64,000 bases of DNA from Thiomonas arsenitoxydans (GTDB lineage Bacteria; Pseudomonadota; Gammaproteobacteria; Burkholderiales; Burkholderiaceae_C), in assembly GCF_000253115.1 (NCBI RefSeq), contig NC_014145.1, positions 1,178,001 through 1,242,000 of the forward strand, given 5' to 3'. Each line of letters begins with the position of its first letter. Within the stretch, counting starts at the first letter, position 1. Made by a program: the position numbers and the translations under genes. Under the pieces are notes generated by a model, which was given only the letters and a program-made list of their open reading frames with translations, made no database searches and was not told the origin of the DNA. Of the stretch, positions 1 through 64,000 are shown one piece after another.

Positions 1-10
1 TGCGGCCTGA

Positions 11-331
11 TCAGAACGAGGACGAATCCGGGCGGCTGTGGCCGCATTTCCAGCATTGAGCGAATTGCGGACCGTGACGTTCGCCGCAGTCGGGGCAGGT
101 CCACGGCGCGCCGCGCAGGGGGGTGCGCAATTCCTGCAGCAACTGTTTGGCGCTCGCCAGATCGTCGTCGTCGAGCACCCAGACCGCTGGGTTGCATTGA
201 TCGGGCGGAATCTCGCCCGCGATGCTGGTGAGGTAGCGCGAGAACACTTCGGCGCGCAGGCCTGCGGCGTTGAGCGCATCGGCCCAAAGCGTGGCGATTA
301 ACAGATTGGGCGCGATGTCCACCCGCTTCAT
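11..331 (-). CDS. DUF2007-type signal-transducing protein with C-terminal zinc ribbon
   Basis: A 106-residue protein. The N-terminal ~70 residues (IAPNLLIATLWADALNAAGL, then a VLDDDDLASAKQLL segment) resemble the DUF2007 'putative signal transducing protein' fold, which often covers for a small regulatory domain. The C-terminus carries a CPDC...CWKC pair of cysteine motifs (about residues 79-97), expected to bind one zinc. Its ATG overlaps the stop of rsgA by ATGA, so the two are translationally coupled. No enzymatic residues are visible, and the biological role is unknown. Confidence 0.7.
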   Translation of the reverse strand: MKRVDIAPNLLIATLWADALNAAGLRAEVFSRYLTSIAGEIPPDQCNPAVWVLDDDDLASAKQLLQELRTPLRGAPWTCPDCGERHGPQFAQCWKCGHSRPDSSSF

Positions 332-1293
332 CGCGGTGCAGCCGAGGTGAGTTCAGCATAGAGCGTGCGGTAGAGCGCCAGCCGCGACGCAGAGATGGCT
401 TGCGGGTCGGTGGTGAACACGCAGCCGGGCTCGTCGCGATGGGTGCAGTTCTGAAAACGGCACTGCCCGTTGCGCGCGCGGATTTCCGGAAAGCCGTGCT
501 GCAACTGCGACACCGAGAGATGATGCAGACCGAAGGACTGGAAGCCTGGCGAATCCATCAGCACGCTTCCCGGCGGAAAGCCGGGTAGGTCGTATAGCCG
601 TGTCGCGGTCGTGGTGTGCTTGCCGGCTGACAATGCCTCGGAAATTTCGCGCGTGGGCGCCTGCGCCTGCGGCGCCAGCAGATTCGTCAGGCTGGACTTG
701 CCCACGCCGGAGGCGCCCAGCAGCAGCGTGGTTTGGCCGCTGAGCAAGGGGGTCAGCACAGCCAGCGCGGCTTGTGGGTCGGTGCGCACCGAGAGTTCGA
801 GCACTTCGTAGCCCAAATCGCGATACAGCCGCATCTCGGCCCGCGCGGCTTCGGCTTGCGGCAGGTCGCATTTGTTCAGCAGTAGGGTTGAGGGAATGTC
901 GGCCGCGTCTGCCGCGATGAGCGCGCGGCCGATCAGGCCGTGCTGGATGCCAGGATAGGTGGCGGTGACCAGCATCACGCGGTCGAGGTTGGCAGCAAAC
1001 ATCTTGCTGCGCCAGAGATCTTCGCGCCACAGTGCATTGCGGCGCGCATGCACCTGTTCGATGGCCAGCGGCGCATCACCCGGGGCGAGGGTGACACGGT
1101 CGCCGCAGACCACCTCGGCGCGCTTGCCGCGGGGCACGCAGGCGAGCACCGTGCCATCGTCAAGCTGCGCCAGATAGTGCCGCCCAAACGCACCGACGAT
1201 GCGTGCGGTCAAACCGTGGGAGGTGGACGGTGCGGATTTGGTGCTGCGCTTGCCCTTGGGGCGTTGGGGGTTGTGGCGCTCTAGGTCGTCCAT
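328..1293 (-). CDS. rsgA: Ribosome small-subunit-dependent GTPase RsgA
   Basis: RsgA is a circularly permuted GTPase that acts in late 30S ribosomal subunit maturation. The 321-residue protein shows an OB-fold N-terminus (ARIVGAFGRHYLAQL), then the permuted G motifs in the order NKCD (G4), GASGVGKSSLTN (G1/P-loop) and DSPGF (G3), and a C-terminal zinc-binding Cys/His cluster (CRFQNCTHRDEPGC). The frame is open further upstream to 1470, but that part overlaps the pterin dehydratase gene and has no family similarity, so I place the start at the MDDLERHN methionine. It is followed with an ATGA overlap by the DUF2007 gene. Confidence 0.93.
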   Translation of the reverse strand: MDDLERHNPQRPKGKRSTKSAPSTSHGLTARIVGAFGRHYLAQLDDGTVLACVPRGKRAEVVCGDRVTLAPGDAPLAIEQVHARRNALWREDLWRSKMFAANLDRVMLVTATYPGIQHGLIGRALIAADAADIPSTLLLNKCDLPQAEAARAEMRLYRDLGYEVLELSVRTDPQAALAVLTPLLSGQTTLLLGASGVGKSSLTNLLAPQAQAPTREISEALSAGKHTTTATRLYDLPGFPPGSVLMDSPGFQSFGLHHLSVSQLQHGFPEIRARNGQCRFQNCTHRDEPGCVFTTDPQAISASRLALYRTLYAELTSAAPR

Positions 1294-1310
1294 GCCGGCC
1301 GTTTGGCGGT

Positions 1311-1655
1311 TTAGCGCGCGGCGCCCTGGGCAAACATCGCGTCGGCTTTGGCCGCGCAAATGAAGTCGTTTCGGGTAATACCGCCGGCCGAATGGGTGTT
1401 GAACGCCACGCTGCAGCGGTTGTATTGCACCAGCAAGTCGGGGTGATGGTCTTCGCGGTGCACCACCCACGCCAGCGCATTCACGAAGGCGAGAGTCTGG
1501 TAGTAGTTGCCGAAGGCGTAGGTCTTGCGGATGCTGCCGTCTTCAAACTGCCAGCCGTCCAGCAGTTGCAGGTAGGGCGTCATGGCCGCGGTGTCCAGGC
1601 GCTGGCTGGCGTCTAGCGGCATGCAGTGGCTGTCGAGCAAATCCTGGAGTGTCAT
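1311..1655 (-). CDS. phhB: 4a-hydroxytetrahydrobiopterin dehydratase (pterin-4a-carbinolamine dehydratase)
   Basis: This enzyme dehydrates 4a-hydroxytetrahydrobiopterin to recycle the cofactor of aromatic amino acid hydroxylases. The 114-residue protein has the family fold and active-site signature HREDHHPDLLVQYNRCSVAFNTH (only partly quoted here as DHHPD followed by a VAFNTH strand). The length matches stand-alone PCD proteins. It lies 17 bp upstream of rsgA and 6 bp downstream of the M48 protease gene on the same strand, which suggests one transcript. No phenylalanine hydroxylase gene is visible in the window, so the physiological substrate could be a molybdopterin or another pterin. Confidence 0.9.
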   Translation of the reverse strand: MTLQDLLDSHCMPLDASQRLDTAAMTPYLQLLDGWQFEDGSIRKTYAFGNYYQTLAFVNALAWVVHREDHHPDLLVQYNRCSVAFNTHSAGGITRNDFICAAKADAMFAQGAAR

Positions 1656-1661
1656 GGCTGT

Positions 1662-2975
1662 TCAGGCTGTCGCCGGAGTGTGGGCCGAAGATGGCGCGAT
1701 GGATGAGGGCAATGCGCCCAGCCGTTCCAGTCGCTGCAGGGCGGGCGGGTGGCTGTAATAAAAGCGCACATAGACGGGGTCGGGCGTGAGCGTGCTGGCA
1801 TTGTCGCGGTAGAGGGTGACGAGGGCTTCGCCTAGCGCGCGGGCGTCGCTGTGCTGGGCCGCGTAGGCGTCGGCCTCGAATTCATGTTTGCGCGAAGTGG
1901 CCGCACCCAGTGGGCTGAAAAACACCGCAAACACCGGCAGCGCCAGACTGAACAGAATGAGCGCGAGTGCATGGTTGGGGGCGAACAGATTGGGCATGAC
2001 GCCCAGACCGACGTAGAACCACACCTGGTTCGACAGCCACCCCAGCAGCGCAAAGCCCGCCAGACTGATGCCGAACATCACCGCCATGCGCTTGAGAATG
2101 TGATGACGCTTGTAGTGCCCGACCTCGTGCGCCAGCACGCCTTCGATCTGCGCCGGGCTAAGCTGGCCGAGCAGGGTGTCGAACAGCACCACGCGCCGCG
2201 CCGCGCCCATGCCGGTGAAGTAGGCGTTGGCGTGCGCGCTGCGACGCGAACCGTCCATGACGAACAGGCCGGACAGCGCAAAGTCACAGCGCTGCATGAG
2301 CGCCTGCGCGCGGGTTTTCACCTCGCCGTCGGGCAGCGGCTGAAACTTGTTGAACAACGGCGCGATCACTAGCGGATACGCCACCATCATCAGCAGGCTG
2401 AAAGCCGTAAGCCCCGCCCAAGCCCACAGCCACCACCAACCCCCGGCCACCTGCATGATCCAGAGCACCAGCAGGGCCAGCGGCAGCATGAGCACCGCGC
2501 CGACCAGCGCGTTTTTGAGCAGATCGACCACGAACATGCGCGGGGTGAGCCGGTTGAAACCGAAGCGCGATTCCAGCCCGAAAGTGCGCGCCACTTCCCA
2601 GGGCAGATCGAGCAGCGAACCGATCACGGCGAAGGCCACCAGCAGCGCAAGCTGGCCTCCCAAAGCGGTGCCGAAAGTGGCGCTCACCCAGCCGTTGAGC
2701 AACTGCAGCCCGCCTTCGAGCGTCCACACCAGCACGATCATGGCGGAGAACAGCGTCGTCCACAGACCAAAGCGCAGTTTCGCCACGGTGTAGTCAGCGG
2801 CCTTCTGGTGGGCTTCGAGCGAAATGCTGGCGCGGAATGGCGCGGGCACGGCATCACGGTGCGCGAGCACATGGCGCTGCTGCCGCTGGGCCAGCCAGAG
2901 CTTCAGCGCCGTGCCGCCAATCAGCGCGGCGGCGAACAGCGCGCTCCAGGCGAGGGCAAGATGTTGCGGGCTCAT
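1662..2975 (-). CDS. M48 family zinc metalloprotease (Ste24/CAAX-protease-like)
   Basis: An integral-membrane zinc endopeptidase of 437 residues. The catalytic motif HEVGHYKRHH is near residue 285, and the third zinc ligand is likely the glutamate in KHEFEADAYA near residue 365. Several hydrophobic segments surround it (about residues 8-28, 70-90, 105-125, 155-205, 300-350), as in Ste24-type proteases. In bacteria, proteins of this family are thought to act in membrane protein quality control; the bacterial substrate is not known. It heads the probable M48-phhB-rsgA-DUF2007 transcript and is divergent from orn. Confidence 0.9.
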   Translation of the reverse strand: MSPQHLALAWSALFAAALIGGTALKLWLAQRQQRHVLAHRDAVPAPFRASISLEAHQKAADYTVAKLRFGLWTTLFSAMIVLVWTLEGGLQLLNGWVSATFGTALGGQLALLVAFAVIGSLLDLPWEVARTFGLESRFGFNRLTPRMFVVDLLKNALVGAVLMLPLALLVLWIMQVAGGWWWLWAWAGLTAFSLLMMVAYPLVIAPLFNKFQPLPDGEVKTRAQALMQRCDFALSGLFVMDGSRRSAHANAYFTGMGAARRVVLFDTLLGQLSPAQIEGVLAHEVGHYKRHHILKRMAVMFGISLAGFALLGWLSNQVWFYVGLGVMPNLFAPNHALALILFSLALPVFAVFFSPLGAATSRKHEFEADAYAAQHSDARALGEALVTLYRDNASTLTPDPVYVRFYYSHPPALQRLERLGALPSSIAPSSAHTPATA

Positions 2976-3070
2976 GCGAAAATCCTTGTCAGTCTTAGGT
3001 TCAGTCAGATTATCCCACCCGGCCTGTCCTCGCGACCCGCCGCCGCCATTCCCCTACTTGAATGCATTTC

Positions 3071-3682
3071 ATGTCCGATTCCGCCACGCCTGCCGCTTCC
3101 ATCCTCACCTGTCACGACGACAACCTCATCTGGGTCGACATGGAGATGACGGGGCTGAATCCCGACACCGATCGCATCATCGAAGTGGCCGTGGTCGTGA
3201 CCGACCCGCAGCTCACCGTGCGCGTGGAAGGGCCGGTGCTGGCCATCCATCAAAGCGATGCGGTGCTGGCCGGCATGGACGCCTGGAACCAGAACACCCA
3301 CGGCAAATCCGGCCTCACCGACCGGGTGCGCGCCAGCACGGTGGACGAAGCGCAGGCCAGCAAGGCGATCATCGCTTTCCTCAAAAAATACGTGCCCGCT
3401 GGCAAGTCGCCGATGTGCGGCAACACCATTTGCCAGGATCGCCGTTTCATGGCCCGGGGCATGCCCGAGCTGGAAGCCTATTTCCATTACCGCAACCTCG
3501 ACGTGAGCACCCTCAAGGAACTGGCGCGGCGCTGGCGCCCCGAGCTGGTGAGCGCCTTCAAGAAGCAGCAGGCCCACACCGCGCTGGCCGACATTCAGGA
3601 ATCCATCGACGAGTTGCGCCATTACCGCGAGCACTTCCTGCGCGTGCCGGTGGCGGGTATCGATCCGGAAGTGGCGGGGTGA
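3071..3682 (+). CDS. orn: Oligoribonuclease
   Basis: Orn degrades di- and short oligonucleotides to mononucleotides, including pGpG from cyclic-di-GMP turnover. The ~203-residue protein shows the DEDDh exonuclease residues: [11 protein letters not shown] (Exo I, D and E), the [10 protein letters not shown] stretch (Exo II) and [11 protein letters not shown] (Exo III, H and D). I chose the MSDSATP methionine; an in-frame ATG 9 bp earlier (MHF-) is equally open. Neither has a strong ribosome-binding site. It is divergently arranged with the M48 protease. Confidence 0.95.
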
Positions 3683-3716
3683 GCCTTCCGTAGCGACTGA
3701 CGAAGCCGCTCAGCGT

Positions 3717-4655
3717 TTACCGAGTCGCTGTCGAGGACTTGCGGCTCTGGCGCGGCGACTGACCGAAATGCTGTCGATAGGCGCGGCTGAAGTGCGCAGG
3801 CTCGGTGAAGCCGCATTGATAAGCGACGGAGGCAATCGACACATGACGCGAGGCCGGGTGTTCAAGGAGCGCGCGGGCGGTCTCAAGCCTTCGGTGTTTC
3901 ACCAGCCGGGAAAAGGTGATGCCGCGCAGCGATGCGAGCCGGTAGAGATATCGCTCTGAGATGCCCACAGCCCGCGCGCAGTCAGCGGGCGATAGGGCCG
4001 ACGCATCGAACAGATGGGTTTCGACGTAGGACAGAACCTGCTGCCAGCGGGTGGCGTTCGGCGGTTTGGCCGGTTCGGCATCTCGCTCGATGCTGTAATA
4101 GGCCGCCGCGAACAGCCAGGGCAGCGCGAATCCCGCATACAGGCTGCTGACCGAACCTTGATCTGATGCGGGCAGCAGCGTGTGCAGACCGTATGAGGCG
4201 ACGACTCTTGGCCGCAGAAGCTGCCGACGATCGCTTCTGGCCTGATGCCACAGCAAGGCGCCGCGCGGCATTCTCACGGCGATCAGACGGGCGGGCGTTT
4301 CGAAGACGATGCGCGAAGGTTGTTGCAGGTTGCGAAACGATAGATCACCGGCGCGAAAGCGCAGCGTGGCTCCTTTCTGCTCGATCACACCTTCGCCCTC
4401 GATGACGATATGGCTCAAGACGGTATCGCGAACATCCGCCGATAAAGCGGACAGATGCTGCGCGCTGTGCGTGATGATCTGCGGTTGCAAGGTCAGGGGC
4501 GTCATGCTCAACGCCCCTGCGAAAACCTCCTGCCCGATGTGTCCTCCCGGGCCAGGGCAGGTGAGGCTGGTGTGGCCTGGCACGAACCGGCGAGACAACA
4601 ACTGCTCCCAGCTTGCAAGGTTGTGGGGCATGTCGCAGTTCGAGTGATCGCGCAT
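3717..4655 (-). CDS. AraC-family transcriptional regulator
   Basis: A 312-residue regulator. The N-terminal ~190 residues resemble a cupin-like effector domain (AraC-binding-like, with a QKGATLRFRAGDLSF strand pair). The C-terminal ~100 residues are a double helix-turn-helix: CARAVGISERYLYRLASLRGITFSRLV, then SIASVAYQCGFTEPAHFSRAYRQHFGQSP, the typical AraC ending. The frame extends upstream to a TTG at 4694, but AAGGA lies 11 nt before the ATG at 4653-4655, which favours that start. It is divergent from the MFS carrier at 4778 and is its most likely regulator. The effector is unknown. Confidence 0.88.
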   Translation of the reverse strand: MRDHSNCDMPHNLASWEQLLSRRFVPGHTSLTCPGPGGHIGQEVFAGALSMTPLTLQPQIITHSAQHLSALSADVRDTVLSHIVIEGEGVIEQKGATLRFRAGDLSFRNLQQPSRIVFETPARLIAVRMPRGALLWHQARSDRRQLLRPRVVASYGLHTLLPASDQGSVSSLYAGFALPWLFAAAYYSIERDAEPAKPPNATRWQQVLSYVETHLFDASALSPADCARAVGISERYLYRLASLRGITFSRLVKHRRLETARALLEHPASRHVSIASVAYQCGFTEPAHFSRAYRQHFGQSPRQSRKSSTATR

Positions 4656-4777
4656 GTGCAGTGTCATCCTTGAAAGGGGTGCGTGGGCAACCAAGTTTAA
4701 GGGTTGGCCGTACCTACTATGCAGCGGTCAGGCCATTCCTGGCGACACGCTCGAATGCTGCCTTTAGATGACGACCT

Positions 4778-5911
4778 ATGCGCCGATGGACTCCCTTTGT
4801 CTTGCTGATGCCGTTTCAGTTCATTTTCGGGCTGATCTATTCCTGGGGAACGATTTCCCCGGCCATCCACGTCCAGAGTGGCTGGCCGCAGGCCACGCTT
4901 GATCTCGCGTTCTCGCTCACCCCGCTGGGTTTGCTTCCCGCCGTCATTCTGGCGGGGCGCGCGCTTCATCGCCTGGCGCCGAAGACGCTGCTGGCGTGGG
5001 CGCTGACCTGTTTCACCGTGGGCGGGGGCATCGGCCTTCTGACGGCCTCGCCCGTGGCGTTCATGCTGGGTTACAGCCTGCTGGCGCTGGGCGTCGGCGC
5101 GGGTTTGTCGACCGCCGCCTGCATCGCCCTGGTTTCGCGTCTTTACCCGCAGCGCCGCGGTTCTCTGGGTGGCGCGCTCCTGGCGCTCTATGGCATGTCG
5201 TCCGTGATCAGTGCGCCCTTGTTCGATGAGATCAACCGCCTCATAGGCTGGCGGCCCTCGCTTGCCGCGCTGCTCGGCTTGTATGCGGCCGTGGGGTGGA
5301 TCGCTTGGGCCTTTCTGCCGGTGGCGCCCGCGGCGCCGAGGCGCCAAACGGACCCCCTGCCGCTGATGGTTCTGCTCAAGCAGCGACCCTTGCAATGGGC
5401 GCTGGTCATCGTTCTGATGGCCACTCCGCTGGGTTCCGCCTCTTTTGCCACAATCGGGCATCTCACCAAGGCCATCGGCGTCAGTTCGGCGCTGGGTGTG
5501 TTGGCGGTGTCTCTGATGGCCTTGGGCAACGGAGTGGGACGGCTGGGATTCGGGTTTCTGGCCGACTGGATTTCACCGCGCTTCAGTCGCGCGGCGGCGC
5601 TGGGCCTCAACGCGCTTGCCGCGCTTTTGTTGCTGGGGGTGTTGCACGGCTACGGCGTGGGGGCCTTTGCCGCCTATCCGCTGCTCATCGGCCTGGCCTT
5701 CGGCGGCATGGCGGGCAAGCTGCCTGCCTTGGCCGCGCATGTGGCCGAGCGCCACAGCGAGGCGGCGTTTGGCCTGCTGTTCGGCGCCTTTGCTTTCGCC
5801 AGTTTTCTCGGCCCTTTTTTGAGCGCTGGTCTTGGCATGCACTCCGCGCTGCAGGGGCTCGCCTTGTGCGCTCTCGCGGCGATGGGGCTTGGGTTGGTTG
5901 TGGCGAGGTGA
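4778..5911 (+). CDS. MFS transporter, oxalate/formate-antiporter-like
   Basis: A 377-residue major facilitator carrier with about 12 hydrophobic segments. The N-terminus (FIFGLIYSWGTISPAI..., then TLDLAFSLTPLG) resembles the OFA subgroup, in which the first helices carry a 'YSWG/YAWS' turn. The cytoplasmic loop with YPQRRGSLGGALLALYG is the A/B-like region. It has a short hydrophilic N-terminus and no extra domains. It is divergently transcribed from the AraC regulator at 3717-4655, suggesting an inducible carrier for a small organic anion. The substrate cannot be read from sequence. Confidence 0.8.
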   Translation: MRRWTPFVLLMPFQFIFGLIYSWGTISPAIHVQSGWPQATLDLAFSLTPLGLLPAVILAGRALHRLAPKTLLAWALTCFTVGGGIGLLTASPVAFMLGYSLLALGVGAGLSTAACIALVSRLYPQRRGSLGGALLALYGMSSVISAPLFDEINRLIGWRPSLAALLGLYAAVGWIAWAFLPVAPAAPRRQTDPLPLMVLLKQRPLQWALVIVLMATPLGSASFATIGHLTKAIGVSSALGVLAVSLMALGNGVGRLGFGFLADWISPRFSRAAALGLNALAALLLLGVLHGYGVGAFAAYPLLIGLAFGGMAGKLPALAAHVAERHSEAAFGLLFGAFAFASFLGPFLSAGLGMHSALQGLALCALAAMGLGLVVAR

Positions 5912-5912
5912 A

Positions 5913-6611
5913 TCAAACCGCTTGCTTTTGCAGCAGCCGCACGTGCATCGGGCGAGTGAAGTGCGCGCCGTCGGCGCGGCAATGCGGGTCGAAGGCGGCC
6001 TTGACGCGCTGCCGCAAATCGTCGGTGATCTGATGATCGGCGAAGCTGGGGTAGAGCATGCGCTGCTCGAAAGACTCCCAGTTGGGGAAGTGCGCGGGCA
6101 TGTCGAAGCGGCGCTCGGCGGTCTGCTGCCATTGCCCGGTTGACAGGGCCCGGTCGAGCGCGGCCTGCGCTGCGGCGCGCACCGGGCCTTCGTCGTTGTA
6201 GAGCTTGACGATGTCGTTGAGCGCGCCTTCATAAACCGGCTCCGAGACGTAGAGCCAGCCGCCCGGACGCAGCACGCGCCAGGTTTCCGCCAGTGCGGTC
6301 TGCATGGCGCCCTGCGGAATGTGGTGCAGCGACTTGAGCATCAGCGCCAGATCGAAGCCGCAGTCCGCGGCCGGTATGGCCGTGGCGCTCTGCTGCACGA
6401 AGCGCAGCCGCGGTGCAAGCATTTCGGGCAGACGCGCCAGATTCTTGGCGTGCTGGACGGCATCGACTTCCAGCGCCAGCGCTTCGCAGGCCGGGCAGCA
6501 CTGCAGCAGCTCGGTGAGCAGCCGGGCGCTACCGCAACCCAGTTCGATGACCTTCAGGCTGTTACCCAGCGGCACCAGTTCGGTCAGGACGTCGAGTTCG
6601 TTGTGGATCAT
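5913..6611 (-). CDS. Class I SAM-dependent methyltransferase
   Basis: A 232-residue protein with the SAM-binding motif VIELGCGSARLLTEL (motif I, ~residues 19-33), an acidic motif II (ALALEVDAVQ) and a post-motif segment DLALMLKSLHHIPQG typical of methyltransferase domain 11. A later LRPGGWLYVSEPVY strand follows. The substrate is not evident. It converges tail-to-tail with the MFS gene (1-bp gap) and lies downstream of the acyl-CoA ligase on the same strand, 55 bp away. Confidence 0.8.
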   Translation of the reverse strand: MIHNELDVLTELVPLGNSLKVIELGCGSARLLTELLQCCPACEALALEVDAVQHAKNLARLPEMLAPRLRFVQQSATAIPAADCGFDLALMLKSLHHIPQGAMQTALAETWRVLRPGGWLYVSEPVYEGALNDIVKLYNDEGPVRAAAQAALDRALSTGQWQQTAERRFDMPAHFPNWESFEQRMLYPSFADHQITDDLRQRVKAAFDPHCRADGAHFTRPMHVRLLQKQAV

Positions 6612-6665
6612 GGGGGGGCTTGTGGGTGAGCAAGGCCGCGATTTTAGAGACGGAGCGCGGCGCTT

Positions 6666-8387
6666 TCAGCCCGGGAGATCGTCTTCGTAAAACTCCAGGT
6701 CGCCTCGCACCCCTGCCGCACGGTCGATTTCGATTTTGCGCAACTCAACCCGGCGAATCTTGCCCGAGATGGTCTTGGGCAGGTCGAAGAACTCGATGCG
6801 GCGGATGCGCTTGTAAGGCGCGGCGCGTTCGCGCACGAACAGCAGAATGTCTCGGGCCAGTTCGGCGCTGGGCGTAAAGCCGACGCGGCATGACACGAAG
6901 GCTTTGGGGATGGTCAGCCGCAGCGCATCCGGGCAGGGCACCACGGCGGCCTCGGCCACGGCGGGATGTTCGATCAGCAGGCTTTCCAGCTCGAACGGGC
7001 TGATGCGGTAGTCGGAGGACTTGAACACGTCGTCGGTGCGGCCAACGAAGGTGTAATAACCGTCGGCGTCGCGTTGCGCCACGTCGCCGGTGTGGTAGAG
7101 GCCGTCGTGCATGACCTGCGCGGTTTTCTCGGCATCGCCCGCATATTCGACCAGCAGACCGGTGGGGCGCGGCTCGGTCTCGACGCAGACTTCGCCTTCT
7201 TCCTCTGAGTTGCCGTCCACATCGACCAGGCGGATGCGGTAGCCCGGCATGGGGCGGCCCATGGCGCCGGGTTTGAGCGGCTGGCCGGGGCTGTTGCCGA
7301 TGAGCGCACAGGTCTCGGTCTGGCCGTAGCCGTCGCGGATGGTGATGCCCCAGGCGGCGCGCACCCGCTCGATCACTTCCGGGTTGAGCGGCTCACCAGC
7401 GCCCACCAGTTCGCGCAGTTTGACCGGATAGCGCTTCAAATCTTCCTGAATGAGCATGCGCCACACCGTGGGCGGCGCGCACAGGGTGGTGATGCCGCAG
7501 CGCGACAGGGTTTGCAGCGTGGCCGCGGCGTTGAATCGGCTTTGGTTGAAGGCGAAGATCGCCGCGCCGGCGTTCCAGGGGGCGAAAAAACTGCTCCACG
7601 CGTGCTTGGCCCAACCGGGGGAGCTGATGTTCCAGTGCACATCGCCGGGCTGCAGGCCGATCCAGTACATCGTGGCCAGCGCACCCACGGGATAGCTTTG
7701 ATGGGTGTGCAGCACCAGCTTGGGCTTGGAGGTGGTGCCGGAGGTGAAGTAGAGCAGCAGCGGATCGGTGGCGCGGGTGTCGGCCTCGGGCGCGAAGTCG
7801 GCGGCCGCTGTTTGCGCCCCGGCAAGCGCTGTCCAACCGATGGGCGCGCTGCCTGCGGTGAAACGGCCTTGTACCTGCGTCCAGATGGTTTGCGGCAGAT
7901 CGTGGAATTTGGCGGTGTCGGCCGGCAGGCAGATCACATGCCGCACGCCGCCGCGGACGATGCGGTCTTGGAGGTCGGTGGGGGTGAGCAGGGTGGTGGC
8001 GGGAATCATCACCGCGCCGAGTTTGATGCAGGCGAGCATGGCGTCCCACAGCTCGATGCAGTTGGGCAGCATGAGCAGCACGCGGTCGCCGCGCGCCACG
8101 CCGCCCGCGCGCAGGAAGTTGGCCATGCGCGCCGAGCGCTGCGCCATGTCGGCAAAGCTGTAGCGCGCCTCGCTGCCGTCTTCTTCCACGATCCACAGCG
8201 CAATCGCGTCATTGCCTTGGGCCATTGGATCGAAATAATCGAGCGCCCAGTTGAAGCGGTCGAGCGCGGGCCAGCGGAAATCGGCGTAGGCGCGGGCGTA
8301 TTCGGTGCGGTGGCGCTGCAGCAGGTCGCGCGCCTGCACAAAACCGGCATGGGCGCCGGGGTGGCTGATGGGATGGCTGATCTGCAT
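6666..8387 (-). CDS. AMP-dependent acyl-CoA synthetase/ligase
   Basis: A 573-residue ANL-superfamily enzyme that activates a carboxylic acid as acyl-AMP and then acyl-CoA. Visible motifs: the P-loop-like LLYFTSGTTSKPKLV (A3), DGYGQTETCALIGN (A5), YHTGDVAQRDADGYYTFVGRTDD (A7-A8) and the C-terminal lysine motif KTISGKIRRVELR (A10). The layout and length resemble medium-chain or benzoate-CoA-type ligases (MACS group) more than acetyl-CoA synthetase. The start is supported by AGGAGA just upstream. No pathway partners are adjacent, so the substrate is open. Confidence 0.85.
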   Translation of the reverse strand: MQISHPISHPGAHAGFVQARDLLQRHRTEYARAYADFRWPALDRFNWALDYFDPMAQGNDAIALWIVEEDGSEARYSFADMAQRSARMANFLRAGGVARGDRVLLMLPNCIELWDAMLACIKLGAVMIPATTLLTPTDLQDRIVRGGVRHVICLPADTAKFHDLPQTIWTQVQGRFTAGSAPIGWTALAGAQTAAADFAPEADTRATDPLLLYFTSGTTSKPKLVLHTHQSYPVGALATMYWIGLQPGDVHWNISSPGWAKHAWSSFFAPWNAGAAIFAFNQSRFNAAATLQTLSRCGITTLCAPPTVWRMLIQEDLKRYPVKLRELVGAGEPLNPEVIERVRAAWGITIRDGYGQTETCALIGNSPGQPLKPGAMGRPMPGYRIRLVDVDGNSEEEGEVCVETEPRPTGLLVEYAGDAEKTAQVMHDGLYHTGDVAQRDADGYYTFVGRTDDVFKSSDYRISPFELESLLIEHPAVAEAAVVPCPDALRLTIPKAFVSCRVGFTPSAELARDILLFVRERAAPYKRIRRIEFFDLPKTISGKIRRVELRKIEIDRAAGVRGDLEFYEDDLPG

Positions 8388-8530
8388 CGAAGTCTCCTGA
8401 TGTTGTTATGCGCCCACTTTAGCCCGCACCGCTGAGGCGGGCCAGCGGGAAAGCACAGAGGTCGACAGTCAGGTCGATGTCAGTTATCCCCCTCGGGGCG
8501 GCTTGCGCAGCAAGCCAGGGGCCTTGCAGC

Positions 8531-9385
8531 TCAGTCCGGCATGGGCGCCAGGCTGCGGGTGCAGGGGATCTGGGTGATGTCCAGCCAAGGCTGACCCGCG
8601 GGCGGCAGCTTCAATGCGCTGAGCGCGCCGCCCCACAGGCAGCCGCTGTCCAGGCATAGCGCGTTGTGTTCCCAGCGCAGGCCCAGGGTGGACCAATGGC
8701 CGAAGGCGATGGGAGTCTGCGCGGTCTCGCGCTGCGGCAGGGCGAACCAGGGCAGGAGTTCGGAGGAGGCGCCGTTGGCGCTGGCCTGCTTGTTGTGAAA
8801 ATCCAGTCGTCCCCGATTCGGGCCGCTGGCCTGCAGAAAACGGGCGCGGGTGAGGGTGTTGACCACGATGCGCAGACGGTCGAACCCCGCCAGACTCTCG
8901 CTCCATTCGTCGGGCTGATTGCCGAACATCACGCGCAGGAAATCGACGTAATCGGGCGCGCGCAGGCGGCGCTCCACCTCGGCGGCGAGTTGCACGGTTT
9001 TGTCGGCCGACCATTGCGGCAACACCCCGGCGTGCACCAGCAGCCAGCCACGCTCCATCAGCGCCAGCGGGCGGCGGCGCACCCAGTCGATCAGCTCCGT
9101 GCGCCGTGGTGATTGCAGGATGTCGTCGAGCGTGTCGCTGCGATGCGCCTTGCGCACGCCATGCGCCACGGCCAGCAGATGCAGGTCGTGATTGCCCAGC
9201 AGACATTGCGCGCTGTCGCCCAGCGCCATCAGCCGCTCCATGCTGGCGAGCGACTGCGGGCCGCGATTGACCAGGTCGCCCAGCACGATGAGCCGGTCGT
9301 GCGCCGGGTCGAACTGCAGCGCGTCGAGCAGGGCGTCGAAGGCGTCGGCGCAGCCTTGCACATCGCCGATCAGGTACGTTGCCAA
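8531..9385 (-). CDS. apaH: Symmetrical bis(5'-nucleosyl)-tetraphosphatase (Ap4A hydrolase)
   Basis: ApaH splits Ap4A and related dinucleotides to two ADP; it can also remove Np4 caps from RNA. The 284-residue protein has the metallophosphatase signature in order: GDVQGC (near residue 8), GDLVNRGP (~36), GNHD (~65) and conserved histidines in LVHAGVLPQW and AFGHWS. The length matches the family. It is divergent from the phosphomannomutase gene, with 101 bp between starts. Confidence 0.94.
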   Translation of the reverse strand: MATYLIGDVQGCADAFDALLDALQFDPAHDRLIVLGDLVNRGPQSLASMERLMALGDSAQCLLGNHDLHLLAVAHGVRKAHRSDTLDDILQSPRRTELIDWVRRRPLALMERGWLLVHAGVLPQWSADKTVQLAAEVERRLRAPDYVDFLRVMFGNQPDEWSESLAGFDRLRIVVNTLTRARFLQASGPNRGRLDFHNKQASANGASSELLPWFALPQRETAQTPIAFGHWSTLGLRWEHNALCLDSGCLWGGALSALKLPPAGQPWLDITQIPCTRSLAPMPD

Positions 9386-9486
9386 AGCCTCTCCCTAAAA
9401 TGCGTGGTTTACCAAACGCATCATCGTAATGACGCAAGTTGACGCTTGCGCGCTCTTCTCGACAATGCATCTCACCGGAGCCCCGC

Positions 9487-10863
9487 ATGGCGCAGCTCGA
9501 TCCCACGATTTTCAAGGCCTACGACATTCGCGGCATCGTTGGCAAAACGCTGACCGAGGACGCCTGCCGCGCGATCGGCCAGGCCTTCGCCACGCTGGCG
9601 CGGCGCAATGGCGAGACGGCGGTGAATATCAGCCGCGACGGGCGTCTATCCGGCCCGGCGCTGGCGCAGGCGCTTAGCGACGGTTTGCGCGCCGGGGGCG
9701 TGGACGTGATCGATCTGGGCATGAACGCCACGCCCATGCTGTATTACGCCTGCGCCACCACGCCGGTGGTCAGCGGCATTCAGATCACCGGCAGCCACAA
9801 TCCGCCCGAGTACAACGGTCTGAAAATGGTGCTCGGCGGCAATGCCCTGTTCGGCGAGCAGATTCAGGAATTGCTCGCGCTGACCCGCAGCGAAGCCTTC
9901 GCACAAGGACAAGGTAGCGCGCGGCAGGCCTCCATCGTCGAGGACTATCTGGGCCGCATCGAAGGCGACATCAAGCTGGCGCGGCCGATGAAAGTGGTGG
10001 TCGATTGCGGCAACGGCGTTTCAGGCGCTTTTGCGCCGCGCTTGCTGCGCAGCCTGGGCTGCGAGGTGGTGGAGTTGTACTGCGAAGTCGATGGCACCTT
10101 TCCCAACCATCATCCCGACCCCGCCGATCCGCGCAACCTCGAAGATCTCATCCGCACCGTGCTCGACACCGGCGCCGAACTGGGGCTGGCGTTTGATGGC
10201 GACGGCGACCGTCTCGGCGTGGTCACGCCCAGTGGGGCCGTCATCTGGCCCGATCGCCAGCTCATGCTCTACGCCGCCGATGTGCTGGAGCGCCATCCCG
10301 GCGCGCCCATTCTGTTCGACGTGAAATGCACCGCGCAGCTGCCCGCCTGGGTGCGTCGGCATGGCGGCGAGCCGGTGATGGGCCGCACCGGGCATTCGCT
10401 GGTCAAGGCCAAGATGAAAGAAATCGACGCGCCGCTGGCTGGCGAGATGAGCGGCCACATCTTTTTCAAGGATCGCTGGTACGGCTTCGACGACGCGCAG
10501 TATGGTGCGGCGCGGCTGCTGGAAATTCTTTCTCGTGCCGAGAATGCGGGGGCCGTGCTCGAAGCCCTGCCCGATTCCGTCTCCACCCCGGAGCTGAAGC
10601 TGCAGACGGCCGAGGGCGCCAACTTCACGCTGTGCGAGCGTTTGCAGCGAGAGGGCCGCTTTCCCGGCGCTTCGAATATTTCCACCATCGACGGCGTGCG
10701 TGCCGACTACGCCGATGGCTTCGGCTTGGCGCGGCCCTCCAACACGACGCCCTGCGTGGTGCTGCGATTCGAGGGCGCTGATGCAGCGGCGCTGGCGCGG
10801 ATTCAGGCCGAGTTCCGCGCCGCGTTGCTGGCGCTCGATGCTTCGTTGATACTGCCATTTTGA
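9487..10863 (+). CDS. Phosphomannomutase/phosphoglucomutase
   Basis: A 458-residue alpha-D-phosphohexomutase of the AlgC type, interconverting mannose- or glucose-6- and 1-phosphates for polysaccharide and LPS precursors. Seen in order: AYDIRGIVG near the N-terminus, the phosphoserine loop ITGSHNPPEYNG, the Mg-binding loop DGDGDRLGV, the sugar-binding GEMSGHIFF and a C-terminal phosphate-binding region. The frame is open to 9439, but the MAQLDPTIFKAYDIRG start fits the family. The stop overlaps the TTG start of waaC, putting it in one operon with waaC and waaA. Confidence 0.92.
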   Translation: MAQLDPTIFKAYDIRGIVGKTLTEDACRAIGQAFATLARRNGETAVNISRDGRLSGPALAQALSDGLRAGGVDVIDLGMNATPMLYYACATTPVVSGIQITGSHNPPEYNGLKMVLGGNALFGEQIQELLALTRSEAFAQGQGSARQASIVEDYLGRIEGDIKLARPMKVVVDCGNGVSGAFAPRLLRSLGCEVVELYCEVDGTFPNHHPDPADPRNLEDLIRTVLDTGAELGLAFDGDGDRLGVVTPSGAVIWPDRQLMLYAADVLERHPGAPILFDVKCTAQLPAWVRRHGGEPVMGRTGHSLVKAKMKEIDAPLAGEMSGHIFFKDRWYGFDDAQYGAARLLEILSRAENAGAVLEALPDSVSTPELKLQTAEGANFTLCERLQREGRFPGASNISTIDGVRADYADGFGLARPSNTTPCVVLRFEGADAAALARIQAEFRAALLALDASLILPF

Positions 10864-11912
10864 CCACGGTATTGAATCCGTCCACACCGCCCTTGCGCGT
10901 GCTGATCGTCAAGACCAGCTCGATGGGCGATGTGGTGCACGCGCTGCCGGTGGTGCACGACATCCTGGCCGCGCATCCGGGGGCGAAAATCGACTGGCTG
11001 GTCGAGGAGGCCTACGCCGACATCGTGCGCGCCCATTCCGGGGTCAGGCGAGTGATTCCGCTGGCGCTGCGGCGCTGGCGCAAGCAGTTCTGGCGCCCAG
11101 AAATTCGGCAGGAATGGCGGGAGTGGAAGGCTGGTTTGCGCGCCGAGACCTATGACGCCGTGATCGATTTGCAAGGGCTGGTGAAAAGCGCCCTCATCGC
11201 CCGGCTGGCGCGCGGGCCGCTCTATGGCCTGTCGTGGGGCAACGCACGCGAGGCGCTCGCGCCCTTGTTCTACGCCCATCGTCAGAAGACCGACTTGCAT
11301 CGCACCGAGGCTGCTGTGCCGCGCTACCGGGCGCTGGTCGCCTGGGCCTTGCGCTATGCCCCGCAGGGCAAGCCGCAATACGGCCTGAGCCTGCAGGCCG
11401 AGCGCCCCGCATGGCTGGCTGGCGATGCACCCTATGCCTTGCTGCTAAGCGCCACCGCCAAAGACCGCAAGCTGTGGGAGGAAGCGCGCTGGGTCGCTCT
11501 GGGTCGAGCGCTTGCGGCGCAAGGTCGGATCGGGGTGTTCGCCTGGGGCAATGCAGCCGAGCGTGCCCGCGCTGAGCGTCTGGCCGAGTCGGTGAATGCC
11601 GCAGCGTCCGACGTCACGATGACACGCGCTTGCGTTGCCCCCGCTGCCTTCGGCCTAGCCGAATGGATGCGGGTGTTGCGTGCGGCCAGCGTGGTGGTTG
11701 GAGTCGATACCGGTCTGCTCTATCTCGCTGCCGCAGTGGGCACGCCCGCGGTGGCTGTTTACACCGGCTCGTCGCCGCATAGTGTGGATTTCGAGTCGGC
11801 GGGGCCCTGGCGCAGTCTGGGTGACACCGGCCAGCAGCCTGCTGTGGACGAGGTGCTGAATGCCACGCGGGACGTGCTGGCAGCGGCTGCGAATCGCCGC
11901 TCCCCGGCATGA
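10860..11912 (+). CDS. waaC: Lipopolysaccharide heptosyltransferase I
   Basis: WaaC adds the first L-glycero-D-manno-heptose to Kdo2-lipid A on the cytoplasmic face of the inner membrane. The 350-residue GT9-family protein begins VLIVKTSSMGDVVHALPVVHD, the typical WaaC opening, and ends with the nucleotide-sugar site VVVGVDTGLLYLAAAVGTPAVAVYTGSSP. The start is TTG, overlapping the preceding TGA as TTGA; the stop overlaps the waaA ATG (ATGA). The position between a phosphohexomutase and the Kdo transferase supports an LPS inner-core operon. Confidence 0.92.
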   Translation: MTTVLNPSTPPLRVLIVKTSSMGDVVHALPVVHDILAAHPGAKIDWLVEEAYADIVRAHSGVRRVIPLALRRWRKQFWRPEIRQEWREWKAGLRAETYDAVIDLQGLVKSALIARLARGPLYGLSWGNAREALAPLFYAHRQKTDLHRTEAAVPRYRALVAWALRYAPQGKPQYGLSLQAERPAWLAGDAPYALLLSATAKDRKLWEEARWVALGRALAAQGRIGVFAWGNAAERARAERLAESVNAAASDVTMTRACVAPAAFGLAEWMRVLRAASVVVGVDTGLLYLAAAVGTPAVAVYTGSSPHSVDFESAGPWRSLGDTGQQPAVDEVLNATRDVLAAAANRRSPA

Positions 11913-13216
11913 AACTGACCTTGCGGGTTTATGGCCTGCTCTGGCGGCTGGTTTTGCCCTTTGCCTTGCTGCGGCTATGGTGGCGCGGCCGCGCCGAGCC
12001 GCTGTATCGGCAGTATTGGGCAGAGCGGCTGGGATGGTTCAACGGCAAGTCGGCTTCTGCGACAACTGCGGGGCCGCGGATCTGGGTACATGCGGTGTCT
12101 CTGGGCGAAACCCGCGCCGCTGCGCCGCTGATCGAGGCGCTGCGCGAGAAGTTGCCGCAGATGCAGCTTTTGCTGACGCATATGACCGCCACTGGCCGCG
12201 CCGCCGGGGCTGAGCTGCTGCAGCCCGGCGATGTGCAGGTCTGGCTGCCGTATGACCTGCCGGGGCCGATGCGGCGTTTTCTGCGCCGGTTTCAGCCGCG
12301 TGCGGCGGTGCTGATGGAAACCGAGGTGTGGCCGAATCTGGCCGAGCAATGTCGCGCAGCCGGGGTGCCGGTGCTGCTGACTAATGCACGGCTGAGCGCG
12401 CGCAGTGCGAGCCGTTGGCAGCGCTGGCCGTCCTTGGCGCGCGTGGCCTGGGGCGGCTTGTACGCTGCGGCGCAAACGCCGGAAGATGCACGGCGCATTC
12501 AGGCGCTGGGAGCGGCGCAGGCGACGAGTCTGGGTAATCTGAAGTTCGACATGCGACCCGACCCCGCGCTGATGCAACTCGGCGAACAGTGGAAGGCGGC
12601 TGCTGCGCGCCCAGTGTTGCTGCTGGCGTCCACCCGCGAGCAGGGCGGGCAGAGCGAGGAGGCGTTGCTGCTGGCCGCGCTGCCTTTGGCGCTGGCGCAG
12701 CGGGCACTGCTAGTTTGGGTGCCGCGCCATCCGCAGCGCTTCGATGCGGTCGCGCAACTTCTCGCGGGTCAAGGCCACGCCGTGCAGCGCCGCAGCATGG
12801 GGGCCCCGACGGCCGAGACTGCCGTGTGGCTGGGCGACTCACTGGGCGAGATGGCGGCTTACTACGCCATGGCCGATGCGGCGTTCATCGGCGGCAGCCT
12901 GCTGCCGCTGGGCGGGCAGAACCTGATCGAAGCCTGCGCTTGCGGCTGCCCCGTGGTGCTGGGGCCGTCGCAGTTCAACTTCGCTGCAGCGGCTCAGGCA
13001 GCGATCGACGGCGGGGCCGCAGTGCAGGCGGCGGATGCGGCGCAGGTGTGGGCGGCTTTTGCGCGTTGGCTCGACGACCCGCCTTTGCGGCAACAGGCGA
13101 GCCAGAGCGCCCGCGCCTTCGCCGCGGCGCACCAGGGCGCGGCGCAGCGCCAGGCGGATTGGATTGTGGAGAACGCGGGGAAGGCGCTTTCGCAGCGCCC
13201 GGAAGCGGATCAGTAA
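11909..13216 (+). CDS. waaA: 3-deoxy-D-manno-octulosonic acid (Kdo) transferase
   Basis: WaaA (KdtA) transfers Kdo from CMP-Kdo to lipid IVA at the inner membrane. The 435-residue protein has an N-terminal membrane-anchoring segment (YGLLWRLVLPFALLRLWWRG), the glycosyltransferase-N domain with IWVHAVSLGETRAAAPLIEAL, and the C-terminal catalytic half with GGSLLPLGGQNLIEACACGCPVVLGP (partly quoted). The ATG overlaps the waaC stop. It converges with the rhodanese gene by 7 bp. Confidence 0.94.
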   Translation: MKLTLRVYGLLWRLVLPFALLRLWWRGRAEPLYRQYWAERLGWFNGKSASATTAGPRIWVHAVSLGETRAAAPLIEALREKLPQMQLLLTHMTATGRAAGAELLQPGDVQVWLPYDLPGPMRRFLRRFQPRAAVLMETEVWPNLAEQCRAAGVPVLLTNARLSARSASRWQRWPSLARVAWGGLYAAAQTPEDARRIQALGAAQATSLGNLKFDMRPDPALMQLGEQWKAAAARPVLLLASTREQGGQSEEALLLAALPLALAQRALLVWVPRHPQRFDAVAQLLAGQGHAVQRRSMGAPTAETAVWLGDSLGEMAAYYAMADAAFIGGSLLPLGGQNLIEACACGCPVVLGPSQFNFAAAAQAAIDGGAAVQAADAAQVWAAFARWLDDPPLRQQASQSARAFAAAHQGAAQRQADWIVENAGKALSQRPEADQ

Positions 13217-13554
13217 ATCGGCACCGAAGGGTCGATTTCGCGCGACCAGGCGGTCATGCCACCGTTGAGGTTGTACAACTCGCCGAAGCCGTTTTGCTCC
13301 AGAAAACGGGCGATCATCATGCTGCGGTTGCCGCTGCGGCAGATGACGACCAGCGGCTTGCTCTGATCGAGCTCGTTTTGCCGCAGGGGCACGATACTCA
13401 TGGGGATGTGGGTCACGGGGCAGTGCGGATGCTTGATCGCCGCCATTTGAAATTCCCAGGGCTCGCGCACGTCGAGGAATTGCCAATCGGTGATGGGGGC
13501 GGTGGCGGCTTCGATCTTGTCGGCTAGTTCGCGCACGCTGAGTTGCTTGATCAT
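13210..13554 (-). CDS. Single-domain rhodanese-like sulfurtransferase
   Basis: A 114-residue single rhodanese domain. It begins with FLDVREPWEFQMAAI and has the active-site loop CRSGNRSMMIARFL, where Cys is the sulfur-accepting residue, followed by NLNGGMTAWSREIDPSVPIY. Single-domain proteins of this type act in sulfane-sulfur relay; the partner is unknown. AAGGA precedes the ATG at a normal distance. Its 3' end overlaps waaA by 7 bp on the opposite strand. Confidence 0.9.
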   Translation of the reverse strand: MIKQLSVRELADKIEAATAPITDWQFLDVREPWEFQMAAIKHPHCPVTHIPMSIVPLRQNELDQSKPLVVICRSGNRSMMIARFLEQNGFGELYNLNGGMTAWSREIDPSVPIY

Positions 13555-13574
13555 CAGGGAGTCCTTGTTTTGTC

Positions 13575-13735
13575 AGAGGGTGTGAATGAGTCCGGCGTGA
13601 CAGAGCAGTGCACCCAGAGGGTTCCAGTCAAGGCGCAAAGCACAGCCGTGCCCGTCGGCACGGCGCGCATTTGCAACGCCGAGTGGGACGCTTTGGGCGC
13701 GATGAGCGGGCATGGCGGAGTCATTCACACCCTCT
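13575..13735. repeat. 161-bp nested palindromic (MITE-like) element
   Basis: The left end AGAGGGTGTGAATGAGTCCG (13575-13594) is repeated inverted at 13716-13735 with one mismatch. At the same centre of symmetry (about 13655) sits a perfect 8-bp hairpin GCCGTGCC-CGTC-GGCACGGC (13645-13664). The arms between them also pair imperfectly (for example around 13625-13636 and 13674-13688). The whole intergenic region can therefore fold as one long hairpin. It has no ORF. It resembles a non-autonomous palindromic element, or a strong bidirectional termination structure, between the rhodanese promoter and the pcm stop. Confidence 0.7.
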
Positions 13736-13739
13736 CTGT

Positions 13740-14390
13740 TCAGAATTGGAAGCGCGACGGCTCGGGGAAATGCTCCAGCCGCGTGGCCACGGTATCGAAC
13801 AGATCGCGGGTGCGGAAGTCGGTGGCGGTGGCGCGGGTGACGATCTGCGCGCGCATCACGGGTTCGTCGCCGACGATGGCCGCCAGCCGCCCGCCCGGTT
13901 TGAGGCGTTGCAGCAGGTCTTGCGGAATTTGCGCGACCGAGCCGGAGAGCACGATCACATCGAATTCGGCGCTTTTGGCGTAGTGCGCGCCATCGGCCTG
14001 CTCGACGGTGACGTTGTTCATGCCGGCGCGCTGCAGGTTGGCGCGCGCCATGGTCACCAGTTCTTCATGAATTTCCAGGGTCTGCACCGCAGCGGCGCGG
14101 TGGCCGAGCAGCGCGGCCATGAAGCCGCTGCCCGCGCCGATTTCGAGCACCCATTCATCCTTGCGCACCGCGAGTTCTTGCAGGATGCGCGCCTCTACCT
14201 TGGGGGCGAGCATGTTCTGGCCGCAGGGCAGGGGAATTTCGGTGTCCATGAAGGCCAGACCGCGATAGGCCGCGGGCACGAAGTCTTCGCGGCGCACGCT
14301 GCCCAGCAGTTCGAGGATGCCGGCGTCCAGCACATTCCAGGGACGGATCTGCTGCTCGATCATGTTGAAACGGGCTTGCTCGATGCTCAT
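13740..14390 (-). CDS. pcm: Protein-L-isoaspartate O-methyltransferase-like protein
   Basis: A 216-residue SAM methyltransferase of the PCMT family, which repairs isoaspartyl residues. It starts MSIEQARFNMIEQQIRPWNV; the SAM motif is VLEIGAGSGFMAALLG (~residues 78-93), and DVIVLSGSVAQIPQ and LKPGGRLAAIVG follow. This shorter, betaproteobacterial form often lies next to a rhodanese gene, as here. In such forms the substrate may differ from that of E. coli Pcm. GGAGAA lies before the chosen ATG; the frame is open to 14531 without similarity. Confidence 0.82.
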   Translation of the reverse strand: MSIEQARFNMIEQQIRPWNVLDAGILELLGSVRREDFVPAAYRGLAFMDTEIPLPCGQNMLAPKVEARILQELAVRKDEWVLEIGAGSGFMAALLGHRAAAVQTLEIHEELVTMARANLQRAGMNNVTVEQADGAHYAKSAEFDVIVLSGSVAQIPQDLLQRLKPGGRLAAIVGDEPVMRAQIVTRATATDFRTRDLFDTVATRLEHFPEPSRFQF

Positions 14391-14590
14391 GGGTTCTCCG
14401 CAACGCAGGGTGAAAGTGCCACAGTTTAATTTGTGATGCAAAACCGGCGGGCGGTGCGGTGTCTGCCGAAGAGCAAATTTCGCGCCGGTTGCCGCATTGT
14501 TCCGCGCTAAGACTTCCATATTCAAATCCAATTAGAAAGTTACGGTAATTGACATAAATTATCGAAAAGACGTTCAGCAGGGAGAAGGTC

Positions 14591-15871
14591 ATGTCGTATG
14601 CCTCCACACTCGATCAACGCACCGCTCAGGCCGCGCATGTCGCCCTGAGCGGAGACCCAAAAAGCGTGCAGGGGCTGCGGCGAATCTTGCCTTTTATTGG
14701 CCCGGCGGTGGTGGCCTCGGTGGCGTATGTCGATCCGGGCAACTTCGCCACCAACATTCAGGCGGGCGCGCAGCATGGCTACACCCTGCTGTGGGTGGTG
14801 CTCTGGGCCAATCTGGCGGCGATTCTGGTGCAGGGTCTGTCGGCCAAGCTGGGCATCGCCACCGGACGCAATTTGCCGGAACTCATCCGCGAGCGTTTCC
14901 CGCGCAAGCTGGTGTGGTTTTACTGGGTGCAGGCCGAGATCGTGGCGATGATGACCGATCTGGCGGAGTTTCTCGGCGCGGCGCTGGCGCTGCATCTGCT
15001 GTTCGGCCTGCCCATGGGGGCTTCGGTGCTGGCGGCGTTTGTCGTGGTGATGGGCATTCTGACGCTGGAGCGCAAGGGTTTTCGTCCGCTGGAACTGGTG
15101 GTGGCCGCGCTGGTGGGAGTGATTGCGCTGGGCTACGGCCTGCAACTGGCGCTGAGCCATCCGGCCTTGCTGCCCATCCTCCAAGGCACGCTGAGGCCGA
15201 GTTTCGGCGGCAGCTCCGATGCGGTGTATCTGGCCGTGGGCATTCTGGGGGCGACCGTCATGCCGCACGTCATCTATCTGCATTCCAGCCTGACGCAGCG
15301 GCGCATTCAGGTGCCGGTTCAGCGCAGGGCGCTGCTGATGCGTTTCGCCTGGAAGGACGTGATGCTGGCGATGGGGCTGGCCGGTCTGATCAATATGGCC
15401 ATGCTGGCGGTGGCTGCGGCCACCTTTCATCAGCAGGGCCTCGCGGCCAATGATCTGAGCGAGGCCTATCGCACTCTCACGCCGATGCTGGGCGCTGGGG
15501 CGGCCACGGTGTTCGCCCTGGCGCTGCTGGCCAGCGGCATTTCGAGCAGTGTGGTGGGCACGATGGCGGGGCAGGTGGTGATGCAGGGGCTGGTGGGTTT
15601 CACCGTGCCGCTGTGGGTGCGCCGTCTGGTCACCAGCTTGCCGGCTGTCGGGGTGGTGATGTTGGGCATCGATCCGACGCGCACGCTGGTGTTTTCGCAG
15701 GTGGTGCTGTCGTTCGGCATTCCCTTCGCACTCGTGCCCTTGCTGCTGTTCACCTCCAACCGGGGTTTGATGGGCGAATTGGTCAATCGGCCGACGGTGC
15801 GCTGGGTTGGGTGGGCGGTGACGGCGCTGATCATCGCACTGAATGCGCTATTGCTGTGCAAGCTGATTTGA
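14591..15871 (+). CDS. mntH: Nramp-family Mn(II)/divalent metal transporter (canonical)
   Basis: A 426-residue proton-coupled divalent metal importer with about 11 transmembrane segments. The metal-site motifs are intact: DPGN in TM1 (YVDPGNFATN) and MPH in TM6 (VMPHVIYLHSSL). GGGAGAAGG precedes the ATG. The 200-bp leader (14391-14590) is clearly AT-richer than its surroundings near 14520-14575 and could hold metal-responsive sites. The stretch GATAATTTATGTCAATTAC on the minus strand only partly matches a Fur box, so I do not call it. Followed 121 bp on by a second Nramp gene. Confidence 0.93.
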   Translation: MSYASTLDQRTAQAAHVALSGDPKSVQGLRRILPFIGPAVVASVAYVDPGNFATNIQAGAQHGYTLLWVVLWANLAAILVQGLSAKLGIATGRNLPELIRERFPRKLVWFYWVQAEIVAMMTDLAEFLGAALALHLLFGLPMGASVLAAFVVVMGILTLERKGFRPLELVVAALVGVIALGYGLQLALSHPALLPILQGTLRPSFGGSSDAVYLAVGILGATVMPHVIYLHSSLTQRRIQVPVQRRALLMRFAWKDVMLAMGLAGLINMAMLAVAAATFHQQGLAANDLSEAYRTLTPMLGAGAATVFALALLASGISSSVVGTMAGQVVMQGLVGFTVPLWVRRLVTSLPAVGVVMLGIDPTRTLVFSQVVLSFGIPFALVPLLLFTSNRGLMGELVNRPTVRWVGWAVTALIIALNALLLCKLI

Positions 15872-15992
15872 TGGTTGGCGAAGAACGAAAGAAGTGTGAG
15901 CAGGAGTAAATGCGATTGAATTACAAATAAAAGTGAATAGCATTTGCTGCATAAGCCTTCGCGCCAGCGTGGGCAGATGAGAGGCAAATGCC

Positions 15993-17249
15993 ATGTCCGC
16001 AAGTTCCACCCTGCCACAGCCCGGCCCCCGGGCGCTGTCACGACTGGCCATTTTTCTGGCCGTGCTCGGCCCGGGGCTGGTGGTCATGCTGGCCGATACC
16101 GATGTCGGCAGCGTGATTACCGCGGCGCAAAGCGGGGCGCAGTGGGGCTACCAGTTGCTCAGCTTGCAGCTGGTGCTTATCCCCATTCTGTATGTGGTGC
16201 AAGAGCTCACCGTGCGGCTGGGCATTTTCACCGGCAAGGGGCATGGCGAGCTGATTCGCGAAACCTTCGGAGCGCGCTGGGCCTGGGTGTCAGTGGCGGG
16301 CCTGGCGGTGGCTTCGGTCGGGGCCATCATCACCGAGTTTTCGGGGGTGGCCGGGGTCGGGGCGCTGTTCGGCGTGCCGCGCGGCTGGAGTCTCGGTCTG
16401 GCGGCGTTCTTTCTGCTGGCGGTGGTGTGGACGGGGTCTTACCGCCGGGTGGAGCGCATTGCCATCGCGCTCGGGCTGTTCGAACTGGTGTTCGTCTGGG
16501 TGGCGTTTCGCGCGCCCATCGATGGCGCGCAGGTGTTGCAGGGGCTGGGCCATGTGCCGGTGCAGCATCCGGCGTACTGGTATTTGGTGGCGGCCAATAT
16601 CGGCGCGGTCATCATGCCGTGGATGGTGTTCTATCAACAGTCCGCCGTGGCCGACAAAGGGCTCAAGCCGGAGCAATACACCGCTGCCCGCTGGGACACG
16701 GCGGTGGGCGCCGTGCTTACCCAGCTCATCATGGCGGCGGTGCTGATGGTGACCGCAGCGGTGTTATGGAGTGGGCACAGCACCGCGCCGCTCAACACCG
16801 TGGGGCAAATTGCGCAGGCGCTTACCCCGACGCTGGGCGAGACGCTGGGGCGCACCGTATTTGGCCTGGGCATTCTGGGCGCAGCCATGGTGGCTGCCAT
16901 CGTGGTGGCGCTGGCGGCGGCCTGGGGGTTTGGCGAAGTCACCGGCTACAAGCACTCGCTGGAACTGCATCCGGCACAGGCGCCGTGGTTCTACACCGTG
17001 TTCAGCGCGGGGGTGATCGGCGGGGCGCTGGTGGTGGCCTTCGTGCCCGATCTGGTCGCCCTGTCCATCGGGGTGGAAGTGATGAACGCCTTGATGCTGC
17101 CGCTGGTGCTGGGGTTCCTGGTGGCGTTGGCCACCAAGGCACTGCCCCCAGAGCATCGCCTGCGCGGCGCGTACTTCTGGGTGGTCGTCGCCGTGGTGGT
17201 GCTGACCGCTGGTTTAGGGGTGTACGGGGGGCTGAGCAGCCTGGTGTGA
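15993..17249 (+). CDS. Divergent Nramp-family transporter with altered metal-site motifs
   Basis: A 418-residue polytopic protein clearly homologous to MntH in its first half: GAQWGY follows the TM1 motif, as GAQHGY does in the neighbour. The metal-binding motif DPGN is replaced by DVGS, inside ADTDVGSVIT, with an additional Asp just before. In TM6, MPH has become MPW (IMPWMVFYQQSA). The TM6 methionine, which normally favours transition metals over Ca/Mg, is kept. A GAGAGG ribosome-binding site precedes the ATG. It probably moves a divalent cation but with selectivity different from its neighbour. Confidence 0.85.
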   Translation: MSASSTLPQPGPRALSRLAIFLAVLGPGLVVMLADTDVGSVITAAQSGAQWGYQLLSLQLVLIPILYVVQELTVRLGIFTGKGHGELIRETFGARWAWVSVAGLAVASVGAIITEFSGVAGVGALFGVPRGWSLGLAAFFLLAVVWTGSYRRVERIAIALGLFELVFVWVAFRAPIDGAQVLQGLGHVPVQHPAYWYLVAANIGAVIMPWMVFYQQSAVADKGLKPEQYTAARWDTAVGAVLTQLIMAAVLMVTAAVLWSGHSTAPLNTVGQIAQALTPTLGETLGRTVFGLGILGAAMVAAIVVALAAAWGFGEVTGYKHSLELHPAQAPWFYTVFSAGVIGGALVVAFVPDLVALSIGVEVMNALMLPLVLGFLVALATKALPPEHRLRGAYFWVVVAVVVLTAGLGVYGGLSSLV

Positions 17250-17304
17250 GCCCTTTTGACGCAAAGTTTGCGCATAATCACAACCTTTTGTCACAAGGGT
17301 CAGC

Positions 17305-18153
17305 ATGGACGCGCATTCCGCCATCGTGGTGGTGATTCTCGGCTTGGTCGAGGGCCTCACCGAATTTCTGCCGATTTCCTCCACCGGCCACCTCATTCTC
17401 GCCGCCAGCCTGCTGGGCTGGGTGAGCGACAAGGCCAAGGTGTTTGAAATCGCGATTCAAAGCGGCGCCATTCTGGCGGTGATGTGGCATTACCGCATGC
17501 GCATCGGCGAAGTGCTCACCGGACTGACCGCAGCCGAACCCGCGCGGCGCAGCACCGCCTGGCGCTTTGCGATCAATGTGATCATCGGCTTCATTCCCGC
17601 TGCCATTCTGGGCTTGCTGTTTGCCAGCGCCATCAAACGCTGGCTGTTCGCACCCGCGCCGGTGGCGCTGGCTTTTATCGTTGGCGCCTTGGTGATCTTC
17701 TGGGCTGAAGCCTGGCAGAAGCGGTCGGCGCAGCATGTGCGCATTCACCATGTCGATGACATGCGTGCGAGCGACGCGCTGAAGGTCGGCATCGCGCAGG
17801 CGTTTGCGCTCATTCCCGGCACCAGCCGCTCGGGTGCTTCGATTATTGGCGGCATGTTGTTCGGCCTCAGCCGCGCGGCCGCCACCGAGTTCTCCTTCTT
17901 CCTCGCCATTCCCACCCTGCTGGCTGCCACGGTGTACGAGCTTTACAAAAATCGCGCTCTGCTCAGCCTGAGCGATGTGCCCACCTTCGGCCTCGGTATG
18001 GCGGTGGCGTTTGTCTCGGCGCTGATGGTGGTGCGCTGGTTGCTGCGCTATGTGGGCGGGCACAGCTTCGTGCCCTTCGCCTGGTACCGGGTGGTATTCG
18101 GCGCGCTGGTGCTGGTCACCGCCTGGGGCGGCTGGGTGAACTGGTCTGGATGA
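17305..18153 (+). CDS. uppP: Undecaprenyl-diphosphatase (bacitracin resistance protein)
   Basis: UppP (BacA) regenerates undecaprenyl phosphate, the lipid carrier for peptidoglycan and LPS O-units, at the inner membrane. The 282-residue multi-pass protein has both family signatures: [20 protein letters not shown] near the N-terminus (E-rich active-site helix) and [15 protein letters not shown] around residue 170. The 55-bp upstream gap contains a 13-bp palindrome CGCAAAGTTTGCG (17260-17272). It converges with trmB with a 12-bp gap. Confidence 0.95.
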
Positions 18154-18165
18154 AGTCCGGCGGGT

Positions 18166-18876
18166 TCACCGGGTGGTGAACACCAGATCCCAGACGCCGT
18201 GGCCGAGATTGAGACCGCGGCGCTCGAATTTGCTCACCGGGCGCCAGTCCGGGCGCGGGGCGTAATCAGCGGCCGTGTTGACAAGTCCCGGCTCGGCGCG
18301 CAACACCTCCAAGATGTGCTCGGCGTAGGGCTGCCAGTCGGTGGCGCAGTGCAGATAGCCGCCCGGGCGCAGACGGCTGATGGCCAGCCGCACGAATTCC
18401 GGCTGGATCAGGCGCCGCTTGTGGTGCCGCTTTTTCGGCCACGGATCGGGAAAGTAGATGTGCAGTCCGTCCAGGCTGTACGGCGCGATCATGTGCCGCA
18501 GCACCTGCACCGCGTCATGCTGCACGATGCTCAGATTGCTGAGCTTGGCGGCGTCGATGCGCTGCAGCAGCGCGCCCACGCCAGGCGGATGCACTTCCAC
18601 GCCGATGAAATCCGTCTCGGGCTTTGCTGCGGCGATCTGCGCCGTGGCGTCGCCCATGCCGAAGCCGATTTCGAGCACCCGCGGCGCGGCGCGGCCGAAT
18701 ACGGCGGACCAATCGGTGACGGCGTCGGCATAAGGCACGATCCAGCGCGGCCCCAATTCCGCCAGCGCGCGCGTCTGCGCCTCGGTGGTGCGCCCGGCGC
18801 GCAGCACAAAGCTGCGGATGCCGCGTTGCCGGAGCGCGTCGGCGTCGTCTGTTGCGGGGTTTTGGTCAGCCGTCAT
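18166..18876 (-). CDS. trmB: tRNA (guanine-N7-)-methyltransferase
   Basis: TrmB methylates G46 in the variable loop of tRNAs. The 236-residue protein has the SAM motif [16 protein letters not shown], an [11 protein letters not shown] segment and the family hallmark [16 protein letters not shown]. It starts 34 bp downstream of tRNA-Gly(CCC) on the same strand and may be co-transcribed with it. Confidence 0.95.
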
Positions 18877-18910
18877 GGCGAAAAAAATCCGGCTCAGGCC
18901 GGAGATGTTT

Positions 18911-18984
18911 TGGAGCGGGTGAAGGGAATCGAACCCTCGTATGCAGCTTGGGAAGCTGCCGTTCTACCATTGAACTACACCCGC
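18911..18984 (-). tRNA. tRNA-Gly (anticodon CCC)
   Basis: The reverse complement folds as a cloverleaf. The acceptor stem starts GCGGGTG and pairs with CACCCGC; the D-arm is TAGTTCAATGGTAGAA. The anticodon stem GCAGC/GCTGC holds the loop TTCCCAA (anticodon CCC); the T-arm is GAGGGTTCGATTCCCTT. A 3' CCA is encoded (18911-18913 on the plus strand as TGG). 74 nt with CCA, and no variable-arm insertion. Confidence 0.97.
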
Positions 18985-19055
18985 AGTGCGACAAAGCAGG
19001 CGATTATAGGCAGGTGCTTGGTGGCGGCCATGGCGGCAGGGGCGACAATGACGGC

Positions 19056-19595
19056 ATGGCTCGTTCGTCCGCTTCCGCCCTTGCTTCTGTTGTGCCGTCG
19101 GCGCCGATGCTGCGGGGGCTGGCGCCCGCGGTGCGGGGCGATTGCCGTCTGCTGGTGCTGGGCAGCTTCCCGAGCGTCGCCTCGTTGCAGGCGCAGCAGT
19201 ATTACGCACATCCGCGCAATCAGTTCTGGCCCATCGTGGGCGATTTGTTCGGGCTGGAACTGATGCAGCGGCCCTACGCGCAGCGCATCGAGGCGGTCTG
19301 CGAGCGCGGGCTGGGCATCTGGGACGTGTACGCCCACTGTCGCCGCGAGGGCAGTCTGGACAGTGCCATTGCGGATGCGCTGCCCAATGATCTGCCCGCC
19401 CTCGTGGCGCGTCTGCCTTCGCTGCAACTCATCGCGCACAACGGGGGCGAATCGGCCCGCGCCATGCGCATCACCCGCAGCCTCGGCCCCGAGGTGCGCC
19501 GTCTGCCTTCCACCAGCCCGGCGAATGCGAGCTGGAGTCTGGAGCGCAAGCGTGCCGCCTGGCGCGAGGCATTCATCGCTGCAAATCTCATTTGA
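19056..19595 (+). CDS. Hypoxanthine/uracil-DNA glycosylase (family-6-type UDG superfamily)
   Basis: A 179-residue protein with LLVLGSFPSVASLQAQQYYAHPRNQFWPI near the N-terminus, the hallmark of DNA-deoxyinosine glycosylases (UDG family 6), which excise hypoxanthine from deaminated adenine. A C-terminal RRLPSTSPANASWS motif is the second conserved block. I start it at MARSSAS (ATG 19056), because the longer open frame would run across tRNA-Gly. It is followed by the spermidine-synthase-like gene after 1 bp. Confidence 0.87.
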   Translation: MARSSASALASVVPSAPMLRGLAPAVRGDCRLLVLGSFPSVASLQAQQYYAHPRNQFWPIVGDLFGLELMQRPYAQRIEAVCERGLGIWDVYAHCRREGSLDSAIADALPNDLPALVARLPSLQLIAHNGGESARAMRITRSLGPEVRRLPSTSPANASWSLERKRAAWREAFIAANLI

Positions 19596-19596
19596 T

Positions 19597-20382
19597 ATGG
19601 CCCGTAAACCCACCTTTCCCCAACCCACCCTTTCCGAAGAAGATGGCGTGCGTCATTTGCATCTGGGCACGCCCTGGATTCAGGGCAGCATGCGCATCGC
19701 CCGTCCCAACGATCTCGAACTGGAGTATGTGCAGCGCATGATGGCCTGGATGCTGCTCGCGCCCGACGCGGCCTGGCGCGGCGGAACGGCAGTGCAGCTC
19801 GGGCTGGGCGCTGCGGCGATCACCAAATTCATGCTCAAGCGCTTGCGGCTGCCCTGCGTAGCGGTGGAGCTGAATCCGGGCGTCATCCTGGCCGCGCATC
19901 GCTGGTTTGCGCTGCCCGAGCCGGGCGGCAAGTTGCAAGTGCTGTGCGCGGATGCCGGCGCGTATGCGGCCGACCCCGCCCATGCGGGCAGTGCGGCGGT
20001 GTTGCATGTGGACATGTACGACGAGCAAGCCGCAGCCCCCGCGCTGGAGTCTGCCGAGTTTTATGCCGCGTGCCGCCAACTGCTGGGCGAGCAGGGGGTG
20101 ATGGCGGTCAATCTGTTCAGCGGGCCGGGTCATGTGCGCGTGCTGGAGCGCAACCTGCAGCGCATCGTCGCGGCGTTCAACCAGCCGGGCGACAGCGTGT
20201 GGCAGCTACCGCCCAACCGCGACGGTAACCTCATCGCCATCGCCCTGCGCGACGCCACGCAGGCACGGCTGCCCACCCGTGCGCAGTTGCTGGAGCGCGC
20301 CGATGCCGTGGCGGAGCGCACCGGCGGCCTGCCGGCGCGGCGCTGGGCGCGCTTGCTCAAGCGCCTGCATCCGGCGCGTTAA
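19597..20382 (+). CDS. Spermidine-synthase-like protein (class I methyltransferase fold)
   Basis: A 261-residue protein with the Rossmann-like core of spermidine synthases and SAM methyltransferases. TAVQLGLGAAAITKFMLKRL is the nucleotide-binding strand-loop, then VAVELNPGVILAAHRWF and VLHVDMYDEQ follow. The aspartate-rich catalytic loop of true spermidine synthases (DxTDP) is not obvious, so a polyamine product is not assured. The ATG lies 1 bp after the glycosylase stop, so the pair is likely co-translated. Confidence 0.75.
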   Translation: MARKPTFPQPTLSEEDGVRHLHLGTPWIQGSMRIARPNDLELEYVQRMMAWMLLAPDAAWRGGTAVQLGLGAAAITKFMLKRLRLPCVAVELNPGVILAAHRWFALPEPGGKLQVLCADAGAYAADPAHAGSAAVLHVDMYDEQAAAPALESAEFYAACRQLLGEQGVMAVNLFSGPGHVRVLERNLQRIVAAFNQPGDSVWQLPPNRDGNLIAIALRDATQARLPTRAQLLERADAVAERTGGLPARRWARLLKRLHPAR

Positions 20383-20419
20383 CACGGCGTCACAAGGGGC
20401 TGTCCTACACTCGGTTTTT

Positions 20420-22255
20420 ATGGACGTTCCCCGCACTCCCACTCGCTCGGCCGACCCTTCCGCCCCGCCCAAGGCGCGATCTGCACCGGGTGCGCCGCCT
20501 GCGGCGCAGGGTCGACTCGATTGGCGCGAACTGCTGCAGTGGCTGGAGGCCGACGGCCTGATTGACGCGGCTGCTGGCCGCTACGGCTGGGAGCGCTGCG
20601 CTCACGCCAGCGGCAAGCTGCATGCGCTGCAGCGCGTGGCGCTGGCCGGGCTCAAGCGTCTGAGCGACGGCCGCACGCTCGATCTGGATGTGCTGACCGA
20701 ATGGCTGGCGCAGCGTGCCAATCTGCCGTATTTGCGCGTCGATCCGCTGAAGGTGGAGATCAGCAAGATCGGCGATCTCATGTCCACCAGCTACGCCGAG
20801 CGCCACCGCATTCTGCCCGTGGCGGCCTCCACCGAGGCGGTCACCATCGCCACCTGCGAGCCGTTCGACCGCGGCTGGGTGCCCGAGATGGAGCGCATGC
20901 TGCGCCGCCCCATCGAACTGCGGGTCGCCAGCCCGGCCGACATCACCCGCTACACGGTGGAGTTTTTCAACCTCGCGCGCTCGGTCAAACATGCGCAGAA
21001 AAACGGCAGCACCGGCGGGGTTAACCAGTTCGAGCAGTTGGTGGAACTGGGCCGCAGCGGCAAGGCGCTCGACGCCAACGACGCCGGCGTGGTGCAGGTG
21101 GTCGATTGGCTGTGGCAATACGCCTTCGAGCAGCGCGCCTCCGACATCCACCTCGAGCCGCGGCGCGACATGGGGGTGATCCGGTTTCGCATCGACGGTG
21201 TGCTGCACACGGTTTATCAGGTGCCCGGTTCGGTGATGGGCGCGATGACCAGCCGGGTCAAGCTGCTCGGCCGCATGGACGTGGTCGAAAAGCGCCGTCC
21301 GCAAGATGGCCGCATCAAGACCCGTCGACCTTCGGGCGACGAGGTGGAGCTGCGCCTGGCCACCATGCCCACGGCGTTTGGCGAAAAACTCGTGATGCGC
21401 ATCTTCGATCCCGACGTGGTCGTGCGCGATATGCCCGCCCTCGGCTTTCCGGCGCACGAAGCGCGCGACTGGCAGCGCCTGACCCATCAGCCCAACGGCG
21501 TCATCCTCGTCACCGGGCCGACTGGCAGCGGCAAGACCACCACGCTGTATTCCACCCTCAAGCGCCTGGCTACCGAGGAGGTGAACGTCTGCACCGTGGA
21601 AGACCCGATCGAGATGGTCGAGCCCGCGTTCAACCAGATGCAGGTGCAGCCCGCCATCGACCTCAGCTTTGCCGAAGGCCTGCGCGCCTTGATGCGGCAA
21701 GATCCCGACATCATCATGGTCGGCGAAATCCGCGACCGCGAGACTGCCGACATGGCGGTGCAGGCCGCGCTCACCGGGCATCTGGTGCTGTCCACCCTGC
21801 ACACCAACGACGCGCCGTCGAGCATCACCCGCCTGCTCGAACTCGGCGTGCCGTCCTACCTCGCCAGTGCCACCTTGCTCGGCGTGCTCGCGCAGCGCCT
21901 GGTGCGCACGCTATGCCCGCATTGCAAGCAGCCCGACGACGCCTTCGACCAAGAGGCCTTTCGCGCGGCCGTGGCGCCGTGGAAAACGCAATCTGAGGTG
22001 CGCCCCTACAAACCCATGGGCTGCGTGGAATGTCGCAACACCGGTTATCTCGGCCGCATCGGCCTGTATGAGCTGCTGAGTTGCAGCGAGGCGCTGCGGG
22101 CGCTGCTGGTGCGCAGCCCGGAACTCGGGCCGCTGCGCGCGCAGGCCATCAAAGACGGCATGAAGCCGCTGCGCCTGGCTGGCGCCATCAAGGTGGCCGA
22201 AGGCGTCACCACCCTCGACGAAGTGCTGCGCGCCACCCCCGATCCACAACGCTGA
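20420..22255 (+). CDS. GspE/PulE/PilB-type secretion/pilus ATPase
   Basis: A 611-residue hexameric-type ATPase of type II secretion or type IV pilus systems. Order: N-terminal linker rich in Ala/Pro, a MshEN-like N1 domain (~60-180), then SDIHLEPRRDMGVIRFRIDG, the Walker A GPTGSGKTTTLYST (~residue 366), the Asp box TVEDPIE, Walker B DPDIIMVGEIRDRETAD and a His box TLHTNDAPSS. A zinc site CPHC...CVEC is near the C-terminus (~498-540). No pilin, secretin or platform gene lies nearby, so it is encoded apart from its machinery. The start is the ATG at 20420. Confidence 0.9.
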   Translation: MDVPRTPTRSADPSAPPKARSAPGAPPAAQGRLDWRELLQWLEADGLIDAAAGRYGWERCAHASGKLHALQRVALAGLKRLSDGRTLDLDVLTEWLAQRANLPYLRVDPLKVEISKIGDLMSTSYAERHRILPVAASTEAVTIATCEPFDRGWVPEMERMLRRPIELRVASPADITRYTVEFFNLARSVKHAQKNGSTGGVNQFEQLVELGRSGKALDANDAGVVQVVDWLWQYAFEQRASDIHLEPRRDMGVIRFRIDGVLHTVYQVPGSVMGAMTSRVKLLGRMDVVEKRRPQDGRIKTRRPSGDEVELRLATMPTAFGEKLVMRIFDPDVVVRDMPALGFPAHEARDWQRLTHQPNGVILVTGPTGSGKTTTLYSTLKRLATEEVNVCTVEDPIEMVEPAFNQMQVQPAIDLSFAEGLRALMRQDPDIIMVGEIRDRETADMAVQAALTGHLVLSTLHTNDAPSSITRLLELGVPSYLASATLLGVLAQRLVRTLCPHCKQPDDAFDQEAFRAAVAPWKTQSEVRPYKPMGCVECRNTGYLGRIGLYELLSCSEALRALLVRSPELGPLRAQAIKDGMKPLRLAGAIKVAEGVTTLDEVLRATPDPQR

Positions 22256-22271
22256 CCCCCCGGAGAGCACG

Positions 22272-23105
22272 ATGAAAACACGTCCCCTGGCTTTGCCTCT
22301 TGCCCTTGCCGCCGTGTTGGCGCTCGCCGCGCCACTGCCCGCAATGGCCTTCGATCTCGGTAGCCTGACCAACCAGCTCAGCGGCGCGCTGGGCACGGCG
22401 CAGGCGCCTGCGCAGCAAGCCGCGCAGCCGAACTCGGCCGGTCAGGGCGGCGGGGCGTCTTCGGGCGTGGTGAATGCCGCGGTGGCGGCACTGAGCAACG
22501 GCGAAGTCGATCAGGGGCTGAAGACCGCACTATCGCGCGGCGCGGACATCGCGGTGAAAGAGCTGGGCCGCGAAAACGGCTTCTATGGCAACGCCAAGTG
22601 GCGCATTCCCCTTCCGCCCGCCATCGAGAAGGCCAGCGGCCTGATGCGTATGGCCGGCATGGGCGCTCAGGCCGACCAGCTCGATCTGGCCATAAACCGC
22701 GCCGCCGAAGCCGCCGTGCCCGAGGCCAAAACCTTGCTGGTGGATGCAGTGAAAAGCATGTCGGTGCAAGACGCCAAGGGCATTCTCACCGGTGGCGACG
22801 AGGCCGCGACCGATTACTTCAAACGCAAGACCGAAGCGCCCTTGACGCAAAAATTCCTGCCCATCGTCGCCAAGGCCACTGACAAGGTCGGCCTCGCCCA
22901 GACCTACAACCGCTTCGCCGGGCAGGCCGCGCAGTTCGGCCTCGTCAAGGCCGATCAGGCCAGCATTCAGCAGTACGTCACCCAAGAGGCGCTCAACCGC
23001 CTGTACCAGGCCATCGGCGAGCAAGAAAAAGCCATTCGCACCGACCCCGTGGGTACCGGCAGCAAGCTGCTGAGTAAAGTCTTTGGCGCGGCGTTGGGAA
23101 GGTGA
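22272..23105 (+). CDS. DUF4197-containing exported protein
   Basis: A 277-residue protein with a Sec signal peptide (hydrophobic LALPLALAAVLALAAPLPAMA, cleavage after AMA-F ~residue 26). The mature part fits DUF4197: VNAAVAALSNGEVDQGLKTALSRG, then YFKRKTEAPLTQKFLPIVAKATDKVGL. It is alpha-helical and of unknown function. It lies 16 bp after the GspE-like gene with GGAGA before the ATG, so probably in the same transcript; a functional link to secretion is only inference. Confidence 0.85.
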   Translation: MKTRPLALPLALAAVLALAAPLPAMAFDLGSLTNQLSGALGTAQAPAQQAAQPNSAGQGGGASSGVVNAAVAALSNGEVDQGLKTALSRGADIAVKELGRENGFYGNAKWRIPLPPAIEKASGLMRMAGMGAQADQLDLAINRAAEAAVPEAKTLLVDAVKSMSVQDAKGILTGGDEAATDYFKRKTEAPLTQKFLPIVAKATDKVGLAQTYNRFAGQAAQFGLVKADQASIQQYVTQEALNRLYQAIGEQEKAIRTDPVGTGSKLLSKVFGAALGR

Positions 23106-23206
23106 GGACGGGGGCGCGAGGAGTGAGGTGCTACGAAGCTAGATCTGACCCTTCTTTCGTGCGTCGAGCACGTGACCCCCGTAACTCGTACGCGCGTTCA
23201 TCGATT

Positions 23207-24106
23207 TCACCAGCGATCTTCAAGTTTATGGAATTTTAAAGTATTTGGAAATCGACGCCTTAGGCGCAAAATAAGCCTTAGTCCTATAATTATATAGATA
23301 GCCCCTAGATATGTGTATAAATAATCTATAGGCTTGTTATTAAAATAAAATCCACTCCGAAATTGCAGTGGAAAGAATAAATTGCCCACAAAAAACACGA
23401 TGCCGCCAATAAAAACTATCCAACCTGAGAATGATTTGGAAATAAAAAATCCACTTTTAAGGTGTATTCTATTTGATTTTTTGGCTGCTGCAGATGCTGG
23501 CAATAAGCCATAATTCGTCAATCCATTTGGGATGCCTTTTATGGAGCCACATAGTTCTGCAGAATTTGGGTCACCTGTATGAAGAATCTCTAATGTAAAT
23601 CCATCCTTTGCGTCAATATAATCAAAATATAATTCTACTGCAATATCATCCTGCGATGGGTATATGCATTTTATGCCCAAAAAATCTCTCGTCGTTTCAA
23701 TTATCCTGCTGTCTAGTATTTTAAGGGATTTATCTTTCAGCCTGACTCGAACTGGATTGGATGAAACTATGTCGCTGCCATTTATTGTATTTTCCCCAGC
23801 ATTCCAAATAATCGCCGTATAACGAGAAAGCTTTGGAATTTTATTTCCATCGTAGAGTATAGTAATCGCCTTTGGGAGCATTCCGCCTAATAATTTCTCA
23901 TGCATTTCCTGAAATGCAATAATTGATCTTTTGCGGGATGAATAATAAAAATATATAGCCAATATTGCTCCTGCGATCCCAATAAAAGTTCCCACCCATG
24001 CTGTAGATAGAACATCACGAATCCCATCAATCAGAGCCACGTTCATTCTCAATACCTGCCGTTCCAAGTTAGAAAATTGCCCACTATTATCGGTGTTGAG
24101 TGTCAT
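23207..24106 (-). CDS. AT-rich orphan membrane protein
   Basis: A 299-residue protein I do not recognise. One transmembrane helix lies near the N-terminus (WVGTFIGIAGAILAIYFYYSS, ~residues 37-57) and two near the C-terminus (FSGWIVFIGGIVFFVGNLFF and YTYLGAIYIIIGLRLIL). Between them is a ~150-residue soluble domain with beta-rich character (KLSRYTAIIWNAGENTINGSDI, VRVRLKDKSLKILDSRI). The end is basic (LRLRRRFPNTLKFHK). Base composition and codon use (AAA, ATA, TTA, AAT) are far more AT-rich than in every neighbour, a sign of recent transfer. The true start could be the second methionine (MNVALID, residue 21). It sits next to a BrnT/BrnA pair; a defence role is speculative. Confidence 0.75.
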   Translation of the reverse strand: MTLNTDNSGQFSNLERQVLRMNVALIDGIRDVLSTAWVGTFIGIAGAILAIYFYYSSRKRSIIAFQEMHEKLLGGMLPKAITILYDGNKIPKLSRYTAIIWNAGENTINGSDIVSSNPVRVRLKDKSLKILDSRIIETTRDFLGIKCIYPSQDDIAVELYFDYIDAKDGFTLEILHTGDPNSAELCGSIKGIPNGLTNYGLLPASAAAKKSNRIHLKSGFFISKSFSGWIVFIGGIVFFVGNLFFPLQFRSGFYFNNKPIDYLYTYLGAIYIIIGLRLILRLRRRFPNTLKFHKLEDRW

Positions 24107-24254
24107 TACGGAAGATTACACGCATGGCTGCATACGGCGCATGGTTAGGGGTCACGCATGTTTGCACAGCTGGGGTCATATGATTGGCGTCAGGTCTAGC
24201 GGTTGCATCCATAACTAGATGCTTGTTAACGAGGAGCACCATAATCCAGACAGC

Positions 24255-24554
24255 TTACGCACCGCGAGAATGACGTGCGACGTATTTGCGGAGAACGCTG
24301 TCCATCAAGGACTGCCAACCTTCGCCAGTGGATTTGAAATAGGTGATGACCTCGGGGCTGTAGCGCACCGACACGAGCAACTTCTTGTTTGCGGACTTGG
24401 GGCGGCTACGAACCGAGGCTAGGGGAACCATGGCCTTGAGTTGCTTGGGAGTGAGCGGTTGAGCATCGGGGTCGCTTCGAGCGGCCGCAGTGATGGCTTT
24501 GTCCTCTTCGGTCGTCGGTATACGAACGATGGGGCGATTAGAAGTTTTGGACAT
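24255..24554 (-). CDS. brnA: BrnA-type antitoxin
   Basis: A ~99-residue antitoxin of a type II system. The N-terminus is flexible, and the C-terminal half (KKLLVSVRYSPEVITYFKSTGEGWQSLMDSVLRKYVARH) is the ribbon-helix-helix DNA-binding part shared by BrnA proteins. I start it at MSKTSNRP (24554), which overlaps the toxin stop by 17 bp; an in-frame ATG five codons earlier is also open. Toxin-first order and the overlap are the usual BrnTA arrangement. It presumably neutralises BrnT and represses the operon at the palindrome upstream of brnT. Confidence 0.88.
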   Translation of the reverse strand: MSKTSNRPIVRIPTTEEDKAITAAARSDPDAQPLTPKQLKAMVPLASVRSRPKSANKKLLVSVRYSPEVITYFKSTGEGWQSLMDSVLRKYVARHSRGA

Positions 24555-24807
24555 AGTGTTTGACCTCACGTCGATTGGCGCGGCGAAGGCTGATGATCCT
24601 TCGCGTGTTGTCGCGATCGATAAATGCCACGTAGTAGAGGGTGCCGGTTTTTGGGGCGAGGGCGATCATTCGCGTCTCGCCGTAGTCAAACCGCGCATCG
24701 ATCCACACCAACGCAGCTTCCCAGTCGAGTTCACCGGCAAAAGCCAACGACACGCCGTGCTTGGCTTGGTTCGAGAGATCCTTGGCTGGGTCGAACTCGA
24801 TACGCAT
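24538..24807 (-). CDS. brnT: BrnT-type ribonuclease toxin
   Basis: An 89-residue RelE-like toxin of the BrnT family, which inhibits translation by cutting RNA. Family marks seen: FDPAKDLSNQAKHGVSLAFA at the N-terminus, then WIDARFDYGETRMIALAPKTGTLYYVAF and IISLRRANRREVKHY near the end. The ATG directly follows a 22-bp palindrome with only one base between, and no clear Shine-Dalgarno is present, so translation may be leaderless or inefficient. The first gene of the pair, overlapping brnA. Confidence 0.9.
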   Translation of the reverse strand: MRIEFDPAKDLSNQAKHGVSLAFAGELDWEAALVWIDARFDYGETRMIALAPKTGTLYYVAFIDRDNTRRIISLRRANRREVKHYVQNF

Positions 24808-24808
24808 G

Positions 24809-24830
24809 CTTTACTGTAGCTACAGTAAAG
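24809..24830. promoter_or_regulatory. 22-bp perfect palindromic operator of brnTA
   Basis: Half-site CTTTACTGTAG followed immediately by its exact complement, 1 bp upstream of the brnT start codon on the minus strand. BrnA-type ribbon-helix-helix antitoxins repress their own promoter from such palindromes. The position over the start region suggests that bound BrnA would block transcription start or ribosome access. The assignment to BrnA is inference from position. Confidence 0.7.
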
Positions 24831-24921
24831 ACGAATTTCAATGGGCAAGCAACAGGGTTTCAAGCAAAGCGTCCGCCCGCGGTAGTGCCAAGACTTGCCC
24901 GCAGCTCGGGCGGTTGGGCTC

Positions 24922-25764
24922 TCAGTCAAGCGCGCCGCCGTTCGCAGCCAACCACTGCGTCCATTGCGCAAACAATCCCGCATCGCCCGCGCACACGGCC
25001 GAGCGTTTTTCCAGGGTGTTGTTGAACACGGCTTCGCCCGCCAAGGTCTGACCATGGCCGCCGGCCTCGCTGAGAATGAGGCTGCCTGCGGCGTAGTCCC
25101 ATAGGCCCTGGCTGCCGTGCAGGTAGAGGTGGAAGCGGCCTGCGGCGACCCAGCACCAGTCGAGCGCCACCGAGCCGATGGAGCGTTGCGAGCTGTAGGG
25201 TGGGCGCATTGCCAACTGCGTGGCCAGCGGGGCTGAAAGCCGCTTGAAGTCGATGCAGGCGATGGTTTTGGATAGCGGCACCTGTGTTGCGGGTACGCGC
25301 AAGGGCTGGCCGTTGAGAAATGCGCCGGCGCTCAGGGCGGCGCTGAAGACTTCGTCGCGCATCACATCGACGACGACGCCCAGCCGAACCCGGCCGCCCT
25401 GCATCCACGCCAGCGAGGGGCCGAACACCGGCAGACCGGCGGAGAAGTTGCTGGTGCCGTCGAGCGGGTCGAGCACCCACAGGCCGGGGCCGTCTGGCGA
25501 GGCGGCTTCTTTCGCCATGAGTTGCTGTTGCGCTTCGGCGGACATTTCTTCGCCCAGTAAAGGGATGTGCGGCCAGAGGGCGGCGAGTTCGTGTTGCACA
25601 CGGGTTTGCATGGCCAGATCGGCGTCGGTGACCCAGGTACCGTCGGCCTTCAGGCGCGGGTCGGGCGACTGCGCACGGGGCAGAATTTCGGCGCGTGCGG
25701 CGTTGCGCAGCAAGGCGCTGACCAGGGCGAGATCGGGGAGGGCGTGCGGTGTGGGCATGGGCAT
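24922..25764 (-). CDS. Inositol monophosphatase family protein
   Basis: A 280-residue Mg-dependent sugar/inositol phosphatase-fold protein. Metal-binding motifs: GEEM (~residue 72), LDPLDGTSNFSAG (~98) and a C-terminal WDYAAGSLILSEAGG (~225). It lies directly after nadB: its first ATG (25762-25764) abuts the nadB stop codon. A second inositol-phosphatase-type gene (suhB-like) lies at 60123-61151. This copy has the shorter, extension-free form; its substrate could be inositol phosphate, 3'-phosphoadenylate or another small phosphate. Confidence 0.87.
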   Translation of the reverse strand: MPMPTPHALPDLALVSALLRNAARAEILPRAQSPDPRLKADGTWVTDADLAMQTRVQHELAALWPHIPLLGEEMSAEAQQQLMAKEAASPDGPGLWVLDPLDGTSNFSAGLPVFGPSLAWMQGGRVRLGVVVDVMRDEVFSAALSAGAFLNGQPLRVPATQVPLSKTIACIDFKRLSAPLATQLAMRPPYSSQRSIGSVALDWCWVAAGRFHLYLHGSQGLWDYAAGSLILSEAGGHGQTLAGEAVFNNTLEKRSAVCAGDAGLFAQWTQWLAANGGALD

Positions 25765-27330
25765 TCAGGGCACGAGAATGGTGGGTGCTGCGGGCGCGGC
25801 GGTCTGCGGCCAGTCGAGGCTGTAGTGCAGGCCGCGGCTTTCGTGCCGCAACTGCGCCGAGCGCACGATGAGGGCGGCGACTTGCAGCAGGTTGCGCAGC
25901 TCCAGCAGGTCGCGGGTGACGCGGAAGTTGGCGTAGAACTCGTCCACCTCGGCTTGCAGCAGGGCGATGCGATGGGCGGCGCGTTCCAGTCGCTTGTCGG
26001 TGCGCACAATGCCGACGTAGTTCCACATCATGCGGCGCAACTCGTCCCAGTTGTGGCTGATGACCACGAGTTCGTCGGCGTCGCTCACACGGCTTTCGTC
26101 CCAGCGGCGGGGCGTGGGCACGGCGGGGGGCGCGGCTTCCAGGATGGCGAGCGCAGCGGCCTTGCCGAACACCGCGCATTCAAGCAGGGAGTTGCTCGCC
26201 AGGCGATTGGCGCCGTGCAGGCCGGTGTAGGCGACTTCGCCCGCGGCGTAGAGGCCGGGCAGATCGGTGCGGCCCGACAGGTCGGTGAGCACGCCGCCGC
26301 AGGTGAAATGCACTGCGGGCACCACAGGTATGGGCTCGCGCGCCATGTCGATGCCGAGTTCGAGCAGGCGGGCGTGAATGGTGGGGAAGTGCTGACGGAT
26401 GAAGGCTTCTCCCTTGTGGGTGATGTCGAGGTAGACGCAGTCGTGGCCGCGCTTTTTCATCTCGAAGTCGATGGCGCGGGCCACCACGTCGCGCGGGGCC
26501 AGTTCGGCGCGCGGGTCGTGCGCGGGCATGAAGCGGGTGCCGTCGGGCAACACGAGTTTGCCGCCTTCACCGCGCACCGCTTCGGTGATGAGGAAGCTCT
26601 TGGCTTTGGGGTGATACAGGCAGGTGGGGTGGAACTGGATGAACTCCATATTCGCCACGCGGCAGCCGGCACGCCAGGCCATGGCGATGCCGTCGCCGCT
26701 GGCGGTGTCGGGGTTGGTGGTGTAGCGATACACCTTGCCGGCGCCGCCGGTGGCCAGCACGGTGTGCGCTGCGGCGAAGGTCTCGACCCGGCCACTGGCG
26801 GTGTCGAGGGCGTAGGCGCCCCAGCAGCGCGGGCTGGCCTTGCCGTCCACATGACGGTCGGTGATGAGATCGACGGCAACATGGTTTTCCAGCAGGGTGA
26901 TGTTGGGATGGGCCTTGGCGCGGGCGAGCAGCGTGGTCTGGATGGCCGCGCCCGTGGCGTCCACCACATGGGCGATGCGGCGTTGGCTGTGGCCGCCCTC
27001 GCGGGTGAGGTGCAGCGCGGCGCCCTCGGTGTCGAAGGGCACGCCTTGTTCGCGTAGCCAGGCAATGGCGTCCGGCCCGTGCTCGATGACAAAGCGTGTA
27101 GCCGGCAGATCGCCCAGCATCGCACCGGCGACCAGGGTGTCGTGTACGTGCTCCTCGAAGCTGTCGCCCTCGGCCAGCACCGCGGCAATGCCGCCCTGCG
27201 CCCATTGGCTGGACGAGACGTCAAGCGTGCGCTTGGCCAGCACCGTCACCTTGAGGCGCTCGGCAAGATGCAGTGCGGTGGACAGGCCGGCCAGACCGGC
27301 GCCGAGGATCAGAACATCACTTTGGGGCAT
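25765..27330 (-). CDS. nadB: L-aspartate oxidase
   Basis: NadB oxidises L-aspartate to iminoaspartate, the first step of NAD synthesis. The 521-residue flavoprotein has the FAD dinucleotide motif [17 protein letters not shown], the conserved [13 protein letters not shown] segment, [19 protein letters not shown] (partly quoted) and the catalytic region TCLYHP...[11 protein letters not shown], followed by the C-terminal helical domain. No nadA or nadC is adjacent in the window. Divergent from the class II aldolase gene. Confidence 0.95.
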
Positions 27331-27400
27331 GGTGGGTCAACGCGTGGGTCAGCGCTTGGAGGAGGGGCGTCAGTGAAGGGGTGATGAAAAGGTGATTGTC

Positions 27401-27441
27401 CCTTGTTCGCGCGGCCAGCGCCTTGTTCGCTGACAAGGCGC
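27401..27441. repeat. Direct repeat plus hairpin in the nadB/aldolase divergent region
   Basis: The decamer CCTTGTTCGC occurs at 27401-27410 and again exactly 20 bp later at 27421-27430. The second copy lies within a perfect 9-bp inverted repeat, GCGCCTTGT (27418-27426) and ACAAGGCGC (27433-27441), with a 6-nt loop. There is no adjacent T-run, so it is not a standard terminator. Repeats spaced two helical turns apart in a divergent promoter region suggest an operator; the binder is unknown. Confidence 0.5.
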
Positions 27442-27487
27442 GCAAATGGGCCGAAAATCTGCTTCCGTAAGAACGAAGGAGACAAAC

Positions 27488-28267
27488 ATGAACATACCGA
27501 ACCTGGAACACGCGGTGGACCCGCAGGAATGGGCGCTGCGCTGCGATCTGGCGGCTTGTTATCGGCTGGTGGCCTTGCACGGCTGGAGCGATCTGGTGTT
27601 CACTCACATCAGCGCCAAGCTGCCGCTTTCGCTGACCGGTGGCGACCACCAATTTCTCATCAATCCCTATGGCCTGATGTTCGAGGAGATCACGGCGTCG
27701 AGTCTGGTGAAGGTGGACGCCGAGTGCAACAAGCTGAGCGAGAGCCCCTATCCGGTCAATCCCGCAGGTTTCGTCATCCACAGTGCGGTGCACGAGGCAA
27801 GGCCGGACGCGGGCTGCGTGTTGCACACCCATACCCGCGCCGGAGTGGCGGTGAGCGCGCAGGAGCACGGCGTGTTGCCCATCAGTCAGCAGAGCACTTT
27901 CGTGCTGGCGTCGGTGGCCTATCACGACTATGAGGGCGTGGCGTTCCGTTCCGACGAAAAGCCGCGTCTGCAGGATGATCTCGGGGACGCCAACTTCCTC
28001 ATTCTGCGCAATCACGGCCTGCTGACCGTGGGCGCGAGCATCGCCGATGCCTTTCTGGGCATGTATGTGCTGGAGAGTGCCTGTCAGATCCAGATCGCCG
28101 CGCTGGCGGGTCAGCAGGGGGCGGAAGGGCTGCGCCAGGTGCATCCGCGCATTCTCAGCGGCGTGGCAGAGGCCATGCGAGTGCAGACCGGTGGCATGGG
28201 GGGCGCCTTTGTCTGGCCTGCGCTGCTGCGCAAGCTCGAACGCACCGATCCCGGATACCGGGCTTGA
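27488..28267 (+). CDS. Class II aldolase/adducin family protein
   Basis: A 259-residue zinc-dependent class II aldolase-fold protein. The metal site is CVLHTHTRAGVAVSA (HTH pair, ~residue 112) with a further His in LILRNHGLLTVG (~residue 178); the N-terminus has LVALHGWSDLVFTHISAKL. The fold covers fuculose-phosphate aldolases, ribulose-phosphate epimerases and a large group with unknown substrate; this one belongs to the short uncharacterised proteobacterial type. AAGGAG precedes the ATG. Confidence 0.85.
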   Translation: MNIPNLEHAVDPQEWALRCDLAACYRLVALHGWSDLVFTHISAKLPLSLTGGDHQFLINPYGLMFEEITASSLVKVDAECNKLSESPYPVNPAGFVIHSAVHEARPDAGCVLHTHTRAGVAVSAQEHGVLPISQQSTFVLASVAYHDYEGVAFRSDEKPRLQDDLGDANFLILRNHGLLTVGASIADAFLGMYVLESACQIQIAALAGQQGAEGLRQVHPRILSGVAEAMRVQTGGMGGAFVWPALLRKLERTDPGYRA

Positions 28268-28297
28268 GGGCGCCGTCTCAAGGTTGCCGGGGGGCGT

Positions 28298-29149
28298 TCA
28301 GCACTCCAGGTTGTCGATCAGCCGGGTACGGCCCAGGCGGGCGGCGGCCAGCGCGACGCAGGGCGTTCCGCGGTGCAGGTCTTGCGCGGTAGGCGGTTGC
28401 AGGTCGGCGCGGCGGCGCAGGGTGAGGTAGTCGGGCGTCCAGCCGAGTTGGTCGAGGCGGGTCATGGCCTGTTGTTCGAGCAGGTGAATCTGCTCGGGGG
28501 CGGTCGCGCTGCGGGCGTCTTCGGCCAGGGCGCGCAGCGCGGCCTGGAGTTGCGGTGCCTGCGCGCGTTCTTCGGGCGTGAGGTAGCCGTTGCGCGAAGA
28601 CAGTGCCAGTCCGTCGTCGGCGCGCACCGTGTCGAGGCCGATGATGGTGATGGGCAGGGCGAACTGCTCGACCATGCGACGGATGAGAAGTAACTGCTGA
28701 TAGTCCTTCTTGCCGAACACGGCATGGCGCGGCTGCACCATCTGGAACAGCTTCATCACCACGGTGGCCACGCCTTCGAAATGACCGGGGCGGGCGGCGC
28801 CGTCGAGAATGCCGGCGATGGCCGGATCGGGCAGCACGCGGAAGGTCTGCGGCTGCGGGTACATCTCGGCTTCGTCAGGGGCGAACAGCAGGTCGCAGCC
28901 GGCGTCGGCCAGCAGCGCCGCGTCGTGCGGCAGGGTGCGCGGGTAGCGGTCGAAGTCTTCGTTCGGCCCGAACTGCAGACGGTTGACGAAAATGCTTGCC
29001 ACCACCGGGACGTTTTCCTGCCGCGCGCGGGCGATCAGGCCCAGATGCCCGGCGTGGAGATTGCCCATGGTGGGTACCAGGGTCCAATCGGGGTGCGGCT
29101 CGAGCGCGGCGCGCAGGTCGGCAACGGTGTGGACGGTCAGCATGGGCAA
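28298..29149 (-). CDS. panC: Pantothenate synthetase (pantoate-beta-alanine ligase)
   Basis: PanC joins pantoate and beta-alanine using ATP. The 283-residue protein has VPTMGNLHAGHLGLI (ATP-binding HIGH-like motif), FVNRLQFGPNEDFDRYPRT, VFGKKDYQQLLLIRRMV and the KMSKS-like LALSSRNGYL. Start could be the first or third codon (both ATG). It follows panB by 15 bp, forming a panB-panC operon; panE lies at 58152. Confidence 0.95.
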   Translation of the reverse strand: MPMLTVHTVADLRAALEPHPDWTLVPTMGNLHAGHLGLIARARQENVPVVASIFVNRLQFGPNEDFDRYPRTLPHDAALLADAGCDLLFAPDEAEMYPQPQTFRVLPDPAIAGILDGAARPGHFEGVATVVMKLFQMVQPRHAVFGKKDYQQLLLIRRMVEQFALPITIIGLDTVRADDGLALSSRNGYLTPEERAQAPQLQAALRALAEDARSATAPEQIHLLEQQAMTRLDQLGWTPDYLTLRRRADLQPPTAQDLHRGTPCVALAAARLGRTRLIDNLEC

Positions 29150-29164
29150 GGGCGGGAGGAAGAA

Positions 29165-30025
29165 TCAGGCGGCATAGCCGTGCAGGGCCTCGTCGGGGAA
29201 GGTGCCTTGTTTGACGGCTTCAACATAGCCGCGCACGGCGTCGAGAAGGCTGGGCGCGCCCTGCATGAAGTTGCGCACAAAGCGCGGTTTGGGGCTGCGG
29301 GTGATATCGAGCATGTCGTGCAGCACCAGCACCTGGCCGTGGGTGCGCGCACCCGCGCCGATGCCGATGGTGATGCCGGGATAGGCCGCGCTGATCTGCG
29401 CCGCCACATCGGAGGGCACGAGTTCGAGCACCAGCATGGCCGCGCCCGCAGCGCCAACTTCGGCCGCATGACGGCGCAGGGTGTCGGCCGATTGCGCGTC
29501 GCGGCCCTGAATGCGGTACCCGCCGAGTGCGTGCACGCTCTGCGGCGTGAGGCCGAGGTGGGCGCACACCGGAATGCCGCGCTCCACGAGGGCGGCGATG
29601 ACGGGCGCGGTCCAGCCGCCGCCTTCGAGCTTGACCATCTGCGCACCGGCCTGCATTAGCGCCACGCTGCTGGCCACGGCTTGCTCGACTCCGCCCTGGT
29701 AGCTGCCGAAGGGCAGATCGGCAATGAGCCAGGCGCTGCGATTGCCGCGCGCCACGCACTGCGTGTGATAGACCATTTGTTCGAGCGTGACGGGCAGGGT
29801 GGAGCCATGGCCCTGCATCACCATGCCCAGCGAGTCGCCCACCAGCAGGCAATCCACCCCGGCGGCGTCGAGCAGGCTGGCGCTGGCCGCGTCGTAAGCG
29901 GTGAGCATGGCGATTTTTTCACCGGCCTCACGTATGGCGCGCAGGCGGTGCAGGGTGAGCGGTTTGCGCGGGGCGCTATCACTGCGGGATGGAGCGCCGT
30001 AGGGAGCGGGAGAGTCTGCTGACAT
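29165..30025 (-). CDS. panB: 3-methyl-2-oxobutanoate hydroxymethyltransferase
   Basis: PanB makes ketopantoate from 2-oxoisovalerate and methylene-tetrahydrofolate. In the 286-residue protein: [37 protein letters not shown] (partly quoted), [13 protein letters not shown] and [17 protein letters not shown]. Metal-binding acidic residues are present in VGDS and the KLEGG strand. First gene of the panB-panC pair. Confidence 0.95.
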
Positions 30026-30111
30026 GGCTTGAGCTCAGGTGGAAACCGGGGCATTATGCCCGCGCCGGGTTGGTTTTTGCGAACGAGCGTTCGATTCCCA
30101 GCCTGGCGACA

Positions 30112-30960
30112 TCAACTCGGGGTGTAAGCCAGCCGCACATAAAGCGGGGCGAAGGCTTCGGCCTGGGTGATTTCCACCAGCGCTTCCCGGGTGAGTTCGA
30201 GCAGCGCCACCAGTGTGACCACGGCGACGGGCACGCCCTGTGCGGGGTCGAACAGTTCGTGAAATTCGAGGAAGCGCTTGCCTTGCAACTGGCGCAGCAC
30301 GCGGCTCATGTAGTCGCGCACCGAAAGCTGCTCGCGGGTGATCTTGTGGTGGGTATGCAACTTGGCGCGCTTGAGAATGTCGCTCCACGCCTGTTGTAGT
30401 TCGTCGGCCGCCACCTCGGGCAGGCGCGGTGCGGCGTCGCGGTCGAACAGCACTTGCGCACGCCAGAAGTCGCGTCCGAGCACGGGCAGGGCGTCGAGCT
30501 GCTGCGCGGCGAGCTTGAAGCGTTCGTATTCCAAGAGCCGGCGCACGAGTTCGGCACGGGGATCTTCGGGCTCGGCGCCGGGCTCGGTGGGCGGCCGCGG
30601 CAGCAACATGCGCGACTTGATCTCGATGAGCATGGCCGCCATCAGCAGATATTCGGCGGCCAGCTCCAGATTGTGTCGGCGGATTTGCTCGACATAGCTC
30701 AGATACTGCGCCGTGACCTGCGCCAGCGGAATGTCGAGGATGTTGAAGTTCTGCTTGCGGATGAGGTAGAGCAGCAGATCCATCGGCCCTTCGAAGGCTT
30801 CGAGAAAGACTTCGAGCGCATCGGGCGGGATGTAGAGGTCTTGCGGCAGCTCGAACAGCGGCTCGCCGTACAGCCGCGCGACCGCCATGCCATCGACCGT
30901 GGCCGGGGTGCTGTCCACCGCCGGAGACATCAGCGCGGCGTCGCCGGGCGCGGCGGTCAT
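30112..30960 (-). CDS. scpA: Segregation and condensation protein A
   Basis: ScpA is the kleisin subunit of the SMC-ScpAB condensin. The ~282-residue protein has the N-terminal kleisin motif FEGPMDLLLYLIRKQNFNILDIPL, a helical middle with EYLLMAAMLIEIKSRMLLP, and a C-terminal winged-helix segment ending FAPLYVRLAYTPS. The reading frame also extends to a GTG at 30987; I prefer the ATG at 30958-30960. No scpB lies next to it. It follows the DUF3460 gene. Confidence 0.92.
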   Translation of the reverse strand: MTAAPGDAALMSPAVDSTPATVDGMAVARLYGEPLFELPQDLYIPPDALEVFLEAFEGPMDLLLYLIRKQNFNILDIPLAQVTAQYLSYVEQIRRHNLELAAEYLLMAAMLIEIKSRMLLPRPPTEPGAEPEDPRAELVRRLLEYERFKLAAQQLDALPVLGRDFWRAQVLFDRDAAPRLPEVAADELQQAWSDILKRAKLHTHHKITREQLSVRDYMSRVLRQLQGKRFLEFHELFDPAQGVPVAVVTLVALLELTREALVEITQAEAFAPLYVRLAYTPS

Positions 30961-31000
30961 GGAATGGCCTGCAGCGAAGCTCGCCACGCTCGGGGCGACT

Positions 31001-31198
31001 TCAGTGACTGCCGTAAACGTAGGCTTTCTGCGGCACGCGGGCCGCCTGGAATTCCCGGGTCAGCTCGGGGTTTTGCGGTTTGTCCCAAAGACGGGCACGC
31101 CCTTCTTTTTGCTTGGCCTCAAGCTGCGGATCGCTGTGCTTCAGATCCTGGATGAAATGCGTCACTTCAGAAACGTAAGGTTTGACTTTGAAAGGCAT
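31001..31198 (-). CDS. DUF3460 family small protein
   Basis: A 65-residue protein (SEVTHFIQDLKHSDPQLEAKQKEGRARLWDK...) matching the betaproteobacterial DUF3460 family, which is often found beside scpA and panBC as here. It has no membrane segment and no recognised function. It is the first gene of the minus-strand run ending at panC and is divergent from amt. Confidence 0.8.
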   Translation of the reverse strand: MPFKVKPYVSEVTHFIQDLKHSDPQLEAKQKEGRARLWDKPQNPELTREFQAARVPQKAYVYGSH

Positions 31199-31324
31199 GG
31201 ACGTTCTCGAATGGAAACCGCAGGAGGAACAAATAGCCCGTCATTCTAAGCAAGCGGCTGCTCTGATCGATGCGCCCGAATACGGTGCGCAACGCCTTGA
31301 TATGGTGCGAACCGAGCCCTGTCA

Positions 31325-31341
31325 TGCACCGAAAATGCGCA
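31325..31341 (+). promoter_or_regulatory. NtrC-like enhancer site
   Basis: TGCACC-N5-TGCGCA, a 17-bp site close to the NtrC consensus TGCACC-N5-GGTGCA (outer TGC...GCA intact, one core half-site altered). It lies about 90 bp upstream of the transcription start predicted from the sigma-54 promoter, a usual distance for an enhancer. Confidence 0.5.
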
Positions 31342-31387
31342 GTTTGTGAGCGGTTGTGAACCCAACAGGGGCACCGTGCGCCATTTA

Positions 31388-31404
31388 TGGGCACGAAGTT
31401 TGCT
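31388..31404 (+). promoter_or_regulatory. Sigma-54 (RpoN) promoter of amt
   Basis: TGGGCACGAAGTTTGCT matches the -24/-12 consensus TGGCACG-N4-TTGCW, with GGCAC and TTGCT exact and the GG-to-GC spacing exactly 10 nt. Transcription would start near 31415, upstream of AGGAAC and the ATG at 31438. This also argues against the longer reading frame starting at 31387, which would begin inside the promoter. Confidence 0.75.
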
Positions 31405-31437
31405 GTATCTATCTCACTCTTATCAGGAACCCCAACC

Positions 31438-32637
31438 ATGCAAGACGCCTCCAGTGGAAATGTGTTGTTCATCCTTCTCGGCGCCATTCTGGTGCTCGCC
31501 ATGCACGCCGGGTTCGCCTTTCTTGAGCTGGGCACGGTGCGCAAGAAAAACCAGGTCAACGCGCTCTCCAAAATCATCACCGACTTTTCCGTCTCGGCGA
31601 TTGCCTACTTTCTGCTCGGCTACGGCATCGCCTACGGTCATCATTTTCTCGTGGGCGATGACGTGCTCACCCGCGACCATGGCTATGAGCTGACCCGCTT
31701 TTTCTTTTTGCTGACCTTCGCCGCGGCCATTCCCGCCATCATTTCCGGCGGCATTGCCGAGCGCGCCAAGTTCTGGCCCCAACTCATTGCCACCTTCACC
31801 ATCGTCGCCTTCGTCTACCCGTTTTTCGAGGGCATTGTGTGGCACGGCAATCTGGGCATTCAGGCATGGTTGCAGTCCACTTTCGGCGCGCCCTTTCACG
31901 ACTTCGCCGGCTCGGTAGTGGTGCATGCGATGGGCGGCTGGATCGCGCTGCCCGCCGTGCTCTTGCTCGGGCCGCGTCGCGGCCGCTATCACGCCAACGG
32001 GCAGATATCGGCGCATCCGCCGTCGTCCATCCCATTCCTGGCGCTGGGTTCGTGGATACTGATCGTGGGCTGGTTCGGCTTCAACGTGATGAGCGCGCAA
32101 AAGCTCGACCAGATCAGCGGTCTGGTGGCGGTGAACTCGCTCATGGCGATGGTGGGCGGCACCCTGGCGGCGCTGGCCGCGGGCAAAAACGACCCCGGCT
32201 TTCTGCACAACGGGCCTTTGGCCGGTTTGGTGGCGGTGTGCGCGGGCTCAAACGTGATGCACCCGCTAGGCGCGCTGGTGGTCGGCGCGGTTGCCGGGGC
32301 GCTGTTTGTCTGGATGTTCACCCTGACGCAAAACCGCTGGAAGATCGACGACGTGCTGGGCGTCTGGCCGCTGCACGGCCTGTGTGGCACCTGGGGCGGC
32401 ATTGCCGCGGGCATTTTCGGCATGAAGGCGCTGGGCGGGCTGGGCGGGGTGTCGCTGGCCTCGCAGATCGTCGGCACGCTGATGGGCATCACAGTGGCCC
32501 TGATCGGCGGCTTCGTGGTCTATGGCGTGCTGAAAAAGACCCTCGGTATCCGCCTCGACGCCGAAGAGGAATTCAACGGCGCCGACCTCTCCATCCACCG
32601 CATCAGCGCCACCCCGGAGCGCGAGGCGTCGTGGTGA
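31438..32637 (+). CDS. amt: Ammonium transporter (Amt family)
   Basis: A 399-residue inner-membrane ammonium channel/transporter with 11 predicted helices. The twin-histidine pore residues lie in VVHAMGGWIALP and in PLHGLCGTWGGIAAG. The N-terminus FILLGAILVLAMHAGFAFLE is typical of Amt without a cleaved signal. No glnK/glnB follows; a convergent phosphatase gene does. Start chosen at ATG 31438 because a sigma-54 promoter overlaps the longer frame. Confidence 0.93.
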   Translation: MQDASSGNVLFILLGAILVLAMHAGFAFLELGTVRKKNQVNALSKIITDFSVSAIAYFLLGYGIAYGHHFLVGDDVLTRDHGYELTRFFFLLTFAAAIPAIISGGIAERAKFWPQLIATFTIVAFVYPFFEGIVWHGNLGIQAWLQSTFGAPFHDFAGSVVVHAMGGWIALPAVLLLGPRRGRYHANGQISAHPPSSIPFLALGSWILIVGWFGFNVMSAQKLDQISGLVAVNSLMAMVGGTLAALAAGKNDPGFLHNGPLAGLVAVCAGSNVMHPLGALVVGAVAGALFVWMFTLTQNRWKIDDVLGVWPLHGLCGTWGGIAAGIFGMKALGGLGGVSLASQIVGTLMGITVALIGGFVVYGVLKKTLGIRLDAEEEFNGADLSIHRISATPEREASW

Positions 32638-32648
32638 GGCGAAAGGTT

Positions 32649-34061
32649 CTAGCCCCAGCCCAGGTCGGCCAGCGCCAGGGTGTGCGACCACAGCAGCTTG
32701 CCGCCGACGTTCTTGGCTTGCAGCTCCAGCCGCCGCTCCTTGCCCTCGCCGCTGAATTTGAGCACGCCGTAGTTGCGCTCAGCGACTAGCGTGCCGGGTA
32801 CGCGGTTGGGATTGCCGTCGCCTTTGGCCGGCCCGGAATTCAGCGGTGAGCAGGTGAACTCCACCAGCGGATAGTCGCGCTTGCCGCCGTAGGCCGGGCG
32901 CGGATACCGGATCAGCTCGGTGATGTGCCGGTCTCCCGAGAGAAACAACAAGCCGGGGATGCGGTATTGCTGCAGCCAGCCGAGAAATGCGGCGCGTTCT
33001 TCGGGAAACTGGTTCCAGCCCTCGTAAGCGTCGTCGTCGTTGAAAAACTGGCCGCCGGCGGCGACGATCTTGAAGCGGGCGCGCGAGAACAGCAGGGCGT
33101 TGCGCAGCCAGCGCATCTGCGCCGGGCCGAACATCACCTTGCCGCGGTCACCTGGGCTGGTGGCGTCTGCGCTGCGCCACCAACGATCATCGAGCAGAAA
33201 AATATCGGCATCGGCGATGCTGGTCTTAGTGAACACTCCGGCGACGTCGCCAACGCCATACGTCGGGTTGGCCCAATAGGTTTTGAACAGATCGAGCGAG
33301 GCGTTCTTGAACTCGAAACTCGCATCGCTGTCGTTCGGGCCGTAATCATGGTCGTCCCAGATCGCCACTTGCGGGGTTGAGCGTAAAAACGCATCCAGCG
33401 GAGCGAAGCCGCGCTGTTGGCGGTAGCGCAGCGCCATGCCTTGCGGGCTCTGACAATCCACCTCGCGGTAATAGAGGTTGTCGCCCAGCCACACCATCAG
33501 ATCGGCGCCTTCCTGCGTCATCGGCTCATAAATTTCGTAGCCGCCGCCATAGGGCTGGCCCGGCCGGTCGAACAGCGGGTCGTTCAGATATGCGCAAGAA
33601 CCCGTCAGGAGGGTGACATCGGGCGGCGGTGAACGAAACTGCCAGATGGGCTGCGTGCGCACGACGAGGGTGCGATTCGCAGCCGGTTTGCCATTGACCC
33701 AGGCCACAGCACGGTAGCGCGTGCCGGGAGAGAGATCGTCCATGACCAGATGAGCGCAGAACTGCCCTGCCGCATCGGTGCGAACCGACGCGGAGCGCTT
33801 TTTCTCGCCGGGCTGATTCTCTGGGGCATACTCCAACGCCACTTCGGCTGCGCCGGGCGTCTGCACCCAGATGAGGGCAGAGCGTGCAGCCACATAGCCC
33901 TGCATCGGCCCGGCGTAGAGCACGCCGGGGGCGGCTGGTTCAGCCCAGGCTGCAGGAAAGGGCCATTGCCCGGTGGCCAGCAGCGCGGAAGTCACCAGAC
34001 CGCCCCGCAAGAATGCGCGGCGGGTCGGAGGGATCAACGCGGTCTTCGGCGCCGCGCCCAT
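32649..34061 (-). CDS. phoD: Tat-exported PhoD-like alkaline phosphatase/phosphodiesterase
   Basis: A 470-residue exported metallophosphatase. The twin-arginine signal TRRAFLRGG (residues 13-21) is followed by a hydrophobic stretch and an AWA-E cleavage site. An Ig-like N-terminal domain (to ~150) precedes the PhoD catalytic core: GSCAY, WLGDNLYY, AIWDDHDYGPNDSD and FLSGDRHITEL, which supply Ca/Fe ligands. It overlaps the stop of the TonB-dependent receptor gene by 1-3 bp, so the two are coupled, linking outer-membrane uptake to periplasmic phosphate release. Confidence 0.9.
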   Translation of the reverse strand: MGAAPKTALIPPTRRAFLRGGLVTSALLATGQWPFPAAWAEPAAPGVLYAGPMQGYVAARSALIWVQTPGAAEVALEYAPENQPGEKKRSASVRTDAAGQFCAHLVMDDLSPGTRYRAVAWVNGKPAANRTLVVRTQPIWQFRSPPPDVTLLTGSCAYLNDPLFDRPGQPYGGGYEIYEPMTQEGADLMVWLGDNLYYREVDCQSPQGMALRYRQQRGFAPLDAFLRSTPQVAIWDDHDYGPNDSDASFEFKNASLDLFKTYWANPTYGVGDVAGVFTKTSIADADIFLLDDRWWRSADATSPGDRGKVMFGPAQMRWLRNALLFSRARFKIVAAGGQFFNDDDAYEGWNQFPEERAAFLGWLQQYRIPGLLFLSGDRHITELIRYPRPAYGGKRDYPLVEFTCSPLNSGPAKGDGNPNRVPGTLVAERNYGVLKFSGEGKERRLELQAKNVGGKLLWSHTLALADLGWG

Positions 34062-36331
34062 CAGAACTGCGCCTCCAGGCTGAGGTAGTAGCTGCGTGGC
34101 AGGTTGTATTTGATGAGCGGGTCTTTGGCGCTGCCCGGAAAGCCGGTGCTGTATTTAGTGATGTAGCGCTTGTCGAACAGATTGTTCACATTGAAGCCCA
34201 CGCTGACTTTTTGCAGACCCAAGCCGCGCACCGTGTCGCCGCCCTTCCAGGTGTAGCGCAGCGAGGCATCGGCGATGGTGTGCGCCGGAATGGGGGACTT
34301 GAAGTCCGTCCAGTAAGCCTCGCTGGTGTGGCGCACGCCCAGCTTGGCTCGCCACGGGCCGACGGTGTAGATGCCGCCCAGCGCCATCGTGGAGTGTGGC
34401 GAATACGGCATGGGCACCTTGGCCGAGGTGAACTGCGCGTTGAGCAGCCCCAGGTTGGCGTAGGCCGACCAGTTTTTGTCGATCTGGAAATTGTTCTGCC
34501 AGGCGATGCCCTCATTCACAGCCTTGCCCACGTTGGCCAGAATGGAGATGGACTGGGTGGCGCCGGGCGGCGTGTAACTGAAACTCTGGATGTAGTCGTC
34601 GAAGTTGACGCGGAATACATCCACGCCGCCGCTCCACATGCCGAAGTCGTAGATCACGCCAGCGTCGTAGGTCGTGGCCTTTTGCGGGGCGAGATCAGGG
34701 TTGTAGGTGCCGGTGTAGTACTGGTTGTATTGCGGCGGATTGCTGTTGCGGGTGTAGTTGGCGTAAACGTTGATGCCCTGTGCCAGCTTGTAGTTCACGC
34801 CGAGAGAGGGCATGGTGGTCGAGAAGCTGGAGCTGTACTGCCCCGCAGTACCCTTGGATTTGGCGACTGCCGCATAGTCGATGAAGTCGCGTTCGGTTTT
34901 GAGGTATTTCAGTCCGGCCTGCAGGGTCAGGCGGTCGGTGGGCTTGAAGGTAAAGTTGAAATAGGGCTCGTAGAGTTTGGTTGAGACCGGTTCCTTGTAC
35001 ACCGAACCCAGATACTGACCCGTGGTGCTGCTGATGAACTGCTGGTCGTGCGTGGTGTCGTTCTTGTTGAACCAGATGCCAGCTTCCAGCCCCAGGTTGT
35101 CGGTAATGGGCGTGGTCAGCTTGAAAATATTGCCCCAGCGCCGGGTGTCGTTGATGCCATGCGACATGAACAGGCCGCCCACTGGCGCCTTGACCGAGCC
35201 ATACACCCCATTGGGCTGCAGCAGGTTGTAGGTGCTGTTGGTGTAAGCGCCGCCGCTGTAGCCGTTGCCCCGGTAGTAATAAAGCTGGTTGGAGACGGTG
35301 ACCTTGCCGAAGGTGGCTTCGTATTTGGCATAGGTCAGCCAGTTTTGATATTGGTTGTAGTTGTAGGTGGGCGAGAGACCGTTTTGTTTGCCATTGACGA
35401 CCGGGTCGCCGCGATAGACGTTGCAGGTGTCGCCATATTTGGCGTAGTCGGCCTTGGTGCAACCGCCGTAGTAATTGAACTTCTGGTTGTTCTGGGTGTA
35501 GAACAGGGTCAGCGCGCCGGTGCCGAGTTGGGTCACGCTCTTGAACAAGTATTGCTTCTGGTCGCTGGGCGTGTTGTCGAAATAGCCGTCGCTGTGGGTT
35601 TTGTTCGCGTAGAACCACAGCGAAGTCGGGGCGCCGCTATTGGCGCCGAGCAGCCCGGAGTTGACCAGGGTGCCGAAGTTGTATTTGCCGAAGGAGCCGT
35701 ATCCGCCGAGCAGGGAAACAGAAGGTTTGGCGCTCGGGTTCAGCGAATAGGTCTCGACCGAGCCGCCAAATGCGGCCAGACCCGGAATGGCGGCTGAAGC
35801 GGCTCCCGGAAAATATCGCGTCCCCGCGATCAGGCGTGTGGGGATGAACTCGTTGGTGTAGAAGGCGTAGCTGCCGTTGTCGTTCAGCGGTATGCCGTCG
35901 AGTGTCCAGTTGATGAGATTCTGTCCGAAGCCGTTGATGTACACCGTGTCGCCGTTCATGCTGTCGCCATCGCTGCTGACGACCACATTGGGCATGTTTT
36001 CCAGCCCGCGGGTGAACGAGTCGGTGGGGTCGAGCGACTGAAACTGGCCGGCAGTGATTTCGGTTTGGGCCTGTGTGGCCTCAGGGTTGAACTGCTGGAT
36101 GGTGTTGAGCTGGCTTTCGGGGATGACGGTTACCGTGCCCGATGGCGCTTTGAGGAAAAAGCTGTCCCCCGGCTTTGTGGCGCTGGTCTGTCCTTGCGCC
36201 TGCACTTCGCCCAGACTGGTTTGCGCGTGGGCTTGCGCTGCGGTGCCGAATGCCAGCGCGAGGGCGACGGTGAGCTTGAGGTTTGATCGCTGGAGTGGGT
36301 TTTGTGATGGGCAATGCACAGCGGGTTTCAT
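34061..36331 (-). CDS. TonB-dependent outer-membrane receptor (phosphate-linked)
   Basis: A 756-residue receptor. A signal peptide (LKLTVALALAFGTAAQAHA, cleavage ~residue 36) is followed by a plug domain (VPES-like FVIPESQLNTIQQF, then NVVVSSDGDSMNGDTVYINGFGQNLINWTLDGIPLND, partly quoted). A ~550-residue beta-barrel ends in YYLSLEAQF with a terminal phenylalanine. The plug lacks an extra N-terminal signalling domain. The leader is pyrimidine-rich without a clear Shine-Dalgarno. Neighbours are two phosphatases, and a Pho-box-like site lies 68 bp upstream, so the cargo is plausibly an organophosphate or phosphate complex. The cargo itself is inference. Confidence 0.88.
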   Translation of the reverse strand: MKPAVHCPSQNPLQRSNLKLTVALALAFGTAAQAHAQTSLGEVQAQGQTSATKPGDSFFLKAPSGTVTVIPESQLNTIQQFNPEATQAQTEITAGQFQSLDPTDSFTRGLENMPNVVVSSDGDSMNGDTVYINGFGQNLINWTLDGIPLNDNGSYAFYTNEFIPTRLIAGTRYFPGAASAAIPGLAAFGGSVETYSLNPSAKPSVSLLGGYGSFGKYNFGTLVNSGLLGANSGAPTSLWFYANKTHSDGYFDNTPSDQKQYLFKSVTQLGTGALTLFYTQNNQKFNYYGGCTKADYAKYGDTCNVYRGDPVVNGKQNGLSPTYNYNQYQNWLTYAKYEATFGKVTVSNQLYYYRGNGYSGGAYTNSTYNLLQPNGVYGSVKAPVGGLFMSHGINDTRRWGNIFKLTTPITDNLGLEAGIWFNKNDTTHDQQFISSTTGQYLGSVYKEPVSTKLYEPYFNFTFKPTDRLTLQAGLKYLKTERDFIDYAAVAKSKGTAGQYSSSFSTTMPSLGVNYKLAQGINVYANYTRNSNPPQYNQYYTGTYNPDLAPQKATTYDAGVIYDFGMWSGGVDVFRVNFDDYIQSFSYTPPGATQSISILANVGKAVNEGIAWQNNFQIDKNWSAYANLGLLNAQFTSAKVPMPYSPHSTMALGGIYTVGPWRAKLGVRHTSEAYWTDFKSPIPAHTIADASLRYTWKGGDTVRGLGLQKVSVGFNVNNLFDKRYITKYSTGFPGSAKDPLIKYNLPRSYYLSLEAQF

Positions 36332-36398
36332 GGTGGTTGCAGGAGGGGGAAAGAACTCGTCATTTTTGAGACACGATGTGAAAATCTGTTGAATTCAT

Positions 36399-36416
36399 GT
36401 GTCAGAACGATGACGT
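36399..36416 (-). promoter_or_regulatory. Pho-box-like site before the TonB receptor gene
   Basis: On the minus strand ACGTCATCGTTCTGACAC: two heptamers matching CTGTCAT (5/7) and CTGTCAC (6/7), with the standard 4-bp spacer. It ends 68 bp before the receptor ATG. PhoB boxes in the proteobacteria have this tandem form. Confidence 0.55.
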
Positions 36417-36511
36417 TGTTTTTCTGCAGACGCGGGATTTCTTGCCATGAAAAAGACCCATTTCGGGGCCTGGTGAGATGGGTTTGAATGCCGTTTTGGG
36501 GTGAATCGATT

Positions 36512-39214
36512 TCAGTCGTCGTCTTGACCGGCAATCAGGCTGGAGGCAGGTCGCCGCTGTGCTTTGGCCAGGGCTTGCACATGCGCAAGCATGGCGGCGT
36601 AGGCCGCTGGGCCTCGGCTGGCCAGCCATTCCTGCCGCATCTGCTCGGGGCCGGAAACCTTGAGCAGTGCGGTCGGGGTATAGCGGTGAGCAGGGGGCGG
36701 TGCGCTTTGGGCCACCTGGCCGACACCCGGCACGACGACTTCAGGCAGTGCGCGAAAAGGGGCGTCGACTGGGCAGACGCCAGGGTTGCGCTGCATCGGC
36801 ACTAGAGACGGCAGCACGGGGTAGGGCGCGGCATCGGGCGTGCTGCGCCAGATGCCGGAAAGCACATGGGCGTTGGCGTCCCATTGCGACATCGGCGGAA
36901 TGTCGGCCACGGTTTCGATGGTGCGCAGCAGATCGACCTGCGAGAGATGCTGCGTGACCCGCACGCCAGGCTTGACCCACGGCCCGGCGGCGACGGCGAA
37001 GGTGCGGTGGGCGTCGATGTGATCGGCGCCCGACTGCGCGTCGTCCTCGGTCAGCAGCACCAGGGTGTGCTTCCAACCCGGCAGTTTGGACAGGCTGTGG
37101 ATGACCTGCGCGGTGGCTTCATCGTTGTTGGCCACATAGCTGTCCGGGCTGGGCAGGCAGGGGTGGCGGCCGGCGGTGTGGTCGTCGGGCAGCCAGATAT
37201 AGAGCACGCGCGGCAGGGGGTGATGGCGCAGCCAGTTGTCCACGACTTTGGCGCGGTCGGTGTCGAGGATGAGGCGATCCCAGGCCGGGTAGTCCATGGC
37301 CAGATGGGCGCGCAGTGCAGGCGAGATGTCGCCGATTTTGTTGCGCGAGGCAAACTCCCCAAAGTCTTCGAAACTCACCTTGTGCGCGAGCAGATCGTTG
37401 AACAGAAACAGCCGCGCCGGGTAGGTGATCCAGGGGTTGCTCCAATGCCCGAGCGCGGAGAGATTTTTGTAGATCGCATAAGGGTTGCGCGCATCGCTGG
37501 CTCCGGGGGCGAGCGACTGCGTCCAACCCGAATTGGCGATGTAGCCGCGGTCGGAGTAGTACAACGGCCATGTGCGCTGAAGGAAGTCGGAGTCTGATCC
37601 GGCGGTCGTCCATTGATGACCTTGCGAGGTCACTTCGCCATCGGCGTAGAAATTGACGAACAGCGCACCCAGGTCGGCCATGCGGTAGAGGTTGGGCAGT
37701 TCGCGCGGGCCGTAGAGGTTGAGCGCGGGGTCGGCCCAATGACCCGCCGCAGCGTATTTGCCGAAGTCTTCATCAAAGGTCTTGTTCTCGCGCAGGATGA
37801 AAACGACATGCTGGATGTGGCCGTGCAACCAGGCTGCCGCTTTGGCGTTGTCGGACGCCAGTTGCCGACGCTGCGCGGCGCTGAAGCCGTTGTTCGACAA
37901 GGCAGCTTGCGTCCAGGCCGGGCCGTGTATGGGCAGCTCGCGCAGGTCGATGCGTTGCAGCACGCCCTGCATGAAATTGCCCACCCATTGATGGTGGATA
38001 TTCGGCCCGCCATCCATGCCCTTGGCGCTAGCAACGTATAGGGCGTTGCCCTGTACCGTCACCGCTGTGGGATACCAAGCCGTCGGAATGAGGGCGATGC
38101 GTTTGCCACTGGCGAGGTCGTACACCGCGACATCGTTGTTGCCCGCGTTGGCCACGAACAACTTGCCTTGCGACACCGCCAGTGCGTCCGGGTAAGAGCC
38201 GGGCGGCGCGCCGGGGTAGGGGCTGTCGTCGATCACCCGCACGACTTTGAGGGTCTGTGTGTTCACCGCGACGAGGCGGTCGAGGTTGGCGTCGGCCACC
38301 CAGACGTTCGATGAGTCGGGCTGCGCCGCCAGCGCAGTGGGATGGGCGCCGGCCGCGCCGCTGCGCGGGCCGAGCACCGGGCCTGTGGGCACTGCGCCCA
38401 GCACCTTCCAGGCTCCGCGGTCGATGATGGTGACGCCATTGCCGCCCCAGTTGCTCACTACCAGCCGTTTGCCGCCATCGGCCAGAGTGACGGCGAAGGG
38501 GTAGCTGCCCACGTTGAGATAGTGGGTCACCCCAGTCTGCAGGTCGATGCGCGCCAGACTGTTGGCCAGCATCCCGGTTACATAGGCGTGCCGCCCGTGC
38601 GGGCCGATGACCACGCTGTCCGGATAGAAGTGACGGGTCTGCTGCCAGTCGCCGGCATATTGATAGGGGTATTGATCCCGCGGGAAGGGCTGCCACTGCA
38701 AGCGATAACGGCGAAGCAGATGCAGCGGGCCGTTGCCAGACGAGCCGAGGGCCAGAAGGTCGTCGCTATTGCCGCCCGTGGCGTAGAGCGTGCCGTCAGG
38801 CCCCGCGGCCAGCCCCTGAAACAGGCTTTGGCCCTTGATGACCTGCTCGCCGTCATCGGCTCTGCCACCATTCTGATCGCCCTGCGCCACCGTCGCTCCG
38901 GGTGCTGCATGCTTTTTGTCCTTGGCAAAAAGGGCACCCACACGGCCTTCGGGCTGCAGGGTCTCGGCAGCGAAACGCAGCACGTTTTGTTGTTTGCTCG
39001 CCCCTCCCGTGAGCACGGCCACATGACCGTCGCTGAGGGCGATCTGGGTGGGGAAGTTCGGGGTTTCAACGATTTGTCCTGCCGGGGTGAGCAGGCGGCC
39101 GCTGGGCAGGAGCGCACTTGGCGCTTGAGCCGCGAGGACGCTCTGGGACAGGCTAAGGGCGCCGAACACAAGGAGGGATGGGTAAGGGGGATAAGGGCGA
39201 TAAGGGCGAGTCAT
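36512..39214 (-). CDS. Exported phosphoesterase with N-terminal beta-propeller
   Basis: A 900-residue protein. Signal peptide (LLVFGALSLSQSVLAAQAP), a YVTN-like beta-propeller over ~residues 40-430 (repeats such as HAYVTGMLANSLARIDLQTG, KRLVVSNWGGNGVTIIDRG, LFVANAGNNDVAVYDLASG), then an alkaline-phosphatase-superfamily phosphoesterase domain from ~470. The metal motifs are ILRENKTFDEDFG and TEDDAQSGADHIDAHR. It resembles bifunctional YncE/phospholipase-C-like proteins, which hydrolyse phosphoesters outside the cytoplasm. It is 180 bp upstream of the TonB receptor gene on the same strand. The extreme N-terminus is encoded by a short 9-bp tandem repeat (ATAAGGGCG twice), giving a PYRPYPPYP run. 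Confidence 0.87.
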   Translation of the reverse strand: MTRPYRPYPPYPSLLVFGALSLSQSVLAAQAPSALLPSGRLLTPAGQIVETPNFPTQIALSDGHVAVLTGGASKQQNVLRFAAETLQPEGRVGALFAKDKKHAAPGATVAQGDQNGGRADDGEQVIKGQSLFQGLAAGPDGTLYATGGNSDDLLALGSSGNGPLHLLRRYRLQWQPFPRDQYPYQYAGDWQQTRHFYPDSVVIGPHGRHAYVTGMLANSLARIDLQTGVTHYLNVGSYPFAVTLADGGKRLVVSNWGGNGVTIIDRGAWKVLGAVPTGPVLGPRSGAAGAHPTALAAQPDSSNVWVADANLDRLVAVNTQTLKVVRVIDDSPYPGAPPGSYPDALAVSQGKLFVANAGNNDVAVYDLASGKRIALIPTAWYPTAVTVQGNALYVASAKGMDGGPNIHHQWVGNFMQGVLQRIDLRELPIHGPAWTQAALSNNGFSAAQRRQLASDNAKAAAWLHGHIQHVVFILRENKTFDEDFGKYAAAGHWADPALNLYGPRELPNLYRMADLGALFVNFYADGEVTSQGHQWTTAGSDSDFLQRTWPLYYSDRGYIANSGWTQSLAPGASDARNPYAIYKNLSALGHWSNPWITYPARLFLFNDLLAHKVSFEDFGEFASRNKIGDISPALRAHLAMDYPAWDRLILDTDRAKVVDNWLRHHPLPRVLYIWLPDDHTAGRHPCLPSPDSYVANNDEATAQVIHSLSKLPGWKHTLVLLTEDDAQSGADHIDAHRTFAVAAGPWVKPGVRVTQHLSQVDLLRTIETVADIPPMSQWDANAHVLSGIWRSTPDAAPYPVLPSLVPMQRNPGVCPVDAPFRALPEVVVPGVGQVAQSAPPPAHRYTPTALLKVSGPEQMRQEWLASRGPAAYAAMLAHVQALAKAQRRPASSLIAGQDDD

Positions 39215-39278
39215 CGTGGAGACCTCTGGTCATTGAATTTGGCGTTGAACAAGTAGCTGTTGAACATAGGCAGGAACA

Positions 39279-39296
39279 GCGTCACGGGCATGTCAA
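39279..39296 (-). promoter_or_regulatory. Pho-box-like site before the phosphoesterase gene
   Basis: Minus-strand TTGACATGCCCGTGACGC fits the tandem-heptamer Pho box less well (5/7 and 4/7) but lies 65 bp before the ATG, nearly the same distance as the better site upstream of the receptor gene. Confidence 0.35.
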
Positions 39297-39410
39297 GATC
39301 AAAAAAAGAGGTGACCATTTGTGTCAGACAAGAGGCATCGCCTGCGCGAAATTGCGGTGTTGGAAAAACGGTATAAACTGTTTATTCGATTTTCATTGAA
39401 GGAGGCCGCC

Positions 39411-39896
39411 ATGCCTGTTACCAAATCCAACCCGTCCGCCAAAGTCACTAAATCCGCCGTTGTGCCCGCACGAGCGCCCGCTTCCGCGCCACGCAAAACC
39501 GCCAAGCCCGCCACGCCGCAAAAGACCGCAGTGAAGCGGGCGACCCCTCATGCGGTAGCCAAGGGCGCTGCCAAGGGGGCGACTAAACCCGCCGTCAAGG
39601 CGCCCGCACGCAAGACGGCAGTCGCCAAGGCAGAGAAATCAACGTCCGCGCCTGCCGCCTTGAGCAAACCGCCCAAGATCAAACTGGTGCGCGACAGTTT
39701 CACCATTCCTCGCGCTGAGTACGAGATGCTCGATGCGATCAAGGATCGTCTGGTCAAGCTGACGCGTCCTGCGAAAAAAAGCGAAGTGCTGCGCGCCGGC
39801 ATCGCCGTGCTGGCCGCGCTCAACGATGCCGCCTTGCTGGCCGCGCTGGAAGCCGTGCCCGCCATCAAGACCGGCAGGCCGAAAAAGGCGAAGTAA
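39411..39896 (+). CDS. H1/AlgP-like Ala-Lys-rich nucleoid protein with C-terminal conserved domain
   Basis: A 161-residue protein. Residues 1-90 are a low-complexity Ala/Lys/Pro/Thr tail with repeated KTA, KPA and KGA units, like eukaryotic H1 tails and AlgP. Residues ~92-155 form a compact domain (KIKLVRDSFTIPRAEYEMLDAIKDRL..., KSEVLRAGIAVLAALND) found in many Burkholderiales and resembling a ribbon-helix-helix or helix-turn-helix unit, ending AIKTGRPKKAK, an AT-hook-like GRP. AAGGAGG precedes the ATG; the longer frame from 39321 has none. It is divergent from the phosphoesterase gene. Confidence 0.75.
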   Translation: MPVTKSNPSAKVTKSAVVPARAPASAPRKTAKPATPQKTAVKRATPHAVAKGAAKGATKPAVKAPARKTAVAKAEKSTSAPAALSKPPKIKLVRDSFTIPRAEYEMLDAIKDRLVKLTRPAKKSEVLRAGIAVLAALNDAALLAALEAVPAIKTGRPKKAK

Positions 39897-39921
39897 GACA
39901 TTGCATCGGGGCTGAGTCCGC

Positions 39922-40083
39922 TCAGACTGCCTGCCAGAACGCCGCAGCGATCAGCGCGGCTACTAGCACCCAGCCGCTGGCTGCAGGCTGCCATTGCGCG
40001 GCGCCCCAGGCCAGCGCCACGGCCACGGCCACCGAGGCCACATTGCGAGCGTCGCCGAAGATGAGTTGCAAGACTTTTTTCAT
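39922..40083 (-). CDS. Small 53-residue membrane protein
   Basis: A short ORF (MKKVLQLIFGDARNVASVAVAVALAWG...WVLVAALIAAAFWQAV) with two hydrophobic helices. The ATG overlaps the stop of the FTR1-like gene by ATGA, so it is translationally coupled and likely real. It resembles small subunits or chaperones of membrane complexes in size only; the function is unknown. Last gene of the long uptake operon. Confidence 0.65.
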   Translation of the reverse strand: MKKVLQLIFGDARNVASVAVAVALAWGAAQWQPAASGWVLVAALIAAAFWQAV

Positions 40084-40823
40084 GCGCGGGCTCCTTGGGG
40101 GGTGAGTTGCGGTACGCGCAGCTTGAATGCAGACAGGCGGCCAGCGACGACATAAACGGCGAACAGCAAGAGCAGTGTGGCATCGCCCAGTGGCCATACC
40201 TTGGCTTCGTCGAGCAGGCCGCCAAGGCTCCAGAAAGTGCCGAAGGCCAGCAGGGCGCAGGCCACGGTGAACTTGAGGGTGTTCTCAGGCACTTTGGTCA
40301 GCGGTGCGCGCAGCACCAGGCCTACTGCGATGACGGCGAGCAAGGCGGCCACCGCGCTGCCCGCCGCCTGTCCGTAGCTGATGGAGCGGCCCAGCGCCAC
40401 CACCAGCAGCCAGACTTCCAGCCCTTCGAGCAGCACGCCCTTGAAGGCCACGGCCCAGGCGACGCGGGCTTCGGCGTGGTCGATTTTGTGGCGGGTTTCG
40501 GCAAATTCCTTGGCTTCGTCGTGCAGCTTGGTGCGCCCGGCGTAGCGGCGGATGGCCTTGACGTACCAGCGCAGACCGAACAGCAGCAGAAACAGGCCGA
40601 TGGCGGCGCGGATGAGGTCGATGTCGGCCTGCACCACATTCAGCGCCGTGCCGGTGACGGCGATGAGCGCGGCCACCACCGCCAATGCGGCGGCGGCTGC
40701 TCCGGCGGCGCGGGCCCAGCCGATGGTCAGCGCCACGGCGAGCACGATGGTGAAGGCTTCCACCCACTCGACGGCGGAGGCCAGGAAAATGGCGGTCATG
40801 CCGCCCCATTGGGTTGCGTTCAT
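40080..40823 (-). CDS. FTR1-like (COG4280-type) integral membrane protein
   Basis: A 247-residue protein with about seven helices. Two E-x-x-E-type motifs, SAVEWVEAFTIVLAV near the N-terminus and GVLLEGLEVWLLVVALG in the middle, recall the REGLE motifs that bind Fe(III) in the iron permease FTR1. COG4280 proteins share this pattern and are uncharacterised. Its position between a complete ABC transporter (its ATG overlaps the ATPase stop) and a coupled 53-residue protein suggests a role in handling the same metal or substrate. The iron connection is inference. Confidence 0.7.
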   Translation of the reverse strand: MNATQWGGMTAIFLASAVEWVEAFTIVLAVALTIGWARAAGAAAAALAVVAALIAVTGTALNVVQADIDLIRAAIGLFLLLFGLRWYVKAIRRYAGRTKLHDEAKEFAETRHKIDHAEARVAWAVAFKGVLLEGLEVWLLVVALGRSISYGQAAGSAVAALLAVIAVGLVLRAPLTKVPENTLKFTVACALLAFGTFWSLGGLLDEAKVWPLGDATLLLLFAVYVVAGRLSAFKLRVPQLTPQGARA

Positions 40824-41923
40824 CAGGTGAGTTCCTCTGTCGTTGTTTTGCGTGTGGGATTCATGGTGGGGTAGAACAGGGTTTGCTCGGCGGCGATGCG
40901 CAAGGAGACGGTGCTCCCCGCAGCAGGCGCAAGGTCATCGGATACAGGCAGGCGCAGGGTCACGCCGTGCAGGTCGATGCGTAGTTCAGTGTGCTCGCCC
41001 ACGGTGAGGTGACTGAGCACCCGGGCTTGCACTGGCCAGAGCAGAGCGTCCTGGTTGACGCGGGCATGGGGGAGGTGCAGCGCCGTGGTGCGCAAATACA
41101 GGCAGAGCGGCCCATCGGCCAGCGCCTTGCATTGCGGCGGGGCACACACCTCACCCCAAGGCGCATGCAGGCGCCCGGCACGCAGCTGCGCCGGCCACGG
41201 TCCATGCGCCCCGGTGAAGTGGGCGACGAACTCGGTTGACGGCTGGCGCAACAGGGCGCGCGGGCTGCTGAGCTGCAGCAGGCGGCCTTGCGCCATCACC
41301 CCCACGCGGTCGGCCAAGGCCAGAGCCTCACGATGGTCGTGGGTGATGTAGAGCGCGCTGATGCCGTGCTCGCGCACCACGCTGCCGATGAGATCGCGCA
41401 GTTCTTCGCGCAGCCCGGCGTCGAGGTTGGACAGTGGCTCGTCGCACAACAGCAGCCGAGGCCGCACCGCGAGCGCGCGGGCCAGCGCCACGCGCTGCTG
41501 CTGCCCGCCGGAGAGGGCGTGCGGATGGCGGTCGGCCAGATCGGCCAGGCCCACATCGGCCAGCATGGCGCGGGCTTGCTCGCGCGACTTGTCGCGGCCC
41601 AGGCGGTGCAGCGGCAGGGCGACGTTGTCGAGCGCGCTCAAGTGCGGCCACAGCGCATAGTCCTGGAACACCATGCCGAGCTGGCGCTGCTCTGGCGGCA
41701 GAAAGGGGCCGCCCGCGGCGTCGATCACGGTGGCGCCCAGGCGCATGCTGCCGCCATCGAGCCGCTCAAGTCCGGCCACCAGGCGCAGCAGCGTGGTTTT
41801 ACCCGAGCCGGAGGGGCCGAGCAGACAGAGGATTTCCCCCTCCTGCAGTTGCAGGCTGAGGTCGTGCAGCGCGGTGGTGCCGCCGAAGCGCTTGCGCGCC
41901 GAATCGATGTGGAGCAGGGTCAT
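40823..41923 (-). CDS. ABC transporter ATP-binding protein
   Basis: A 366-residue ABC ATPase of the Fe(III)/polyamine/phosphonate (CUT1-like) group. It has Walker A GPSGSGKTTLLRL (~residue 35), signature LSGGQQQRVALARAL (~residue 137), Walker B LLLCDEPLSNLD, the switch His in YITHDHREAL, and a C-terminal TOBE-type regulatory domain (~residues 245-360). It energises the permease encoded 3 bp upstream. It is the intermediate gene of the run from the TonB receptor. Confidence 0.92.
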   Translation of the reverse strand: MTLLHIDSARKRFGGTTALHDLSLQLQEGEILCLLGPSGSGKTTLLRLVAGLERLDGGSMRLGATVIDAAGGPFLPPEQRQLGMVFQDYALWPHLSALDNVALPLHRLGRDKSREQARAMLADVGLADLADRHPHALSGGQQQRVALARALAVRPRLLLCDEPLSNLDAGLREELRDLIGSVVREHGISALYITHDHREALALADRVGVMAQGRLLQLSSPRALLRQPSTEFVAHFTGAHGPWPAQLRAGRLHAPWGEVCAPPQCKALADGPLCLYLRTTALHLPHARVNQDALLWPVQARVLSHLTVGEHTELRIDLHGVTLRLPVSDDLAPAAGSTVSLRIAAEQTLFYPTMNPTRKTTTEELT

Positions 41924-41926
41924 GGT

Positions 41927-43648
41927 TCAGTGGGCGCCGAGTTGGCGCCAAGCCACGGGGGTGAAGCGCTGATAGACCCAGCGCGCCAGCAGCGCGAAGG
42001 CCAGCAGTACGGCCATGCCCAGCACCTGCAGCCGCGCCTGCTGATGCAACTGGAAACCTCCGGCGTATTGCAGCAGCGCCACGGCCAGCGGCGGATGCCC
42101 AGCGGGGTAGAGCAACTCAGAGGCCGGCAGCTCGAACGCGATCGACAGCACCGCCAGCAGCCAGCCATAGAACAGCGCGCCGGACAACAGCGGTAAATGA
42201 ATATGGCGCAGGGTTTGCCAGCGCGACAGTCCATGCACCCGCGCCGCGTCGGCCAGTGAGCGGTGCAACTGCGCCACCGGCCCCATGAGCACGCGACTGG
42301 TGGCGGGCACGGCCAGCGCCACATAGGCCATGCCCAGCAGCAGGCTGCCGCCATACAGCGGCGCGTAAGGCTGGTTGTAGGCCTGCAGATAGGCGGCGGC
42401 CAGCACGATGAGCGGTAACGCCATCATCGCCAGCAAGGCCACGTCGAGCAGGCGGCCCACGCGACCGGGGCGGGCGATCAGCCAGGCAATCGGCAGGGCG
42501 ATGCCCACCGTCAGGCTGGCGGCCACCAGCGCCAGTTGCAGCGAATAGCCGATGGCGGCAAGCAGCGGCGGCAATGACGCGGCAATCTGCATCCAGCCCG
42601 CCTTGGGCCAGGCCACGCCCAGTGCGGCGAAGCTGGGTAGCGCCAGGGCGAACAGGCCCAGCGCGATCAGCAAAACGCCGTGCAGCAACTGATGGCTGGC
42701 CCGCAGCCGCACCCGCGCGGCAGGGCGGTGCTTGGCGCCCAGGGTCTGGTGCTGGCTGGCGCGTTGCCCCACGCGGTGCTGCAGGATGAGCGCGGGAACC
42801 ACCAGCCCGAGCAGCAGCCAGGACGTGGCCGCAGCCAGCGGAAAGTTCAGCGGCATGCCGTTGACCGCCTGATAGATGGCATACGTGCCCATGGTGAAAC
42901 CGCTGCTCGCGCCCAATGTGGCCACCACCGCGAAGTTGCGCAGCGATTCGGCGTAGGCGATGGCAAACCCGGCTGCCAGTGCGGGCAGCAGGGCGTTGAG
43001 CCCGAGCCGCAGCCGCCACAGCCTGGACAGGCCATGCACGCGCGCCGCCTCCTGCTGTGCCGCGCTGGTGTGGCGCAGGCTGCCTTGCGCCACCAGAAAC
43101 ACATAGGGCACGACCTTGAGCGCCAGAGTGATGACGATGCCCACCGGCCCGAGCAGCCATTGCGCCGCATGCAGCGCCGCAGGCCATGCGGCCAGCGGGC
43201 CGATGGGCGCGGCCAGCAGCATCCAGCCCGAGGCGAGGAAGAAGTCGGGGAAGATCAGCAGCAGCCACACCCCGGCCTCGATCCAGCCGCGCCCGTGCAG
43301 ATCGGTGCGTTCGCGCAGCCAGGCCAGCCACAGACCGAGCGGCAGCGCCGCAGCGCCCACGGTGAGCGCTACCCACAGCGAGTTGAACAGGGCGTGGAGT
43401 TCATAGCCCTGCACGGCGTGCCGCAAGGGCTCAAGCGTCGGTCGCAGGTCGCCTTGCAGTAAGTGCGGCATCGCCGCCGAAAGCAGAAAGCCCAGCAGCG
43501 GATAGGCCCAGAGTGCGATGAATACGGCGGCGGCGAGCAGCAGACCGAGGCGCGATACCCAATGTCGCAGACCAGCCGCCCTGCGGCCAGCCGCTGTTGA
43601 GGCGTCGGCGCCGGGCAGCCAGTTCATGGCTTGAAGCAGGGCGATCAT
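41927..43648 (-). CDS. Two-domain ABC transporter permease (FbpB/SfuB-type)
   Basis: A 573-residue inner-membrane permease made of two fused six-helix BPD-transp-1 domains. Each has an EAA-like loop: EAARVHGLSRLWRLRLGLNALLP (~residue 215) and DAARVHGLSRWQTLRHIHLPLL (~residue 475). This fused form is typical of Fe(III), 2-aminoethylphosphonate and thiamine ABC importers. Encoded between the binding protein and ATPase genes with short gaps. Confidence 0.92.
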   Translation of the reverse strand: MIALLQAMNWLPGADASTAAGRRAAGLRHWVSRLGLLLAAAVFIALWAYPLLGFLLSAAMPHLLQGDLRPTLEPLRHAVQGYELHALFNSLWVALTVGAAALPLGLWLAWLRERTDLHGRGWIEAGVWLLLIFPDFFLASGWMLLAAPIGPLAAWPAALHAAQWLLGPVGIVITLALKVVPYVFLVAQGSLRHTSAAQQEAARVHGLSRLWRLRLGLNALLPALAAGFAIAYAESLRNFAVVATLGASSGFTMGTYAIYQAVNGMPLNFPLAAATSWLLLGLVVPALILQHRVGQRASQHQTLGAKHRPAARVRLRASHQLLHGVLLIALGLFALALPSFAALGVAWPKAGWMQIAASLPPLLAAIGYSLQLALVAASLTVGIALPIAWLIARPGRVGRLLDVALLAMMALPLIVLAAAYLQAYNQPYAPLYGGSLLLGMAYVALAVPATSRVLMGPVAQLHRSLADAARVHGLSRWQTLRHIHLPLLSGALFYGWLLAVLSIAFELPASELLYPAGHPPLAVALLQYAGGFQLHQQARLQVLGMAVLLAFALLARWVYQRFTPVAWRQLGAH

Positions 43649-43667
43649 GGTGCGTCGCTGTTCAATC

Positions 43668-44699
43668 TCAGCGGGCGATGTGCGCGGTGAACCAGTCGAT
43701 CACCTGCGGCTCTTTCGGCCCCCAGACCGCGGGGTCGATCACCAGCGGCTGCACCGTGCCCAGTTGCTTGAGGCTGGGCAGCGGGGCGACGCCCTCGACC
43801 AGGGGCAGGTAGTTGGAATCTGCATTGGCATCACCCTGCTGCATCGCGGCCTGTCCCGCTGGCGACAACACCCATTGCACAAAGCGCTGCGCCTGCTGTT
43901 CGAGCGGGCCGGAAACCTGTTTGCCGATGGCCAGATCGGACGGCAGCACCGTGGCCGGAGTCGGGGTGGCGATGCGCAGACCGGGCATTTCGTGCAGGAA
44001 GCCGATGGCCGCCGAACTCTGCACCACGGCGGCGTCGATTTGGCCGTATTGCAGCGCGCGCAGGGTCACGCTATTGGTGGGGAAGACCTTGAGGCCGTTG
44101 GCCTTGAGGCGCGCGAAAAACGCCTTTCCAGGCGCATCGCCCAGGTGTTGCAGCAGACCAGCTACCAGTGGATAAGTCGGGCCGGAGATGGCCGGGTTGT
44201 CCATGCCCACCTTGCCGCGCAGCGCGGGCTTGGCCAGATCGTTCCAGGTCTTGGGCCAGTTGGCCGCAGCGATGGCCTTGGGGTTGTAGAGGATGACGCC
44301 GGCAAAGGTCACACCTACCGGCTGCCAGCAGTGGCTGAGCGGCACGAGTTGCTGGCCCAGCGCGGTGTAGCGCACCCCGGGCGTCCAGCCGCACTGCAGC
44401 AGGCCCTGCGCGGCAAAGGTCTGCATGGCCTGGTTGCCGTCGAGCCAGAGCACGTCCCACTGCGGGTTGCGGCTTTCGGCCTGCACCCGCGCCAGCAGCG
44501 GGCCGGTGCTCAGGTGAATGAGGTTGACCGGAATGCCGGTGGCCTGGGTGAAGGCCTGCGCCAAATGCTGGTCATAGCCCATGGCGCCATAGACGGTCAG
44601 GGTGGCGGCGTGTGCCGTGCCAAGGGCGGCGGCGCAAAGTGCGGTGCTGCCCAGCAGGCGCGCCAGCTTGTTGACGAAAGAACGGGTGGAGACTGACAT
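43668..44699 (-). CDS. Periplasmic substrate-binding protein, Fe(III)/phosphonate-type cluster
   Basis: A 343-residue type-2 periplasmic binding protein. Signal peptide ends AHA-A (~residue 31); the mature part begins TLTVYGAMGYDQHLAQAFTQATGIPVNL, typical of FbpA-like and phosphonate-binding proteins. The C-terminal NYLPLVEGVAPLP is also shared with that group. But where FbpA has the Fe-binding Tyr-Tyr pair (…LINNYYW…), this protein has AAVVQSSAAIGFL, so iron coordination as in FbpA is not possible. The gene overlaps the tonB stop by 1 bp. Confidence 0.88.
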   Translation of the reverse strand: MSVSTRSFVNKLARLLGSTALCAAALGTAHAATLTVYGAMGYDQHLAQAFTQATGIPVNLIHLSTGPLLARVQAESRNPQWDVLWLDGNQAMQTFAAQGLLQCGWTPGVRYTALGQQLVPLSHCWQPVGVTFAGVILYNPKAIAAANWPKTWNDLAKPALRGKVGMDNPAISGPTYPLVAGLLQHLGDAPGKAFFARLKANGLKVFPTNSVTLRALQYGQIDAAVVQSSAAIGFLHEMPGLRIATPTPATVLPSDLAIGKQVSGPLEQQAQRFVQWVLSPAGQAAMQQGDANADSNYLPLVEGVAPLPSLKQLGTVQPLVIDPAVWGPKEPQVIDWFTAHIAR

Positions 44700-45454
44700 C
44701 AGGAATCGCTCAGGTGAAACCGCACCCAGATGGTGAAGGCCATGTTCTTGCCTTGCAGTTCCTTGGGTGTTGCGGGGTAGGGGGCGTTGCGCACGGCTTC
44801 CAGCGCGGCATGGTCGAGCAGGTCGGCGCCGCTGGAGGTGACGACGCGCAGATGGCTGACGGCGCCGTCGCGGAAGTCGAAGCCCACCAGCGTCTTGCCG
44901 GTGAGCTGCATCATGCGGGCGGCCTGCGGATAGCGCACCGCGGCCTGGATGGCGCTGCGCAACTCGGCCTCGAAAGTGGCCTTGATCGAGGCCACATCTG
45001 GCGCTGGGGGAGCAGGGGGCTGCGGCGGTGCGGGCGCGGCCACCGGCATGGCGGGCCGGGTGTCGGGCGCGGGTGCGGGCGGCGCCTGCACCTTGGGTGT
45101 GGGTTCAGGTGCGGGATGGGGTGCAGGCTGCGGCGGCGGTGGCTGCACCGGCTTGGGTTGCACCTTGTGGACGATAGGCTTGGGTAGCGGCTTGACCACC
45201 GGCTTGGGCACGGGTTTGGGCTCCGGCGGTTTCGGCGTGGGCGGGGTCACGGTCTTGGGGGCGGGCTTGGGCGCTTCGAGCACGATCTGCACGGGCGGCG
45301 GCGGGGGTGGTGGCGCAGGGTGGCTGCTCCACCACACGATGGCGGCGATCAGTGCCGCTTCGAGCAACAGCGCCGCCAGCGCAGCCAGGGGCCAGCGTTT
45401 GCCGTCCTGGTCTTCGCGCCACGGGGCGGGGGGGGGATGCAGCACGGCGCTCAT
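44699..45454 (-). CDS. tonB: TonB energy-transducing protein
   Basis: A 251-residue protein. An inner-membrane anchor lies near the N-terminus (LAALAALLLEAALIAAIVWW, ~residues 22-42). It has a long proline-rich periplasmic spacer with KP/EP repeats (~residues 48-150) and a C-terminal TonB domain (SAIQAAVRYPQAARMMQLTGKTLVGFDF...AVRNAPYPATPKELQGK, partly quoted). It transmits energy from ExbB/D to outer-membrane receptors. It overlaps exbD at its 5' end, and the binding protein gene follows. Confidence 0.92.
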   Translation of the reverse strand: MSAVLHPPPAPWREDQDGKRWPLAALAALLLEAALIAAIVWWSSHPAPPPPPPPVQIVLEAPKPAPKTVTPPTPKPPEPKPVPKPVVKPLPKPIVHKVQPKPVQPPPPQPAPHPAPEPTPKVQAPPAPAPDTRPAMPVAAPAPPQPPAPPAPDVASIKATFEAELRSAIQAAVRYPQAARMMQLTGKTLVGFDFRDGAVSHLRVVTSSGADLLDHAALEAVRNAPYPATPKELQGKNMAFTIWVRFHLSDS

Positions 45455-45858
45455 TGCCCGCCGTCCCTGGCTTGCCGGGCCGCCAGCCCGATTTTTGTGA
45501 CCCCGGCAACGCGGCAGGCGTCCATGACCGTCATGAGTTGCTGCAGAGAAACGTCTTCTTCCCCGGCGATGGTGACCTGCATCGCATCGGTGTCCGGCTT
45601 GCTCTTGAGCAGGGCGGTGAGTTGCTGCGGCGACAACACCTTGCTGTCGTAGTGAATGGCGCCGGACTTGTCCACCGCCAGGGTGATCTGCGGCTTGGGC
45701 ATGCTTTGCGCGGTGGAACTGGTGGGCAGGCGCGAGGCGATGCCAGCGTCTGGAATCATGTGCAGCGTGACCATGATGAAGAACACCAGCAGGAAAAACA
45801 TGATGTCGATCATCGGAATGATCTCGATGCGCGCTTTTTTCGCTTCAAAATATTTCAT
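45451..45858 (-). CDS. exbD: Biopolymer transport protein ExbD
   Basis: A 135-residue ExbD. A cytoplasmic N-terminus is followed by the single transmembrane segment with the proton-path aspartate (IIPMIDIMFFLLVFFIMVT, Asp-18), then a periplasmic domain ending DACRVAGVTKIGLAARQ. The frame is open to 45921, but the family begins at MKYFEAKKARIEI. It overlaps the tonB start by ATGA and follows exbB by 91 bp. Confidence 0.93.
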   Translation of the reverse strand: MKYFEAKKARIEIIPMIDIMFFLLVFFIMVTLHMIPDAGIASRLPTSSTAQSMPKPQITLAVDKSGAIHYDSKVLSPQQLTALLKSKPDTDAMQVTIAGEEDVSLQQLMTVMDACRVAGVTKIGLAARQARDGGQ

Positions 45859-45949
45859 GGCGATCAAACAAAAATGCCGCGGCGATTGCGCCGCAGCCCA
45901 AGCGTGCGAACTCCAGCGCACGCGACCTGGAGAAGTTGTGCGAACGGCG

Positions 45950-46666
45950 TCAGGCCATCTTTTGCTGCAGAGTTGCGGCTGGCTGTGCCGCCGGGCGCAC
46001 GGCCTGCCCGTTCTGCGCCACGACCACCGGGCGCACGCCGCCCTCGCGGTAATGCGGGTACATGCGGTTGGACAGCATGAGCTTGATGCGCTCGAGCTGA
46101 TGCATCACCAGACGCACGCGCTGGTTGAGCGCGTTGAAGGCCACCAACCCGAGCACGGCGATGAACAGCCCCGCAGCCGTGGCCAACAGCGCTTCGCCCA
46201 CGCCGCCGGTGACCGCTTGCGTGGCCGCCCCCGGGTTGGACAGCGCCGAGAAGGTGTTGAACATGCCGATGATGGTGCCCAGCAGACCGAGCAGCGGCGC
46301 CAGGGTGACGATGGTGTCGAGCATCCACAGCCCGCGGTCGATGCGCGGGGCCTGATCCATCACCGCTTCTTCCAGCCGGTCGGTGAAGTGATCGAGCGGG
46401 TCGGCCAGGTCGTGCTGCAGCGCCACGGCGACCACCTGCGCCGCAGGCGAATCGGCGTCATCGTCCACCTTGGCTTTGAGCTGCTTCACATCCACATGCG
46501 CGTGGCTCTTTAGCTCGCGGATCCAGCCTTTGGCCGAAGCCAGCATGCGCGAAATCGCCCAGAAGCGCTCCACGCTGACGGCCAGCGCGACAAACAACAG
46601 CAAGGCCATGATGTAGAGAATCCCGCCCGAGGTCTGGGCCAGGTGGGTGAGGGTGTCGAGAGACAT
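45950..46666 (-). CDS. exbB: ExbB/TolQ/MotA proton-channel protein
   Basis: A 238-residue protein with three transmembrane helices: one N-terminal (ILYIMALLLFVALAVSVERFW) and a pair around residues 115-180 (TIVTLAPLLGLLGTIIGMFNTFSAL and ALLATAAGLFIAVLGLVAFN), the MotA/TolQ signature. Forms the proton channel with ExbD. Lies 90 bp after the TonB receptor gene. Confidence 0.93.
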   Translation of the reverse strand: MSLDTLTHLAQTSGGILYIMALLLFVALAVSVERFWAISRMLASAKGWIRELKSHAHVDVKQLKAKVDDDADSPAAQVVAVALQHDLADPLDHFTDRLEEAVMDQAPRIDRGLWMLDTIVTLAPLLGLLGTIIGMFNTFSALSNPGAATQAVTGGVGEALLATAAGLFIAVLGLVAFNALNQRVRLVMHQLERIKLMLSNRMYPHYREGGVRPVVVAQNGQAVRPAAQPAATLQQKMA

Positions 46667-46756
46667 GATCTAACTCCAGATGTTCAAGGAACAAGTGTGC
46701 AGTTTGACCGGCCCAGGTGAAGAGCCGATGACGGATTGCGAGCAACCGGATTAACG

Positions 46757-49102
46757 TCAAAAACTTGCACTTAGACTGGCGTAAAGCGTGCGCGGCGCAC
46801 CCGGAAGCCCCAGAATCTGCCCTTGCGAATTGCCGCCTAGCAGGCCACCGCTGGTCACTTCCTCAAACGGGTTGTATTGTTTGTTCAGCACGTTAAGAAT
46901 ATTCACGCTGAAACGTACGTCGTGCACTGCTGCATGGCTGAAGGGTACTTCGCCATCGAGCCCGACATTCAGCAGACCATAGGCAGGGATGGTTTTCTGG
47001 CTTGGGGCTCCGAGATTATTGTCGAACATATGCTGTTTGCCGACATATTGATACCATATGCGAGGTGTTAACAATATTCCAGAGATGTAGTCTTCGTAGG
47101 CAAAGCCGACATTGAAAGTCTTGTTGGGTACGTTTGAGACGGGAAGTCCTGCATAACTCACGCCGCCTGTTGTGTAGTTATTGAAATCGGCGCTCTCAAA
47201 ATTCATGTTGGCAAACGCGTGCAGGTTGTACAGTATGTCGTCCGCTACCGCGATGTTGAAGCCCTTGTAAACCGAATCGCCATTGGCGTCGCCGAGGAAA
47301 TTACCGTTTGCGTCACTCAGCGTGATGTACTGGTTCGTATAGTGCAGGTGGTAATACGACACACTCAGCAAGAAGTTGCGCAGCATGCCATCGTTTTTCA
47401 AATGCATCTTGAACCCGAGGTTGTAGTCCGTGCTCTTTTCCAGGTTGTAAACCGGGGGCGTGGACTGATAAATACCCCCGCCGCCGCCGACCTGTGGCTC
47501 TTTGTACGCCACTGCATAGTTTCCAAACAGCGCCAGCGTCGGTGTGATGCGCCAGTTGGCGGCGATCGACGGTTCGGTCTCATGATGTGTCACGTTCGCC
47601 GCAGGCAATTTGCCTTGGTCGTGCTGCGGATACAGTGCGTAGGCTTGGCTGAAATCGCTCTGCCCAGCAGGGTAGTAATTTGTTTGATAGTTGATAAACC
47701 GGATACCTGGAGTGATGTCGAAGTTCGCAATGGGACTGATCTTATCTTGCATGAACAGCGCTAGATCGGTCTGATCCCAATAATCACTGCGATATTTTGC
47801 GTTTGGCACGCCCTGGCTGCCGTTATAAGGCGGATTTGTATTGTAGAATGCGTTTCTGGAATTGTAATGGCTTTTCAGGAAAAAGCCACCTAGACTCACA
47901 AGATTATGAGGTAATGAAATATCTGCCCAGGCTTTGTCGCCATAAACCTGCGTGCTTGGGTTGTTGTATTCGTAAAGATTCGCAGGATTGCTCAGGCCAT
48001 AATTATTGTAGTGATAATGCAGGCGTTCACCCATTCGATACCATACTAGATTGTGCAGTGACAAGGTCTCGTCCACCTGAATATTGGCCTTGCCATAAAT
48101 GATGCGCGTCTTGTTGGTGTCGTCTTTGAACCAGACGTTGGCAGGGATTGAACTGTAATAGCCGGATGTGGATTGGCTGTACAAGGGTGTGTTCGGAGTG
48201 CCATCCAGTGTGACGCCACTGATCGGCTGCAAAGGGATCGGCACTGGGCGATATCCCTGACCTTCAGCCTGATAAAAGCCCAAGGAAAAATCGCCTTTTT
48301 CGAATGTCTTGCGTGTTTTCAGGAACCAGGCGTAGTTATGGCTATGGTTTTTGAAACCGTCGCTGCTGGTGCGATAACTGTCGGAGGAACCTACTCCTCC
48401 GGCGAGAACTGTGGCCCAGCCGTCGTGCATGCCGCTTTGCAGACTCAACGACAGATTGCGTGCGCCGTAGCTGCCGACACTCAGACCGACCGTGCCGCCA
48501 GCCTTGGCTGTGGGCTGCAGCGGCACGAAAGCAATTTCGCCGCCGATGTTGTTGTACCAACGATCTTTGGCGCTGCCTGGGCCATAGGTGATGCCGATTC
48601 CCTGTAGGAGGCCAAGCTGCGGCACTTCCGGCGATTCCCACAATCCGGTCGATGGATTCGACATGGGGACGCCATCGAAGGTCACGGCAATGCTGCCGTT
48701 GTCGATTTGGCCGCCTGAAAACCCGCCCCAACCCTGTTTGATGCCATTGATACTGATGGAGGTTTTGGTCGATCCCGTCGCTCCATAACCCGTTACGCCA
48801 ACTCCGGGGGCCAGCGAGAGGGCTTGCGCGCTGCCGCCGACGGGGCCTGCTGCTTGTAACTCTCGCTTACTGAGTACTTTGATCGATTGGTCCGACTTGA
48901 ACACATGGGTTTGTTCAAGCTTGGTTGCCTCGTGACTTTTCGCCGGCTGAGGTTTCTGACCTTCCTGCCCGCCCGCCTGCACCGTGCCCAGACTCTCGGG
49001 AGAGGTCTGCGCGTGGGCTGCGGCAAACGGCATGACGAGCAGGGCGGCCAGGACGGACTGGGTGAGTCGCGATGGCTTGAAGGTGGGTCGATGGCGAGAC
49101 AT
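46757..49102 (-). CDS. TonB-dependent outer-membrane receptor (operon head)
   Basis: A 781-residue receptor. Signal peptide MSRHRPTFKPSRLTQSVLAA...AHA (cleaved ~32), plug domain with IKVLSKRELQAAGPVGGSAQALSLAPGVGVTGYG (partly quoted) and a ~600-residue beta-barrel ending YASLSASF. AAGGGAGC precedes the chosen ATG; the frame is open to 49258 without similarity. The gene is visibly AT-richer than its flanks, consistent with a separate history. It is the first of nine same-strand genes running through exbB-exbD-tonB to the ABC importer. The barrel resembles putative siderophore/metal receptors, and cargo is unknown. An inverted repeat AAGAT-N8-ATCTT (49217-49234) lies upstream; no Fur box is seen. 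Confidence 0.88.
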   Translation of the reverse strand: MSRHRPTFKPSRLTQSVLAALLVMPFAAAHAQTSPESLGTVQAGGQEGQKPQPAKSHEATKLEQTHVFKSDQSIKVLSKRELQAAGPVGGSAQALSLAPGVGVTGYGATGSTKTSISINGIKQGWGGFSGGQIDNGSIAVTFDGVPMSNPSTGLWESPEVPQLGLLQGIGITYGPGSAKDRWYNNIGGEIAFVPLQPTAKAGGTVGLSVGSYGARNLSLSLQSGMHDGWATVLAGGVGSSDSYRTSSDGFKNHSHNYAWFLKTRKTFEKGDFSLGFYQAEGQGYRPVPIPLQPISGVTLDGTPNTPLYSQSTSGYYSSIPANVWFKDDTNKTRIIYGKANIQVDETLSLHNLVWYRMGERLHYHYNNYGLSNPANLYEYNNPSTQVYGDKAWADISLPHNLVSLGGFFLKSHYNSRNAFYNTNPPYNGSQGVPNAKYRSDYWDQTDLALFMQDKISPIANFDITPGIRFINYQTNYYPAGQSDFSQAYALYPQHDQGKLPAANVTHHETEPSIAANWRITPTLALFGNYAVAYKEPQVGGGGGIYQSTPPVYNLEKSTDYNLGFKMHLKNDGMLRNFLLSVSYYHLHYTNQYITLSDANGNFLGDANGDSVYKGFNIAVADDILYNLHAFANMNFESADFNNYTTGGVSYAGLPVSNVPNKTFNVGFAYEDYISGILLTPRIWYQYVGKQHMFDNNLGAPSQKTIPAYGLLNVGLDGEVPFSHAAVHDVRFSVNILNVLNKQYNPFEEVTSGGLLGGNSQGQILGLPGAPRTLYASLSASF

Positions 49103-49254
49103 GACTGATTGCTCCCTTGGGCGGTAGGCGGGTGGGTTGACGAAAGCTGTCATTCCATTCCTGCGACATGTCTGCGGGGTTGCAAGAACCTGTCTGAATC
49201 CTGTCCAGCCGTGCCAAAGATGTAAACAAATCTTGACAGTGCGAATGCTTCGCT

Positions 49255-49965
49255 TCACTGCATCGACTTTTCCGTGGCCCAGCGATACCCCGCGCCATGC
49301 ACGGTTTGCACACGCTGATGCAGATCATGTGGACGAAGGTGCCGCCGCAGGCGAGCCACCGCGGTGTGCACGGTGTCGGCGTGCGCGCGTGCGGGAATGT
49401 CCATGGCCAATCGCAGCTCTTGCGGGCTCAGGATGTCGCCCGGACGTGCGCCCAGAGCCCACAACAGCAGAAACTGCTGCGAGGGCAGACTGAGGCAATG
49501 ATCCTGAATGCGGAGCGTCCGGGTTTGTCCGTCGAGCTCCAGAAGGGGTTCCAGCTGGACGCGGTCTCCAGTCTGCGGTGCGAGGCGTTCACGCAGGCGA
49601 GCGAGCTGGGCGCGTATGAGCTGCGGCGGGCTGTCGATCGGCAGCAGGGCATCGGCGCCCGCGTTTAGCGCAGCCATGGCGCCGGGTGAGGCGCAGTCTG
49701 GCAAAAAGGCGATGACTCGGGACGTTTGGCCTCCGAGAGGATGTCGCAGGCGCATCAGCCAGTTGGTCAGTTCATGCACGTCCTCGCCGCTGACAGCCAG
49801 TACGGCCCAGGCATCACCGACTTTCAGCCGCCGTAGGGCCTCATCGGCATCGACAGGCTGGCTGTTCCTGTCCTGGCAGGGTGTGGGGGCTGAGGCGAAT
49901 TGAAGCGATAGAACAGAATGTTTGATCGGCACGATCTGGGCAGGTGGTCCGCTGATGAGAGCCAA
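49255..49965 (-). CDS. OmpR-type winged-helix regulator with degenerate receiver domain
   Basis: A ~236-residue protein. The C-terminal ~100 residues are a typical OmpR/PhoB winged helix (LSLPSQQFLLLWALGARPGDILSPQELRLAM...HTAVARLRRHL...VQTVHGAGYRW). The N-terminal ~115 residues fold like a receiver, but at the expected phospho-acceptor site the sequence is AVLAVSGEDVHEL, and the conserved Lys-Pro near the end is LPIDSPP: both key residues are missing. There is no ATG; the start is TTG 49965 or GTG 49932. It precedes the TonB receptor gene on the same strand by 152 bp and probably controls the uptake operon. Confidence 0.82.
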   Translation of the reverse strand: MALISGPPAQIVPIKHSVLSLQFASAPTPCQDRNSQPVDADEALRRLKVGDAWAVLAVSGEDVHELTNWLMRLRHPLGGQTSRVIAFLPDCASPGAMAALNAGADALLPIDSPPQLIRAQLARLRERLAPQTGDRVQLEPLLELDGQTRTLRIQDHCLSLPSQQFLLLWALGARPGDILSPQELRLAMDIPARAHADTVHTAVARLRRHLRPHDLHQRVQTVHGAGYRWATEKSMQ

Positions 49966-50022
49966 GTGTGCGTAACCGTTTTGACAAAAGCGTGACAGGT
50001 CGGCCCACTACCATGCGCAGCA

Positions 50023-50871
50023 ATGAAACTCAGCACCCAAGCCAATCTCTACGCCCTCGGCGCCATTGCCCTGTGGGCAACGCTCGCTACCCTGGGGGTG
50101 GCGCTTTCTCAGGTGCCGGCCTTCGCGCTGACCGGGTTGGCGCTGATCATCGGCAGCGTGCCGACGTGGGGCCATTGGCGGCAGTGGCGCGTGTCTCGCG
50201 CGGCGTTGGCGTTGGGCGTGTATGGCCTGTTCGGATTCCATTTTCTGTTGTTCATCGCCTTGCGCCACGCGCCGCCGGTGCAGGCCAATCTGGTGAATTA
50301 CCTCTGGCCCTTGTTCATCGTGGTGCTGGCGCCGCTGCTCTTGCCCGGGGTACGCCTGCGGTCGGCGCATGTGCTGGCGGCTGGCCTGGGTTTTCTGGGG
50401 GCGGGGCTGGCGATTCTGGGCGGTCACTCGTTAGAGGCGGCCTGGGCCTGGGGCTACCTTCCGGCCCTGGGGTCGGCTCTGATCTGGGCTACGTTCTCGC
50501 TGGGCAGCCGCCGCATGGCGCAGTCGGGCAAAGGGTTTCCCACGGCGGCGCTGGGCTTGTTCGGCCTGATTTCGGGCCTGCTCGCGCTGGCCTGTCATGT
50601 CTGGCTGGAGCCGCCTTTGCACCTCGGCCTGCGCGATGGCTTGCTGATCGGGGTGATGGGGCTGGGGCCCCTGGGCGGCGCCTTTTTGTTGTGGGACCGG
50701 GCGCTGAAACTGGGTGATCCGCGCACCATCGGGGTGTTGAGCTACCTCACGCCTTTGGCGTCGACCCTGCTGCTGATTGCCGTGACCGGGCGCACGCTGA
50801 CGATCTGGATCGGTCTGGCAACGGTGCTGATCGTCGGCGCCGCGTTGTTGGCCGTGCGGGTGAAAGACTGA
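50023..50871 (+). CDS. EamA/DMT family transporter (YddG-like)
   Basis: A 282-residue protein with ten transmembrane segments in two EamA repeats (YALGAIALWATLATLGVAL in the first; YLPALGSALIWATFSLGSRRM at the start of the second). It resembles YddG-type aromatic amino acid exporters in layout, with NLVNYLWPLFIVVLAPLLLP in the first half. Divergent from the OmpR-like regulator (57-bp gap). Substrate not determinable. Confidence 0.83.
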   Translation: MKLSTQANLYALGAIALWATLATLGVALSQVPAFALTGLALIIGSVPTWGHWRQWRVSRAALALGVYGLFGFHFLLFIALRHAPPVQANLVNYLWPLFIVVLAPLLLPGVRLRSAHVLAAGLGFLGAGLAILGGHSLEAAWAWGYLPALGSALIWATFSLGSRRMAQSGKGFPTAALGLFGLISGLLALACHVWLEPPLHLGLRDGLLIGVMGLGPLGGAFLLWDRALKLGDPRTIGVLSYLTPLASTLLLIAVTGRTLTIWIGLATVLIVGAALLAVRVKD

Positions 50872-51215
50872 GTTTTTTCATCAGGTAGCGTGATTTTGGC
50901 GGGCCACACAGGCCGATCTCGATGCGCTCACCGCAGATCGGCAACTACAGGCAACTACCTCACGCGCAAGCTGGGGTTGCTGGGAGCCAGACAAGCCCTA
51001 TAGAAACTTGCCCTGATTGGCCAGGGTTCGCGCTTGCTGCAAGTCCGCGGCTCGCCAGCCCAGGGTGCGCTCCGTGGCGCTATTCAGCCAGTGGGTTTGC
51101 GGTGTGACCAATATATCGGCTCGGTGTTCGGGTGGCCGGAGCAGGGGCACGGCCAGACGCACCGACATGGCGGCCGCATAAGCACCGCATCATCAACGCG
51201 GGATGCGAGTGTAGG
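50872..51215. other. 344-bp gap between converging genes
   Basis: Between the ends of the DMT transporter and heptosyltransferase genes. It holds a short 10-bp tandem repeat GGCAACTACA/GGCAACTACC near 50940-50959, and one marginal minus-strand ORF at 50998-51168. No clear terminator hairpin with a T-run, RNA gene or insertion sequence is visible. Confidence 0.5.
50998..51168 (-). CDS. Marginal 56-residue ORF
   Basis: Open frame MSVRLAVPLLRPPEHRADIL...ARTLANQGKFL, on the minus strand downstream of the heptosyltransferase gene. No ribosome-binding site, no signal peptide and no recognised family. It could be a small gene, a remnant of a longer one, or chance in GC-rich DNA. Listed because nothing else explains this gap. 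Confidence 0.2.
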   Translation of the reverse strand: MSVRLAVPLLRPPEHRADILVTPQTHWLNSATERTLGWRAADLQQARTLANQGKFL

Positions 51216-52232
51216 TCAGCGCAACTCTTCGACCGCTTGCCAGGCGGCGTCAATGCTCGGCGTAATGCCATCGCCGCCAAGGGTGCGGGCCAGGTGGGGT
51301 GATGTGGGGGTGAACAGCTCGGGCCCAGTGCTGACGAACAGTCCCACCACCGGGCGACGCAGCGCCGCGGCGAGATGGGTGAAGCCGGTATCGACGCCCA
51401 CCACCAGCCGACTCTGCGCAATGACGGGCAGCATGTCGAGCAGGCTGCGGCGGTCGAGAATCTGCGCGCTGCCCGCCGGAAGCGCGGCGATGATGCGCTG
51501 CGCACGCTCCTGCTCGGCGGCGTTTCCCCAGGTCAGTTGCAGCCGCAGCCCAGCCTGCACCAGACGGGCGGATAGCGCCTGCCAGTGGTCGAGCGGCCAG
51601 AGCTTTTCCGGCTTGGAAGCGCCATGCGCGAGGAAGACGGTATCGGCCTTGGCAGCGCCTGGCTCGCGGGCGTAGCGCTGATCGATCGCATAGTCCACCG
51701 GGCGGTGCAGGTCGGTGTCGAGCACAGCCTGCGCAAACACCCGCCGCCCCTCGGTGCCATGCAAGCCGACGGGTCGGGCGAAATGCAAGTGGTAAGCGCG
51801 AGCGGCGAGCGGTTCGCCGCCGCAGTCTTGCGCGCGATAGCCGACGCGCAGCGCGCCACGCGCTAGACGGGAGATGATGGCGCTTTTGAGCACGCTGTGC
51901 GGGTCCCAGATCAGGTCGTAGCGCTCGGCGCGCAGGGCGCGTAGCACAGCGCGCAACTCGCGTAATTCAGCGAGGCTGCGCTGTTGTTGCACTGCCTTGA
52001 GCGGCAGGGCAAAGACCTGACGCACGGCGGGGTGCAGCCGCGGAATGTCGGCGAAGCGGGCATCGACCGCCCAATCGATTTCGATGCCGGGCCAGCGTGC
52101 GGCGATGTCGGAAACGGCGGGCAGGGTCTGCACCTGATCGCCCATGGCGGACAACTGCACCAGCAGCATGCGCTGCGGGGCTGACGGCAGGGCGCCCTGA
52201 CCCCACCGCAGTGGGAGCTGCGCTCGCGTCAT
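51216..52232 (-). CDS. Glycosyltransferase family 9 (heptosyltransferase-like)
   Basis: A 338-residue ADP-heptose:LPS heptosyltransferase-type protein. It opens MLLVQLSAMGDQVQTLPAVSDI (about residues 22-43) and ends with LVVGVDTGFTHLAAALRRPVVGLFVSTGP, the GT9 nucleotide-sugar site. It differs clearly from the WaaC at 10860 and could be a second core heptosyltransferase or another sugar transferase. The ATG overlaps the stop of the Kdo-hydroxylase gene (ATGA), so the pair is an LPS-modification operon. A longer frame upstream is a shadow of that gene. Confidence 0.87.
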   Translation of the reverse strand: MTRAQLPLRWGQGALPSAPQRMLLVQLSAMGDQVQTLPAVSDIAARWPGIEIDWAVDARFADIPRLHPAVRQVFALPLKAVQQQRSLAELRELRAVLRALRAERYDLIWDPHSVLKSAIISRLARGALRVGYRAQDCGGEPLAARAYHLHFARPVGLHGTEGRRVFAQAVLDTDLHRPVDYAIDQRYAREPGAAKADTVFLAHGASKPEKLWPLDHWQALSARLVQAGLRLQLTWGNAAEQERAQRIIAALPAGSAQILDRRSLLDMLPVIAQSRLVVGVDTGFTHLAAALRRPVVGLFVSTGPELFTPTSPHLARTLGGDGITPSIDAAWQAVEELR

Positions 52233-53128
52233 GCGGCGGGCAGCAAGGCTTTGCCCATCAGGTCTTCGAGCACCTTGAGCGGCGCGGTGTGCGGATAGAG
52301 CTGGTGCCGAGGTTCGAGGTAGAAGGTTTGCTCCATCATGTATTGCCCGCCCATGACGGCGTGCAGCACCTGATCGGAAAACACCACCCAGGTCGTGCCC
52401 GGCGCGAAGTCCACACTGCGCTGCGGCGCGTCTTTCTGATAGGCCAGATCGGCCTTCATTTTGTCGTGCAACTGCAGCATGTAGTGGTCGTAGTCGGTGC
52501 GATGCGATTTGGTGATTTTGAGCGCGCGCAACACCGCCGCCGAGCCGGGCACGGGGGGGGTGAGCCGTGGTGCAAAACGCTGCAGAAATTCGGGGAAGGG
52601 CTCGCCCACCCGCCACTGACGCGGCCGCCCTTCGGGATTGAGATTGGTGAATACGCGCAGCAGCCGCACGCCATGAATCGGGTTGGAGGGGAAGGCATCG
52701 ACGTGCAGCCGGGTATCGTCTTTGCGCCAGCTCGTCTCGCGACCCTCGACCTGAATTGGGCGATACGAGGCCTTGGCCGCGCGCAGCTTGCCCCGATAGT
52801 GCGGAAACAGCCGGTCGACCAGGGACTGGGCCTGATGGGAGAATCGCTGAATCATGTCGCGCAATTCGGCCTGGTCTTGGGGGCTGCCCGACGCGCCGCG
52901 AATGCTGCCGTCATCGCGCAAGCTGATATTTTTGGCTTTGCCGTCGCTGATGGACGGGGTGAGAAAGCGGCGCTCGCTTGCGCTCAGTTCGAAGTGCAGC
53001 TGCGGGAAGCACAGCACATGGCCACCTTCGAGCAGGTGCTCCACTCCTGCGGTAGGTGCGCGCTCGGTAGGGCTGGCATCCCAGGCGGTATCGGGAAAGT
53101 TGCGGATGGTGTCGTCGAGTGCGGCCAT
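52229..53128 (-). CDS. kdoO: Kdo hydroxylase (Fe(II)/2-oxoglutarate dioxygenase, KdoO-type)
   Basis: A 299-residue protein of the Kdo hydroxylase family, which oxidises Kdo in lipid A-core to Ko in Burkholderia, Yersinia and relatives. The metal site includes the HVDAF (H-x-D) motif (~residue 140) and a distal histidine in WVVFSDQVLHAVMGGQYMMEQTFYLEP. AGGAGG precedes the chosen ATG; the frame is open to 53224. Followed by an overlapping glycosyltransferase gene, consistent with LPS core modification. Confidence 0.85.
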   Translation of the reverse strand: MAALDDTIRNFPDTAWDASPTERAPTAGVEHLLEGGHVLCFPQLHFELSASERRFLTPSISDGKAKNISLRDDGSIRGASGSPQDQAELRDMIQRFSHQAQSLVDRLFPHYRGKLRAAKASYRPIQVEGRETSWRKDDTRLHVDAFPSNPIHGVRLLRVFTNLNPEGRPRQWRVGEPFPEFLQRFAPRLTPPVPGSAAVLRALKITKSHRTDYDHYMLQLHDKMKADLAYQKDAPQRSVDFAPGTTWVVFSDQVLHAVMGGQYMMEQTFYLEPRHQLYPHTAPLKVLEDLMGKALLPAA

Positions 53129-53177
53129 ATGACCTCCTGCAAAAAATAGACTGCCTACGGTGCACAGAATAGGGTGC

Positions 53178-53690
53178 TCAGTGATTGTCCGCCTTGATGC
53201 CCGACAGCCGGTCCATGAGCGCAAACATCACGCCGGAAAACACCAGCACCAGATGGATGGCGATGGCCCACGCCATGTCGTCACGGCTGGCTTGGCGCAC
53301 ATTGATGAAATATTTGAGCAGTTCGACCCCCGAGATTGCCACGATGGAGCCGATGAGCTTGAGCTTCAGATCGGAAAAGGTGACGTGGCCCATCCAGCTG
53401 GGGCGGTCTTCGTGGCCGCCGGTGTCGATCTTGGAGACGAAGTTCTCGTAGCCGGCAAAAATGATGATGATCAGCAGATTGGCCACCAGGGCGATGTCCA
53501 CCAAAGACAGAATGGCCAGCATGGCCTCGCCGCCCGTGCCGGAAAACACCACGGACACCGCGCCGACGAAGGTTTTGACAAACTTCACCAGCAGCAAAAC
53601 GATGCCCAGCACCAGGCCGATATAGAACGGCGCCAGCAGCCAGCGGCTGCCGAAAATCAGAACTTCCAGAGCATGTTCGACGCGTTTCAT
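53178..53690 (-). CDS. UPF0114/YqhA family membrane protein
   Basis: A 170-residue protein with four hydrophobic helices, matching the YqhA (TIGR00645/UPF0114) family: RVEHALEVLIFGSRWLLAPFYIGLVLGI at the start and DLKLKLIGSIVAISGVELLKYFI in the middle. Function not known; some relatives are proposed to bind c-di-GMP or c-di-AMP, which this sequence does not itself show. It lies downstream of metG on the same strand. Confidence 0.87.
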   Translation of the reverse strand: MKRVEHALEVLIFGSRWLLAPFYIGLVLGIVLLLVKFVKTFVGAVSVVFSGTGGEAMLAILSLVDIALVANLLIIIIFAGYENFVSKIDTGGHEDRPSWMGHVTFSDLKLKLIGSIVAISGVELLKYFINVRQASRDDMAWAIAIHLVLVFSGVMFALMDRLSGIKADNH

Positions 53691-53744
53691 GAGGGCTTTG
53701 CCAAAAGGAGAGACGGAGATGCGCGCGACTGTAACGAGGCTGCG

Positions 53745-55910
53745 TTACCGCACCCGCATGCCGGGCTGCGCTCCCGTATGCGGTTCGAGAATGTAGAGGC
53801 CGGGCTGCGCCTTTTCGTCGGCGGCGCTGGCGGCCAGCACCATGCCTTCGCTCAGGCCGAACTTCATTTTGCGCGGCGCGAGGTTGGCCACCAGTACGGT
53901 GAGCTTGCCGATCAGGTCTTCAGGCTTGTAGGCGCTGGAGATGCCGGAGAACACATTGCGGGTGCGCGGCTGGCCGTCGGGCGTGGTTTCGCCCACGTCG
54001 AGGGTGAGGCGCAGCAGTTTGGTCGAGCCTTCCACAGCTTCGGCATGGGCGATGCGAGCAATGCGCAGATCGATTTTGGCGAAGTCGTCGATGGTGATGA
54101 AGGGGTCTTGCGTGGCGTCGGCAGTCGGTGCTGTGGGCGTCATGGCTTGGGCGGCGGGCTTGGCAACTGGCTTGGCAAGGACGGGCGCTGCGGGCGGATC
54201 GGTCTCGAACAGGGCGTCGAGGCGCTTGGGGTCGATGCGGTGCATCAGGTGCTGATAGGGTGCGGCGTGTTGCGGCAGTTCGGTGGCGTCGCTCCAGACG
54301 AAATCGCGCTCCAGCCCGAACAGCTCGCGCGCCACGCGAGCGGTGAGCGCGGGCAGCACCGGGCTGAGCATGACCGACAGCAGCCAGAACCCGGCCAAGG
54401 CCTGCGAGCAGGCGTCTTGCAGCTCGGCGCGGCGGGCTTCGTCTTTCGCCAGAATCCAGGGCTGGGCGGCGTCGAACGCGGTGTTGATGCGGTCGGCGTA
54501 GGCCATGATTTCGCGCAGCGCACGGGCGTATTCGCGCGCTTCGAAAGCAGCGGCCACGTCGTCGGCGAGGGCCTTTGCGGCGTCGCGCAAATCGCCGGTG
54601 TTGTGGGCATAACCCAGCTTGCCGTCGAAGTATTGGCTGATGAATTTGGCGGCGCGGCTGGCGATGTTGACGTATTTGCCGATCAGGTCGCTGTTGACCC
54701 GGGCGACGAAATCTTCCGGCGTGAAGTCCACGTCTTCCACCCGCGCGGTCAGCTTGGCGGCGAGGTAATAGCGCAGCCACTCAGGGTTGAGGCCGATGTC
54801 GAGATACTTCAGCGGCGAGATGCCGGTGCCCCGGCTTTTGCTCATCTTCTCGCCGCCGACAGTGACAAAACCGTGCACATTGATCTGGCTCGGAGTCTTG
54901 CGGCCCGAGAAGTGCAGCATGGCCGGCCAGAACAGGGTGTGGAAGTAGACGATGTCCTTGCCGATGAAATGCACCTGCTCCACCGCCGGATCGGCGACGA
55001 AGGCGTCGAAACTCTGGGCGGTGCGCGAGGGCGCGTGCCAGTGCTGTGCGGCCTGCCCCTTGTCGAAATGGTTTTTCAGGCTGGCGAGGTAGCCGATGGG
55101 GGCGTCGAGCCAGACGTAGAAGTATTTGCCCGGCGCGTCGGGAATTTCGATGCCGAAGTAGGGCGCGTCGCGCGAGATGTCCCAGTCGGCCAGGCCGCCG
55201 TGGCCGTTTTCGTCGGTGGTGAACCACTCGCGCACCTTGTTGAGCACTTCGGTTTGCAGATGCGGCTGACCGTGGGCGTTGGCGGCCTGCGTCCAGTCGC
55301 GCAAATAGTCGGCGCAGCGGTCGGACGAGAGCTGAAAGAAGTAGTGCTCGCTCTTGCGCAACTCGGGCGTGGCGCCGGAAAGTGTGGAATAAGGGTGCTT
55401 GAGTTCGGTGGGCGCGTACACCGCCCCGCATACCTCGCAGGCGTCGCCGTACTGATCGGCCGCGCCGCACTTGGGGCACTGCCCTTTGATGTAGCGGTCG
55501 GGCAGGAACATGCCCTTGACCGGATCGAAAAACTGCTCGATGTCGCGCATCGCAATCAGGCCGTTCTTGCGCAGCGCGCGGTAGATGTCCTGCGCGAGTT
55601 GATGGTTTTCCGGCGCGTCGGTGTTGTGCCAGTTGTCGAAGCGGATGTGAAAGCCGTCGAGGTATTGCGCCCGCCCGGCGGCGATGTCGGCGACGAACTG
55701 CTGCGGCGTCTCGCCCGCCTTCTCGGCGGCGATCATGATGGGCGCGCCGTGGGCATCGTCGGCTCCGACGAAGTGCACCTCGTGGCCCTGCATGCGCTGA
55801 AAGCGCACCCAGGTGTCGGCCTGGATGTATTCCATGATGTGGCCGATGTGGAACGGGCCGTTGGCGTAGGGCAGGGCGGTGGTGACGAAGAATCGGCGCT
55901 TGGAAGTCAT
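53745..55910 (-). CDS. metG: Methionyl-tRNA synthetase
   Basis: A 721-residue class I synthetase. HIGH-type signature [20 protein letters not shown] near residue 14; zinc knuckle CPKC...CEVC (~residues 145-165); KMSKS motif [10 protein letters not shown] (~residue 355); and a C-terminal tRNA-binding OB-fold domain ([27 protein letters not shown]..., from ~615) joined by an Ala/Pro-rich linker. Large proteobacterial type with the dimerising OB-fold. Confidence 0.97.
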
Positions 55911-55980
55911 GGTGAACGGGGTGGAGTGCGCCCGGCCGGGAGTGCCGGGGCGTGCGGGCGTTGCCGCGCAAACGGCTATT

Positions 55981-58071
55981 TTAGGTGGCGACGGGCGAAA
56001 GGATTTGACGCGACAACTGGGCGATCGTGCGCCCTTCCGCTTCCACCTCGCGCAGGCGGCGCTCGATCGGGGTGTCGATGGCGCCGGTTTCGGCCGCTTC
56101 GATGCACGTCGCCTGCCCGTCTAGACCGAGACAGCCTTGCAACAGGGCTAGGGTGTGGCGCAGGCGGGCCTGCTCGGCGGCAGACAGCACCCGGTCGCCG
56201 CGCTGCGCCCTGAGCACGCGCAAGGTGGCGAGGTGGGCGCTGAGCAGATCGCTGTGGGCGATGAACGCGGCGAGTTCGCGCCGCATGAGCTGATGCTGAC
56301 GCGGCTCTTCCAGCATGCGGGCGTGCAGGCCGCCCACGGCGGCGAGCGCGTCTTGAATGCGCTTGCGCTCGCGGCGGTAGTTCAGGTCGCTGACCTGCTG
56401 CGGGTCGAGCACGGCCCGCGCATAGCCCAGCGCGGCGCGCTGCAGGGCATCGACCTGGCGGCGCAGATCGTTGGCCTCCCACCTGGGCAGCACAAAGCTG
56501 AAAGCCCAGGCCAGCGCCGCACCAATCAGCGTGTCTTGCAGGCGCTGGGTGACCAGAAACTGGGTGCCCGGCTCCAGCAAGGCCACGAGCAGCAGGGCGT
56601 TGACGCTGGCGAACAGGGCGGTGAAGCGGTAGTTGAGAGTGATGAAGGTGCGCGCAAAGGCCAGGGAGACAAACACCCCCAGCGTCATCACCCCCAACGA
56701 CGGGTGGGTGGAGAGCAGGGCCGCAACCAGGATGCAGCCCAGAAGCGTGCCCAGCACACGGTCTTTGATGCGCTGGCGGGTGACGCTGTAATTCGGCCGC
56801 AGAATCACGCCGATGGTCAGCAACACCCAGTAGTCATGCGGGTGATAGGGCAGGGCGCGCAGCACCAACTCGCCTGCGAACAAGGCCAGCGCTAGACGGA
56901 TGGCATAACGCAGGATAGGTGATTCAAAGCGGATGGATTGCCACAGCGCGTTCGGGTCGTAGCGCAGCGGGCTGAGAAAGGCCTGCAGATCCATACCCTG
57001 CAGTGGATCGGGCTGAGTCGGCGACCCGACGGGTTTTTCTTGAGCGAGCAGATCGCTGATGCGCTGAAACTTGTCGGCACTGGCGCGCAAGGCCATGCGG
57101 GCCTGCTCGAATTCGGCGCTGGGCTGGCTGGGCTGCAGGGTGGCGAGTGCATGCTCGATGGTTTGCGCGCAGGGCAGGTGGGCCGGCAGGGTGTTGGCCG
57201 GCCTGCCGCGCAACAAGGCGTCGGCGCGCTGGTCGAGGGCATTGCCGATGCGCTGCGCCCAGTCGCGCAGCGCATCGGGCACGGGCGTGGCGTCGAACTG
57301 CTTGAGAATCAGGTCGCCATCGGTCTGGCCGGCCAGCAGGGCTTCGTTGACCTCCAGCAGCAGAATCAGCCGCGCCGCCAGGGCGCGATCCGCCGCGGTG
57401 CGCACATCCCGCAGCACGATGTCGCGCGTGTTCTGCAAGGTGTCGTTGATCGCGGTGAGTTGCGCTACCGCGCCGCTCAATCCAGAAGACTGCCCGCCGA
57501 AGTGATTCGCCAGCCAATGCGCAAACTGTCCCAACTGCGCCAGCAACTCGGCCAACGCCTGCTCTTTGGTTCGCCGACGCAGCCAGCGCGCCAGCAGCAG
57601 GGCATAGGCGGTGTAGAGCAATGCGCCGATGAAAAACAGCGCCACGGCCGCCGCCAGTTGCACCGGGCCTTGCAATGGCGGAGAACCCACGGTGATGACC
57701 GAAATGAACAGCACGCTGAAACTCATCGCCAGCGCCCGCTTGCCCCACACGGCGATCAACCCGCTGATAAAACCCAGCACGGGAATGAGCACGATCTGCA
57801 CCGCAGGCCACCACAGGCTGGCGCCGACCAGCGCGAAGGCAACCGTGCTCGCCACGCTGGTAAACAACAACTCCACACGCTTGACCCGGGTGGGCGCCGG
57901 GTTGTCGGCGAAGCAGACGGTGAGCGCGCCGCTGCCCAGGGCGATCGCAGGGCCCAAGCCCGCGATTGCGTAAGTCACCAAGCCGAACAGGGCGACGCCC
58001 ACGGCCGACACCAGCCCGCTAGTGAAGTAGCGGCCGTGGAGCAATACGAGGACTTGTCGCGGTGTCAGCAT
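55981..58071 (-). CDS. yccS: YccS/FUSC-family integral membrane protein
   Basis: A 696-residue membrane protein of the YccS/FUSC group (related to aromatic acid exporters). There are N-terminal (~residues 15-150) and C-terminal (~residues 385-520) six-helix hydrophobic blocks, each followed by a soluble alpha-helical stretch. [26 protein letters not shown] is the FUSC signature. Substrate unknown; a role in toxic organic acid or solute efflux is inference from the family. It lies upstream of metG on the same strand and is divergent from panE. Confidence 0.85.
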
Positions 58072-58151
58072 GGGAGGAGTTTTTTGCGTGCTATTGTCGT
58101 TGGAGAGTTGTCTATTTGCGCACGGCTGAACGTGCTACGAGGAGCAAGAGC

Positions 58152-59156
58152 ATGGCATCCCCCTGGAAAATTCTGGTTGTTGGCGCAGGCGCCGTGGGCG
58201 GTACGCTGGCCGTTCGGCTTGCGGCAGCCGGACACACGGTCAGCGTGCTGGCGCGTGGTGCGCATCTGCAGGCGATTCAGCGCGCCGGGCTGTGTCTGGA
58301 AGACCCGCAAGAGCGGGTTTGTGTCGAGGTGCAGGCCAGCGACGATCTGGCCGATTTCGCGCCGCAAGATCTCGTGATTCTGGGCCTGAAGGCGCATCAA
58401 CTCGGCCCCGTTCTGCCGCAGCTTCGCCCTTTGCTGCATGCCGATACGGTTGTGCTGCCCGCCATCAACGGCGTGCCCTGGTGGTATTTCCACGCCGACA
58501 CCAGCCCGCAGGCGCGCACGGCGCAGGGGCGCACCGCGCATCTGGAAAGCATCGACCCCGGTGGCCGCTTGCTGGGCGCCATCGACCCGGCGCATCTCGT
58601 GGGCTGCGTCGTGCACGCCAGCGCCGAGGTGGCCAGCCCCGGCGTGATACGCGGCAATGGGCAATACCGCTATGTGATCGGCGAACCCACACACACGCGC
58701 AGCCCACGCGTGCAGGCGCTGGCCGACCTCTTGCGTGCGGCGGGCTGCGAGCCGGAAGTCACCGACCGCATCCGCGACGCTATCTGGATGAAACTCGTCG
58801 GCAATGCCACCTTCAACCCGGTGGCCGCGCTGACGCGAGCGCGCATGAACGCCATCTGCGACAACCCCGAACTCGTCGCCCTCATCCGCGACGGCATGGC
58901 CGAGATCATGGGCCTGGCGCGGGCCTATGGCTGCGATCCGCTGGTCAGCATCGAGCAGCGCATGGAGATCGCCCGCGGCATCGGCCCGGTGAAAACGTCC
59001 ACCCTGCAAGACCTGGAGCGCGGCCGCGCACTGGAGATCGCCGCCTTGCTGCACGCTCCGCTGGAAATGGCCCGCCTCGCCCACCATCCCATGACCACCC
59101 TGCAAACGCTGAGCGCTCTGTTGGGTGAGCTTGATCGGCAGGTTTGCAAGGCTTGA
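58152..59156 (+). CDS. panE: 2-dehydropantoate 2-reductase
   Basis: PanE reduces ketopantoate to pantoate with NADPH, between PanB and PanC. The 334-residue protein has the Rossmann motif ILVVGAGAVGGTLAVRLAAAGH near its N-terminus, LPAINGVPWWYF with the NGV active region, and the C-terminal helical ketopantoate domain including KLVGNATFNPVAALT (catalytic Lys). The frame is open to 58062; the family N-terminus fits the ATG at 58152. Encoded about 29 kb from panBC. Confidence 0.92.
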   Translation: MASPWKILVVGAGAVGGTLAVRLAAAGHTVSVLARGAHLQAIQRAGLCLEDPQERVCVEVQASDDLADFAPQDLVILGLKAHQLGPVLPQLRPLLHADTVVLPAINGVPWWYFHADTSPQARTAQGRTAHLESIDPGGRLLGAIDPAHLVGCVVHASAEVASPGVIRGNGQYRYVIGEPTHTRSPRVQALADLLRAAGCEPEVTDRIRDAIWMKLVGNATFNPVAALTRARMNAICDNPELVALIRDGMAEIMGLARAYGCDPLVSIEQRMEIARGIGPVKTSTLQDLERGRALEIAALLHAPLEMARLAHHPMTTLQTLSALLGELDRQVCKA

Positions 59157-59164
59157 AGATTGGC

Positions 59165-59190
59165 AAAAAAAAGCCGGTCAGAGACCGGCT
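59165..59190 (-). terminator. Intrinsic terminator for the phasin transcript
   Basis: On the minus strand a perfect 8-bp stem AGCCGGTC, loop TCT, GACCGGCT, followed by a run of eight T (plus-strand A-run 59165-59172). It lies 148 bp after the phasin stop and also near the panE stop on the plus strand. A second perfect hairpin, GGTACC-N5-GGTACC, lies at 59196-59212. Confidence 0.8.
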
Positions 59191-59337
59191 GGAAGGGTAC
59201 CTTTGGGGTACCGAGGAGACAACTGTTTGGGCGATAGGCGGCGCTTTTTGAATCGGCCGCTCAGCCACATGAGCCATCAACGCAGCGTGGGAGCAAAAGT
59301 TGACAAGCCACCACACCGCGAAATAACGGCTGAACGA

Positions 59338-59898
59338 TCAGGCTGCGGCGCGCTTGGCGGCGGTGCGGCTGGTGGTTTGCGCCGCTTTCATTGCGGTGCT
59401 GGTTACGGCGTTCATATTGGCTTCCACTGCTTCGGCGGCCTGCTTGGTGACTTTCTGCACCGAGTCATAGGCGTTGTTGGCAGCGTTCATGGCGCTTTTC
59501 ATCATGGCCACGGCGGTTTCCGAACCGGCCGGGGCATTCTTGGCGGCGGATTCGGCCAGGTCCATGAACTTCTTGTGGGTTTCAGAAATTTGCGACTCGG
59601 CGGTCTTGGCCAATTCGGCCTGGGCGCCAGAGGCAATTTCGTAGGCATGACGTGAGTAGGACAGAACCTTCTCGGCCATCGGCTGCATCCAGCCCGATTG
59701 CAGGGTCGACAGTTCTTGCAGGTCTTTGACCGACAGAAGCGCCATGGTGTGATCGGCGCTTTCTTGCAGCGAGGTCTTGACGGCTTGCATGTTCAGGTCA
59801 ACCAGTTTTTCCATGTTGTCCATGGACTTGGCGGCCAGACCGAAAAAGGTTTCGAACTGGGCTTTTTGTGCTGCGGCGAATTGCTCGGGGGTCATCAT
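59338..59898 (-). CDS. phaP: Phasin (polyhydroxyalkanoate granule-associated protein)
   Basis: A 186-residue helical protein of the phasin-2 family, coating polyhydroxyalkanoate granules. MTPEQFAAAQKAQFETFFGLAAKSMDNMEKLVDLNMQAVK is the conserved N-terminal part; heptad-like helices run to ~150, and the C-terminus is an Ala/Thr/Lys tail with TSRTAAKRAAA. AGGAGAGA precedes the ATG. It has its own terminator downstream and two palindromic sites upstream. Confidence 0.92.
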   Translation of the reverse strand: MMTPEQFAAAQKAQFETFFGLAAKSMDNMEKLVDLNMQAVKTSLQESADHTMALLSVKDLQELSTLQSGWMQPMAEKVLSYSRHAYEIASGAQAELAKTAESQISETHKKFMDLAESAAKNAPAGSETAVAMMKSAMNAANNAYDSVQKVTKQAAEAVEANMNAVTSTAMKAAQTTSRTAAKRAAA

Positions 59899-60013
59899 GA
59901 TGTCTCTCCTGGGTTGAGGGCGTTGGCTGCGGTTGAACTGCTAAAGGGGGCGGCAGCCAACACATTTTGAACCCGCAACGGTGTCACGAAGATGACGGCC
60001 TTCTCAGGTTCAT

Positions 60014-60028
60014 TTGTGCACTGCACAA
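60014..60028. promoter_or_regulatory. 15-bp palindrome TTGTGCA-C-TGCACAA, PhaR-like site
   Basis: Perfect palindrome 116 bp upstream of the phasin start. A related TTGTGCGTTGCAGCAA sequence lies at 60069-60084. Phasin genes are typically repressed by PhaR, which binds TGC/GCA-rich sites such as this; the assignment rests on position and motif only. Confidence 0.5.
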
Positions 60029-60083
60029 TCCATATTGTAGAGATGACTTCTTGAATTGCAAGAAAAATTTGTGCGTTGCAGCA

Positions 60084-60107
60084 AAATTATTGAAATCTCA
60101 ATAATTT
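60084..60107. repeat. AT-rich inverted repeat upstream of phasin
   Basis: AAATTATTGA-AATC-TCAATAATTT, a perfect 10-bp stem with a 4-nt loop, lying between the phasin promoter region and the suhB stop. It may act as a weak bidirectional terminator for suhB (T-run on one side only three bases long) or as an operator. Confidence 0.45.
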
Positions 60108-60122
60108 CAATGAGTTGCCGAT

Positions 60123-61151
60123 CTATTCCTTAGGGCGTTTGGGCTTGTAGACGGAAGGGGGAAGCGACTTTTCGGTTTGCCGCGGCTGGGCAACGTCGCT
60201 GGCTTTGATGCGGCGCGGTGCCGCCTTCACCCGTTTGCTTTCGGGTACGGCCAGAGTGCCCGATTTTTTGTCGGCCGCAGCAGTCATCAGCTCGACTTGA
60301 GCGGCGGTCATAGAGGAATCGGGCTCCGCGCGGCGCCCCGATTCTGATTCTGCTGGGGAGACTTTGGAAAACCGCTGCAACAGGCTGACGATCTGACCAT
60401 AGACGCGGGGCGTGGCGGCGAGCACTTCACCGGTGAAAAGGAAGTCGCCATCGCCGGCAAAATTGCCCACCAGGCCACCGGCCTCGGTGATCAGCAGACT
60501 GCCGGCGGCAATGTCCCAGGGTTTGAGCCCTGTTTCGAAAAATCCGTCGTAGCGCCCCGCAGCCACGTAGGCCAGGTCGATGGCGGCAGCGCCCGGGCGG
60601 CGCAGGCCGACGCAGCGCTGCGCCACGAGCTTGAACATTTCGAGATAGGTGTCGATGTCGTCGTTCTTGCGAAACGGAAACCCGGTGCCGATGAGACTGT
60701 CTTCCAGCCGCACGCGGTTGGAAACGCGGATGCGGCGGCTGTTGAGAAACGCCCCGGCGCCGCGCGTGGCGGTGAAGAGTTCGTCGCGGGTCGGGTCGTA
60801 AACCACGGCCTGTTGCACCACGCCGCGATGGGCCAGTGCGATGGAGACGGCGTACACCGGCATGCCGTGTATGAAGTTGGTGGTGCCATCGAGTGGGTCG
60901 ATGATCCACTGATATTCCGACGAGGCATCGCCGAAGGCGCTACCAGTCTCTTCTCCCAGAATGCCATGCTGCGGATAGGCCTTGAGCAGCACGTCGATGA
61001 TGGCTTGCTCGGCGGCGCGATCGACTTCGGTGACGAAATCGTTGGCGGCTTTTTGCGCGACGCGCAGCAGGTCAATATCGAGACTCGCGCGGTTGATGAT
61101 TTTGCCGGCTTCGCGCGCTGCGCGAACGGCCACATTGAGCATGGGGTGCAT
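60123..61151 (-). CDS. suhB: SuhB-type inositol-1-monophosphatase with basic C-terminal tail
   Basis: A 342-residue protein. The catalytic core (~residues 1-262) has [19 protein letters not shown] and [17 protein letters not shown]. SuhB also acts as a regulator of rRNA antitermination in enterobacteria. The ~80-residue C-terminal extension, rich in Lys/Arg/Pro ([16 protein letters not shown]...YKPKRPKE), is beyond the usual family length. The frame is open to 61295; [16 protein letters not shown] fits the family start. It is divergent from trmJ. Confidence 0.92.
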
Positions 61152-61212
61152 GGTGTCCTGAGCGCCAGCAACGACAATGGCGCGAGAAATTTCGGGAAGT
61201 GACAAAGAACAG

Positions 61213-61995
61213 ATGAAAGACGCGCATTTTATCGACGCCGAGGCGGCCGCGTGTGCACCGTCGCTGGATGACACGGTCTTCGTGCTCGTGGGCACCAGTC
61301 ATCCGGGCAATGTGGGCGCCGCGGCGCGCGCCCTCAAGAACATGGGTTTCGCCAACCTGCGGCTGGTCGCTCCGCGCTTTGCCGATGTGCTCACACAGCC
61401 CGAAACCCTGGCTTTCGCCAGCGGCGCGGAAGATGTGCTGAAGACTGCGCAAGTGCACGGAGAACTGGGTGACGCCGTGGCGGACTGCGGCGTGGTCGTG
61501 GCGCTGTCGGCGCGGGTGCGCGATTTCGGCCCTCCGCTGCACACGCCGGAGTGGTTGCCCCAACTGGCGCAGCGAAGTGCGGAGCAGGGGCGGCGCGTGG
61601 CGTTTGTTTTCGGTAGCGAACGCTTCGGGCTGAGCAACGCCGACGTGTATCGCTGCGATGCCCTGCTGAGCATTCCCGCCAATCCGGCCTACACCTCGCT
61701 CAATCTCGCGCAGGCGGTGCAGGTCATCGCGTGGGAGTGGCGTAAAGAGGTCGGGCTGCATGCGGTGCAGCCTGCGCAGACCGAAAGCGTGGCGGCGACG
61801 GCGGGAGAGGTGCAGGGGATGCTGGCGCATGTCGAGCAGGCTTTGCTGGCCTTGGAGGTGCTCGACCCCAACGCGCCGCGCAAACTGCTGCCGAGGTTGC
61901 AGCGTCTGGCTTCGCGAGCAGAACTCACGCGCGACGAAGTGCAGATTTTGCGCGGGGTGTGCACCGCCGTACTGCGCAAAGTGCCGAAGGGCTGA
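61213..61995 (+). CDS. trmJ: tRNA (cytidine/uridine-2'-O-)-methyltransferase
   Basis: A ~260-residue SPOUT-class RNA methyltransferase that modifies position 32 of tRNAs. [25 protein letters not shown] is the family's N-terminal motif, and [30 protein letters not shown] (partly quoted) with [15 protein letters not shown] is the knotted SAM site. The frame starts at ATG 61177; the internal ATG at 61213 ([10 protein letters not shown]) gives the better family fit. Divergent from suhB. Confidence 0.9.
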
Positions 61996-62065
61996 TGCCG
62001 CGGCATGGAAAATCAGGGTTCAATACACTGACCTTTCCCTTCACTAGCTGTAAAGCGACCGATCC

Positions 62066-62833
62066 ATGCTGCAACGATTGCGTGAGACCATCCAGATCAT
62101 CTTGGAGCGCGACCCTGCCGCGCGTTCGACCTGGGAGGTTGTCACCTGTTATCCGGGCCTGCACGCCTTGCTGTTTCACAGCATGGCGCATGCCTGCTGG
62201 AAGCGCGGCTGGCACTGGCTCGGGCGGTGGATTTCGCACTGGGGGCGCTGGCTCACCGGCATCGAGATTCATCCCGGCGCCACCATTGGTCGGCGCGTGT
62301 TCATCGACCACGGCATGGGCGTGGTCATCGGTGAAACGGCGGAAATCGGCGACGACTGCACCATCTACCAAGGCGTGACGCTGGGCGGCACCTCGCTCTA
62401 TAAGGGCGCCAAACGGCACCCCACTCTGGAAGCGGGCGTGGTGGTCGGCGCCGGGGCGCAAGTGCTCGGCGGCTTCACCGTGGGCGAGGGCGCGCGCATC
62501 GGCTCGAACGCGGTGGTCGTCAAGGCGGTTCCAGCCGGGGCGACCGCTGTGGGCAACCCCGCGCGCATCCTCCAGAAAGAAGTGGATCAGCAGCGCGAGG
62601 CCACGGCAGCGCGCATGGGGTTTTCCGCCTATGCCGTCACTCAGAACGGCGACGACCCGCAATCACGCGCGGTGCTCGGGTTGATCGACCATGCCGCGCA
62701 GCTCGAACATCAGGTCGCGCTGCTCTGGCAAGCGCTTGAGCGTCACGGCGTTTGCCCGGCCGAGACCTGTCCGCCCGAGGCGCTGCGCACCGAGCATTTC
62801 GATAAAGCCAAGCTGGAAAAACTGGTGGAGTGA
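62066..62833 (+). CDS. cysE: Serine O-acetyltransferase
   Basis: CysE makes O-acetylserine for cysteine synthesis. The 255-residue protein has a shortened N-terminal helical region and the left-handed beta-helix of hexapeptide repeats: [33 protein letters not shown]...[32 protein letters not shown] (partly quoted); the C-terminus carries an added ~60-residue helical tail. Lies 70 bp after trmJ. Confidence 0.94.
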
Positions 62834-62852
62834 AGGCGCAGGGGTGCGCCTT
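62833..62852 (+). terminator. Possible weak terminator after cysE
   Basis: AAGGCGCA-GGGG-TGCGCCTT, a perfect 8-bp stem overlapping the cysE stop, but with no T-run (TTGCGCG follows). It may stop transcription by hairpin alone or with Rho; or it may only protect the mRNA end. Confidence 0.35.
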
Positions 62853-62873
62853 GCGCGCAGGATGATCGCCGCG

Positions 62874-63020
62874 TCAATGCCGATGAAGAGCGCGACGGTC
62901 GCGCAGCATGTGCTCCAGCTCATTCAGGCTGGTTGTACGCACGGCAAAAAGTCGGATCGTTTCGGCAGAGCTGCCGTTTGAGCCGAAGAAGAAATTGAGA
63001 ATTTGTTTCACTATGCCCAT
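62874..63020 (-). CDS. Possible 48-residue protein
   Basis: Open frame MGIVKQILNFFFGSNGSSAETIRLFAVRTTSLNELEHMLRDRRALHRH with protein-like composition (amphipathic start, charged helix at the end). It has no recognised family and only a weak ribosome-binding site. Minus strand, opposite to cysE and the following lipoprotein. Confidence 0.35.
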   Translation of the reverse strand: MGIVKQILNFFFGSNGSSAETIRLFAVRTTSLNELEHMLRDRRALHRH

Positions 63021-63144
63021 GATGGCACCGATGTAAGTCTAGGGTTAACCCGCATTCTAAGGGGCGCCAGGTTTTTTTTGCTCGGCTGCCCCCTCGAGGG
63101 GGAGACCGCTCCGTGCGCAATGGGCGATGAAAAGGAACCGACTC

Positions 63145-63279
63145 ATGAGACTTTTGATCTGGCTCACGCTGGCCTGTCTTTGTCTGAGCGCTTGCGCTGC
63201 GCCTGGGGCGTCGGCTGATCATCATTCCGGCGTGATCCTTTACGGTGAACTGGACGAGGGCATCCAAATCCATCCTTAG
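63145..63279 (+). CDS. Small probable lipoprotein (44 residues)
   Basis: MRLLIWLTLACLCLSACAAPGASADHHSGV...: a short basic N-terminus, a hydrophobic segment and a lipobox LSAC (Cys-17) followed by a ~27-residue mature peptide ending ILYGELDEGIQIHP. AAGGAA lies 9 bp upstream. It is too short for standard gene calls but has a complete signal. Function unknown. Confidence 0.6.
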   Translation: MRLLIWLTLACLCLSACAAPGASADHHSGVILYGELDEGIQIHP

Positions 63280-63327
63280 AACCGACCACAGCATTATGTT
63301 AGGCCGATGAGCGGCTGCCTGATTGGC

Positions 63328-63341
63328 ATGATCTAGATCAA
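63328..63341. promoter_or_regulatory. FNR/ANR-like box upstream of the chemoreceptor gene
   Basis: ATGATCTAGATCAA matches the FNR consensus TTGAT-N4-ATCAA at 9 of 10 positions. It lies 111 bp before the chemoreceptor start codon. Two further palindromes follow: TATCTAGATA (63384-63393) and ATATTCGAATAT (63391-63402). Confidence 0.55.
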
Positions 63342-63451
63342 ACTATTGTGCGATGCGCCTCAAGCGCGAGCCTTGGGGGCCGTTATCTAGATATTCGAAT
63401 ATGCCGCGTGTCATGCAGAAAAAGTTCTCCAGCATGCGGCTTTGAGGAGTC

Positions 63452-64000
63452 ATGCGCAACAACCAGCCCGTCACCCAGACCGAGCGCCTGTTTGGGAAAA
63501 ATGAATACATCGTCTCCAAGACCGACCTCAAAGGGCGGCTCACCTATGTGAATCGGCCTTTTCTGGAGATCAGCGGATTTTCCGAGGACGAATTGCTGGG
63601 TTCCGCCCACAACATCGTGCGCCACCCGGACATGCCGCCTGAGGCGTTTGATGACATGTGGCGCCATCTTCAAGCCGGCAAGCCGTGGCAGGGCATGGTG
63701 AAGAATCGTTGCAAGAACGGCGATTTCTACTGGGTTCAGGCCAATGCCAATCCCATCTGGGAAGAGGGCCGGATGGTGGGCTATATGTCACTGCGGGTGC
63801 TCCCCAGCCGCGAGCAGGTGAGGGCGGCGCAAGAGTTCTACGCTTCGCTGCGAGAAGGGCGCGCGCAGGGCTGGACGGTGCGGCATGGAAAGCCAGCGCG
63901 CACCGGCTTGCGCGGATGGTTGAGCGAGGGTGCGCAGGTGTTGCAACAGCGGGCCGTTTCCTTTTTCAGCGCGGGTTTGCTGCTCATCGCCCTGTTGATG
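63452..64000 (+). CDS. PAS-domain methyl-accepting chemotaxis protein, N-terminal part (cut by window end)
   Basis: At least 183 residues, open to the window end. Residues ~10-125 form a PAS domain of the Aer type (FGKNEYIVSKTDLKGRLTYVNRPFLEISGFSEDELLG...NIVRHPDMPPEAFDDMW...PWQGMVKNRCKNGDFYWVQANANPI, partly quoted), with the Aer-like FAD-binding hallmarks N and W. A transmembrane segment begins at ~170 (AVSFFSAGLLLIALLM). The rest (HAMP and signalling domains) lies outside. GAGGAG precedes the ATG. Aerotaxis or energy taxis is the expected role. Confidence 0.85.
   Translation, partial: MRNNQPVTQTERLFGKNEYIVSKTDLKGRLTYVNRPFLEISGFSEDELLGSAHNIVRHPDMPPEAFDDMWRHLQAGKPWQGMVKNRCKNGDFYWVQANANPIWEEGRMVGYMSLRVLPSREQVRAAQEFYASLREGRAQGWTVRHGKPARTGLRGWLSEGAQVLQQRAVSFFSAGLLLIALLM

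Follow-up and report, generated by a model that had tools for sequence, protein, structure and literature searches.

In most bacteria, siderophore receptors cluster with ABC and TonB genes, as stated in the sections of PMC2631029 drawn on here, and TonB-ABC linkage in itself is not unusual; the first-pass annotation of the locus described below, which took separate encoding of these layers to be the norm, is not supported on this point. In 2008, phosphate-linked TonB clusters were predicted in Acidithiobacilli and Leptospirilla and interpreted as serving Fe(III) uptake (PMC2631029). Like the present locus, these clusters of acidophilic hosts comprise a TonB receptor, ExbBD-TonB, a PhoB-like regulator of the OmpR family and phosphatases; unlike it, they are not listed together with a block of solute-binding protein (SBP), permease, ATPase and OFeT in those sections, and Thiomonas is not mentioned in section 9. 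An Ftr1-like permease is stated in the same source to be absent from Acidithiobacilli. The PUMA3/Vre regulon of Pseudomonas aeruginosa is similar in having exbB2D2-tonB4 under PhoB, with mapped pho boxes, but adds an ECF sigma factor, and an ABC transporter is not mentioned in the main text (PMC4971064). The PhoB-controlled TonB receptors of Caulobacter (PMC11208175) and the Pus systems of Flavobacterium (PMC8115612) offer a parallel in phosphate-depletion-induced TonB-dependent uptake together with phosphatases; unlike the present locus, neither is described, in the portions of these papers used here, as a single run with a dedicated TonB-ExbBD, such an ABC importer and OFeT_1. The AfuA, P5PA and FbpA importers share the binding-protein fold and the general ABC class with the operon, whose SBP, in contrast, lacks the tyrosine pair at the aligned iron site and which adds a TonB layer and OFeT_1. 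No description of the operon in Thiomonas was found in the open-licence literature searched.

The run comprises ten minus-strand genes (39922-49965) in the window, i.e. the whole 64,000-nucleotide stretch of the Thiomonas arsenitoxydans genome that was analysed (Table 1). The consecutive genes from the receptor to the 53-residue protein, headed by the regulator (REG), are all present in the order first described. Pfam backs every gene of the run except that for the 53-residue protein, and the plug and barrel of the receptor, ExbB, ExbD and the TonB C-terminus scored above the gathering thresholds for a TonB-ExbB-ExbD system.

Table 1. Features of the uptake operon and its surroundings in the window.
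Feature	Position	Strand	Basis or remark
Direct repeat CTGTCA-N5-TTGTCA before REG, resembling a Pho box and spaced by 11 bp	49982..49998	-	sequence
REG, PhoB-type winged-helix regulator	49255..49965	-	PF00486; listed TTG start unsure
Second 11-bp-spaced repeat, reverse orientation, between REG and receptor	49191..49205	+	pattern scan
TonB-dependent receptor	46757..49102	-	PF00593, PF07715; ORF listed to 49258
ExbB	45950..46666	-	PF01618
ExbD	45451..45858	-	PF02472; ORF listed to 45921
TonB	44699..45454	-	PF03544
Periplasmic SBP, AfuA/FbpA/P5PA fold	43668..44699	-	
Fused ABC permease, two BPD_transp_1 stretches	41927..43648	-	Pfam
ABC ATPase	40823..41923	-	Pfam; best NCBIfam PhnT2, below cut-off
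OFeT_1 (COG4280-type) membrane carrier, two E-x-x-E motifs	40080..40823	-	PF16955, alignments
53-aa membrane protein, ATGA-coupled to OFeT	39922..40083	-	overlap with OFeT, kept in relatives
Beta-propeller/PF04185 phosphoesterase, neighbour	36512..39214	-	profile match; separate transcript probable
Second TonB-dependent receptor, adjoins phosphoesterase	34061..36331	-	

By their coordinates, ExbD and TonB overlap by 4 bp, TonB and SBP by 1 bp, ATPase and OFeT by 1 bp, and OFeT and the small protein by 4 bp (ATGA), and gaps of 19 bp, 3 bp and 90 bp separate SBP from permease, permease from ATPase and receptor from ExbB, respectively. The receptor ORF as listed opens with a GTG at 49258 that is probably not the true start, and a signal-peptide-like start (MSRHRPTFK...AHA) preceded by an RBS-like stretch was read from the sequence at 49102; placing the start there leaves a gap of 152 bp, and the overlap with REG was rejected as a start-codon artefact. 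ExbD probably starts at the ATG at 45858, which leaves 91 bp between ExbB and ExbD. This gap contains a terminator-like hairpin, 12 such sites being found across the region as against 9.2 expected from shuffles. An Rfam search of positions 39000-53000 for riboswitches and other elements returned three matches, all scoring well short of the gathering threshold.

The named genes were placed in the loci of relatives by tblastn, since simple ORF calling mixed in antisense frames where loci were GC-rich. The SBP-permease-ATPase-OFeT_1 block was complete in 48 of 80 loci, of which 26 also carried ExbB/ExbD. These loci span beta-, gamma- and alphaproteobacteria as well as Acidithiobacillus, and their common gene order is far beyond chance. 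A gene order lacking conservation in relatives, named at first pass as a refutation, was therefore not what the comparison showed, and the idea of one conserved uptake system that spans the envelope and includes a second membrane carrier is supported.

Its substrate had been called not evident. Promoters in relatives and neighbours in some relatives now narrow it towards phosphorus and away from free iron. Phosphate esters, nucleotides and metal-phosphate complexes are candidates for the solute, which is perhaps taken up as a metal complex. We lean, with modest confidence, towards the ten genes serving solely to import a solute that contains phosphorus, with induction by phosphate shortage; phosphate control, the substrate class and the role of OFeT we infer from sequence. 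The receptor would carry the solute across the outer membrane, powered by its own TonB-ExbB-ExbD, and the SBP would pass it to the fused permease and the ATPase. OFeT_1 with the small protein may move a metal ion that accompanies the solute or needs balance, and the PhoB-type regulator, or PhoB itself, would act on two operators with 11-bp repeats. Outside the cell, secreted phosphoesterases, joined by RNase T2 in some relatives, would produce the solute or complement it.

Upstream of REG, 12 of 17 loci carry the repeat GTCA-N7-GTCA, which occurs in 2 of 246 ORF-start windows elsewhere in these loci (background across all 80 loci, 41 of 7774 windows). The reverse repeat before the receptor was present in the window and in 15 of the 17 loci with REG, its frequency in control windows being 56 of 3648. 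Both patterns were picked after inspection of the upstream sequences. At p<=0.05, the E. coli Pho consensus matched 10 of the 17 REG promoters, a set which includes the window, and the reversed consensus 2 of 17. Fur and Zur boxes before REG were rejected as being at chance level (0/17 and 1/17, respectively, at the same threshold). Counted against the phosphorus reading are the window's own consensus match (12/18 positions, p=0.13, not significant) and the operons beginning with SBP (Pho consensus in 5/16, reversed control 3/16) or with ExbB (2/7, reversed control 1). Four consecutive TGTCA-like units, each with at most one mismatch, precede exbB in Acidithiobacillus loci L105 and L058, and runs of five or more such units were absent from all 80 loci. 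In the operon's own genome, a GTCA-N7-GTCA repeat could be read upstream of pstS, and only the reverse GTCA-N7-GTCA was found before the window's phosphoesterase, where the best Pho-consensus match was 12/18.

The regulator itself carries a winged-helix DNA-binding domain (PF00486, 43.5 bits), and its best NCBIfam model is PhoB (40.3 bits, cut-off 296.2). Its N-terminal half had no Pfam receiver match, and a 15-row alignment of orthologs revealed no invariant or nearly invariant acceptor Asp; this half appears to be degenerate and receiver-like. The designation as an OmpR-like regulator hence stands for the DNA-binding domain, but not in the sense of an ordinary response regulator.

The phosphoesterase of the window shares 55% identity with a protein that adjoins this operon in Acidithiobacillus. 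In 6 of 80 loci, from few lineages, the operon has a phosphoesterase or RNase T2 nearby. PF04185 neighbours were seen in the window, L012, L015, L016, L058 and L063, and RNase T2 in L011, L058 and L105. Loci L012, L015 and L016 also retain the second receptor next to the phosphoesterase, and a PlcP-like and glycosyltransferase-like pair occurs in L105 and L106. With so few loci and lineages, and with PF04185 found in every one of the 22 genomes searched, some of this adjacency could be due to chance.

The usual reading of such clusters is ferric-chelate uptake, of a xenosiderophore or a citrate-type compound, by a receptor-TonB system together with an iron permease and an ABC importer of the Fbp/Afu kind, and A. 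ferrooxidans TonB and ABC genes are annotated in this way in the parts of PMC2621215 used here. We regard it as rather unlikely for this operon. The fold of the SBP is that of the binding proteins of FbpABC-type ferric importers, and the first match of its sequence profiles was the ferric-binding HitA. The tyrosine pair of FbpA ligates Fe(III). At the aligned positions, however, these tyrosines were replaced in all 36 SBP rows (Ser-Ala in 35, Ala-Ala in one), which we count for the phosphorus reading; the Pho-like operators, the phosphorus-scavenging neighbours and the lack of Fur boxes also argue against a ferric chelate. A tyrosine occurs two to three residues past the aligned iron site in 5/36 rows, and three gammaproteobacterial SBPs (L047, L063 and L067), the window's not among them, have Tyr-Tyr there, so that an iron site is possible in these three. 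For the Mangrovitalea receptor (L046), TonB-siderophor was the top-scoring model, with a score under the cut-off; no relatives of the receptor that might hint at a ligand were found among solved structures at the thresholds used. HitA, the tyrosines near the site in those rows, this siderophore-type receptor and the iron/lead name of OFeT_1 are counted against phosphorus.

For both SBP and ATPase, aminoethylphosphonate-transporter models ranked first in NCBIfam, which, though below the cut-offs, is counted for the phosphorus reading; for the permease such a model was level with ModB (bits/cut-off: PhnS 72.1/310, PhnU2 56.7/593.25, PhnT2 275.2/457.7). Phosphonates are nevertheless disfavoured as the substrate, since the C-P lyase PhnJ was found in only 1 of 19 genomes and PhnW above its cut-off in 0 of 19 (weaker matches in 17/19, and in all 14 controls).

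A more specific proposal, which we hold to be unlikely, is that one operon encodes a whole route for phosphorylated compounds as metal complexes: a TonB receptor with a motor of its own, an ABC importer for phosphate esters that is related to the ferric-binding class but devoid of the iron-site tyrosines, a carrier for the released cation and a PhoB-like regulator without a phospho-switch. Distinctly improbable is a joint uptake of iron and phosphorus, in which phosphate or an organophosphate enters in complex with ferric iron (as ferric phytate or nucleotide, for example), the phosphorus ligand passing through the ABC importer and the metal being taken up or cleared by OFeT_1. It would account for the phosphorus-type promoter and neighbours along with the iron-type carrier and receptor, and uptake of phosphate-chelated Fe(III) was proposed for the Acidithiobacillus clusters in the sections of PMC2631029 cited above; a metal in the solute is, however, hypothetical, and OFeT may be a loosely attached module, as it occurs without ABC genes in 18/80 loci and near metal-resistance genes on plasmids.

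This carrier had been described as FTR1-like, an identity now rejected: it matches OFeT_1 (PF16955, 30.2 bits, gathering cut-off 26.9), and the FTR1 profile PF03239 had no match anywhere in the genome. Likewise, PF16955 matches 34 of 36 OFeT relatives at E<=0.1 and PF03239 a single one (E 0.0042). The family is named iron/lead permease. OFeT had no sequence relative in the PDB, and a fold search gave no useful match. The 4-bp overlap of the small protein with the OFeT stop was retained in 16 of 18 relatives taken at E<=1e-8 (20/22 rows including four duplicates), and small genes overlap OFeT ends on three plasmids too. That the operon imports some different metal or an oxyanion (molybdate, lead or manganese), the phosphate-like operators reflecting only the PhoB-family regulator, is very improbable, for although the best Pfam match of the SBP is PF13531, a solute-binding family that includes ModA, and 9/36 OFeT rows show weak GDT1 similarity, the phosphoesterase, RNase T2 and PlcP-like neighbours speak against it.

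COG4280 was not mentioned in the open-licence literature searched, and the operon places the OFeT_1/COG4280 protein, along with the small protein coupled to it, in a genomic context. TonB and ABC clusters of acidophiles have so far been annotated as iron uptake, although iron is described as plentiful where A. ferrooxidans lives (PMC2621215, in the parts used here). If the operon serves phosphorus, the puzzle of why TonB systems are so numerous in iron-rich acid waters would become testable, and phosphorus compounds would have a TonB-to-ABC route of their own that could be studied.

Conservation of this uptake system, which the first-pass annotation had described as apparently self-contained, is established by its gene order. 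Among the best 80 of 230 OFeT_1 (PF16955) relatives in GTDB genomes, for which the loci were fetched, the genes for a solute-binding protein (SBP), a fused permease, its ATPase and the OFeT protein were complete in 48. Three further loci carried permease–ATPase–OFeT interrupted by a contig end, three had SBP and OFeT alone, 18 had OFeT without the ABC genes, and the flank was too short for scoring in eight. ExbB/ExbD lay upstream in 26 of the 48 complete loci, TonB or a receptor with no ExbB/ExbD in reach was found in 10, the upstream flank was short in 6, and the counting script detected no TonB layer in 6; of the latter, L030 does possess this layer downstream of OFeT, and L069 has a receptor-like ORF upstream. 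The order in L030 is permuted, with the ABC-OFeT half preceding the regulator-receptor-ExbB-ExbD-TonB half, and five loci (L017–L021) keep the receptor, TonB and the ABC-OFeT block with no ExbB/ExbD within the fetched stretch. In three Acidiphilium loci (L073, L074 and L078) SBP lies directly 5' of OFeT and the permease and ATPase are absent, the surroundings otherwise resembling L066, whose permease as query found no relative in the L073 and L074 genomes and one elsewhere in that of L078. The distribution of OFeT is patchy, since among the 60 nearest genomes it occurred in 7/13 of its own genus (own genome counted) and in 1/47 others.

In the source genome (two contigs, 3.79 Mb), whose proteins have their nearest named matches in Thiomonas, translations and Pfam matches confirmed the nine listed minus-strand genes from the regulator to OFeT, and a Pfam search with the small 53-residue protein gave no match. 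The claim that they are joined by overlaps or short gaps held from ExbD through the small protein (overlap or <20 bp). The listed starts of the receptor and ExbD are probably wrong judging from the sequence, and the corrected starts leave gaps of 152 bp and 91 bp, respectively. Between exbB and exbD lies a terminator-like hairpin that has a T-rich tail and may be either an attenuator or a chance occurrence. The operon very likely ends as tabulated, because a convergent frame comes next, whose lysine-/alanine-rich product may have a C-terminal ribbon-helix-helix-like part.

Features of the operon and its surroundings (window coordinates)
Feature	Position	Strand	Remark
Operon	39922–49965	−	end very likely near 39922
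Receptor gene	46757–49102	−	probable true start 49102
ExbD gene		−	probable true start 45858
Hairpin	45876–45897		between exbB and exbD
Convergent reading frame	39411–39890	+	beyond the small protein

The proposed coupling of OFeT to the 53-residue protein was borne out by a 4-bp gene overlap in 20 of 22 rows of relatives (16/18 without four re-fetched duplicates), and a small downstream gene also overlaps the OFeT relative on three plasmids, all the matches among 72,556 records. Chromate-resistance ChrB is nearby on two of these three (L108–L110); L108 carries a PAP2-family phosphatase directly 5' of the OFeT relative, and L109 a metal P-type ATPase and a CDF carrier. The FTR1-like label was not upheld, as PF03239 gave no match to the window's OFeT protein; conserved E-x-x-E motifs suggest a predicted role in cation handling. 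Among loci with OFeT and no ABC genes (L080, L081, L083 and L094), RND-type pump genes were seen by sequence inspection in L080, L081 and L094, and a heavy-metal-type sensor kinase beside OFeT in L081.

Profile matches assigned the DNA-binding domain of the regulator to the PhoB type, and in the ortholog alignment its receiver-like half had no conserved acceptor Asp. Upstream of this gene in the window lies CTGTCACGCTTTTGTCA, one of four genome matches to STGTCA-N6-TGTCA (backwards control, 1). GTCA-N7-GTCA occurred on the coding strand upstream of the regulator orthologs in 12/17 loci, compared with 2/246 windows at ORF starts within these loci and 41/7774 windows overall; a binomial treatment overstates this, because the motif was picked after inspecting the promoters and the loci are mutually related. 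When scored against an E. coli Pho consensus at p ≤ 0.05, 10/17 regulator promoters, the window's counted, were positive (reversed consensus 2/17), Fur boxes were found in 0/17 and Zur boxes in 1/17; the window's own promoter gave p = 0.13. Two groups of receptor-first promoters were positive in 3/5 and 3/3 (reversed 0 and 2), ExbB-first promoters in 2/7 (reversed 1), SBP-first in 5/16 (reversed 3) and lone-OFeT in 4/29 (reversed 0). Between the regulator and the receptor, 15/17 loci carry a second repeat, which is reversed in orientation (control 56/3648 windows, target stretches among them). Acidithiobacillus L058 and L105 show four TGTCA-like units in a row with 11-bp spacing 5' of exbB, and in the Thiomonas genome that contains the window the pst promoter, read by eye, has a repeat of the regulator-promoter type.

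Adjoining the window operon are a phosphoesterase (beta-propeller/PF04185) and a second receptor gene, both kept beside it in L012, L015 and L016. In L058, RNase T2 and a PF04185 phosphoesterase bearing a TAT signal lie 3' of the operon. The stretch upstream (L106) encodes a receptor and a phosphoesterase that shares 55% identity with the window's, together with an MFS carrier preceded by a Pho-like box and a divergent pair, a metallophosphatase and a glycosyltransferase, neither of which satisfied a curated model. This pair appears to resemble PlcP and its glycosyltransferase, described in PMC4796936 as lipid-remodelling enzymes of phosphorus deficiency. L105, grouped with Acidithiobacillus, likewise has a PlcP-like pair, Pho-like boxes and RNase T2. 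A PF04185 gene also lies downstream in a gammaproteobacterial MAG (L063), and RNase T2 is a neighbour in L011. By tblastn, 6/80 loci have a PF04185 or RNase T2 neighbour, a count in which many contigs are short, yet many loci truly have none; PF04185 itself was present in 22/22 genomes searched.

The predicted SBP model (pLDDT 94.4) had AfuA, VcA0625, HitA and P5PA as nearest structures, level within one Z unit. As these bind differing ligands, namely glucose-6-phosphate (AfuA, VcA0625), iron (HitA) and pyridoxal phosphate (P5PA), the modelled fold alone is indecisive; HitA ranked first by profile score, and the top Foldseek match was STM0429, named a putative aminoethylphosphonate-binding protein. 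The position of the ferric-binding tyrosine pair is Ser-Ala in 35/36 aligned SBPs and Ala-Ala in one, and P5PA likewise has Ser and Ala there. Pointing the other way, as does the first rank of HitA, a tyrosine occurs two to three residues past this site in 5/36, and Tyr-Tyr in three gammaproteobacterial ones (L047, L063 and L067). Phosphonates seem less fitting, because C-P lyase was found in 1/19 genomes and PhnW, at its cut-off, in 0/19; phosphate esters or metal-phosphate complexes would fit better as the solute.

The receptor gene has apparently been swapped inside an otherwise orthologous operon: the window receptor shares 62–64% identity with those of Acidithiobacillus (L058, L105) and 30–33% over about one-third of its length with those of L012, L014 and L015, whose remaining operon genes are 73–96% identical to the window's. 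By type, the window's receptor is closer to those of Acidithiobacillus than to those of several Thiomonas-like loci.

TonB genes under phosphate control are already known elsewhere, passages of PMC4971064, PMC11208175 and PMC8115612 describing PhoB- or phosphate-controlled ones in other bacteria. For Acidithiobacilli, PMC2631029 predicted TonB clusters that are linked to phosphate and contain PhoB-like regulators, and interpreted them as Fe(III) uptake. From the promoters, the neighbours and the altered iron site, we infer that the present operon would import a phosphorus compound under phosphate shortage.
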